IMG/VR virus record: IMGVR_UViG_3300005588_000080
Span: 1-29,159 of that record
Length of the DNA stretch: 29,159 nucleotides
Source: a virus
Strand: one strand, 5' to 3'
This document shows, piece by piece, positions 1 through 29,159 of the stretch. Position numbers and translations under genes: made by a program. Each line of letters starts with the position of its first letter. Positions within the stretch are counted from its first letter, which is position 1. The notes under the pieces were generated by a model that saw only the letters and a list, made by a program, of their open reading frames with translations, did no database searches and had not been told where the DNA came from.

Positions 1-90
1 GATGCCGACGACGGTGATGCCGACGACGGTGATGCCGACGACGGTGATGCCGACGACGGTGATGCCGACGACGGTGATGCCGACGACGGT
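1..90 (+). repeat. Tandem repeat, six perfect copies of a 15-bp unit
   Basis: The unit GATGCCGACGACGGT is repeated six times without a mismatch and may continue upstream of the window. It encodes DADDG in the frame of the truncated gene. The perfect identity suggests recent expansion, so copy number may vary between relatives. Confidence 0.95.
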
Positions 91-384
91 TCCCAGGAAG
101 AGAAGCCGTCGAAGCCGTCGAAGCCGTCGAAGCCGAAGCGAGGCCGCATTCGGAGTGCCAAGAGTCGTGGGTACTGTGCTGGTAAGGTGCTGGCAGAGCA
201 CTTCGACAGCCCAGGTGACATCAATCGCAAAAATGGGATCACTGCTGAGCTGATCGATGCGGTTGATAAGGAATACGGGAAAGCGAATCCCAAGGTGAGC
301 AAAGGTGCGCTGACGTGGGCGGTTGACGCTCTGATGGGATTTGCGGGGACTTCAGTGGAATCTGAAGGCGGCAAAAAGGAGTAG
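1..384 (+). CDS. C-terminal part of an unrecognised protein with acidic DADDG repeat linker
   Basis: The reading frame is open from the first base and stops at 382-384, so the true start lies upstream of the window. The visible part begins with six copies of the pentapeptide DADDG, then a short KPS repeat, a basic stretch (KPKRGRIRSAKSRG), and a compact C-terminal region of about 80 residues with no motif I recognise. An acidic then basic low-complexity linker ahead of a small folded domain is typical of flexible tethers, but no function can be assigned. The other two frames are also open through the repeat. This frame is preferred because it alone continues into non-repetitive protein-like sequence and ends cleanly before the next gene's ribosome binding site. 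Confidence 0.7.
   Translation, partial: DADDGDADDGDADDGDADDGDADDGDADDGSQEEKPSKPSKPSKPKRGRIRSAKSRGYCAGKVLAEHFDSPGDINRKNGITAELIDAVDKEYGKANPKVSKGALTWAVDALMGFAGTSVESEGGKKE
103..138 (+). repeat. Short tandem repeat, 9-bp unit encoding KPS
   Basis: Three perfect copies of AAGCCGTCG (103-129) are followed by a degenerate fourth copy. The repeat encodes Lys-Pro-Ser triplets in the same frame as the DADDG repeat, giving a basic, proline-rich hinge after the acidic one. Confidence 0.9.
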
Positions 385-447
385 ACGTAAGGGACGTCAC
401 GTCTTCACTTCACTACCAGCAAAACCCACTGATACCGAGGACAGTCG

Positions 448-1233
448 ATGGACATCATACTTGCACCCCACTTGGATGATGAGCTCATCGGCTGTTACTC
501 GGTATTGTCACGAGTTGGATTGGTAATCTACTTTGACAGGGATGAAAAGAGACTCGACCATCTCGATGCGGCCGATATTCCGAGAAGGTATCTTTGGTAC
601 CACGATAGCAGTGCAGCAGCGAAGGTGTCGTTGGCAAATCAGACAAGTGCGGACATTCTTTACGTACCGAGCCAGTTCGACTATCATCCACTTCATAGAA
701 TTGTGCGGTCTTGTGGAATTGATTGGGCAGGACGAACAAAGACCCAGCTTCGATTCTATTCGGTAGAAATGAATGTGCCTTGGCTCGAAGAGGAAGACGA
801 TTCCAAAGGCAAAGAAGCTCTGTTCAGAGAGTTGTATCCATCCCAAGTCGACACCATTACCAAATCAGACAAGTACTTCTTGTTCAGGTCTATCAAATCG
901 TTTGATGAAGTGATTTGGGCTACGGTGAGATTCGAAAGAGTACTCACTCATAGTTACCCTGCGGCGCCGGATGCTGTCAAATTTTTGTCACACCCACATC
1001 GCCACAAATTCCATTTCGAGGTTTCCGTACAGCAATTCCACGATGATCGAGATGTAGAGTATCTCATTTTCAGTGACTGGATTCAGAAGTGGTTCGATTC
1101 TCAGGAAAAAGGGCCGCATCTGAGCTGCGAAATGATGGCTTTGATGATCAAGCGACGTATTGAAGCGGAATACGTCGGCCGTCTTGTGAAAGTGTCTGTG
1201 TTTGAGGACGGCGAAAACGGTTGTGTTCTTTGA
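448..1233 (+). CDS. Fusion: LmbE/PIG-L-like N-acetyl hydrolase domain plus QueD-like (T-fold) domain
   Basis: 261 residues in two parts. Residues 1-160 match the PIG-L/LmbE deacetylase pattern: a PHLDDE motif (His8, Asp11), DYHPLH (His80, His83) in place of the usual HPDH, and YPSQ at 130-133. These enzymes use zinc to remove N-acyl groups from sugars or other amines. Residues 178-261 resemble the second half of 6-carboxytetrahydropterin synthase: HRHKFHF (184-190) corresponds to QueD's zinc-binding HGH segment, RDVEY to its central Asp-Phe strand, SCEMMA to its TAE helix, and Glu253 to its C-terminal Glu. The first QueD histidine is missing. The ribosome binding site GAGGA sits 7 bases before the ATG. 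It heads a 7-deazaguanine operon, so a substrate in that pathway is inferred. I recall a proposed QueD-like CDG decarboxylase, DpdL, which the second domain might resemble. That link is unverified. Confidence 0.65.
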   Translation: MDIILAPHLDDELIGCYSVLSRVGLVIYFDRDEKRLDHLDAADIPRRYLWYHDSSAAAKVSLANQTSADILYVPSQFDYHPLHRIVRSCGIDWAGRTKTQLRFYSVEMNVPWLEEEDDSKGKEALFRELYPSQVDTITKSDKYFLFRSIKSFDEVIWATVRFERVLTHSYPAAPDAVKFLSHPHRHKFHFEVSVQQFHDDRDVEYLIFSDWIQKWFDSQEKGPHLSCEMMALMIKRRIEAEYVGRLVKVSVFEDGENGCVL

Positions 1234-1254
1234 GTAAACAGTTCAGATGAGGAA

Positions 1255-2310
1255 ATGAAACAGATGACCCGAACGGTGATGAGTGATCGGTTGAAGAACC
1301 TGGAAGACTTGGCAGTTTCCCGAATCCGCCAAATGGTTGAGACATTTGGTGAAAATCGGGTGTACGCAGCCTATAGCGGCGGAAAGGACTCGCGAGTAGT
1401 CTTGCATCTCTGCCGGAAGGTGCTGCCGGGAATTACTGTCATCCACAATGGACATGCCGGCGAGAGAGTTGACGGAACAGAAGGCCTTCTCTGCGTCAAG
1501 GAGCCGAAGCTGGAAAACGTGCCGAAGTTTCTCAGTTTGGTGGATCTGGTTTGCCAGTTTGACGGCACACGAAAAGACGAAGACAAGACAGTCCAGTTCG
1601 ATGGGGAGGAGATCCATCGCTCTCAGATGCCTGATTGGATTACAGAGGATGGAGTGTTCGGCTTGACTGCGGCGTTCCCTGTCTATGAGTGGACTGATGG
1701 TGACGTGTGGGAGTATCTCGATGCTATTGAGCCTGTGCGAATTGTGTCGAGTAAGCGATCTCTGGAAGGAGAAGGGCCGTTGCTGGGTACGCCGACTCTG
1801 TTCTGTCGAGTGGCGGATGATGTGAAGCCGATGATGGATGATACTCCGGGAGTCCTTCTTCGGGATGTCGATGCAACTGGCTGCCACGCTTTGTACGTAA
1901 ACACTCAGCATCCTTCGGATAAGTTGATTTCAGAATGCTTGAAATTCAACTTACCTGTCACAGTGGACTGCCCGATGTCGCAGATCTACTTTATCTCAAG
2001 TGAGTACCGGCAGCATCACCAGGTTCAGTATTTTCTGGAGGATGCAAATTTCGGAGGAACCTCAGCTACGTGTCCGTTTCATGGGTTCGTCAAAATTACA
2101 GCTGATTTGAGATCAAGGCCGCTTGAGACCTACATCAATCAGGCGAATCTTCATGCGATTTACGGGCACCGAGTTCTGCTTATGCCGAGGTATCGAGAGA
2201 ACGTCCTCAGTGCTGCTGAATTGGGACAGCTATCGGTCAAGTTCATTGACAGGCTGCACGCGAACGTCCGTCTGATGCCACCTGTCCACGAGCTTCTGGA
2301 GATTGACTGA
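1255..2310 (+). CDS. PP-loop ATPase, PAPS-reductase-like, with extra C-terminal domain
   Basis: 351 residues. SGGKDSRVVLHL near residue 41 is the pyrophosphate-binding PP-loop, and FPVYEWTDGDVWEYL (about 142-156) is the second hallmark of the PAPS reductase/DndC-type branch. Such enzymes adenylate a substrate before sulfur or nitrogen transfer, or reduce PAPS. The C-terminal 150 residues (from about 200) are unfamiliar and contain several cysteines, including TCPFHG, but no CxxC pair. It is not a normal QueC: the loop is SGGKDS and the QueC C-terminal zinc cysteines are missing. Its position between the LmbE/QueD-like fusion and a glycosyltransferase suggests it alters the 7-deazaguanine product, perhaps replacing QueC, but this is inference. 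The start follows a GAGGA site closely. The next gene begins 2 bases after its stop. Confidence 0.65.
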   Translation: MKQMTRTVMSDRLKNLEDLAVSRIRQMVETFGENRVYAAYSGGKDSRVVLHLCRKVLPGITVIHNGHAGERVDGTEGLLCVKEPKLENVPKFLSLVDLVCQFDGTRKDEDKTVQFDGEEIHRSQMPDWITEDGVFGLTAAFPVYEWTDGDVWEYLDAIEPVRIVSSKRSLEGEGPLLGTPTLFCRVADDVKPMMDDTPGVLLRDVDATGCHALYVNTQHPSDKLISECLKFNLPVTVDCPMSQIYFISSEYRQHHQVQYFLEDANFGGTSATCPFHGFVKITADLRSRPLETYINQANLHAIYGHRVLLMPRYRENVLSAAELGQLSVKFIDRLHANVRLMPPVHELLEID

Positions 2311-2312
2311 GG

Positions 2313-3392
2313 ATGATTTACTTGCTGCCTATCGAGCCTCTCGAAGAACGTTACTCAGAGCAGTGGTATCGTTGGTTTCCGGAGGTGCTGGAAGAACGAG
2401 GAGCTCGGTTTACTGTGATTGACGGTGAGCCGCTGACGGATACAGTTGAGACTGGGACGTTTCTCGACGTCAACTCAACGCTGCATTACAAGGCGACTCA
2501 GCTTCAGAGAGTGGCGAAGCTTTTCTACGAGAACAAAATCCAGCCAGATGATGTGTTTTTCGTAGCTGACATTGAGTTCTGGGGCATTGAGTCGATTCGG
2601 TATCTATCAGTTTTGAATGGAATTGATGTCAAGATCTACGGATTTGCGCATGCCGGGAGTTATACGAGAGAAGACTTCATGGAACCGTGTGCTCCGTTTG
2701 CCCGGTGGTACGAGGTAGGCTGGGGAGCAATCTGCGATTTGATTATGGTGGGCTCTGAGTACCACAAGAAGCAGCTCATCGATAATCGAGGGATTTCTGA
2801 GAACAAAATTCTGGTTACTGGAAATCCGTACAAATCCTCTGAAGTATGCGAAGGTGCCAGATGGTTTCCCGGAGCCGAAAAGAAGAAATTGGTAGTCCAT
2901 ACCAATCGCCCGGATCCTGAGAAGAGACCTGAGCACACGCTTGATGCGTTCGCTTGGTTGCACCGGCAGCATCCTGATTGGGAATTTGCGGTAACCACTA
3001 GCCGCAAGATGTGGGCAGGCGGTCCTCTGAGAAATCGAGCTAAGAGGTACGAACAAGAAGGCTGGCTGACTGTCTACGAAGGCTTGTCAAAGAAGGAGTA
3101 TCTCAAGATACTCTCAGAAGCTCAGGTGATGACCGGAAATTCTATCGAAGAGAATTTTGGATATTGCATCCTTGAAGCTTTGATCTTCGACACCATTCCA
3201 ATCGTCGAAGATGCTTACAGTCATTCCGAATTGCTGTGCGGTGAAGAACGGTGCCTGTTCACCACGAGACCCCATCAGCTTGAACTTATCGAGCAGGCAA
3301 TGGCGGTACCGTTTCCGGTACGGCAGATGGCTTCTCGGTACGATGACAGCTTGCAGGGTATCTGCGATGTCCTCGTAGAAGGGACTCTGTGA
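2313..3392 (+). CDS. GT-B fold glycosyltransferase (GT4-like)
   Basis: 359 residues. The C-terminal half has the group 1 glycosyltransferase pattern: TNRPDPEKRPEHTLDAF around 196-212 (start of the nucleotide-sugar domain), then SIEENFGYCILEAL around 273-286 with the EX7E acidic pair. The N-terminal half has FAHAGSY and a later MVGSEYHKKQLI segment, typical of the acceptor domain. It should transfer a sugar from a nucleotide-sugar donor. The neighbours synthesise 7-deazaguanine, and cellular queuosine is known to be glycosylated by a GT4-like enzyme on tRNA. A glycosylated 7-deazaguanine in phage DNA is therefore an attractive inference. A sugar acceptor on the host surface or another base is not excluded. 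It overlaps the next gene by one base (TGATG). Confidence 0.75.
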   Translation: MIYLLPIEPLEERYSEQWYRWFPEVLEERGARFTVIDGEPLTDTVETGTFLDVNSTLHYKATQLQRVAKLFYENKIQPDDVFFVADIEFWGIESIRYLSVLNGIDVKIYGFAHAGSYTREDFMEPCAPFARWYEVGWGAICDLIMVGSEYHKKQLIDNRGISENKILVTGNPYKSSEVCEGARWFPGAEKKKLVVHTNRPDPEKRPEHTLDAFAWLHRQHPDWEFAVTTSRKMWAGGPLRNRAKRYEQEGWLTVYEGLSKKEYLKILSEAQVMTGNSIEENFGYCILEALIFDTIPIVEDAYSHSELLCGEERCLFTTRPHQLELIEQAMAVPFPVRQMASRYDDSLQGICDVLVEGTL

Positions 3393-3757
3393 TGGAAACT
3401 GTGGATTTGGTATTAGGTTCACGCGATGCTGTTCATGTTCCGTTTGTGGTGGTGGAGTGCAGTGATGATTTGGAACCTGGACAGAAAGTTTCGTTGAGAG
3501 ATCCTGCGACCTCGAGGACACTTAATCACGGGTTCGGGTCTCCATTACGATGTGTGATTTGGGATGGTGGTGGGACTTGTGAACCTGAATGGCATGGAGT
3601 TGTTGATCCGTTTTTGGACGGAAAGGTCTCTGCCGGCACTCTTTTTCGGTGTATGATTCGTCCGGGATTTTTTTCGAGTTTTCGTCACACTTTTCGGATA
3701 GAAACGCACGACAGTGGAGGCACTTCTACGTGTTCTTCCGTGTGCGATATTGTGTAA
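3392..3757 (+). CDS. Small conserved-looking protein of unknown function inside the modification operon
   Basis: 121 residues counted from the ATG that overlaps the preceding stop. A GTG three bases earlier is also in frame, but the TGATG arrangement favours the ATG. The sequence is beta-rich, with LEPGQKVSLRD near the N-terminus and HGVVDPFL followed by an RPGFFSSFRHTF segment. I have seen comparable small phage proteins carrying a VDPFL motif followed by a LRH-type segment, with no known function. It has no signal peptide or membrane helix. It lies between the glycosyltransferase and QueD, so a role in base modification is possible but unsupported. Confidence 0.7.
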   Translation: METVDLVLGSRDAVHVPFVVVECSDDLEPGQKVSLRDPATSRTLNHGFGSPLRCVIWDGGGTCEPEWHGVVDPFLDGKVSAGTLFRCMIRPGFFSSFRHTFRIETHDSGGTSTCSSVCDIV

Positions 3758-3772
3758 GAGAGAGGCTTTGCT

Positions 3773-4252
3773 GTGAGTCGATCTACAGTCATTACTCGAA
3801 AAATTGAATTTGATGCTGGGCATCGGGTTCTCGGGCATGAGTCGAAATGTGCAAATCTGCACGGGCATCGGTACGTTGCTGAGATATCTGTCACAGCTGA
3901 TGCTCTGGATAGTCTGAGCAGGGTGGTTGATTTCAGTGTCGTAAAGAAAATTGTTGGTGGTTGGATTGATGAATATTGGGATCACAATTTTCTTCTGAAT
4001 CGAAACGATCCCTTGTGCGACGTACTGGACAGCATGACTGACGAGGAAGCCAGAGAGTTGGTCGGACCAAAGACGCCGTATTTGATGCCTGATGGACTCA
4101 ATCCAACGGCAGAGACCATGGCGGAAGTTTTGTTTGAAGTGGCTGTTGATTTGCTTGAAGATGAGCTGGTCACGGTCACTCATGTGCGGCTCTATGAAAC
4201 ACCGAATTGCTGGGCAGATTATGGAGAAGAACACACAGAAGATAGAGCCTAA
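3773..4252 (+). CDS. queD: 6-carboxy-5,6,7,8-tetrahydropterin synthase QueD
   Basis: 159 residues. It converts dihydroneopterin triphosphate to 6-carboxytetrahydropterin, the second step to 7-deazaguanine. The family signature is clear: FDAGH (His17) and HGH (His30, His32) bind zinc, Cys26 in the KCANLHGH segment is the catalytic cysteine, DHNFLL (Asp70, His71) supplies the catalytic Asp/His, and TAE plus YETPNCW near the C-terminus complete the fold. An insert of roughly 30 residues follows DHNFLL. The start is a GTG preceded by GAGAGAGG. The QueE gene begins inside its last 32 bases in another frame, so the two are probably translationally coupled. Confidence 0.93.
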   Translation: MSRSTVITRKIEFDAGHRVLGHESKCANLHGHRYVAEISVTADALDSLSRVVDFSVVKKIVGGWIDEYWDHNFLLNRNDPLCDVLDSMTDEEARELVGPKTPYLMPDGLNPTAETMAEVLFEVAVDLLEDELVTVTHVRLYETPNCWADYGEEHTEDRA

Positions 4253-4922
4253 GGATGCTCATCCGGACGGTTCGGTGGAAGTCCATTCGATCTGGGATAC
4301 AGTGCAAGGCGAAGGCCCCTTTTTTGGGACGCCGGCTGTCTTTATCCGGTTGGCAGGCTGTAATCTACAGTGCCATTGGTGCGACACTGACTACACTTCT
4401 GTTCGAAAAAGAATGACACCTTTGGATGTAGTCGAAGAGTTGTCGGCTTTGCCGAGCAGAAAGCTGATAGTCATCACTGGAGGTGAGCCTTTCCGTCAAA
4501 ATCTGCAATCTTTGGTTCTTCGTCTCATTGACGAGATGGGTCCGGGCGGGATTGTGCAGATAGAGACAAACGGTACACTAGGTGTGCCGTTCATCCTGGC
4601 AAAGATGTCAGTGGTATGTTCGCCGAAGACACGGTCAATCCCACATCAAACCGCTATGAGAGCGGATGCATTCAAGTATGTGGTGAAAGCTGGATTGATT
4701 GATTCGAGTGATGGACTGCCTTTAGTGTCGGTCGGACCTCAATATGGTCGTCCGTACCGCCCACCGATGCTCAATCAAGTGGCTGACAAAATTTTTGTGC
4801 AGCCGCTGGACGAAAAAGATGAGATCAAGAACAAGAAGAACCTGGATGCTGCGGTGGAATCCTGCCGTAGATTCGGTTATCGCTTGTCTGTACAGACCCA
4901 CAAATTGGCAGGACTGGATTGA
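4221..4922 (+). CDS. queE: 7-carboxy-7-deazaguanine synthase QueE (radical SAM)
   Basis: 233 residues from the ATG at 4221. It contracts 6-carboxytetrahydropterin to 7-carboxy-7-deazaguanine (CDG). Near the N-terminus are VQGEGPFFGTPAVFIRL and then GCNLQCHWCDTDY, whose CX3CX2C cysteines (47, 51, 54) hold the 4Fe-4S cluster that cleaves S-adenosylmethionine. TGGEP follows and contacts SAM, and ETNGT is also typical. The frame remains open far upstream inside queD. The ATG chosen gives a family-typical N-terminus, and the ribosome binding site before it is weak, consistent with coupling to queD. It overlaps folE by one base (TGATG). Confidence 0.93.
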   Translation: MEKNTQKIEPKDAHPDGSVEVHSIWDTVQGEGPFFGTPAVFIRLAGCNLQCHWCDTDYTSVRKRMTPLDVVEELSALPSRKLIVITGGEPFRQNLQSLVLRLIDEMGPGGIVQIETNGTLGVPFILAKMSVVCSPKTRSIPHQTAMRADAFKYVVKAGLIDSSDGLPLVSVGPQYGRPYRPPMLNQVADKIFVQPLDEKDEIKNKKNLDAAVESCRRFGYRLSVQTHKLAGLD

Positions 4923-5554
4923 TGGATTTGAACGAGGACTATCGCATTCTGGCAAATGTCACATCAGATGCTCTTCGTCGAGCAGCAGAAATCACGATCG
5001 ACCAAGCTAAAGATGCGGTTACCACTTTGCTTCGGTTTATCGGCGAAGATCCCACTCGGGAGGGTCTTCTCGATACTCCGAGGCGGGTGGCGGCTAGTTT
5101 GCTTGAGATGAACTCAGGGTACCAAGAGTCCGAAGATGCAGCCATGGAAAGAATTATGACTGTGTTCGAGGATGGTGCTTGCAATGAAATGGTGCTCTTG
5201 AGAAGCATTGAGTTCATCTCATTGTGCGAGCACCACATGCTGCCGTTTTCTGGTCGAGCTCATATTGCGTATCTACCAGACGGAAAGATCATCGGTATCT
5301 CGAAGTTGGCTCGGATTTTGGATTACTATTCACGGCGGTTGCAGGTACAAGAGCGACTGTGCCAGCAGGTGTCTGATGCACTGAACAAGCATTTGCAGCC
5401 AAAGGGAGCTGCGTGTGTGATTGAGGCCCATCATTCGTGCATGAGCTGCCGAGGAGTAGGGAAAAGAGACTCGGTCATGGTTACTTCGAGTCTGTACGGA
5501 TCATTCCTTGAACCGGCAGTCCGTTCTGAGTTCTTTGATTTGATTAAGGAGTGA
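4922..5554 (+). CDS. folE: GTP cyclohydrolase I FolE
   Basis: 210 residues. It opens GTP to dihydroneopterin triphosphate, the entry step for 7-deazaguanine synthesis. GEDPTREGLLDTPRRV (41-56), the zinc motif CEHH (Cys102, His105), GLSK-like GISKLARI, QVQERL and HHSCMSCRGV (third zinc ligand Cys173) are all present, and the length matches the bacterial IA enzyme. The start overlaps the queE stop (TGATG). An in-frame TTG just upstream is less likely. Together with queD and queE it supplies CDG without relying on host enzymes. Confidence 0.95.
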   Translation: MDLNEDYRILANVTSDALRRAAEITIDQAKDAVTTLLRFIGEDPTREGLLDTPRRVAASLLEMNSGYQESEDAAMERIMTVFEDGACNEMVLLRSIEFISLCEHHMLPFSGRAHIAYLPDGKIIGISKLARILDYYSRRLQVQERLCQQVSDALNKHLQPKGAACVIEAHHSCMSCRGVGKRDSVMVTSSLYGSFLEPAVRSEFFDLIKE

Positions 5555-5559
5555 GCGCG

Positions 5560-6030
5560 ATGGCTCAGATGACGACAAGTGAACGCGCAGACATCAAGAA
5601 GTTGATCGATGACCGATATCTGGCGGGAATGAGGGAGTTGGCAGTAACTGATGAGTCGCATGAGCGGCGACTTGAGGAACGATGTCGAAAGGTTGCTGTC
5701 GGCCGTCTCAAGATTGCGAAGGAGCTGGCAGAGGTTGAACGACTGGAAGCGGAGTACGCAAGTATCGGCGAGAAGCTGGAAGTGGCCAGGGAGAAGCTAA
5801 ACAAGAAACTGCCGTACGAGAAACGTCATCACTCGCGATCGTGTCCGTCAAGAATGGATCTGTGCTCTGCGATTGCGGCGGTTGTCGATGAGGTAAGAGA
5901 GGCCGAGCGTGCCAAAGACGCAACTGGCAGGAAGGTGCTGCAGCTTCGTGCCGAAAAACAGCGGCGATATGAGAAGTTGGCTGGTTGCCGGACTCAAGAA
6001 GACGTCGCGGCGGCTCGAATTTTTGATTAA
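5560..6030 (+). CDS. Coiled-coil protein of unknown function
   Basis: 156 residues. The sequence is charged and mostly helical, with heptad-like Lys/Glu/Leu-rich stretches at roughly 45-90 and 110-145 separated by a short HHSRSC segment, so it is probably a coiled-coil hairpin. It has no membrane segment or enzymatic motif. The ATG at 5560 lies 8 bases after AAGGAG. A GTG at 5551 is in frame but falls at the edge of that site. The gene sits between folE and the transglycosylase gene, and a supporting or scaffolding role in the modification pathway is only a guess. Confidence 0.75.
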   Translation: MAQMTTSERADIKKLIDDRYLAGMRELAVTDESHERRLEERCRKVAVGRLKIAKELAEVERLEAEYASIGEKLEVAREKLNKKLPYEKRHHSRSCPSRMDLCSAIAAVVDEVREAERAKDATGRKVLQLRAEKQRRYEKLAGCRTQEDVAAARIFD

Positions 6031-6043
6031 GGAGTGAGTATCA

Positions 6044-7117
6044 GTGCCCTTGATGCTTGACAGTGGTGCGTTTTCTGTTTGGAACTCTGGCGCTGAAATC
6101 GATATCAGAACGTACATCGATTTCTGTCATCAGCATCCTGGTGTGTCGTACTATGTGTGCCTGGATGCCATTCCTGGTAAACCTGGACTGCCGAATTCTC
6201 GATTGCCTGAATTGGTGGCGGCTGCCTGTGAGACGAGCTGGAACAATTATCAGCTGATGATCAAAGAGCTGCCCATCGAAAAAGTCATTCCGGTCTTCCA
6301 CCGAGGAGAGGACTTGAAGTGGCTGGAAAGGTACATCGAGTTCGGCAGTCCTTATGTCGGGCTTGGTCAGACTTGCGGCTTTGGGTCCAAAGATTCTCAG
6401 AAGAGGTATTTGACTGGGCTCCAGAAATTGCTGTTTGATGGAGCTGGTAGGCCGACAGTCAAGACTCATGGGTTTGCCGTCACGTCGTTTCAGTTGATGA
6501 AGTACCAGTGGTGGTATTCAGTTGATTCGGCGAGCTGGCTGAAGCAGGCAGCCTATGGAGTGATTTACATTCCGAAGAAGAGGAATGGTGAGTTTGTTTA
6601 TGACGAACCACCATTCTTGCTGAATACGTCCCCGAAGTCTCCAACTCGGGATGAACGGAATACGCATTACACGACTCTGTCGCCTACGCTTCGTGCATGG
6701 GTAGACGAGTACCTTCAGGAAAAGAAGCTGCCTGTCGGTGAGATTGAGATAGTAGACGTTTCTTCGGGGTATAAGAAATCGCCTGATGAGCTTTGGTTCG
6801 ACGGCAAAAAGAATAAGGTGGTGCGGACGGTCACTCCTGGAGTAGTTACATCTCACCAATGGCGGTTTCGAGCGAATGCTGGATTCATCATTCGAGCGAA
6901 TCAGGATTTGCCCGTCGATCACATCTATTTCGCTGGCGGCGAAGGATCTATCGACGATTCCGTTGAATTTCGTCTGAGAAGACGGTTGATGTCCTATCAT
7001 AAGATTGGGATGACGACGACAACTAAGGGGCACAAGGCATTTCGGAAATGGACAGAGATTGCACCGAAGCAAAAAATCGAACCGAGTGGGTCAATGCTGA
7101 CATCGACCTCTTCTTAG
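6044..7117 (+). CDS. dpdA: DpdA-like guanine transglycosylase (7-deazaguanine insertion into DNA)
   Basis: 357 residues. The protein begins with LDSGAFS (Asp6), which corresponds to the DSGGFQ catalytic segment of tRNA-guanine transglycosylases. GLGQTCGFG (about 106-114) and HGFAVTS (142-148) match the TIM-barrel substrate loops, and YSVDSASW (Asp161) supplies the probable nucleophilic Asp. Phage DpdA enzymes use this scaffold to replace guanine in DNA with a 7-deazaguanine. The linked folE-queD-queE genes make that role much more likely than a tRNA role. The C-terminal 120 residues (about 235-357) are not recognised and may bind DNA. I did not assign a DpdA subfamily. The GTG start follows AAGGAG by 9 bases. 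The 3' end overlaps the next gene by 70 bases. Confidence 0.82.
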   Translation: MPLMLDSGAFSVWNSGAEIDIRTYIDFCHQHPGVSYYVCLDAIPGKPGLPNSRLPELVAAACETSWNNYQLMIKELPIEKVIPVFHRGEDLKWLERYIEFGSPYVGLGQTCGFGSKDSQKRYLTGLQKLLFDGAGRPTVKTHGFAVTSFQLMKYQWWYSVDSASWLKQAAYGVIYIPKKRNGEFVYDEPPFLLNTSPKSPTRDERNTHYTTLSPTLRAWVDEYLQEKKLPVGEIEIVDVSSGYKKSPDELWFDGKKNKVVRTVTPGVVTSHQWRFRANAGFIIRANQDLPVDHIYFAGGEGSIDDSVEFRLRRRLMSYHKIGMTTTTKGHKAFRKWTEIAPKQKIEPSGSMLTSTSS

Positions 7118-7485
7118 AGATGGTGCTGCCTGCAGATTCGAAGCAGGAGTACGAGAGAGCACTGGTTGCCTTCGGAAAGCGATACGATCGGGATGCCTAT
7201 AGTAGCTTGATCCAGGGGGACCATTTGCTGCGGCGTCGAGCAGTCCGAAGAACTGACTATGAACTAGACCCTGCGAAAGAGGGAAGAACTGTTCGTACTG
7301 GAGAGCGATTCACATGGACTGAGGATCGAGTCATTCGCTGGGGGCTGAGTACTGATTCAGAGAGAGTTCGGGAGAACTCCCCTGAATATTTGGCCAACAT
7401 GCTGTGCCGGACTGTTGATGAGGTTGTCAGCAGAATTGATACACTTTTGAACACCAAGTCAGGGATTCGAGGATTCGAATTATGA
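7048..7485 (+). CDS. Hypothetical protein, possible small DNA-binding fold
   Basis: 145 residues. The only in-frame ATG near the beginning lies inside the 3' end of the transglycosylase gene, a 70-base overlap that is large for this genome. The C-terminal half (FTWTEDRVIRWGL, then LANMLCRTVDEVVSRIDTL) is reminiscent of a Myb/SANT-like helix-turn-helix, where a tryptophan-rich first helix is followed by a recognition helix. The N-terminal half is charged and unremarkable. Its stop overlaps the sliding clamp start by 4 bases (ATGA), so it is probably cotranslated with the clamp. The function is unknown. Confidence 0.7.
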   Translation: MDRDCTEAKNRTEWVNADIDLFLEMVLPADSKQEYERALVAFGKRYDRDAYSSLIQGDHLLRRRAVRRTDYELDPAKEGRTVRTGERFTWTEDRVIRWGLSTDSERVRENSPEYLANMLCRTVDEVVSRIDTLLNTKSGIRGFEL

Positions 7486-8540
7486 AGTCTCAGGTTGATC
7501 GTGCTGAAGTTTTGCTCGCTCTGGAGTCTGTCTCTCCGGGACTTGCTGCTAAAGAACTGCTGCAGCAGTCTACATCTTTCGTTTTCGACTCAGGAAATGT
7601 CGTTACGTTCAATGATGAAATTTCCTGCATTCGCAAGAATCCATTTCCTGGTACGTTGACAGGAGCAGTACGAGCGGCTCCGCTCCTGGAACTCTTGAAT
7701 AAGATGACTGACGATTCTTTGCTGGCAGAAACTAACGGATCTGAATTGATTCTGTCAGGAGCAGGAAAACGCGCAAAGTTTCGGATGGAATCTGATGTTC
7801 TGCTTCCTCTTGATTCTGTTGAAGATGCGACTGATTGGTACGATCTACCTGAATCTTTTGACGAGGCGGTAGGACTTGTCCATGCTTGCGCCAGTTCAGA
7901 AGAAAGTCTTTTCGTCTTGACGTGCGTCCATTTGGCACCGGAGTTTATCGAGGCTTGCGACAGATTTCAGATGGCTCGATACTCATTGGATTTGGAATGG
8001 CTGCCTGAGGCCATGTCTAAGATTCCTGGCCAAGAAGATCAGGTCGATACAATGATTCGAGCTGATTCTTTGAAACGAGTAATCGGGCTCGGGATGACCA
8101 AAGCCAGTGTATCAGAAGGATGGATGCACTTCAAAAACAACCAAGGACTGAAGGTTTCAGTCCGACGGCATTTGGACAGCTACAGCGACATTTCGAAGTA
8201 TCTGCACGGAGAAGATACTTCGCCGGTTGCGATGCCTGGTGGGCTCGATGAAATTGTCGAGCGGGCCCGGATTTTCTCTCAAGAAAAAGCGGATGCCAAC
8301 AATCTGATGGTGATTCTGAGGGAAGATACGATTGTCATCAAAGGCGAAGGCGCTTCTGGTGAGTACGCGGAGAAGCGGAAGGTATCTTACAAAGACAAGC
8401 CGATTCGATTTTTGATTGCTCCAAGTCTGTTAGTGGAAATCAGCAAACGATCAACACAGTGCGGTGTCGGTGGTAACCGATTGTTCGTTGATGCTGGGAA
8501 TCTGAAATACGCAGCCAGTACCTGTTGCGTCGAGGAGTAG
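7482..8540 (+). CDS. dnaN: Sliding clamp, DNA polymerase III beta-like
   Basis: 352 residues, close to the 360-380 of bacterial beta clamps. No catalytic motif is expected. Recognition rests on the three-domain pattern: an N-terminal helix RAEVLLALESVSPGL followed by short beta strands (FDSGNVVTFNDEISCI), repeats of the pattern near 120 and 240, and a C-terminal domain with a LDEIVERARIFSQEK helix, then paired strands, then IRFLIAPSLLVEI. The clamp would tether the family A polymerase encoded at 10867. A DnaX-like loader is encoded at 12381, which supports the call. Sequence identity to true DnaN looks low. Confidence 0.72.
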   Translation: MKSQVDRAEVLLALESVSPGLAAKELLQQSTSFVFDSGNVVTFNDEISCIRKNPFPGTLTGAVRAAPLLELLNKMTDDSLLAETNGSELILSGAGKRAKFRMESDVLLPLDSVEDATDWYDLPESFDEAVGLVHACASSEESLFVLTCVHLAPEFIEACDRFQMARYSLDLEWLPEAMSKIPGQEDQVDTMIRADSLKRVIGLGMTKASVSEGWMHFKNNQGLKVSVRRHLDSYSDISKYLHGEDTSPVAMPGGLDEIVERARIFSQEKADANNLMVILREDTIVIKGEGASGEYAEKRKVSYKDKPIRFLIAPSLLVEISKRSTQCGVGGNRLFVDAGNLKYAASTCCVEE

Positions 8541-8543
8541 GCG

Positions 8544-9779
8544 GTGGCAGTTGGAGGCTTTTTTCCGGAATCAATTGTACGCAGCAAGCCGGCGGTTCAG
8601 GGTACTGTACCTAGATGCGGACAGTGCGGGCTCTGGGAATCGTGCAGTAGTCCGAAGTTTGAGGTCTCAGGGAAGGGGCGGCTTGGTGTTTTGATTGTCG
8701 GTGAGGCTCCTGACAGGGACGAGGATATCCAAGGCAATTCGTTCGTCGGGAAAGCTGGTCAGTATCTTCGGCGGTACTTAGAGTCCATTGGTATTGATTT
8801 TGATCGAGACTGCTGGGCGACGAATGCTATCATTTGTCATCCGGCAGGCGGCAGAGCTCCAAAGCCAGATGAAGTCGATGCATGCCGCCCAAACTTGACG
8901 AATTTCCTCAAGGAGTACAAACCGAAGGTCATCATACCTTTAGGCGGCTCAGCGATTCGTTCTGTTTTGAGTCCTTTCTGGAAGACTGATCCAGGCGGCG
9001 TGAATCGTTGGGTAGGGTATCAAATACCACTCCAGCGAATAAATTCTTGGGTGGTGCCGGATTTCCATCCATCATTCATTCTGACGAATGATCGCAAACC
9101 GAATGGTCCGGTAACTCGGTTGTGGTTCGAGCGGTGCTTGAAACAGGCTTTTGATCTCAGCGGTAGTAGGCCGTGGACTGAAGTGCCTGACTATCGTGGG
9201 CAAGTGGAGTTGGTGCATGACCCTGACGAAGCTGCTGCCATTATCAGAGAATGGTGCAAAACACCGCGTCCGGGGTCATTTGATTACGAAACGACATGCC
9301 TTAAGCCTGATGCTGATACCAGCCAGATTGTATCCTGTGCGGTTTCTTACGCAGGCAGACGCACCATTGCTTTTCCTTGGGCGGGAGCAGTGAAGGAAGC
9401 GATGAGCGAGTGGCTTCAGTCGCCGTGCCCTAAGATAGGGGCCAACAACAAATTCGAAGATCGGTGGACTCGAGCGGAGTTTGGGCATTCAGTGAATAAC
9501 TGGGTATGGGATACAATGCTGTCCGCTCATCACTTGGATAATCGCCCTGATACAAAATCAGTTGAGTTTCAGGCTTTTGTACGGTTAGGATTTGAGCCGT
9601 GGAGCGGATCAATGGGCCGGGACCTGAAAACTGGTAGCGGGTCTAGTTCGTACGATCAGAATCAGCTGGTACATACGGATAGAAGGACATCGCTGACGTA
9701 CAATGGGCTAGATGCTTTGGTTGAGTATCTCGTAGCAAAGCACCAAAAGAAAGAAATGGTCGATGGAAACGCAGTATGA
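8544..9779 (+). CDS. Uracil-DNA glycosylase (family 4/5-like) fused to DnaQ/PolA-type 3'-5' exonuclease
   Basis: 411 residues, two enzymes in one chain. Residues 1-205: CGQCGLWESC near 25-34 suits part of a 4Fe-4S site, IVGEAPDRDEDIQGNSFVGKAG (first 20 residues are the family 4 motif 1 region) binds uracil, and FHPSFIL (about 174-180) is motif 2. Residues 225-411: a DYET box (DxE), GANNKFEDRW with a later WDT, and YNGLDALVEY (YxxxD) give the DEDDy proofreading exonuclease. This is the N-terminal equipment of a family A polymerase, but the polymerase domain is on a separate gene about 1.1 kb downstream. SPO1's polymerase is known to carry a UDG-like domain. A GTG start follows GAGGAG. Confidence 0.85.
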   Translation: MAVGGFFPESIVRSKPAVQGTVPRCGQCGLWESCSSPKFEVSGKGRLGVLIVGEAPDRDEDIQGNSFVGKAGQYLRRYLESIGIDFDRDCWATNAIICHPAGGRAPKPDEVDACRPNLTNFLKEYKPKVIIPLGGSAIRSVLSPFWKTDPGGVNRWVGYQIPLQRINSWVVPDFHPSFILTNDRKPNGPVTRLWFERCLKQAFDLSGSRPWTEVPDYRGQVELVHDPDEAAAIIREWCKTPRPGSFDYETTCLKPDADTSQIVSCAVSYAGRRTIAFPWAGAVKEAMSEWLQSPCPKIGANNKFEDRWTRAEFGHSVNNWVWDTMLSAHHLDNRPDTKSVEFQAFVRLGFEPWSGSMGRDLKTGSGSSSYDQNQLVHTDRRTSLTYNGLDALVEYLVAKHQKKEMVDGNAV

Positions 9780-10155
9780 ATCTCCGTCTGAGAAATCATT
9801 GGCACTGATTCAGAGTGAGGTAGCCAAGTGGTCTCGGGTGAATTTCGGGGATCAGGTCAGCAAGGCGACAGACCAGGTGCTAGGGTCTTTGAGCCCGTTG
9901 CTCGGGCTAGTCGAAGAAGTGGGCGAGCTGTCGCATGTCACTCTGAAGCATCATCAGGGAATTCGTGGTTACGACGATGAGCAGAAATATCAAGAGGAAC
10001 GGGACGATGCTGTTGGTGACATTCTGATCTACTTGTGCGATTATGCGTCCCGTGAAGGAATTTCTCTGCAAGATGCTTTGAATAAGACTTGGCAAAAAAT
10101 TGTCAAGAAGAGAAATTGGGTCGATAATCCGGAGACAGGACAGTGTCTAGGTTAG
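9763..10155 (+). CDS. MazG-like nucleotide pyrophosphohydrolase
   Basis: 130 residues. GLVEEVGELSHVTLKHHQG and, later, RDDAVGDILIYLCDYA carry the EExxE...DxxxD metal-binding pattern of all-alpha NTP pyrophosphohydrolases. SLQDALNKTWQKIVKKRNW at the end is a standard MazG-like tail. These enzymes cleave NTPs or dNTPs to monophosphates. In phages they may clear unwanted nucleotides or lower host alarmone levels. The start lies 17 bases inside the glycosylase/exonuclease gene. The next gene overlaps by 13 bases. Confidence 0.85.
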   Translation: METQYESPSEKSLALIQSEVAKWSRVNFGDQVSKATDQVLGSLSPLLGLVEEVGELSHVTLKHHQGIRGYDDEQKYQEERDDAVGDILIYLCDYASREGISLQDALNKTWQKIVKKRNWVDNPETGQCLG

Positions 10156-10763
10156 AAATGTGCAATCCTGCGTCGATGAAGTCTCGCCGAGTCAAGTCGG
10201 TTGTGGTTACTCCTGAAGCTCTTCTTGATTTGCTGAAGGTGCGGCCAGGCGGGGAAGTAGTTGACGGTATCCGGGTTCAGTTTGCTGATGACGGCATTCC
10301 TGACTCGGCGACGGCTTTGAGGGCGGGGCTCGATCACAACGGAAATATTCATCTTTTGGTTGAAGATGAATCATTTTCAGAGATACGAGAAGGAGAAGTG
10401 GTCACTCGACTGAGTCTGCTTTATACGCACCAACGAGAACCGAATGAGATTGATAGAGCAATCCAGGTGCTTAATCGCGCATTGGCTGCATCGCCGAATT
10501 CGATCCGATTTCTTGTGGAAAACCGGACGGTTTGTACTGAATCGTTGGCAGATGATCCGACGATTCAGTGCGCCGAGGATGAAGGATCTTGGTTCGTCGG
10601 GATGTTGGGTATCATCAACGGGATCCTAGGGGTTGATAGAAATAGTGGGTATGGTCCCATTCAGGCGATGTTTGATGCTAAAACAGGAAACATCCTTCGG
10701 TTTGAGAGATCTAGACGGTGTAAAGAAGAGAATATCCATCACCCAGGAGTACAGTCCCAGTGA
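10143..10763 (+). CDS. Hypothetical protein
   Basis: 206 residues from a GTG 8 bases after GGAG. Internal ATGs at 10158 and 10176 are alternatives. It is soluble and of mixed alpha/beta character, with no motif I recognise. A central helix EIDRAIQVLNRALAA is clear. The C-terminal GSWFVGMLGIINGILG segment is hydrophobic and may be buried rather than transmembrane. The gene lies between mazG-like and a tiny membrane protein in the polymerase operon, and its stop overlaps the next start. No function can be offered. Confidence 0.7.
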   Translation: MSRLEMCNPASMKSRRVKSVVVTPEALLDLLKVRPGGEVVDGIRVQFADDGIPDSATALRAGLDHNGNIHLLVEDESFSEIREGEVVTRLSLLYTHQREPNEIDRAIQVLNRALAASPNSIRFLVENRTVCTESLADDPTIQCAEDEGSWFVGMLGIINGILGVDRNSGYGPIQAMFDAKTGNILRFERSRRCKEENIHHPGVQSQ

Positions 10764-10870
10764 GTAGTGGTGGTGGTCCGAATTTGGATAAGTTCGTGCT
10801 GATCACTACTGTGATCTGTTTTGGGCTCTTTGTTGTTCTGTTTGCTGTTGCTTGGGTGACAACTCTGTGA
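10760..10870 (+). CDS. Tiny single-span membrane protein (36 residues)
   Basis: GTG start 11 bases after AGGAG, overlapping the previous stop (GTGA). The peptide has a short glycine-rich N-terminus, then about 23 hydrophobic residues (KFVLITTVICFGLF onwards), and ends almost at the membrane. The last codons overlap the polymerase start. Its size, ribosome binding site and overlaps on both sides support a real gene. It could be an inner-membrane peptide anchoring replication proteins or simply a translational coupler. Confidence 0.65.
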   Translation: MSSGGGPNLDKFVLITTVICFGLFVVLFAVAWVTTL

Positions 10871-12255
10871 ATCAAATCGTCGCATCAACACCAGAAGCTT
10901 ACCAATTACTGATGCAAGGGGCTCAGGCTTTGACAGATGTCGAAGCGAACGGCATGCGGATTGATGTTGATTATCTTGACCGAGTGATCAAGCAGGCAGG
11001 TCAGAAAATCAGACGAATGGAAGTAGAGCTCAAAGACGATGAGATTTGGGCTCTTTGGCGAAAGACATTTCCAGGAAGAGCTGAATTAGGCAGTAAGGAA
11101 CAGCTTGGTAAGATTCTCTTTGGGGTGATGGAAATACCGTCGACCCGAACAACAGACACAGGCAGGGCTGCAGCAGATATCGAGGCGCTTGAAGAGATCG
11201 ACTTACCTTTCGTCAAGAAATTCCTGTCGCTCGAGAAGCTGAAGAAAGCTCGTGGCACCTATCTGCAAGGAATTCGTCGAGAAACCGTTGATGGCTTTCT
11301 GCATCCGAATTTTGATTTGTGCTTTGCTCGTACGTTTCGGAGCTCAAGCTCTACCCCGAATTTCCAAAACATGCCTATTCGGGATCCCCGGCAAGCGAAG
11401 TTGATACGACGAGCATTTATCCCAAGAACGCCGGAGCACTTGTTGGTCGAGATCGATTATTCGGCTCTTGAGTTTCGTGGGGCAGCTTGCCAGTGGAATG
11501 ATCCATCGATGGTGGCGTATGCGAGCGACCCTAGTCTGGACATCCATCGAGACATGACAGCAGAGTGCTATTCTATTTCTGCTGATCAGGTCACGAAGGC
11601 TGCTCGAGGGATGGGGAAGAACAAATTCGTTTTTCCGATTCTCTATGGCAGTTATTGGGGGAGCTGCGCAGAGGCTTTGTGGGCTGTCATTGATCGAATG
11701 GACCTTAAGACTGTTGATGGTGTCGGTCTGCACGAGCACTTGAGTAGTGTTGGTATCAATGCTCTTGGAAACAAGAAGCATCCAGAGATGGATTCGTTCT
11801 ATCGACATGTCAAAAAAGTCGAGCAGAGATTTGGAGATCGGTTTCCGGTCTGGCGTGACAAGAAAGAGGTTTGGTGGAACGAGTACCTCAAACGCGGTTG
11901 GTTCAAGATGATGACCGGGTTTGTGTGCAAAGGGGTCTACACCAAGAACAACATCTACAACTATCCAATTCAAGGACCATCATTTCATCTTCTTCTCTGG
12001 TCTCTCATTCAAGTGAATGAGTGGTTGAAGCAGAATAAGATGCGTTCTAAAGTAATCGGTCAGATTCATGATTCAATGGTGCTAGACGTGCATCAGGATG
12101 AGTTTGACGACGTAATTTACGAAGTCAATCAAGTGATGACACAGAAGGTTCGTCAGCATTGGGATTGGATTGTCGTGCCTTTGGAAATCGAAGCCGAGGC
12201 TTCTCCGACGAATTGGTTTGAGAAGAAAGCGGTGGACGTAACGCAGGTGGTCTAA
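10867..12255 (+). CDS. DNA polymerase, family A, polymerase domain only
   Basis: 462 residues from a GTG that overlaps the preceding stop (GTGA). A TTG at 10852 is also in frame but less likely. Motif A is LVEIDYSALEFRGA (catalytic Asp), motif B lies in RGMGKNKFVFPILYG, and motif C is GQIHDSMVLDV (catalytic Asp after His). A thumb-like region with TFRSSSSTPNFQNMP precedes motif A. Motif B has one residue more than the usual spacing between Lys and Tyr, and the FVFPILYG form differs from the textbook NFGLIYG. There is no exonuclease domain here. It is encoded at 8544 together with a uracil-DNA glycosylase. This is presumably the replicative polymerase, working with the clamp and loader nearby. 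Confidence 0.93.
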   Translation: MNQIVASTPEAYQLLMQGAQALTDVEANGMRIDVDYLDRVIKQAGQKIRRMEVELKDDEIWALWRKTFPGRAELGSKEQLGKILFGVMEIPSTRTTDTGRAAADIEALEEIDLPFVKKFLSLEKLKKARGTYLQGIRRETVDGFLHPNFDLCFARTFRSSSSTPNFQNMPIRDPRQAKLIRRAFIPRTPEHLLVEIDYSALEFRGAACQWNDPSMVAYASDPSLDIHRDMTAECYSISADQVTKAARGMGKNKFVFPILYGSYWGSCAEALWAVIDRMDLKTVDGVGLHEHLSSVGINALGNKKHPEMDSFYRHVKKVEQRFGDRFPVWRDKKEVWWNEYLKRGWFKMMTGFVCKGVYTKNNIYNYPIQGPSFHLLLWSLIQVNEWLKQNKMRSKVIGQIHDSMVLDVHQDEFDDVIYEVNQVMTQKVRQHWDWIVVPLEIEAEASPTNWFEKKAVDVTQVV

Positions 12256-12259
12256 AGAT

Positions 12260-12355
12260 AGTCGAGTGGAGTTGCTGTTTTTAGAATGATTCTATTACAG
12301 CCATTTGACATGACGACGTGGAACCTCGAAGGGCAGAGCCTCTACTCGACTTTTT
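12260..12355 (+). ncRNA. Candidate structured RNA or structured terminator between polymerase and clamp loader genes
   Basis: This is most of the only sizeable gap in the replication block (12256-12380). An 11-bp stem pairs 12260-12270 with 12341-12351 (one G-U pair) and is followed at once by a T run (12351-12355). Inside it is a hairpin formed by GCTGT (12274-12278) with ACAGC (12297-12301), topped by TAGAA/TTCTA, and a smaller GGC-AGA-GCC hairpin at 12332-12340 stacked against the closing stem. This looks like a multi-branched RNA. It could be a small RNA, a leader of the clamp-loader transcript, or an elaborate terminator. Folding was judged by eye only. Confidence 0.45.
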
Positions 12356-12380
12356 AATTCAGCAAGAAAGAATTCGATCG

Positions 12381-13319
12381 ATGGCAGACACTGATTTGTA
12401 CATTCGGCATCGTCCTTCGAGTTTCGAAGAAGTGGTGGGGCAGCATGCTGCAGTCAATCAGCTTGAGAAGATGCACGCAGCTGGTAAGATACCGCATGTT
12501 CTTTTGTTCACTGGACCCAGTGGCACAGGCAAAACCACTCTTGCTCGCATTGTGAAGAGTACTCTTGACTGCAGTGATATGGATTTTGTCGAGATCAATG
12601 CAGCGCGTGAGCGTGGTATTGATATGGTGCGTGAGTTGTCGAGTCAGTGCCGAGCAATGCCGGTTGCAGGGAAGTCGAGAGTGTTCTTGCTCGACGAGTG
12701 CCACGCCCTCTCTTCGGATGCTCAGAGTGCTCTGCTGAAGGTGCTAGAAGACACACCAAAGCATGTCTATTTCATGCTGGCTACGACAGACCCTCAGAAG
12801 CTGAAACAGACAATTCGCACCCGAGCGACACAGATCAAGTGTGTTTCTCTGAAGAATGCCGAAGTCGCGAGTTTAGTGAAGGCGGTCATCAAGGCAGAAG
12901 GGCTCACCAATGTCACTGGAGCTGCTGCCAAAAAGTTGGTGCAGGTCAGTCAAGGATCAGCTCGGCAGGCATTGGTCATTTTGAATCAGATTGCAGAGCT
13001 GCCTGACGAGGAATCTCAGATTGAGGCTATTGAAGCTTCTGACTGGGAAGCTGATGCAATTCAGATCGCCAGGCTATTGTTTCGAAAAGGGACTCGGTGG
13101 AAAGAAGTTGCTGATGTCATCAGTAACCTTTCGAAAGACGAGAACTTCGAAGGGCTTCGGCGGATGATCCTGTCGTACGCCACCAGTGTAATCCTGAAAC
13201 CTGGAGGCCAGGATGCTCAGCAGCGTGCAGCTGACATCTTGGACGAGTTTCGAGACAATTATTTTGACACAGGAAAAGCTGGGTTGGTGCTGAATTGCTG
13301 GAATGCGGTGAATCGTTGA
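12381..13319 (+). CDS. Clamp loader ATPase, DnaX/RFC-like
   Basis: 312 residues from the ATG at 12381. An in-frame GTG at 12318 would add residues and would run through the structured element, and the DnaX family normally has about 20 residues before VVGQ, as here. GPSGTGKTT (45-53) is Walker A, VFLLDECHA (Asp105-Glu106) is Walker B, and RTRA (146-149) contains the arginine finger region. EFRDNYFDTGK and similar helices form the C-terminal collar. It would open the sliding clamp encoded at 7482. The zinc-binding cysteines of bacterial DnaX are missing, as in archaeal RFC and phage loaders. Confidence 0.9.
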   Translation: MADTDLYIRHRPSSFEEVVGQHAAVNQLEKMHAAGKIPHVLLFTGPSGTGKTTLARIVKSTLDCSDMDFVEINAARERGIDMVRELSSQCRAMPVAGKSRVFLLDECHALSSDAQSALLKVLEDTPKHVYFMLATTDPQKLKQTIRTRATQIKCVSLKNAEVASLVKAVIKAEGLTNVTGAAAKKLVQVSQGSARQALVILNQIAELPDEESQIEAIEASDWEADAIQIARLLFRKGTRWKEVADVISNLSKDENFEGLRRMILSYATSVILKPGGQDAQQRAADILDEFRDNYFDTGKAGLVLNCWNAVNR

Positions 13320-13331
13320 CAGAATGAGACC

Positions 13332-13994
13332 ATGTCGATCAATTACGAATTCCACTATGTCTGCCTTTTGTGCGGAGCAGTGCATCGTGGATACCAACCG
13401 ATGGGCGGCTGCTGCAATTGCAAAGGCAAGGTCTTCGAAAAAGTAGACAAGAGGAGAACTAAGGTGGGTGAGTTGATTCCTGATCTGAGACTTGACATTG
13501 ATCGGCTCAAATTGGACGAAGAATGGCTGGATCAGCCGAGGCAGATGTACGAGTGGTCTAAGCGAGTCGCTGATGCGCAGATGAGTTTGGATGAGGCTCG
13601 CAGCCATCTTGATGTGACTCGAGCTGAACTCGATCGGGAGGTTCGCTCTAATCCCGGAGACTACGGGCTTGTCAAAGTTACAGAGGGATCGATTTCTGCT
13701 GCGATCGAAGAAGATCCACGGTGCATGAAAGCCAACTCTGCGGTGCGCAAAGCACGGCACGCAGTTGACGTCGCGAAGGCGGCTGTTGCGGCGTTAGAGC
13801 ACCGGAAACGGGCGCTGACGCAGCTGGTTGAGTTGTTTGTGCGGGATTATTACTCGGGGATGCCGCAAGGGAGTACGCAATCATCAGGGGAATTGCGACG
13901 ACCGGTGACGGATGCTGAAAAAGAAGACGTACGAAAGCGAGGACAGAGGGATCGTCGGCAAGAGGTTGTTGACGAAGATCGAGAATTTGATTAG
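13332..13994 (+). CDS. UvsY-like recombination mediator with N-terminal zinc ribbon (putative)
   Basis: 220 residues. The N-terminus has CLLCGAVH and then GGCCNCKG, two cysteine pairs that form a zinc ribbon. From about residue 45 the protein is helical: LIPDLRLDIDRLKLDEEWL, then MYEWSKRVADAQ, later SAVRKARHAVDVAKAAVAAL and HRKRALTQLVELFVRDYYS. That long helical pattern, including the tryptophan-containing helix and terminal RKR...LVEL...Y, resembles UvsY-type phage mediators that load the recombinase on single-stranded DNA. The neighbours, an SSB and a UvsX/RecA recombinase within 1.5 kb, support the role. The C-terminal 40 residues are charged and probably disordered. It could instead be a helical protein of another kind. 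Confidence 0.55.
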   Translation: MSINYEFHYVCLLCGAVHRGYQPMGGCCNCKGKVFEKVDKRRTKVGELIPDLRLDIDRLKLDEEWLDQPRQMYEWSKRVADAQMSLDEARSHLDVTRAELDREVRSNPGDYGLVKVTEGSISAAIEEDPRCMKANSAVRKARHAVDVAKAAVAALEHRKRALTQLVELFVRDYYSGMPQGSTQSSGELRRPVTDAEKEDVRKRGQRDRRQEVVDEDREFD

Positions 13995-14003
13995 GAGTTC
14001 GGG

Positions 14004-14171
14004 GTGTCAGACTCCTTTTGGATTACGTGTCAGGTGGCTGCTGCAGCCGTGGCCATCTTTTTGTTTGTACCGGTACTAGTCTTCCAGTGTGTGAAGATGG
14101 GTCGGTTTGGGTGGCTTGCGGCTGCTGACTACTACGAAAAACGAAAGAAAGAAGGTTCAATCAATGGCTAA
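14004..14171 (+). CDS. Small membrane protein (55 residues)
   Basis: GTG start 6 bases after AGGAG at 13993-13997. Residues 9-29 are hydrophobic (QVAAAAVAIFLFVPVLVF) and form one membrane helix. The C-terminus is basic and polar (DYYEKRKKEG), predicting an N-out/C-in topology. The stop lies inside the first codons of the SSB gene (8-base overlap). It is too short for most gene callers, but the ribosome binding site and overlap make it credible. Function unknown. Confidence 0.65.
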   Translation: MSDSFWITCQVAAAAVAIFLFVPVLVFQCVKMGRFGWLAAADYYEKRKKEGSING

Positions 14172-15339
14172 TCGTCGAGATCGAGAACGTCGTCGTTCAG
14201 CAGCGAGATCCCGAGCAGAGCGAAGGACATCAGGACACGAAGGGACGGTGTTGAGAGTCCCTTCAGAGATCGATGGCTTCTTTGCAATGAAAGAAGGAGT
14301 CAAGACGATCGACATCCTACCGTATACGGTAGGAAAGGGAAATCCCTTTGCGGACGAAGGGATGGAGTATTTTGAGAGGACATTCTTCATTTACCGAAGA
14401 ATTGGGCCGGACGAAAAGTCGTATGTGTGTCCGTCCAAGACATTCGGCGAAAGAGATTACATCCAGGAGTGGAAGCAGGAGAAGTCGTCTGATCCGAAGT
14501 ACACAGCCGATGAGCTGAAGGCGCTGAATCCGAAGGAGAGACAGTTGTTCTTGGTTCGGGATCACGCCGAACCCGACAAGATTCTCTTGTGGGAGGTGAG
14601 TTATCGTTTGTTCGGTGAGTTGCTGGATAGTCGAGTCAAGAATGCCAGCGAGAAGTCGGGTTGGGAATTCTTCTACGATCCAGATGAGAGTGGGTTCAGT
14701 CTTCGTCTGACCATCACCGAAAAAGACGCCGGTGGATTCAGCTTCACTGAAGTCACTGCGATCGATTTTGAGCCGAGAGATGAGCCGCTGCCTGCAAAAT
14801 TCTCCAATCACGGGATTTGCTTGGACAAGCTGCTGGTGAAGAAGTCATACGACGAACTTCGTCGCATCTTTCTTGGTCTTCCGGCTGAAGATGACGATTC
14901 AGTCGAAAATGACGAAGCGGATGCTCCGCAACCGAAGAAGGATCGACCGAAGAAGGATCGACCGAAGAAGGATCGACCGAAGAAGGTCGAAGCTGAAGAG
15001 AAACCAGAACCAAAGAAGGAGAGAAGGAAGCTTCCGACGGCTGATGATTTTGACTTGGCTGTTGGTGATGATGTCAAGTACGATGGATCGATTTGGTCTA
15101 TCATGAAGATCAGTGGAGACGGCACATCGTTGATTCTCACTGATGAAGACGACAACATCGAAAAAGCGATCTCTCCAAGTGATGTCAAAAAGCTCGGAAA
15201 GAAAAAGGAAAAGAAGGAAGATCTCGATGACCTTCCTTTTGACGATGAAGACGATGCATCGCCATCCGATGATGAACCGGCTGCACCGTCATCTGATGAT
15301 GATTTTGATGACGACGACTGGGACAAGGATTTCGACTAA
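14164..15339 (+). CDS. Single-stranded DNA binding protein, gp32-like, with repeat linker and acidic tail
   Basis: 391 residues. The start is the ATG after an AAGAAGG site. The frame is open further upstream, but that part overlaps the small membrane gene. Order: a basic N-terminus (RRDRERRRSAARSRAERR) suited to cooperative binding, then a core opening KTIDILPYTVGKGNP and YFERTFFIYRRIGPDEKSYVCP, which matches the beginning of T4 gp32-like phage SSBs. Only one cysteine of the usual zinc knot is present, so the zinc site appears lost. After the core comes a KKDRP repeat linker (about 257-275), a small SH3-like segment (FDLAVGDDVKYDGSIWSI) and a strongly acidic tail ending DWDKDFD. The acidic tail is where SSBs recruit partners. 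It is followed by the recombinase gene. Confidence 0.72.
   Translation: MANRRDRERRRSAARSRAERRTSGHEGTVLRVPSEIDGFFAMKEGVKTIDILPYTVGKGNPFADEGMEYFERTFFIYRRIGPDEKSYVCPSKTFGERDYIQEWKQEKSSDPKYTADELKALNPKERQLFLVRDHAEPDKILLWEVSYRLFGELLDSRVKNASEKSGWEFFYDPDESGFSLRLTITEKDAGGFSFTEVTAIDFEPRDEPLPAKFSNHGICLDKLLVKKSYDELRRIFLGLPAEDDDSVENDEADAPQPKKDRPKKDRPKKDRPKKVEAEEKPEPKKERRKLPTADDFDLAVGDDVKYDGSIWSIMKISGDGTSLILTDEDDNIEKAISPSDVKKLGKKKEKKEDLDDLPFDDEDDASPSDDEPAAPSSDDDFDDDDWDKDFD
14932..14986 (+). repeat. Tandem 15-bp repeat encoding PKKDR within the SSB linker
   Basis: Three perfect copies of CCGAAGAAGGATCGA (14932-14976) are followed by a partial fourth copy. Like the DADDG repeat at the window start it is a 15-bp in-frame array in a linker, but basic instead of acidic. 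Confidence 0.93.
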
Positions 15340-15361
15340 GGCAAGGCTGATGCACTGGTAG

Positions 15362-16579
15362 ATGGATGTCGCTATGGACAGGCGCTCCGGTGCTCAGCCG
15401 TCCGGCCGGCGGGGTTCGTTGCTGGCCCTGCCGGCCTCTTTGGGATTGGTAGAAATGGATGATGAAATTGATGCAGCAACTGCGCAGACACTTGAACTCT
15501 TGACCAGGAAAAGATCTGTGGAATCTGATTTGATCCCGATCAACAGAAAAACGCTGCTCAACGGCGCATCGACTCTACTCAATCTGAACTGCACAGGACA
15601 TCTCGAAGGAGCAATTCCACCGGGGACTTATGTATTTTTGGTTGGAGATTCAGGCGCCGGGAAGACGTTTTTGGCACGCAGTTGGTTGGCAGAAGCAGCA
15701 GTCAATCCGGTATTCGATGATTACGATCTCGTGTACGATGATGTCGAGTACGGGGCTTTGATGGATACCGGTAGGTACTTCGGTCAAAATCTTGTAGATC
15801 GATTGAAACCTCCTCGGGAAGATGAGGACGGGGATCCAGTCTACAGCGAGACCATCGAAGAGTTCTACTACCATGTGCATCGGCTCTTGGATTCTGGTAA
15901 GCCGATTATCTACGTTCTGGACTCGATGGATGCTCTGACTTCTGAGTACGAAGGCCAGAAGTTTGAAGAGCGAGTCAAAGCAATCGAAGGCGGTAAGGCA
16001 GCTAAAGGCGATTATGGCGATGGCAAAGCCAAGAAGAACGCGTCTGGGATTCGCCAAATACTCAGAAAACTGAGAGCGACTGGCAGTATTCTGGTGATTA
16101 TCAACCAAACTCGAGACAACATCGGATCGAATGCAATGTTCAATCCGAAGACTCGATCCGGTGGGCATGCGTTGACGTTCTACGCTACGCTGGAAATCTG
16201 GATGCAGGTCGGTAAGAAGATCACCAAAACAGTCCAGAAGCAGACTCGCCAGATTGGGTCAAATGTCAAGGTCAAGTTGAAGAAAAATCGAGCTTCGGGT
16301 CGGTTGAGAGAATTCGACTTGATATTCTACTACTCACATGGATTCGATGATATCGGTGCGTGTGTGCAGTATTTGGCAGATGAGCACCGCTGGCCGTCTG
16401 CGAATGGACGTATCAAGGCGGTCGATTTGGTGGACGACGGCAAGGCACGTACTCCGGATCAATTGATCAAGTACATCGAAGACAATGATTTGGAATTTGA
16501 TGTGCGTCAGCTTGTCAAGGAAGTTTTTGACGAGATCGAAGAAGGCTGCAAAGTCGAAAGAAAATCCAGGTACCAGTAA
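15362..16579 (+). CDS. RecA/UvsX-like recombinase
   Basis: 405 residues from the first in-frame ATG. ATGs at 15374 and 15455 are alternatives, and no start has a strong ribosome binding site. GDSGAGKT (95-102) is Walker A, IIYVLDSMDAL (Asp187) is Walker B, and LVIINQTRDNIG with MFNPKTRSGGHALTFYA corresponds to the L1/L2 DNA-binding region of RecA-fold recombinases. It should form filaments on single-stranded DNA and drive strand exchange, helped by the UvsY-like and SSB proteins upstream. The first 25 codons are markedly more GC-rich than the rest of the gene. The segment before Walker A is longer than in T4 UvsX. Confidence 0.85.
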   Translation: MDVAMDRRSGAQPSGRRGSLLALPASLGLVEMDDEIDAATAQTLELLTRKRSVESDLIPINRKTLLNGASTLLNLNCTGHLEGAIPPGTYVFLVGDSGAGKTFLARSWLAEAAVNPVFDDYDLVYDDVEYGALMDTGRYFGQNLVDRLKPPREDEDGDPVYSETIEEFYYHVHRLLDSGKPIIYVLDSMDALTSEYEGQKFEERVKAIEGGKAAKGDYGDGKAKKNASGIRQILRKLRATGSILVIINQTRDNIGSNAMFNPKTRSGGHALTFYATLEIWMQVGKKITKTVQKQTRQIGSNVKVKLKKNRASGRLREFDLIFYYSHGFDDIGACVQYLADEHRWPSANGRIKAVDLVDDGKARTPDQLIKYIEDNDLEFDVRQLVKEVFDEIEEGCKVERKSRYQ

Positions 16580-16600
16580 ATTGAACCGAGAGGGGGTTCC

Positions 16601-16720
16601 GTTTCTGTGGTGGAATGGGTAGACACAGGCGAATCACGACGTCGCGATGCACGTTGTTTGTGCAAGGGGGTCCAGGCCTCCTGTGAATCGTGTTGCAAGG
16701 TTCGAATCCTTGCCGGAAAC
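16601..16720 (+). tRNA. tRNA-like element, Leu-type D arm, with a non-canonical and over-long middle
   Basis: The 5' part TGGTGGAATGGGTAGACAC (16608-16626) is almost exactly a bacterial tRNA-Leu D arm, and CAAGGTTCGAATCCTTG (16696-16712) is a perfect T arm. GTTTCTG (16601-16607) pairs with CGGAAAC (16714-16720) as an acceptor stem, which then continues outward for five more pairs to 16596/16725. No CCA is encoded. Between the arms are about 70 bases instead of one anticodon arm plus variable arm. They hold a GCGA/TCGC hairpin, a 5-bp TGCAC/GTGCA hairpin with a 7-base loop (16648-16664) and a 6-bp AGGGGG/CCTCCT hairpin. I could not fit a standard anticodon arm, so the isotype is not assigned. 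It may be a decayed tRNA, an inserted tRNA, or a tRNA-mimic RNA. Confidence 0.5.
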
Positions 16721-16826
16721 GGAGCTCTTAGATTTAGGTTGGAGGTTTTTGGTTCTTTTGCTAGACTCAATAAGGGATTGATCAGTTGCTGAGAGCAGCT
16801 GGTATTGATAGTTGTGTCAAATTCAC

Positions 16827-16842
16827 GGAAAGGACAGGAGGA
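16827..16842 (+). promoter_or_regulatory. Probable CsrA self-binding site over the csrA ribosome binding site
   Basis: Four GGA motifs lie in 16 bases directly before csrA (GGAAAGGACAGGAGGA). The ACAGGAG core matches the known CsrA consensus and contains the AGGAGG Shine-Dalgarno sequence, 7 bases before the ATG. CsrA family proteins commonly repress their own translation this way. Binding is inferred. Confidence 0.5.
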
Positions 16843-16848
16843 CACACA

Positions 16849-17049
16849 ATGTTGGTTCTATCAAGACTGCGAGATGAAAAGATCGTTATTGGCGGTAACA
16901 TCGTCATCACGGTGGTTGATATTCGCGGCGACAAAGTTCGTTTAGGAATTGATGCACCGAAAGAGATTTCAGTGCATCGATTGGAGGTGCATGAGGCGAT
17001 TCAAAAGGAAAAGGAAAAGGAACACCTCAGTGAAGTGGCTGCTGCTTGA
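16849..17049 (+). CDS. csrA: CsrA/RsmA carbon storage regulator homologue
   Basis: 66 residues, the usual family length. The start MLVLSR, then EKIVIGGNIVITVVDIRGDKVRLGI (shown in part) and APKEISVHR, follow CsrA throughout. Leu4 and Arg44 of the RNA-binding surface are kept. CsrA dimers bind GGA motifs in mRNA leaders and block or enhance translation. A phage copy could reprogramme host carbon metabolism or control phage messages. The frame is open upstream, but the ATG with AGGAGG is clearly the start. The C-terminus is a short KEKEKE helix plus an alanine-rich tail. The 5' nuclease gene begins 20 bases before its stop. Confidence 0.93.
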   Translation: MLVLSRLRDEKIVIGGNIVITVVDIRGDKVRLGIDAPKEISVHRLEVHEAIQKEKEKEHLSEVAAA

Positions 17050-17890
17050 TGCAACCTATTTGTGCCATGTTGCACGACATACCACCGGTGGAATGGTCTA
17101 CAATGACCGTCCCACCGGTGTCGTTTTTGGTGTGATTCGTGCGATCGATATGGTCACGGATCTCTGGGGCTGCGATCGGGCGGTATTCGCTTTTGATGCA
17201 GGAGGAGGTGGACACCGAAGAGAGCTGGTTCCGGATTACAAGGCGCATCGAAATAAAGATTTGACAGAAGAAGAGGAGGAGGAACTGAAAAGCTTCTACG
17301 GAGAAGTTCGAGATCTAGGACGGAATGTCTTACCTGAAATGGGATACCGAAATATTTTTCGGCGGCGGGGTTTTGAGGCTGATGACATTCTTGCTGCTGT
17401 TGCTGAAGAGATTCCTCTTAAGGATTCTGCAGTAATTGTGACGGGTGATAATGATCTTTGGCAGTGCTTGAGAGAGAATGTCAGCTGGTACAGCCCAAGA
17501 TCGAAGAAGGCGGTGACTGCAGAATCTTTCAAAAGAGAGTGGAGGATTTCGCCTCAGCAGTGGGCTCACGTTAAGGCGTGGGCTGGGTGCAAATCAGACA
17601 ATGTCGAAGGTGTTGAAGGCATCGGAGAGAAAACAGCCATTAAGTGGCTGAAGAACGAACTCAAAGAGACGACGAAGGCATACAAGGCGATATCCTCCAA
17701 TTTATCGGTATTCAATCGGAATTTACCACTTGTGACTCTTCCGTTTCCTGGATTAAACTGCCCAGCAGACTTTAAGGACGATGAAGTAACTCCCCAGAAA
17801 GTGAATCGTGTTCTTGGGGAATTGGGGATTACCACTCGGAGTTTCAGGTCTAGCCAGAAAGGGGATCGAGTTCGAGGATTCGATATCTGA
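17030..17890 (+). CDS. 5'-3' exonuclease / flap endonuclease (FEN, T5 D15-like)
   Basis: 286 residues from a GTG inside the csrA end. LLLDATYLCHVARH (Asp7), FAFDAGGGGHRRELVPDYKAHR, GFEADDILAAVAEE, VTGDNDLWQCL and GCKSDNVEGVEGIGEKTA provide the acidic metal-binding clusters and the helix-hairpin-helix of polymerase-associated 5' nucleases. It removes RNA primers and flaps, completing the three Pol I activities now spread over three genes (8544, 10867, here). The C-terminal 60 residues are less conserved. AAAGGA-rich sequence lies before the start. Confidence 0.92.
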   Translation: MKWLLLDATYLCHVARHTTGGMVYNDRPTGVVFGVIRAIDMVTDLWGCDRAVFAFDAGGGGHRRELVPDYKAHRNKDLTEEEEEELKSFYGEVRDLGRNVLPEMGYRNIFRRRGFEADDILAAVAEEIPLKDSAVIVTGDNDLWQCLRENVSWYSPRSKKAVTAESFKREWRISPQQWAHVKAWAGCKSDNVEGVEGIGEKTAIKWLKNELKETTKAYKAISSNLSVFNRNLPLVTLPFPGLNCPADFKDDEVTPQKVNRVLGELGITTRSFRSSQKGDRVRGFDI

Positions 17891-17897
17891 AAGGAGA

Positions 17898-18149
17898 ATG
17901 CCGGTGACTGTTGCAACGCAAAACAAAGCTCTTCTTCGATCAGGACTTGACCATCTTGTCGAGGCAGCCAGTGATTTTGATCAATTGATCACTGGACTAG
18001 ACTTGGCAGGATGCGAGACCGGTGCTTCAGTGGAACGTGTCAAGGCAGCTTCTGATTCGCTGCGAAAACTGTTCACTGAAATCAGATCAGAATTCCCGAC
18101 TCATCGAGTTCCTGAACTGGCATCAGTTCAAAGGACCTCGACTCTATGA
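17898..18149 (+). CDS. Small helical protein of unknown function
   Basis: 83 residues. The ATG follows AAGGAGA directly. The sequence forms two or three amphipathic helices (ALLRSGLDHLVEAASDFDQL, VERVKAASDSLRKLFTEI) and has no motif or membrane segment. The frame is open upstream inside the nuclease gene but without a start site. It overlaps the RuvC-like gene by 4 bases (ATGA), so it is probably cotranslated with it. Function unknown. Confidence 0.75.
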   Translation: MPVTVATQNKALLRSGLDHLVEAASDFDQLITGLDLAGCETGASVERVKAASDSLRKLFTEIRSEFPTHRVPELASVQRTSTL

Positions 18150-18604
18150 ATCGACGGGTCCTTGCCTTAGATTTAGCCACCAAGACCGGCTGGGCCTTTT
18201 GGACCGGTCGGTCTCTTCATTCCGGTATGAAGAATCTAAAAGCTAAGACAGATGGCTTGCGGTTGCTTGCTCTGTATCGGTGGCTGACGCTGACGATTCA
18301 CGGCGCCCATGGTGTTGACGTAATTGCGGTTGAGCGAGCCGCAGGCGGTAAGCGTGGTGCGGCGAATGAGGTGCTGCCAGCGTTACGCGGGATCGTGCAT
18401 TTGGTAGCTGCTCAAAATGGCAGCATCCCTATTGTAGAGACAGCACCTACTTCTCTGAAAAAGTTTGCTGTTGGTAATGGGCGAGCATCTAAAGACGAGA
18501 TGGTGCTAGCTGCTAAGAAGTTCTGGCCGCACCAAGAAATCAAAACAGATGACCAAGCAGATGCACTTTGTCTGCTGAGATGGGCTTTGGAGACTGCTGA
18601 GTAG
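18146..18604 (+). CDS. RuvC-like Holliday junction nuclease
   Basis: 152 residues. The RNase H fold signature is visible: LALDLATKTGWAFW near the start (first catalytic Asp), VIAVERA (catalytic Glu), and TDDQADALCLLRWAL near the end with the paired acidic residues. KKFAVGNGRASKDEM precedes the last motif, as in RuvC-type phage resolvases. It would resolve recombination or packaging junctions made by the UvsX-like system. It closes the tightly overlapped replication/recombination block. Confidence 0.85.
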   Translation: MNRRVLALDLATKTGWAFWTGRSLHSGMKNLKAKTDGLRLLALYRWLTLTIHGAHGVDVIAVERAAGGKRGAANEVLPALRGIVHLVAAQNGSIPIVETAPTSLKKFAVGNGRASKDEMVLAAKKFWPHQEIKTDDQADALCLLRWALETAE

Positions 18605-18657
18605 ACGTACAACGAGCTGGGAGATTTGATTTTGTTGGAATCAGCAGAGGCGGGTTG

Positions 18658-19104
18658 ATGCAATCTTCGTTTTCAGGCAAAGGCGGTCGTCGAGAAATGC
18701 CAGGCTCATTTGCTGTCTGCGGTTTAGATGAATCGACCGAATCTCTGCATACGAGTGCTGTGGTAGTTGCGGATTGTTCGGATTGTTCGAAGATGGAGTT
18801 CAGTCTGCAGTGGCATCAGTTGGCGGCGGCGGCGGCTGATGCGGAGAGTAGAGCTGCCGAATTTGCAGAAGCGATGGCGGTTTGGCAGCAAGAGGAAGAT
18901 CGAAAAGCCAGAAAGTGGGCGGCGTATTTGCTAAGTCTTCAAGAGTTCCGGAGATTGTGCATAGTGCCTGCCTCCCGAATGATGCGCAGTTGTGTTCGGT
19001 TTTTCTTTTTCACTGATAGGATTGAAAGTCGAGCACGAGGCCCGCCCAAATACCAGTCGGAACCGACACGTCTTCTCGGTTCCGACTGGTGCTGCAGCAG
19101 TTAA
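18658..19104 (+). CDS. Doubtful hypothetical protein
   Basis: 148 residues if translated to the first stop. The ATG lies about 8 bases after AGAGG. The first 95-100 residues look like protein: an alanine-rich helix LAAAAADAESRAAEFAEAMAVWQQEEDRKARKW follows a charged start (part of it quoted). After LQEFRRLC the sequence becomes arginine-, phenylalanine- and proline-rich with little character, and the end runs through a perfect 15-bp inverted repeat at 19052-19090. A frameshift or a shorter authentic product is possible. It starts 53 bases after the RuvC-like gene, the loosest spacing in this part. Confidence 0.45.
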   Translation: MQSSFSGKGGRREMPGSFAVCGLDESTESLHTSAVVVADCSDCSKMEFSLQWHQLAAAAADAESRAAEFAEAMAVWQQEEDRKARKWAAYLLSLQEFRRLCIVPASRMMRSCVRFFFFTDRIESRARGPPKYQSEPTRLLGSDWCCSS

Positions 19105-19127
19105 GTCAGTTACTCTGTTGCAGCACC
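19052..19127 (+). other. Overlapping strong hairpins upstream of a terminator
   Basis: A perfect 15-bp stem pairs 19052-19066 with 19076-19090 around a 9-base loop. A second 9-bp stem, GGTGCTGCA (19088-19096) with TGCAGCACC (19119-19127), shares three bases with the first, so at full length the two compete. Neither is followed by a T run. They could be an anti-terminator/attenuator arrangement or a processed RNA 3' end. Confidence 0.6.
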
Positions 19128-19140
19128 TCCACAATCTGCG

Positions 19141-19183
19141 CGGCAGTCGATTTCAGGGAAAGAGATCGACTGCCGTTATTTTT
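19141..19183 (+). terminator. Rho-independent terminator
   Basis: CGGCAGTCGAT (19141-19151) pairs perfectly with ATCGACTGCCG (19165-19175) around a 13-base loop, followed by TTATTTTT. It marks the end of the transcript that carries the replication block and lies just before the next gene's GTG at 19206. Confidence 0.85.
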
Positions 19184-19205
19184 GGCGTATTTCAGAGATT
19201 CAACA

Positions 19206-19421
19206 GTGGCAATTTCTAGGCAGCGACGGAAAGAGTTGAGACGCGAGGCTTTGTCGATTATTTGGCAAACCTTGGATGCGAAAACACACGATCCTGGTCT
19301 AGTCGAGCACGGGTCAAGCGATGAGGAGATTGAGTTCATTGCTGGGGTTCTCGATAAGAAAGCGCAGAGAGCCTACAATGAGTGCCGAGATTACGAAGAT
19401 AAGTGCGCCAAAGATTTTTGA
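19206..19421 (+). CDS. Small hypothetical protein
   Basis: 71 residues from a GTG. The frame is open upstream through the terminator hairpin, which is unlikely to be translated. The protein is charged and helical (RQRRKELRREALSIIWQTL, EEIEFIAGVLDKKAQRAY) with no motif. The ribosome binding site is weak (AGAG). It follows the terminator by 22 bases and may be the first gene of the next transcript. Confidence 0.6.
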   Translation: MAISRQRRKELRREALSIIWQTLDAKTHDPGLVEHGSSDEEIEFIAGVLDKKAQRAYNECRDYEDKCAKDF

Positions 19422-20127
19422 TTTTGGTACGGATAGTTCCATCGTTGACGTAATCAGAACTATGCAAACTTTTCTACCCTACGCTGATTTCCATGAGTCT
19501 GCCGCGTGTCTCGATAATAGGAGACTTGGTAAGCAGAGAGTAGAAGTGCTTCAGTTGCTCCAAACGATTCGGGCTGGGACGGGCTCGTGGTACAGCCATC
19601 CAGCAGCTCAGCAGTGGATCGGGTGCAGTCGAACTCTTGTTCGATACGGAATTGCTATCTGCCAGTGCTGGATAAGCAAAGACTACCGGGACGGTTGTCT
19701 GCCTCAGATTGCCCAATTTCGCTGGGGCACGTCTAAGGTTCCTGCTTGGTTGGGATACGAACCGTACCATGCTTCTCATCGTTCTGTTCTCTTGAGGAAA
19801 GGTCTCGAGGATGAGACGTTTTGTCGTTTTCGAAATCTCTCTCTTGAGGACAAACTAGACTTTCCGAGTAAGAAGTCTCAGTGGCTTCCTTCTGATTACG
19901 AAAAATTCTGGACGAGATTCGGGAAGCCGAAGCTCCACGAAACACATTACGGGCAATTTGGGTGGCTAGAAAAGCCCGCAGTACCTACTGATCGAGGTTC
20001 GACGCCGTATGTTTGGCCGTCGAAGATCAATCTCGAACCGTATAGTTGGCAGCCGTGTCCAGCGTCAATTGATGCGATCTACAAATTACCTGTGGAGATG
20101 AGTGTCGATGAAAGCCAAGACGATTAA
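19378..20127 (+). CDS. Pyrimidine dimer DNA glycosylase-like protein (T4 endonuclease V / MSMEG_6728-like family)
   Basis: 249 residues from the ATG at 19378. If translation starts at the internal ATG 19462 the protein begins MQTFLPY, which is how family members usually begin, so that start is quite possible. LDNRRLGKQRVEVLQLL, then SHPAAQQWIGC, YGIAICQCWISKDYRDG and AWLGYEPYHASHRSVLLRK follow the pattern of this family throughout. Related T4 endonuclease V cuts at UV-induced dimers. Repair activity has not been shown for most phage relatives. The C-terminal third is unfamiliar. It overlaps the next gene by 20 bases. Confidence 0.72.
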   Translation: MSAEITKISAPKIFDFGTDSSIVDVIRTMQTFLPYADFHESAACLDNRRLGKQRVEVLQLLQTIRAGTGSWYSHPAAQQWIGCSRTLVRYGIAICQCWISKDYRDGCLPQIAQFRWGTSKVPAWLGYEPYHASHRSVLLRKGLEDETFCRFRNLSLEDKLDFPSKKSQWLPSDYEKFWTRFGKPKLHETHYGQFGWLEKPAVPTDRGSTPYVWPSKINLEPYSWQPCPASIDAIYKLPVEMSVDESQDD

Positions 20128-21088
20128 GTCTGTGCTCCGCCGAAAAATTCGATCATGGGCTGAGACGATTGAGGATCCGTCTGTTCGGGATGTGGTTCTG
20201 CAGTCTGCGATAGTCACAGGCGGCAGCATTGCTTCGATGCTTCTCGGAGAGAAGGTCAATGACTATGATGTCTATTTCAAGGACCGAGACTCAGCTTTTG
20301 CGGTGGCTGATTACTACGTGAAGCAGTACCTGGCTAATCGTCCGAGTTCTCAGGAAGGGATTGAGTGTTATCTGGCAGATGATTACGGACAACCGGCTCG
20401 CCGGACATTGCTGCCAACGGAACTCACAGATCCCAGAGTGACAAGACTGAAGGTGGTTGTTAGGAGTTCTGGGATTGCTACGGAAAATGAGACACCTGAT
20501 TATGAGTACTTCGAAACGGTTCCTGATGATGAGGCAGCCGAAGAATACCTCGATGCAGCGATGGGTATGGTTGATGGTGCATCCGAAGATCAGATCAAAG
20601 AACCGAAGCGGACCTATCGGCCAATCTGGTTGTCTTCGAATGCTATCACATTGAGTGATGATATCCAGATGGTTATCCGATTTTGGGGTGAACCAGATCA
20701 GATTCATGAAAACTACGACTTCGCCCATTGCACCAACTACTGGACTTCATGGAATGGGGAGTTGGTTCTGAAGCCAGCTGCTCTGGAGTGCCTGTTGTCT
20801 CGAGAGTTGATATACCAGGGCAGTAAATATCCAGTCTGTTCATTGATCAGGACCAGAAAGTTCATTCAGCGTGGATGGAGAATCACAGCAGCTCAGTACC
20901 TGAAGATGTGTTTCCAGGTTAGTGACTTGGATTTGACCGATTTCAACGTCCTCGAAGACCAGATGACTGGAGTCGATGCTGCGCACTTCCAGGAGGTGCT
21001 GAATTTGTATCGAGCGGAAATCGAGAATGCCGAAGGCAAACCTCTGGATCGCGCCTATCTTTTGCAGCTCCTTGAACGGATAATCTGA
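20108..21088 (+). CDS. Nucleotidyltransferase-fold protein of unknown target
   Basis: 326 residues from the ATG 9 bases after GGAG (a GTG at 20102 is too close to the site). VTGGSIASMLLGEKVNDYDVYF (partly quoted; residues about 36-57) gives the GGS plus DxD signature of polymerase-beta-like nucleotidyltransferases. The C-terminal region contains LVLKPAALECLLSRELIY, SLIRTRKFIQRGWRI and further helices. Family members add nucleotides to proteins, RNA or small molecules, and phages carry many uncharacterised ones. Here it stands between a repair-like glycosylase and a split recombination ATPase, so no substrate can be inferred. Confidence 0.65.
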   Translation: MKAKTIKSVLRRKIRSWAETIEDPSVRDVVLQSAIVTGGSIASMLLGEKVNDYDVYFKDRDSAFAVADYYVKQYLANRPSSQEGIECYLADDYGQPARRTLLPTELTDPRVTRLKVVVRSSGIATENETPDYEYFETVPDDEAAEEYLDAAMGMVDGASEDQIKEPKRTYRPIWLSSNAITLSDDIQMVIRFWGEPDQIHENYDFAHCTNYWTSWNGELVLKPAALECLLSRELIYQGSKYPVCSLIRTRKFIQRGWRITAAQYLKMCFQVSDLDLTDFNVLEDQMTGVDAAHFQEVLNLYRAEIENAEGKPLDRAYLLQLLERII

Positions 21089-21091
21089 TAC

Positions 21092-22366
21092 ATGTTTGAG
21101 AAACTCAAACTGAAGAATTTCCAAGCCCACAGCAAACGAACTGTCGAGTTCGATGAAAAAGTGACTACGATTGTCGGTTCTTCGGACTCTGGTAAATCTG
21201 CAATCATTCGTGCTTTGCAGTGGGTATGCTGCAACCAGCCGCAAGGTTCGGCTTTCATTCGTGAAGGAGAGAAAGAGGCTGTTGTTCGGTTAGAAGTCGA
21301 TGGGCAAGTTATCATTCGACGAAGAACGGCTTCAGTGAATGAGTATCGACTCGGAGAGTCCAAGCTCAAGTCGTTCGGTGCATCGGTACCGGATAAGGTT
21401 GCTGATCTGTTGAATTTGAATCAGATCAACACACAAGCGCAGCACGATTCACCGTTTTGGTTTTCAGAGACTTCAGGCGCAGTTTCTCGAAGATTGAATG
21501 AGGTTGTCGATCTCCAGATAATTGATAGCAGTCTGCAGTCATCGAAATCTCGAGTGAAACGAGAGAGGACTGCCGAAGAATTGGCTGAAGAGCGACTTGT
21601 CGCAGTTCGAAAAGAAGCCGAAGAGCTCAAGTGGGTGGAGGATGCTGATAGCCTTTTGGTTGCAGTAGAATCAAAGCAAAAAGAAGCCGCAGACGTAGCC
21701 AGTCGTTCAGCTGATCTTGGAATTTTGGTTGAATCGATTCGAAAGGCTCGGAGAAAAGTTAAGCAGGGCCAGGGCGCTGTCGAAGGTTTGCTGGGGCTGA
21801 TCAATTGTGCGAAGCAGCATTTCCAGTATCAGCAAAGAATTGATTCACTGAAGATCTCTATTCGTCGATCAAAAGATTCGGGTGCACTGATATCTCGACT
21901 TAGTGGGCAGGTCGAATTGGTGGATCGAGTAGTGGTCGCTGGTCGTTTATGTCTGCGCAGGAAAGATCAGTTGCAGGTGGTTGCCAGCTACCTGTCTGCG
22001 GTACGTAGCAGCAACCAGGCGGCATTGGTAGCAGCAGCAGCTGACAGGGTACTAGATGCTGCCAGGCAGGCCGGGAAGTCTAGGAAACGATGTAATCAGT
22101 TGATGCTGCTGTGCGGTCAGGTCGGTGGGGCTCAGAAAGCTGCGAGTAGGCAAGTGCCTGACCTGAAAGGTTTGCACGATCTAAAGAAATCAGTCGAAGA
22201 TATACGGTTTGAGTGTACTTCTCTGGAACGGCAAGTTCAGCGAATACAGGAGGCTCAGAGTAGCCTTGAATTGGTAAGCAAGAAGTTTGCACAGGCAAGA
22301 AAAGAGGCGGCTGCTCTGAAAGGGTTCTGTCCATTGTGCGGAAAGGAGTTTGGCGGTGGTGGTTAG
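21092..22366 (+). CDS. SbcC/Rad50 (gp46-like) N-terminal half ending at the zinc hook
   Basis: 424 residues. FEKLKLKNFQAHSKRTVEF leads to the Walker A IVGSSDSGKSA (Gly29-Ser36), and INTQAQHDSPFWFSET is the Q-loop-like region. From about 150 to 405 the chain is coiled coil. CPLCGKEF near the end supplies Cys413 and Cys416 of a Rad50 zinc hook. The protein then stops, so there is no ABC signature or Walker B. These are on a separate gene at 24689. The two proteins, together with the SbcD-like nuclease at 23278, should make a DNA end-processing complex. Ribosome binding is weak. It overlaps the next start. Confidence 0.85.
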   Translation: MFEKLKLKNFQAHSKRTVEFDEKVTTIVGSSDSGKSAIIRALQWVCCNQPQGSAFIREGEKEAVVRLEVDGQVIIRRRTASVNEYRLGESKLKSFGASVPDKVADLLNLNQINTQAQHDSPFWFSETSGAVSRRLNEVVDLQIIDSSLQSSKSRVKRERTAEELAEERLVAVRKEAEELKWVEDADSLLVAVESKQKEAADVASRSADLGILVESIRKARRKVKQGQGAVEGLLGLINCAKQHFQYQQRIDSLKISIRRSKDSGALISRLSGQVELVDRVVVAGRLCLRRKDQLQVVASYLSAVRSSNQAALVAAAADRVLDAARQAGKSRKRCNQLMLLCGQVGGAQKAASRQVPDLKGLHDLKKSVEDIRFECTSLERQVQRIQEAQSSLELVSKKFAQARKEAAALKGFCPLCGKEFGGGG

Positions 22367-22637
22367 TGCGTACTTGATTGTGATTTGTGACACAAAAACT
22401 CATGCGATTCTTCGTGCCGAAATTTGGTCGTCTCCTGAATGGCAGCAGTCTCGAGTTCTGCCTAATTGCCGGACGTACGTTGCCTATGAATTGAAAGCGC
22501 CGTCATTTCAGATAGGCATTGATAGAATCATTGAGATGGTACTTGAGCCAACGAATCGATACCACTATCTCGAGGATTACTTGAGATTAGGAAGACCAGA
22601 AGAAAGTAGAGTTTGCGATGAGCACGATTCGATTTGA
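22356..22637 (+). CDS. Small hypothetical protein
   Basis: 93 residues from a GTG 7 bases after AAGGAG. The gene begins 11 bases before the end of the Rad50-like half. It opens with beta strands (SAYLIVICDTKTHAILRAEIWSS), is soluble, and ends with a charged helix. No motif is recognised. It overlaps the protease gene by 20 bases. Nothing beyond its place in the operon hints at function. Confidence 0.7.
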   Translation: MVVSAYLIVICDTKTHAILRAEIWSSPEWQQSRVLPNCRTYVAYELKAPSFQIGIDRIIEMVLEPTNRYHYLEDYLRLGRPEESRVCDEHDSI

Positions 22638-23262
22638 GCGGTACTATGCGAGAGATGATAGAGACTACAGTCTTCCTGTCTTGAGCACTCATCGATGGGC
22701 CAGAAGATGGCGAGTCGGCAGGCCGATGAACCAAGAGACTTCGCCTGCGTGTGTAGGGTACGCTGCGTACCATTGGCTGGATGCAGAACCAATTCGTCAG
22801 AGGCCGATGCATCCCAATGGTATCTATGAATTGGCTAAGAACTACGATGAGTGGGAAGGTACTCAGTACGACGGGACGTCGATTCGTGGAGCGATGAAAG
22901 TCCTCAAGTTGACAGGACATGCCAAAGAGTATCGATTCACGACAAATGCTCAGACAGCAGCTCACTGGATTCTCGAAAAGGGTCCGGTCATCTTGGGAGC
23001 GAATTGGTACTTTGGTATGATGCAGACAGATTCGTCTGGATTTGTACATGCCCACGGGAGTTTGATGGGAGGGCACGCGGTCACGGTTTTTGGGGTGAAT
23101 CTCAAAGATGGGTTTTTCTTTGCAAGAAATTCTTGGGGTGCAAAGTGGGGCGATGTCGGTGATTTCCGGATCAGCATTTCGGACTTCCAGAAATTGCTGA
23201 ATGAAGACGGTGAGGTGTGCACCGCTACAGAAGTCGGCTATGGTCAATCTTGGCCCTTGTAA
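22618..23262 (+). CDS. Papain-like cysteine peptidase (C1A)
   Basis: 214 residues. The catalytic set is intact: Gln39 (oxyanion) and Cys45 in NQETSPACVGYAA, His153 in GGHAVTVFGV, and Asn171 in ARNSWGAKWGDVG. There is no signal peptide and no inhibitory propeptide, so it should be active in the host cytoplasm. Substrates might be host proteins or a phage partner. It sits between the two Rad50-like halves and just before the Mre11-like gene. Some phages carry C1-family peptidases, but this placement is odd. The start overlaps the previous gene and the ribosome binding site is weak. Confidence 0.85.
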   Translation: MSTIRFERYYARDDRDYSLPVLSTHRWARRWRVGRPMNQETSPACVGYAAYHWLDAEPIRQRPMHPNGIYELAKNYDEWEGTQYDGTSIRGAMKVLKLTGHAKEYRFTTNAQTAAHWILEKGPVILGANWYFGMMQTDSSGFVHAHGSLMGGHAVTVFGVNLKDGFFFARNSWGAKWGDVGDFRISISDFQKLLNEDGEVCTATEVGYGQSWPL

Positions 23263-23277
23263 GAATTGGAGATGGTT

Positions 23278-24243
23278 GTGGCAGATAGAGCCAGGAACCC
23301 AGACGGTGACGTGGTAGCTGTGGTGTGCTCAGATGTGCATTTGTCGCATAAACCGCCGGTGGCACGATCAGCGGAGCCGGATTGGTACGCGGCAATGCAC
23401 CGTCCGCTCAAAAAGTTGCAGGAAATCTGCAAGAAGCACTGGTGCCCTCTGCTCATCGCCGGAGATGTCTTTGATCGTTGGAACAGTCCACCGGAACTGA
23501 TCAATTTTGCTATCGAGGTTTTCGGAGAATTCCCTGCGGTGTACGCAATTCCTGGGCAGCACGATCTACCGAACCATGACCTCGAGCAAATCCATCGATC
23601 GGCGTATTGGTCGTTGGTAGCGGCGAAAGTGGTTCAGAATGTTTGTCATTCCGAACCGATTGGGATTGGACCTTCTGTGCGTGTGTTCGGCGTCCCTTGG
23701 GAATGCTCAATCGATGAACCGGAACTGGTCACCAGAGGTCAGATCAGTGTAGCCATTGTGCATTCGTATATCTGGATAGAAGGGAAGAGTTACCCTGGAG
23801 CGGATGAGAACAAGGTAGCCAGTTCTTATCTGAAGTCTCTTCAGAACTATGATGCTGCATTCTTCGGAGATAATCACAAGGGGTTTGTGGTTAAGAGCAC
23901 GGATCGTTGCCAGATTATGAATTGCGGCGGTTTAATGCGAAGAAAGATCGATGAGGTAGATTATCAGCCTCACGTAGGTTTGCTGATGGCTGATGGATCG
24001 ATTCGTGTTCATTATCTCGACACGTCACAGGACAAATTCTTGGCGGAGTCCGATTTAGCAGATATCGAATATCTGGATTCGGTAGACATCGACTCAGAAG
24101 AGTTTCTCAAGGCTTTGCAGTCGACTGGACAAGACTCTCTTGATTTTAGGGGTGCGGTTGATCGTGTCTTGGACGTAGGTAAGTATCCAAGCAGAGTTCG
24201 TGAGTTGGTGCTTGAGGACTTAGGGCAGGACATTCTTGGATGA
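23278..24243 (+). CDS. SbcD/Mre11-like nuclease (gp47-like)
   Basis: 321 residues from a GTG 6 bases after GGAG. An ATG at 23272 is in frame but abuts that site. The calcineurin-type metallophosphoesterase motifs are in order: CSDVHLSH, LIAGDVFDRW, IPGQHDLPNHD (GNHD variant), VHSYI and FFGDNHKGF. After the catalytic domain a C-terminal part (about 235-321) may bind the coiled-coil ATPase. With the two ATPase halves it would form an Mre11-Rad50-type nuclease used in DNA end resection and recombination-dependent replication. It overlaps the next gene by 4 bases (ATGA). Confidence 0.9.
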   Translation: MADRARNPDGDVVAVVCSDVHLSHKPPVARSAEPDWYAAMHRPLKKLQEICKKHWCPLLIAGDVFDRWNSPPELINFAIEVFGEFPAVYAIPGQHDLPNHDLEQIHRSAYWSLVAAKVVQNVCHSEPIGIGPSVRVFGVPWECSIDEPELVTRGQISVAIVHSYIWIEGKSYPGADENKVASSYLKSLQNYDAAFFGDNHKGFVVKSTDRCQIMNCGGLMRRKIDEVDYQPHVGLLMADGSIRVHYLDTSQDKFLAESDLADIEYLDSVDIDSEEFLKALQSTGQDSLDFRGAVDRVLDVGKYPSRVRELVLEDLGQDILG

Positions 24244-24461
24244 GCTTCGACACGTATATCCCTGACATGGATGAAATCTGGCAAACCCGTACCAAAGTGG
24301 TTGGGTTTATGCGAATCGAAGGCTGGGACGACAAGATTATCGATGATGTGATGTTCAACGATAACCCAGAACCGAGAGTTGTTCTGAGTATGGCTCGCAG
24401 GTTGGGGTGGAGAAGGACATACAAAATCATCAAGGAGATGAATGATGGCAGTGACGGTTGA
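24240..24461 (+). CDS. Small hypothetical protein
   Basis: 73 residues, with the ATG overlapping the SbcD-like stop (ATGA). It has short helical segments (IWQTRTKVVGFMRIEGW, RVVLSMARRLGWRRTYKIIKEM) and a basic C-terminal helix that could bind nucleic acid. No motif is recognised. It overlaps the coiled-coil gene by about 17 bases and lies within the split-SbcC operon. Confidence 0.7.
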   Translation: MSFDTYIPDMDEIWQTRTKVVGFMRIEGWDDKIIDDVMFNDNPEPRVVLSMARRLGWRRTYKIIKEMNDGSDG

Positions 24462-24696
24462 AGAGTTTCAGAGAATCAAGAAGAAGGTTGAGAGCCTGCA
24501 GCAAGAGGTCTCTGAAGCCAAAGGGGTTTTGCAGACGCACTTGGCAAAGCTCAAAGAAGAGTTTGAGTGCGATTCTGTCGAAGAGGCTGAAGCTTTGCTC
24601 GAGGAACTGAAAGGCAAAGCAGAGTCATCGGAACAGCAGTACACTGAACTCATGGATGAGTTTCGGGAGAAATATGGAGATCTTCTGGATGACTGA
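24445..24696 (+). CDS. Small coiled-coil protein next to the SbcC-like C-terminal half
   Basis: 83 residues. The second of two adjacent ATGs is chosen because AAGGAG lies 7 bases before it. The chain is almost wholly heptad-type coiled coil (RIKKKVESLQQEVSEAK, LEELKGKAESSEQQYTELMDEF), with a short break at FECDSVEE. It holds one cysteine only, so it is not a hook itself. Its position directly before the C-terminal ATPase half suggests it may supply part of the coiled coil missing from that half, as a third piece of a split Rad50. This is inference. Confidence 0.75.
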   Translation: MAVTVEEFQRIKKKVESLQQEVSEAKGVLQTHLAKLKEEFECDSVEEAEALLEELKGKAESSEQQYTELMDEFREKYGDLLDD

Positions 24697-25261
24697 GTAC
24701 CGTTCAAAACTCAATGAACTTCTCGCAAAGAAGAGGTCGGCTGACGATCGTTTACGAGCTTCCAGGCAGGAGCTCATTGACGCGGCTGATTCAGTAGCAG
24801 CCGCAGAAATGGCGCAGATGGTGCTGCAGTCAGCCGCCCAAGCAGTTCAGCAGGAAGCCCACCACCGTATCGCAGATTTGGTTTCTAGGTGCTTAGAAAC
24901 CATTTTTGACGACCCGTATGAGTTTCGGATTGTGTTTGAACAGAAGCGGGGTAAGACTGAGGCAAGACTTGTATTCGTTCGTGATGGAATGGAACTTGAT
25001 CCGCTGGGTTCAGCTGGCGGCGGGGTTGTCGATGTTGCTGCGTTTGCCCTCAGGTTGTCGTGTTTGATGCTGGTGCGGCCGCCGCTGCGTCGTATCTTGA
25101 TTCTTGACGAACCGTTTCGGTTCGTTTCTGCTGAGTATCGACCTCGGTTGCGGGCTTTGATTCTGCAGTTGGCTGATGAATTGGGAGTTCAGTTCATCAT
25201 GGTCACTCATATTCAGGAACTGAAATGCGGTTCCGTGGTTACGATCGGAGATGAGTCGTGA
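24689..25261 (+). CDS. SbcC/Rad50-like C-terminal ATPase half
   Basis: 190 residues, ATG 9 bases after GGAG, overlapping the coiled-coil gene by 8 bases. The first 65 residues are helical coiled coil. LGSAGGGVVDVAAFALRLSC (about 106-125) is the ABC signature region, RRILILDEPF (Asp140-Glu141) is Walker B, and MVTHIQEL (His174) is the switch histidine. There is no Walker A, so it must pair with the N-terminal half at 21092 to make a complete ATPase. Natural splits exist in some ABC-type ATPases. Here the two halves are separated by five genes including the nuclease. Confidence 0.88.
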   Translation: MTEYRSKLNELLAKKRSADDRLRASRQELIDAADSVAAAEMAQMVLQSAAQAVQQEAHHRIADLVSRCLETIFDDPYEFRIVFEQKRGKTEARLVFVRDGMELDPLGSAGGGVVDVAAFALRLSCLMLVRPPLRRILILDEPFRFVSAEYRPRLRALILQLADELGVQFIMVTHIQELKCGSVVTIGDES

Positions 25262-26241
25262 GTGGATTGAAAGAACTTCAGTGGAAAAAGTTTCCTGTCT
25301 TGGACGATGGATTTGTGTGCCTGGTTGACGTGATGGGCGATGATGCATCGGTTGTCCAGGCAGCGCGGGTGAGTTATGGCAATGATCAACGGGAAGAAAC
25401 TTCGGCAGAAGAGACTGTTCGTGGAGATAGGCATCTCATTCGGTATCTGATGCGGCATCGGCACACCACTCCGTTTGAGATGGCTGAAGTTAAGTTGCTG
25501 GTTCGTGTGCCGATGGATTGCTGGCGGCAGTGGATTCGGCATCGCACCGCGAACGTCAACGAATACTCGACTCGATACACTGAGGCGATTGACAGTCAGC
25601 AGAAAACGCCTCTTGATCAATGGAGAAAGCAGTCAACCGGCAACAAACAAGGGAGTTCCGGTGTTCTAGGAGATGGGTGGCAGGACGCCGACGCACTCCC
25701 AGATGATCTGGCTGCCTTTTCTATTGGATATGGAGATGATGACCAGGCACTCAGTCCAGGAGAGTTTTTGAGTTCTGAAGAGACTCTATTGCATGAGGCG
25801 GCGGCGAAGGTGTATCGATCACGTCTTGAGCTTGGGGTCGCCAAAGAGCAAGCTAGAAAAGACTTGCCGCTGTCAACGTACACCGAAGCCTACTGGAAGA
25901 TTGATCTGCACAATCTGCTCCATTTTCTCGGGCTGCGAATGGACTCGCACGCCCAGAAAGAGATCCGGGACTATGCAACAACGATCGGTGAGCAGATTGT
26001 TAAGCCGCTGTTTCCGATTGTCTGGGAGGCTTTCGAAGACTACCGGCTCCACGGGACGTTTTTGTCGAGATTAGACAAGAAAGCAGTAGCAGCGATGGCG
26101 AGCTGTGTTGAGCTTCCTTGCACCCATCAGGACGCAGAGAGGATTCTCAAGGCGAACATCAAGGGCTGGGGCGGTGATCGTTCGCGTGAACGAGATGAGT
26201 GTCTCAGTAAACTGGTCAGTCTAGAATTGGTGACGGAATGA
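25258..26241 (+). CDS. thyX: FAD-dependent thymidylate synthase ThyX
   Basis: 327 residues from a GTG overlapping the preceding stop (GTGA). RHRTANVNEYSTRY (Arg94, His95, Arg96, Ser104) is the RHRX7S ThyX motif. RHRHTTPFEMAEVKLLVRVP before it and KIDLHNLLHFLGLRMDSHAQKEIRDYA (partly quoted) after it are typical. It methylates dUMP to dTMP using methylenetetrahydrofolate, FAD and NADPH. The protein is longer than most ThyX because of an insert of about 50 residues after the motif and a C-terminal extension of about 60 residues. It raises the dTTP supply for replication. Confidence 0.93.
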   Translation: MSGLKELQWKKFPVLDDGFVCLVDVMGDDASVVQAARVSYGNDQREETSAEETVRGDRHLIRYLMRHRHTTPFEMAEVKLLVRVPMDCWRQWIRHRTANVNEYSTRYTEAIDSQQKTPLDQWRKQSTGNKQGSSGVLGDGWQDADALPDDLAAFSIGYGDDDQALSPGEFLSSEETLLHEAAAKVYRSRLELGVAKEQARKDLPLSTYTEAYWKIDLHNLLHFLGLRMDSHAQKEIRDYATTIGEQIVKPLFPIVWEAFEDYRLHGTFLSRLDKKAVAAMASCVELPCTHQDAERILKANIKGWGGDRSRERDECLSKLVSLELVTE

Positions 26242-26510
26242 CGGATACGAAGAAAGAGCACACAGGAAACAAGTACCACAGAGAAATCCAATCTGTCCAT
26301 CCAGATTCTCTTGGGTCTGTGGTAGTCGATGTGTACAATGTGCTTGAAGCCTACCAAGTTGCTTGCCCTGCGATTCAGCACGCTGTCAAGAAGCTGCTGT
26401 GTGCAGGATTGAGAGGGAAAGGTTCCGCTTGCGACGACTTGGTAGAAGCTCGAGATGCAGTAACTCGAGCAATTGAACTGCAGACCCAGAGAGAAAGACA
26501 AGACCCATGA
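26238..26510 (+). CDS. Small conserved-type phage protein
   Basis: 90 residues, overlapping the thyX stop (ATGA). The central part VDVYNVLEAYQVACPAIQHA, followed by VKKLLCAGLRGKGSACDDLVEA and RAIEL, is a pattern I have seen in many short phage and prophage proteins without a known function (helical, with the conserved HAxKKLL and RGxK segments). It has no membrane segment. Confidence in the gene is good, but no function is assigned. Confidence 0.75.
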   Translation: MTDTKKEHTGNKYHREIQSVHPDSLGSVVVDVYNVLEAYQVACPAIQHAVKKLLCAGLRGKGSACDDLVEARDAVTRAIELQTQRERQDP

Positions 26511-26662
26511 AATCGTTTGAGATGATTGGATTGATCTGTTCCGAGATTTTGGCGATCTGCGCTCTTTCGGTGTGGATGCAGGCTGTTGCGATTTCTTTTT
26601 TCTACCGGTATGTCTTGGTTGCAGGGGCGTGGGAGACGCCGCAGTGGTGGACTACCTGGTAG
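26507..26662 (+). CDS. Small membrane protein (51 residues)
   Basis: The ATG overlaps the previous stop (ATGA). Residues 6-33 are hydrophobic (MIGLICSEILAICALSVW onwards) and form one long or two short membrane helices. The C-terminus is aromatic (WETPQWWTTW). There is no strong ribosome binding site, so translation probably depends on coupling. Function unknown. It could be part of a lysis cassette with the possible holin at 27109. Confidence 0.6.
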   Translation: MKSFEMIGLICSEILAICALSVWMQAVAISFFYRYVLVAGAWETPQWWTTW

Positions 26663-27116
26663 TGATTTGCTGCGAAGATGCACTGATTTCTTTGACGGAG
26701 ACTGCTGGCTCGTGTGCGTAGAGGAAGTTACTACATCTAGGCTTTTTTCGGAGTCCAAAGTCCAGGATCTCTTAGGTAGATCTATGGCTCAGGTGTTGTT
26801 TGAGCTACTCGGCCCTGGGCATCATGTTTCTCAGAATGAGTGCCTGCGGCGACCTGAATGGCAGCAGGTAGTTCAGCGCGCAGAGATCGACCCGTGTGCA
26901 CCGTGTCCCTATAAGCGCGGAACGTTCGGGAGAGTGCTGTGGTATCATGCTCGGTATCGAGCTGGTTTGGATTTGTGGAATCCAAAAGACAATCCAGAAA
27001 GGATTGTCTCACCAGGAGAGATGGAAGGCATTCAATCCCAGACGTTCCAACCACTGACAAGTCGGTTTCTGACGGGATCTTGGCATTCAGCATGGATCCC
27101 TGACGCACGTGATTGA
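26610..27116 (+). CDS. Hypothetical protein, start uncertain
   Basis: The frame extends from the ATG at 26610, but the beginning overlaps the small membrane gene. A TTG at 26667 or ATG at 26784 may be the true start, and none has a convincing ribosome binding site. The sequence from about 26670 on looks like real protein: FFDGDCWLVCVEEV, then an internal MAQVLFELLGPGHHV, a cysteine pair in IDPCAPCPYKRGTFG, and WYHARYRAGLDLW. CAPCP suggests a metal site or disulphide. It has no membrane segment and no recognised family. It overlaps the next gene by 8 bases. Confidence 0.6.
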   Translation: MSWLQGRGRRRSGGLPGSDLLRRCTDFFDGDCWLVCVEEVTTSRLFSESKVQDLLGRSMAQVLFELLGPGHHVSQNECLRRPEWQQVVQRAEIDPCAPCPYKRGTFGRVLWYHARYRAGLDLWNPKDNPERIVSPGEMEGIQSQTFQPLTSRFLTGSWHSAWIPDARD

Positions 27117-27372
27117 CATTGGTTTTGCGATTTTAAGAGAACTGGCAGACAAAATGACGGATCCGATCAAGCAGCTCACTCGACCGATTGTGTTGTGGAT
27201 GGTGGTAGGCTCGTACTGTGCAGCAGCGCTGGTGCATAACACAGATGCAGTCAACGCTCTTGAGCCGCTGGTGACGACGTTTACCGCATTTTGGTTTGGT
27301 GGACGAGCTGCTTTGCGGCAGAACAAAGAAGGCGGCAATGGAAGCAGGGAGCCAGCTGAACCGACGGCCTGA
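27109..27372 (+). CDS. Small membrane protein, possible holin
   Basis: 87 residues from a GTG. Two hydrophobic segments, PIVLWMVVGSYCAAALV and LVTTFTAFWFGGRAAL, separated by a short polar turn, suggest two membrane helices with a charged glycine-rich cytoplasmic tail. The FWFGGRA ending of the second helix resembles small phage holins with a TM-turn-TM layout. No endolysin is visible nearby, so the call is weak. It is the last + strand gene in the window. Confidence 0.65.
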   Translation: MIDIGFAILRELADKMTDPIKQLTRPIVLWMVVGSYCAAALVHNTDAVNALEPLVTTFTAFWFGGRAALRQNKEGGNGSREPAEPTA

Positions 27373-27428
27373 GACTGTGGTTTGGTGGGTATCGTCCCGA
27401 CGGATGACAGTTCAGGTAGAATCAAACA

Positions 27429-27467
27429 GAACCACCGGAGTCATCGTAAAGACGGCTCCGGTGGTTC
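27429..27467. terminator. Convergent 12-bp hairpin, probable bidirectional terminator
   Basis: GAACCACCGGAG (27429-27440) pairs perfectly with CTCCGGTGGTTC (27456-27467) around a 15-base loop. It lies between the last + strand gene (stop 27372) and the first convergent - strand gene (stop 27501). T runs are weak on both sides (TGTTTGATT on the - strand), so termination may be partial. Confidence 0.65.
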
Positions 27468-27500
27468 GTAAGTTTGCCGGTCAGCCTATCCACAATCTGT

Positions 27501-27698
27501 TTAAGTGGATGCGGCAGCAGGGCGGTTTCCAGAAGGTTCGACTTCCAGTTTCGGATCGTGGCCGCCTTTCAGCTTTGCGCTGAAGAATCTTCGGGCCTTG
27601 CCGTGCTCGGTGAATGCTTTTGATTTGCGAGCACCTCGGCAGTTGTACCAGACAGTGATTGTCAGGTCCGGCTGCTTGAAGGGTCCGTATCTAGACAT
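27501..27698 (-). CDS. Small basic hypothetical protein
   Basis: 65 residues. GAGGAG lies about 6 bases before the ATG on the minus strand. The start MSRYGPF is followed by a strand-rich segment ITVWYNCRGARKSKAF and a basic helix ARRFFSAKLKGG. The pattern of a short beta hairpin plus a helix rich in Arg/Lys resembles small phage nucleic-acid-binding proteins, but no family is assigned. The proline-rich last 15 residues look disordered. It follows the methyltransferase-like gene by 9 bases. Confidence 0.7.
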   Translation of the reverse strand: MSRYGPFKQPDLTITVWYNCRGARKSKAFTEHGKARRFFSAKLKGGHDPKLEVEPSGNRPAAAST

Positions 27699-27707
27699 CA
27701 AGGCTCC

Positions 27708-28334
27708 TCACAGAGGGGTGCAGCAGATCAAGACTCGCTGTACCTTTTCTTTTGGTTTTCTTGGATGTTGTGTTTGCAGTTCATACGTCTGGATTGAGGC
27801 GGAGACTGGCTCAAAAAGAGCACAGTATTCTTCGACGGTACCGGCGAAGCAGTCAGCTCGGTTGCCTCGGGCACCGAGTTTGTTGTGCCACTGAGTCCAC
27901 TCGATCCAGCACTGCCCAGACGGCCTCAACTGATCCATCCAGATTTTAGCAGTGGACTGAGGGTCTCGGGCATGGTCGAGTGAGTTAGAGTAGATCAGAT
28001 GGAATTTCCCGAACCACTCATCTTTGGGTTTGTTGAAGTCGTGGCAGACGACCAGGTTGCCGTCGCAGAGCGGTTGGTAGATTTCTGATCCGATCCAGAC
28101 CCAATTCGGTGGAGCTTTGTTGCTGAATAAAGCAAGCTCGACTCCATTCCGTACTCCGTGGCACAATCCCTTTCGCTCGAAGTATTCATCTCCTGGAGGT
28201 GTCTTTTCGAGAATGAAATCAATCACTTCAGAGCTGACAAAGTGTTGATTCGGGTCGTTGGTGATCTTTTTCTTTGTCAGGCGCCGTTGTGCTCTGAGGT
28301 ACTCGCTGTGTGTTTTGAATTGGTGCTGTTTCAT
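27708..28334 (-). CDS. SAM-dependent methyltransferase-like protein
   Basis: 208 residues. GLCHGVRNGVELALF (about 57-71) occupies the position of the SAM-binding glycine loop, WIGSEIY matches the acidic end of strand 2, CHDFNKP the strand 3 loop, FHLIYSNSLDHARDP strand 4 with its following helix, and LRPSGQCWIEW strand 5. This is the Rossmann-type class I methyltransferase order. The substrate is unknown: small-molecule, capsular or nucleic acid. No base-specific motif (such as DPPY) is present, so a DNA methyltransferase is unlikely. AAAGGA precedes the ATG. The upstream tiny membrane gene ends right before the start. Confidence 0.68.
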   Translation of the reverse strand: MKQHQFKTHSEYLRAQRRLTKKKITNDPNQHFVSSEVIDFILEKTPPGDEYFERKGLCHGVRNGVELALFSNKAPPNWVWIGSEIYQPLCDGNLVVCHDFNKPKDEWFGKFHLIYSNSLDHARDPQSTAKIWMDQLRPSGQCWIEWTQWHNKLGARGNRADCFAGTVEEYCALFEPVSASIQTYELQTQHPRKPKEKVQRVLICCTPL

Positions 28335-28427
28335 CTAGTCCTTTCTGGGTTCGCTTGGAGTTGACAGAATAGCGATAAGTCCAAGGACAACAAGAGCAGG
28401 AGTGAGCCACAAAATCCAAGGAGTCAT
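28335..28427 (-). CDS. Tiny membrane peptide (30 residues)
   Basis: ATG at 28427-28425 with AAAGG 7 bases upstream, stop immediately before the methyltransferase-like start. Residues 4-21 (WILWLTPALVVLGLIAIL) form one membrane helix, followed by a short charged end (SEPRKD). Such tiny membrane genes recur in this phage (10760, 14004, 26507). Function unknown. Confidence 0.55.
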   Translation of the reverse strand: MTPWILWLTPALVVLGLIAILSTPSEPRKD

Positions 28428-28467
28428 GTGGTAGCCTTTTCTTTGGTAGAGTGGAGACTGCCGAATC

Positions 28468-28740
28468 TTACGCACAGCGTTCTCGGCGGATACCCAGTCG
28501 CACTCGAGCTTTCCAGGCTAAAGTGCCTAGGTAGTTATCGCTGACATCGTAACCGTCATCATTGAGCACTTCTTGCAGTTCTCGATTACTCAGTTGAGGC
28601 GAGATGTTGAGACACTCAATAGCTGCTCTCATCATTGTGTCCGGAGGTAGAGTAGGATCTCCGACTGTGGTAAATTGAGGCACGTATCGGTTGTTGGTTG
28701 CTGTGAATTTCTTGGGCGGAGACTTGCGAGTTTTACGCAT
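28468..28740 (-). CDS. Small basic protein, possible winged-helix type
   Basis: 90 residues, AAGGA 9 bases before the ATG. The N-terminus is basic and unstructured (RKTRKSPPKKF). The C-terminal 50 residues form helices (MMRAAIECLNISP, SNRELQEVLNDDGYDVSDNYL, TLAWKARVRLGI) with a helix-turn-helix-like spacing. It could bind DNA and regulate. No family is recognised. Confidence 0.7.
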   Translation of the reverse strand: MRKTRKSPPKKFTATNNRYVPQFTTVGDPTLPPDTMMRAAIECLNISPQLSNRELQEVLNDDGYDVSDNYLGTLAWKARVRLGIRRERCA

Positions 28741-28794
28741 TGAGACGGTTCCTTGTGAAACTGAGGTAGGGCGGAGTTGCTGTACGAGTTCAGT

Positions 28795-29034
28795 TTATCT
28801 TGGGATGCGGATTGTCTTTTCGTACTGCCTTTGGTCTTTTTGCATTTGGGTTGCCCAGCGGTAGCCTGCTCGGCAGCCTGCTATCCAGGCGGCTTCGTGC
28901 TCTGGGGTTGGTGGAATGATACCGAGACTAGCAGTAATCCATTCGCTGTTGGTTATTACGTCGTTGGTATCTGCTTGCTGTGCTGCGAGCGCGCCGTTTT
29001 TGCGACCTAGTTCGTAGGCAGTGGAAAGTTTCAT
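28795..29034 (-). CDS. Small hypothetical protein
   Basis: 79 residues from the ATG at 29034. AGGAG lies 13 bases upstream, a rather long gap. The frame is also open further upstream through the GC-rich repeat, so a longer protein with a Ser-Ala-Glu repeat cannot be excluded. AYELGRKNGALAA near the start and EAAWIAGCRAGYRWATQ near the end are helical and share a G-R-x-x-G style. Function unknown. Confidence 0.65.
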   Translation of the reverse strand: MKLSTAYELGRKNGALAAQQADTNDVITNSEWITASLGIIPPTPEHEAAWIAGCRAGYRWATQMQKDQRQYEKTIRIPR

Positions 29035-29065
29035 TGTGTTGTGTGTGCTCCTGTTTAGGTTGCTG

Positions 29066-29159
29066 CGTTGCTGCTGCGTTGCCGCCGCCGAATCCGCCGC
29101 CGATTCCGCCGAGCTCGCCGCCGATTCCGCCGCCGATTCCGCCGACCTCGCCGCCGACC
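29066..29159 (-). repeat. GC-rich low-complexity tandem repeat at the window edge
   Basis: The minus strand reads as near-repeats of GGCGGAATCGGC with variants, continuing past the window. All three minus frames are open: Gly-rich (GGIGGGIGG), Arg-rich (RRNRRR, stopping at a TAA just before the next gene's AGGAG) and Ala-Ser-Glu-rich (SAAESAA, in frame with the gene at 28795). It is probably the 3' end of a gene upstream on the minus strand. The Arg-rich frame ends most naturally. Confidence 0.75.

Follow-up and report, generated by a model that had tools for sequence, protein, structure and literature searches.

Gene organization of the locus

The window, i.e. the whole 29,159-bp IMG/VR record that was analysed, carries a putative 7-deazaguanine operon in its left part (448–7117), and replication genes then come after DpdA. 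An intact core block of FolE, QueD, QueE and a DpdA-type transglycosylase (3773–7117) is preceded by a fusion protein, a PP-loop protein and a glycosyltransferase (GT; 448–3392) (Table 1). An earlier note had recognised the four core genes by motif and had named the extra ones. Family models and intact catalytic residues bore out the four core enzymes, and the LmbE/QueD-like fusion, the PP-loop ATPase (with an SGGKDS motif) and the glycosyltransferase (GT-B/GT4) were all confirmed as real. The starts of QueE and FolE were corrected and probably lie at 4221 and 4922.

Table 1. Genes of the operon and the evidence for their assignment (positions in the window)
Position	Strand	Product	Evidence
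448..1233	+	LmbE/PIG-L-like deacetylase domain (~1-150) fused to QueD-fold DpdL-like domain (~155-261)	Motifs, AlphaFold, structural match
1255..2310	+	PAPS-reductase-type PP-loop ATP pyrophosphatase domain (1-170) and QueE-derived domain X (~165-351)	Pfam, Foldseek, hhalign
2313..3392	+	GT-B (GT4-like) glycosyltransferase	Pfam Glycos_transf_1 E 1.5e-10, R/K pair, EX7E
3389..3757	+	Unknown protein, phrog_17232-like	Not kept in related operons
3773..4252	+	QueD, 6-carboxytetrahydropterin synthase	PTPS E 3e-31, phrog_2389
4221..4922	+	QueE, 7-carboxy-7-deazaguanine synthase (radical SAM)	Radical SAM and QueE models, phrog_2076 E 3.5e-50
4922..5554	+	FolE, GTP cyclohydrolase I	Family match E 4e-67
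5551..6030	+	Unknown charged protein, probably coiled-coil	No significant family match
6044..7117	+	DpdA-type DNA-guanine transglycosylase	phrog_887 E 4e-42, tblastn, motif alignment

Further genes were noted outside the operon. At 8544–12255 a uracil-DNA glycosylase (UDG) is fused to a DNA-polymerase-A 3′–5′ exonuclease domain, the polymerase domain having its own gene; L208, a phage-like contig from a Halanaerobiales MAG, has a similar UDG–exonuclease gene after the clamp. A phage CsrA homologue (16786–17049; Pfam E 8e-23) is a possible host translation regulator, and a papain-family (C1) cysteine peptidase (22618–23262) lies amid replication and recombination genes.

Predicted CDG synthesis and insertion into DNA

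Motif alignments showed that QueD keeps its catalytic residues (C..LHGH and the DH pair), that FolE keeps CEHH and the second zinc Cys, and that DpdA keeps LDSGAFS and SVDS; the CX3CX2C motif is present in QueE. The family assignment of DpdA comes solely via the PHROG ‘queuine tRNA-ribosyltransferase’ model, and PDB sequence searches with DpdA, as with domain X, gave no useful match. By tblastn, DpdA is closest to those of phages ZHS, PaMx25 and 9g, and a sliding clamp is encoded nearby, likewise in 9g and PaMx25. Matches to this DpdA are rare, occurring in 189 of 50,697 annotated phage records.

The locus thus holds a CDG synthesis set with its catalytic residues together with a DpdA-type transglycosylase, the genes expected for phage 7-deazaguanine DNA modification. 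The claim that the phage makes 7-carboxy-7-deazaguanine (CDG), a guanine analogue, and swaps a base into its DNA is well supported by these intact orthologues, and the phage DNA very probably carries a 7-deazaguanine.

Genome extent and search for QueC

A search with the PP-loop protein identified a second record of the same virus, IMGVR_UViG_3300010392_003744 (55,805 bp), which overlaps the window at 18–14956 with one mismatch (99.99% identity). This longer contig contributes ~41 kb upstream, including head and tail genes, so that ~70 kb were seen jointly. The window record starts within a tandem repeat (1–75; GATGCCGACGACGGT) that the longer contig also contains, and this repeat is the likely cause of the assembly break. 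Since no obvious terminase was found in the ~70 kb of joined contigs and their ends do not overlap, the sequence is not closed to a circle and a small part of the genome is missing.

The earlier note had seen no QueC and called for a search of the remaining genome. This search agreed with it: PF06508 had no match in the window or the 55,805-bp contig, and neither QueC nor Gat-QueC, the markers of the preQ0/archaeosine branch, was found within the ~70 kb seen of this incomplete genome. The whole records behind 38 other GT loci, complete cultured phage genomes included, likewise gave only four marginal partial matches and no clear QueC, in contrast to the strong matches in all three control phages 9g, PaMx25 and ZHS (E below 1e-48). 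The sequence data support the pathway suggested before, of the CDG type, without QueC and with added tailoring genes, and this comparison strengthens it.

The LmbE-like/DpdL-like fusion protein

The AlphaFold model of the fusion protein (pLDDT 88.6) predicts a QueD fold for the C-terminal half, which matches E. coli QueD (4ntk) with a TM score of 0.74. The family of this domain keeps the histidines and the base-binding Glu and is missing the position of the QueD catalytic Cys; the motifs HRH, SCE and EDGENG occur in nearly all of its 83 members. The C-terminal half is thus a paralogue of QueD that lacks the catalytic Cys; it is linked to FolE, QueD, QueE and DpdA and probably belongs to the published DpdL family. 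DpdL reportedly acts as a decarboxylase in the formation of phage 7-deazaguanine DNA, a role that is said to be predicted only. That the domain decarboxylates CDG here is possible, if somewhat doubtful.

In the N-terminal half, the LmbE metal motifs PHLDDE and HPLH are invariant among eight homologues. In structure this half matches 3dfi only weakly (E 0.14), and its Pfam PIG-L score of 20.2 bits is below the cut-off of 28.2. Phage X1 encodes LmbE and DpdL as separate genes. A first count of 71 LmbE loci was an artefact of a profile contaminated by DpdL sequences and was discarded in favour of strict motifs and a profile of the LmbE domain alone. The scan with the latter yielded 24 other viral loci, all 24 with a GT and 18 with a PP-loop gene; the six without it are L103 and L106–L110, four of which are near-identical. 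LmbE and GT gene pairs were also seen on Thermoplasmatales, Halanaerobiales and Woesearchaeota MAG contigs (L207, L208 and L209), which are probably viral, and the system would thus widen towards archaea.

The PP-loop protein and domain X

The N-terminal domain of the PP-loop protein matches Pfam PAPS_reduct (E 6.5e-10) and resembles CysD and FAD synthase in Foldseek searches. In the family scan, matches past about the fifth viral locus covered the short PP-loop motif only and were not used. The C-terminal domain X aligned with 60 QueE sequences over 166 columns (hhalign probability 96.4%, E 1e-9); smaller profile alignments gave no support for this relationship, and Foldseek with domain X returned no QueE match. 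Judged by the large profile comparison, domain X is QueE-derived, and it has lost the iron–sulphur cysteines (CX3CX2C). PP-loop and X are separate genes in L018 and L020. In several loci an X-like protein is encoded directly upstream of the GT, and in 19 others this site is taken by a radical SAM protein whose best NCBIfam match, below cut-off, is AprD4, a sugar diol-dehydratase.

QueC is also a PP-loop enzyme, and the protein might therefore be a non-orthologous QueC that uses ammonia to turn CDG into ADG or preQ0; alternatively, a host QueC might do so, the base again being of the ADG/preQ0 type. In L208, where the genes are ordered similarly, a protein of the QueC family (Pfam E 3.6e-30) sits directly upstream of LmbE–GT–DpdA, at the place expected for the PP-loop gene. 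This single case fits such a replacement and is also a hint at the carboxylate of CDG as the target of the PP-loop enzyme. However, the PP-loop protein itself has no PF06508 match and is outside the QueC family, most GT systems have neither enzyme, and such a role would not account for the strict association with LmbE and GT. We consider an ADG/preQ0-type base quite improbable.

The glycosyltransferase is tied to deazaguanine genes

The GT keeps the R/K pair and EX7E of GT4 enzymes in addition to its Pfam domain. A GT-only profile detected 393 IMG/VR relatives, and the best 80 loci, 79 of them non-self, were analysed with gene profiles built here. FolE, QueD, QueE, DpdL and/or DpdA were present in 78 of these 79 loci, and QueC in none. 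The individual counts (DpdL 71, DpdA 68, FolE 61, QueE 55, QueD 49) are lower bounds and not independent, because contig ends truncate many of the loci and some are almost copies of each other. The GT was seen in 16 annotated phage records, each with a DpdL-like gene; cultured phages sharing the gene set are X1, PA5oct, Phosso, ACP17 and BUCT-ZZ01.

When 105 GTs were placed in a tree, those linked to LmbE fell into a single clade (2 label changes, against 25.5 in shuffles), as expected if the sugar of the GT and the deacetylase belong together, which is indirect evidence. A phage-encoded UDP-glucose 4-epimerase is part of the cluster in 10 loci, and one such enzyme tested is GalE by NCBIfam (332.8 bits vs a cut-off of 262.3). 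Judged by this conserved association, the extra genes are part of the system, not chance neighbours, which strengthens the earlier idea that they may make a new derivative, the product itself being a prediction.

On the other hand, the DNA might contain plain CDG or, via DpdL, 7-deazaguanine, with GT, LmbE and PP-loop serving other targets such as virion or cell-surface glycans. Phages with dCDG and dDG and without QueC are indeed reported by Cui et al. (2023), and the same virus has a separate block of glycosyltransferase- and methyltransferase-like genes with a cytidylyltransferase off the operon. This explanation appears unlikely in view of the near-constant company of deazaguanine genes, the frequent position of the GT next to DpdL or DpdA, and the fusion of QueD-like and QueE-like base-pathway paralogues to LmbE and PP-loop.

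The joint presence of DpdL-like and GT genes in 71 of the 79 loci would also suit a decarboxylative C-glycosylation at C7, performed by DpdL and GT together, with LmbE and PP-loop then tailoring the C-linked sugar. CDG would be the substrate of both enzymes, and C-nucleoside biosynthesis offers a chemical precedent. Known decarboxylative C-glycosylations, however, take PRPP and are not catalysed by GT-B enzymes, and the GT loci L038, L042 and L049 are without DpdL. This makes a C-linked sugar formed in this way very unlikely.

Other genes were observed around the relatives. A Vut_1/YhhQ-type queuosine-precursor transporter gene lies near GT and DpdA in L038, L042, L049, L059, L084, L085 and L089; in some of these loci FolE, QueD and QueE were not seen, and there the phage may rely on an imported base. 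Clusters in L011, L012, L069, L074, L075, L081, L084, L089, L090 and L093 include a phosphoribosyltransferase gene, which might salvage guanine released by DpdA. The cytidylyltransferase off the operon (L007, 10186–10923) is CMP-sugar synthetase-like, and L085 has a similar one ahead of DpdA–GT.

Proposed pathway

In our view, the best and a moderately probable explanation is an operon for 7-deazaguanine DNA modification that works without QueC and has a sugar branch, its chemistry being predicted. FolE, QueD and QueE would convert GTP to CDG, as judged from the intact orthologues. The GT would put a sugar onto the deazaguanine; the base is likely bound by domain X, derived from QueE, and by the DpdL-like domain, derived from QueD. 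LmbE would strip an N-acetyl group to give an amino sugar, and the PP-loop domain would activate a carboxylate, most simply that of CDG, for coupling to an amine, much as QueC uses ammonia and Cap9 uses a protein N-terminus. Before or after this tailoring, DpdA would swap guanine in DNA for the base.

These steps differ in confidence. It is likely that the base is glycosylated, and the chances that the sugar is an amino sugar are close to even. Amide coupling by the PP-loop enzyme is rather doubtful, and the type of sugar linkage is a guess. Cap9 couples CDG to an amine (PMC13279940), and in phage S-B43 a carboxylate on DNA serves as a handle for amide hypermodification (PMC12783734). The two tailoring routes compete, since decarboxylation of CDG by the DpdL-like domain would leave no carboxylate for the PP-loop enzyme. 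As a speculative and fairly unlikely extension, the PP-loop ligase would join the CDG carboxylate to the amino sugar freed by LmbE, placing a glycosamine-amide 7-deazaguanine in phage DNA, and the wider GT family with different partners would make a series of sugar-bearing deazaguanines in many phages and perhaps archaeal viruses.

Comparison with known systems

In phage DNA, modified cytosine and thymine/uracil are known to carry sugars. We know of no glycosylated guanine analogue in DNA, so such a base, if confirmed, would be new as far as we are aware. The searchable literature, whose coverage does not extend to Cui et al. (2023), contained no description of glycosylated deazaguanine in DNA. 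The GT-containing gene set recurs in many phages and may represent an undescribed kind of DNA armour; it predicts a sugar-bearing base in cultured phages, PA5oct-type Pseudomonas phages included. If true, the pathway would also explain what the paralogue of QueD, the cluster-less QueE and the PP-loop protein of PAPS type do.

The nearest known chemistry is that of QueC-less phages, which reportedly carry dCDG or dDG and use FolE, QueD, QueE and DpdA with DpdL. The present operon resembles them in its CDG synthesis genes, transglycosylase, DpdL-like gene and absence of QueC, and the same small QueD-like gene recurs in Cellulophaga phage phi13:1 and in ACP17. GT, LmbE, PP-loop and the QueE-derived domain are extra here, and phi13:1 has no GT. 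The dG+ and preQ0 systems of phages 9g and PaMx25 (Queuovirinae) share the DpdA type and its position near the sliding clamp, but have (Gat-)QueC and are missing GT, LmbE and DpdL.

In mycothiol and bacillithiol synthesis, a GT4 enzyme (MshA, BshA) is followed by an LmbE-family N-deacetylase (MshB, BshB). The same GT4 and LmbE pairing is found here, with a different acceptor and a link to base modification. For the ATP-dependent coupling of CDG to an amine, Cap9 deazaguanylation in type IV CBASS (PMC13279940) is the proposed analogue, although Cap9 is a QueC-family enzyme with a protein target and the PP-loop protein here is of the PAPS-reductase type. The closest cultured relative is Xanthomonas phage X1 (GT 44% identity), whose cluster likewise has FolE, PP-loop, LmbE, an X-family protein, GT, a DpdL-like protein and QueE, but differs in its unfused LmbE/DpdL and PP-loop/X genes and in another DpdA subfamily.

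Follow-up and report, generated by a model that had tools for sequence, protein, structure and literature searches.

A phage gene module that encodes Rad50 as two proteins divided just past the predicted zinc hook, with a conserved small helical partner

Results

The locus and its surroundings

The window analyzed here, a 29-kb fragment, is a whole IMG/VR record of 29,159 bases. One locus on its plus strand encodes the N-terminal and C-terminal parts of Rad50/SbcC in separate genes (the N-half and the C-half), and between them lie genes for a papain-like cysteine protease, an SbcD/Mre11-type protein, a 73-residue protein, and a small helical protein that we call cc (Table 1). The open reading frames (ORFs) given in a preliminary description of this DNA, made from the letters alone, were confirmed at the same coordinates; the 73-residue ORF is absent from that description. 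The exact start of the SbcD-type gene is uncertain, with an ATG at 23272 being possible, and the C-half gene has an in-frame alternative start at 24656. Since SbcD, the 73-residue ORF, cc, the C-half, and then a Thy1 gene overlap one another by a few bases each, the arrangement is operon-like. The 73-residue ORF is present in few relatives only and is probably not a member of the module.

The protease gene sits amid recombination genes. It had been described as one of the genes between the halves, and this is correct as to position. Its membership in the module was not upheld, because we found a related gene at only one other locus (L048), on the opposite strand and outside the module. On the same grounds we rejected the cysteine protease as a component of the complex.

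Table 1. Features of the split Rad50/SbcC locus in the window
Feature	Position	Strand	Matches and remarks
N-half of Rad50/SbcC, 424 aa	21092..22366	+	AAA_23 E=1e-12; PHROG 16465 8e-30
Walker A region VGSSDSGKS	21173..21199	+	in N-half
Putative zinc hook CPLC, invariant C413 and C416	22328..22339	+	in N-half
Papain-like cysteine protease (Peptidase_C1)	22618..23262	+	Pfam; PHROG 16701 2e-36
SbcD/Mre11-type metallophosphoesterase, 325 aa	23266..24243	+	Metallophos 1e-7; PHROG 100 (SbcD-like) 8e-8
73-aa ORF between SbcD and cc	24240..24461	+	
cc, conserved helical protein, 84 aa	24442..24696	+	no PHROG family; overlaps C-half gene
C-half of Rad50/SbcC, 190 aa	24689..25261	+	PHROG 15167 3e-24
Signature region GSAGGGVVDVAAFALR	25007..25054	+	in C-half
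Walker B RILILDEPF	25091..25117	+	in C-half

Other features of the window were recorded in passing. The family A DNA polymerase, too, appears in separate genes: the product of 8544-9779 joins a uracil-DNA-glycosylase-like domain with one that is 3'-5' exonuclease-like, and 10852-12255 encodes a polymerase domain alone. The region 3773-7117 has genes for a QueD-like (PTPS) protein, a radical SAM (QueE-like) protein, and GTP cyclohydrolase I, and after them one for a 357-residue protein that by eye resembles phage DpdA-type transglycosylases and has no Pfam match; the set points to possible 7-deazaguanine DNA modification. A CsrA-family regulator gene (7.6e-23) is found in this phage contig at 16786-17049, and the left edge (2-100) is a tandem repeat in which MPTTV occurs six times in frame.

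The two halves and the nuclease-type protein

The N-half consists of a Rad50-type N-lobe with a Walker A motif (GSSDSGKS), followed by a coil of about 268 residues. In addition to the Pfam match (Table 1), Rad50 N-lobes in the PDB match it at 4e-12. The CPLC motif occupies residues 413 to 416 and the chain stops 8 residues later, in agreement with the preliminary description, which had the protein ending soon after the hook. The hook cysteines are two of just four invariant columns in an alignment of 70 N-half sequences. Among 159 N-halves, 156 have a CxxC at most 40 residues from the C terminus, and in 135 the distance is at most 12 residues; judged by this motif, the N-halves carry a predicted zinc site of the hook type. 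All 70 N-halves that were scanned match PHROG 16465, annotated as "exonuclease."

The C-half begins with a helix of about 50 residues ahead of the lobe, which then carries the signature, Walker B, and a His switch (VTH). Walker A is absent from this ORF. The C-half was thus rightly described as having the motifs of a C-lobe only. Its signature has G where Q or E is usual, and this counts against reading the locus as a split Mre11-Rad50 complex. Rad50 C-lobes in the PDB match the C-half at 9e-9, and in the profile search of solved structures Rad50 ranks first for either half, each on its own lobe. PHROG 15167 ("ATPase") is matched by 73 of the 73 C-halves scanned. The single-chain AlphaFold models have a mean pLDDT of 84 and a pTM of 0.42 for the N-half, and of 94 and 0.78 for the C-half. 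Compared with Rad50 of P. furiosus (1F2U), the N-half model aligns with chain A (Z 12.2, rmsd 2.6, 123 aligned) and the C-half model with chain B (Z 14.6, rmsd 2.3, 132 aligned). The N-lobes of SMC and RecF score as well as Rad50 against the N-half model, as expected in this superfamily.

The SbcD-type protein has the motifs of a calcineurin-like phosphoesterase. Its family among phages departs from the canonical GNHD and GHxH metal ligands of Mre11: GQHD replaces GNHD in 140 of 168 phage relatives, and a GDNH-type motif replaces GHxH in 164 of 169. The remaining metal-site residues are kept, and nuclease activity of the family is, on these motifs, uncertain rather than excluded. Because of the altered motifs we label the protein SbcD/Mre11-type, not a confirmed Mre11 nuclease. 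The difference at two metal-site motifs also counts against the split-complex reading.

Conservation of the split module

The searches with the two halves yielded 341 sequence records, the window and phage records included, and in a single scan 494 viral stretches encode a relative of the C-half. After removal of duplicates there were 198 distinct C-halves, 164 of which had at least 4.5 kb of upstream sequence. N-half, SbcD, and cc are all present at 155 of these 164 loci. A search for phages with the same gene order had been proposed in the preliminary description, and the order N-SbcD-cc-C on one strand was found at 154 loci. No ORF fuses N and C among the 164, and at none of them are both lobes on a single polypeptide, which is the usual state of Rad50. 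The arrangement is far above chance and is not peculiar to the window.

We also looked for a second, full-length SbcC, which would speak against the proposed split, in 31 related contigs of 58 to 101 kb, and found none. Each of these contigs has one C-half and one strong AAA_23 match, which is the N-half, with open frames of 294 to 465 residues. A second AAA_23 match, below the threshold, occurs in 2 of the 31.

Split forms are carried by four cultured phages. Microcystis phage Mvi-JY20 has the identical four-gene order N-SbcD-cc-C. Bacillus phage vB_BboS-125 has the split form too, and in its publicly mostly unannotated stretch an SbcD-like gene (L001 11094-12212) lies just downstream of the C-half. 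In Microbacterium phage Magritte, whose N-half is without a hook, and Tunturiibacter phage Tunturi_5, a distance of tens to over 100 kilobases separates the N gene from the C gene, so that assembly in trans would be needed there. These data bear on a rival explanation, that a frameshift, an intein, or an insertion broke an ordinary SbcC and the locus is a decayed or misread gene. Genes do sit between the halves, as if inserted. However, about 200 distinct relatives share this break, their motifs intact and no fused copy among them, and in Magritte and Tunturi_5 the parts are far apart. We consider decay extremely improbable, and since the break recurs across relatives, we rejected the idea that this contig alone had been split by a frameshift or an insertion.

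Pairing of the halves

Direct couplings were computed on N-halves and C-halves paired from 169 loci, with C positions given as profile columns (window residue + 3). The strongest pair between the two proteins is N193-C8, and the next coil pairs are N176-C18, N168-C28, N165-C28, N151-C42, N186-C15, and N172-C21/C24. The N and C positions of the coupled pairs sum to about 192-202, which is the antiparallel line that the coil base of a Rad50 should give. This band scores 6.9, and all other bands, parallel or antiparallel, score 2.1 or less. The band is stable across three amino acid alphabets and is gone when the pairing is shuffled. In the main coil class alone (100 pairs) it scores 5.6 versus 2.5. 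In the other 69 of the 169 pairs, where depth is low, it is not the top band, and this counts against a split complex. Judged from aligned chain ends, the register appears to agree roughly with the crystal structure 1II8, whose two chain ends fall at N model residue 173 and C model residue 21. Antiparallel coil pairing is thus seen at the base of the arm, between two gene products, and the band makes it most likely that the halves pair as in intact Rad50. The N-coils outlast the C-half helix, leaving most of the arm without an assigned partner, which is a further point against the split-complex reading. Couplings of SbcD with the N-half or the C-half were not above background density in the covariation analysis.

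Arm length and the cc protein

Across relatives, the N-coil (residue 145 to the hook) is 140 to 268 residues long and falls into classes near 143, 184, 223, and 268, about 40 residues apart, with almost none at 150 to 175. This suggests that whole 40-residue units are gained and lost. The C-half helix ahead of the lobe stays at about 50 residues and cc at about 80 in every class; no correlation was found between the lengths of the C-half helix and the N-coil. The cc protein matches no PHROG consistently. It has a conserved break in the middle (around residues 40 to 44) and reads like a hairpin, and its gene comes immediately before that of the C-half, in many cases with an overlap. The preliminary description suggested the coiled-coil gene as a third part. 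As a conserved partner, at 154 of 164 loci, cc is well supported. Covariation of cc with the N-coil, the hook region, or the C-half gave no consistent register; the control, the hairpin within cc, was weak too, which marks this outcome as one of low statistical power and not as a sign that contacts are absent.

Judged by length, the shortest N class matches a T4-type gp46 with two cuts, and cc thus becomes a candidate for the descending coil that is missing. The hook is near residue 288 in that class, and cc (about 80) plus the C-half (about 190) come to about 270 residues, compared to 269 past the hook in T4 gp46 and 275 in SbcC of Synechococcus phage Sf-CH8. Rad50 would then be a three-piece protein with cc as the middle of the descending coil, and the cc gene does abut or overlap that of the C-half. 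We hold this reading tentatively and lean against it, because the central break in cc is conserved and hairpin-like, cc stays at about 80 residues while the N-coil ranges from 140 to 268, no covariation band links cc to N or C, and there is no convincing profile match between cc and the post-hook coil. A modular form of the three-piece protein, with cc as the missing descending coil beside the hook and an N-coil that grows by discrete increments of about 40 residues, seems to us rather doubtful. If true, it would be an SMC-family machine with an arm built from separate, length-tunable parts.

Alternatively, cc may be an accessory hairpin that binds the arm or the head, as a bundle partner, a chaperone-like assembly factor, or a regulator, and does not replace the missing coil. 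The conserved break and near-constant length of cc are what such a protein would have, and some N-cc couplings are strong, with an inconsistent register. The length fit of cc plus C and the position of the cc gene favor the three-piece protein instead, and we regard an accessory hairpin as a genuine possibility that stops somewhat short of an even chance.

The N-half may also fold back on itself, with its coil as a hairpin. Its CxxC would then lie close to where the C-half helix begins, and the hook would be a mid-arm joint, not the tip of the arm. AlphaFold divides the N-coil into helices at 141-259, 263-289, 294-352, and 359-407, the last helix is near the head in some structural alignments, and many members have a Pro-containing break before their last 50 to 60 residues. 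Against this, the pTM is low (0.42), residues 265 to 310 have low confidence, and covariation shows no clear antiparallel band within the chain. We think a folded-back arm is unlikely.

Discussion

We conclude that the locus very probably encodes a naturally split Mre11-Rad50 (SbcCD) complex, with chains that assemble post-translationally and cc as a dedicated subunit. The computed support for this covers gene content and order, the absence of fusions, the fold, and the pairing of the N and C coils. The preliminary description viewed the halves as complementary parts of a Rad50-type ATPase and expected them to combine with the nuclease in an obligate hetero-oligomer; structure matches, module conservation, and covariation all agree with this.

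In the proposed complex, the N-half would contribute Walker A, the ascending coil, and the hook, and the C-half would contribute the signature, Walker B, the His switch, and the head-proximal descending coil. After translation, the N and C chains would associate so that both lobes form one ABC head, with the C-half helix antiparallel to the first 50 to 55 residues or so of the N-half coil. In ABC and SMC proteins, an ATP site is made of Walker A and Walker B from one head and the signature from the other. Because the N-half has Walker A and the C-half has the other motifs, an active unit would need at least two N plus two C. On binding ATP, the two heads would come together and drive the SbcD nuclease, which would sit at the base of the coil as in T4 gp46/gp47, and cc would be a fourth subunit.

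The location of the hook on one half had been taken to force an unusual dimer. This argument does not hold: in intact Rad50, too, each protomer carries a single CxxC, and two protomers share one zinc ion (PMC5093744). A hook-to-hook contact between two N-halves would therefore still be possible. The split form lacks the chain after the hook, not the hook. Peptides around the hook, 4 to 45 residues long, span a range of more than 650,000-fold in dimer formation constant (PMC5093744), and from this we infer that a hook with no strand and helix following it may be weak. Another chain, perhaps cc, could complete it.

The complex may act on DNA ends in recombination and replication. Other genes of the window code for a RecA-like protein, RuvC, a 5'-3' exonuclease, and an AAA protein that resembles a clamp loader, which makes recombination-linked replication the most likely role. 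The PADLOC matches (LmuB, mad3, GajA, and PtuA) are of a general SMC/ABC type and offer no grounds for labeling the locus a defense system.

Rad50 is an ATP-driven arm that acts on broken DNA. How signals and force pass between its head and its hook is an open question, one usually framed for a chain that continues to either side of the hook. Across a broad group of phages, Rad50 is made as two proteins cut just past the zinc hook, with a conserved cc; the covalent connection that would return from the hook has been lost there in evolution, and an extra subunit has been kept. Parts that can be expressed separately, mixed, and swapped make communication between hook and head directly testable. 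PHROG 16465 and PHROG 15167, two families that the catalogue lists apart and does not connect, become one complex together with the undescribed cc family, and linking the three will lead to corrected annotations in many phage genomes.

The best Rad50 match for both halves is the P. furiosus protein (1F2U/1II8), whose N and C parts form two chains in the crystal, like the phage halves. The two-chain form of those crystals is a laboratory construct of an intact protein, whereas in phages it is the natural gene arrangement. Since crystallized Rad50 heads have N and C as separate chains, linkage in one chain is not structurally required. We found no description of a split Rad50/SbcC in the open-licence literature searched, where the nearest case is the phiKZ-type phage SPN3US, whose SbcC (gp186) and SbcD (gp27) genes lie apart, each intact (PMC5105663). 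SbcC of phiKZ-type phages stays one chain, while here SbcC itself is split. The module also resembles T4 gp46/gp47 in having a phage Rad50-type ATPase, an Mre11-type nuclease, and small ORFs in the same cluster. The T4 proteins are thought to resect DNA ends and are required for recombination and host DNA degradation (PMC3016280, PMC5105663, and the T4 record). T4 gp46 is one chain of 560 residues, with a CPTC hook at residue 288 and 269 residues past it; here, in contrast, the chain stops at the hook, the C-lobe is on a separate gene, and a conserved cc protein is present.
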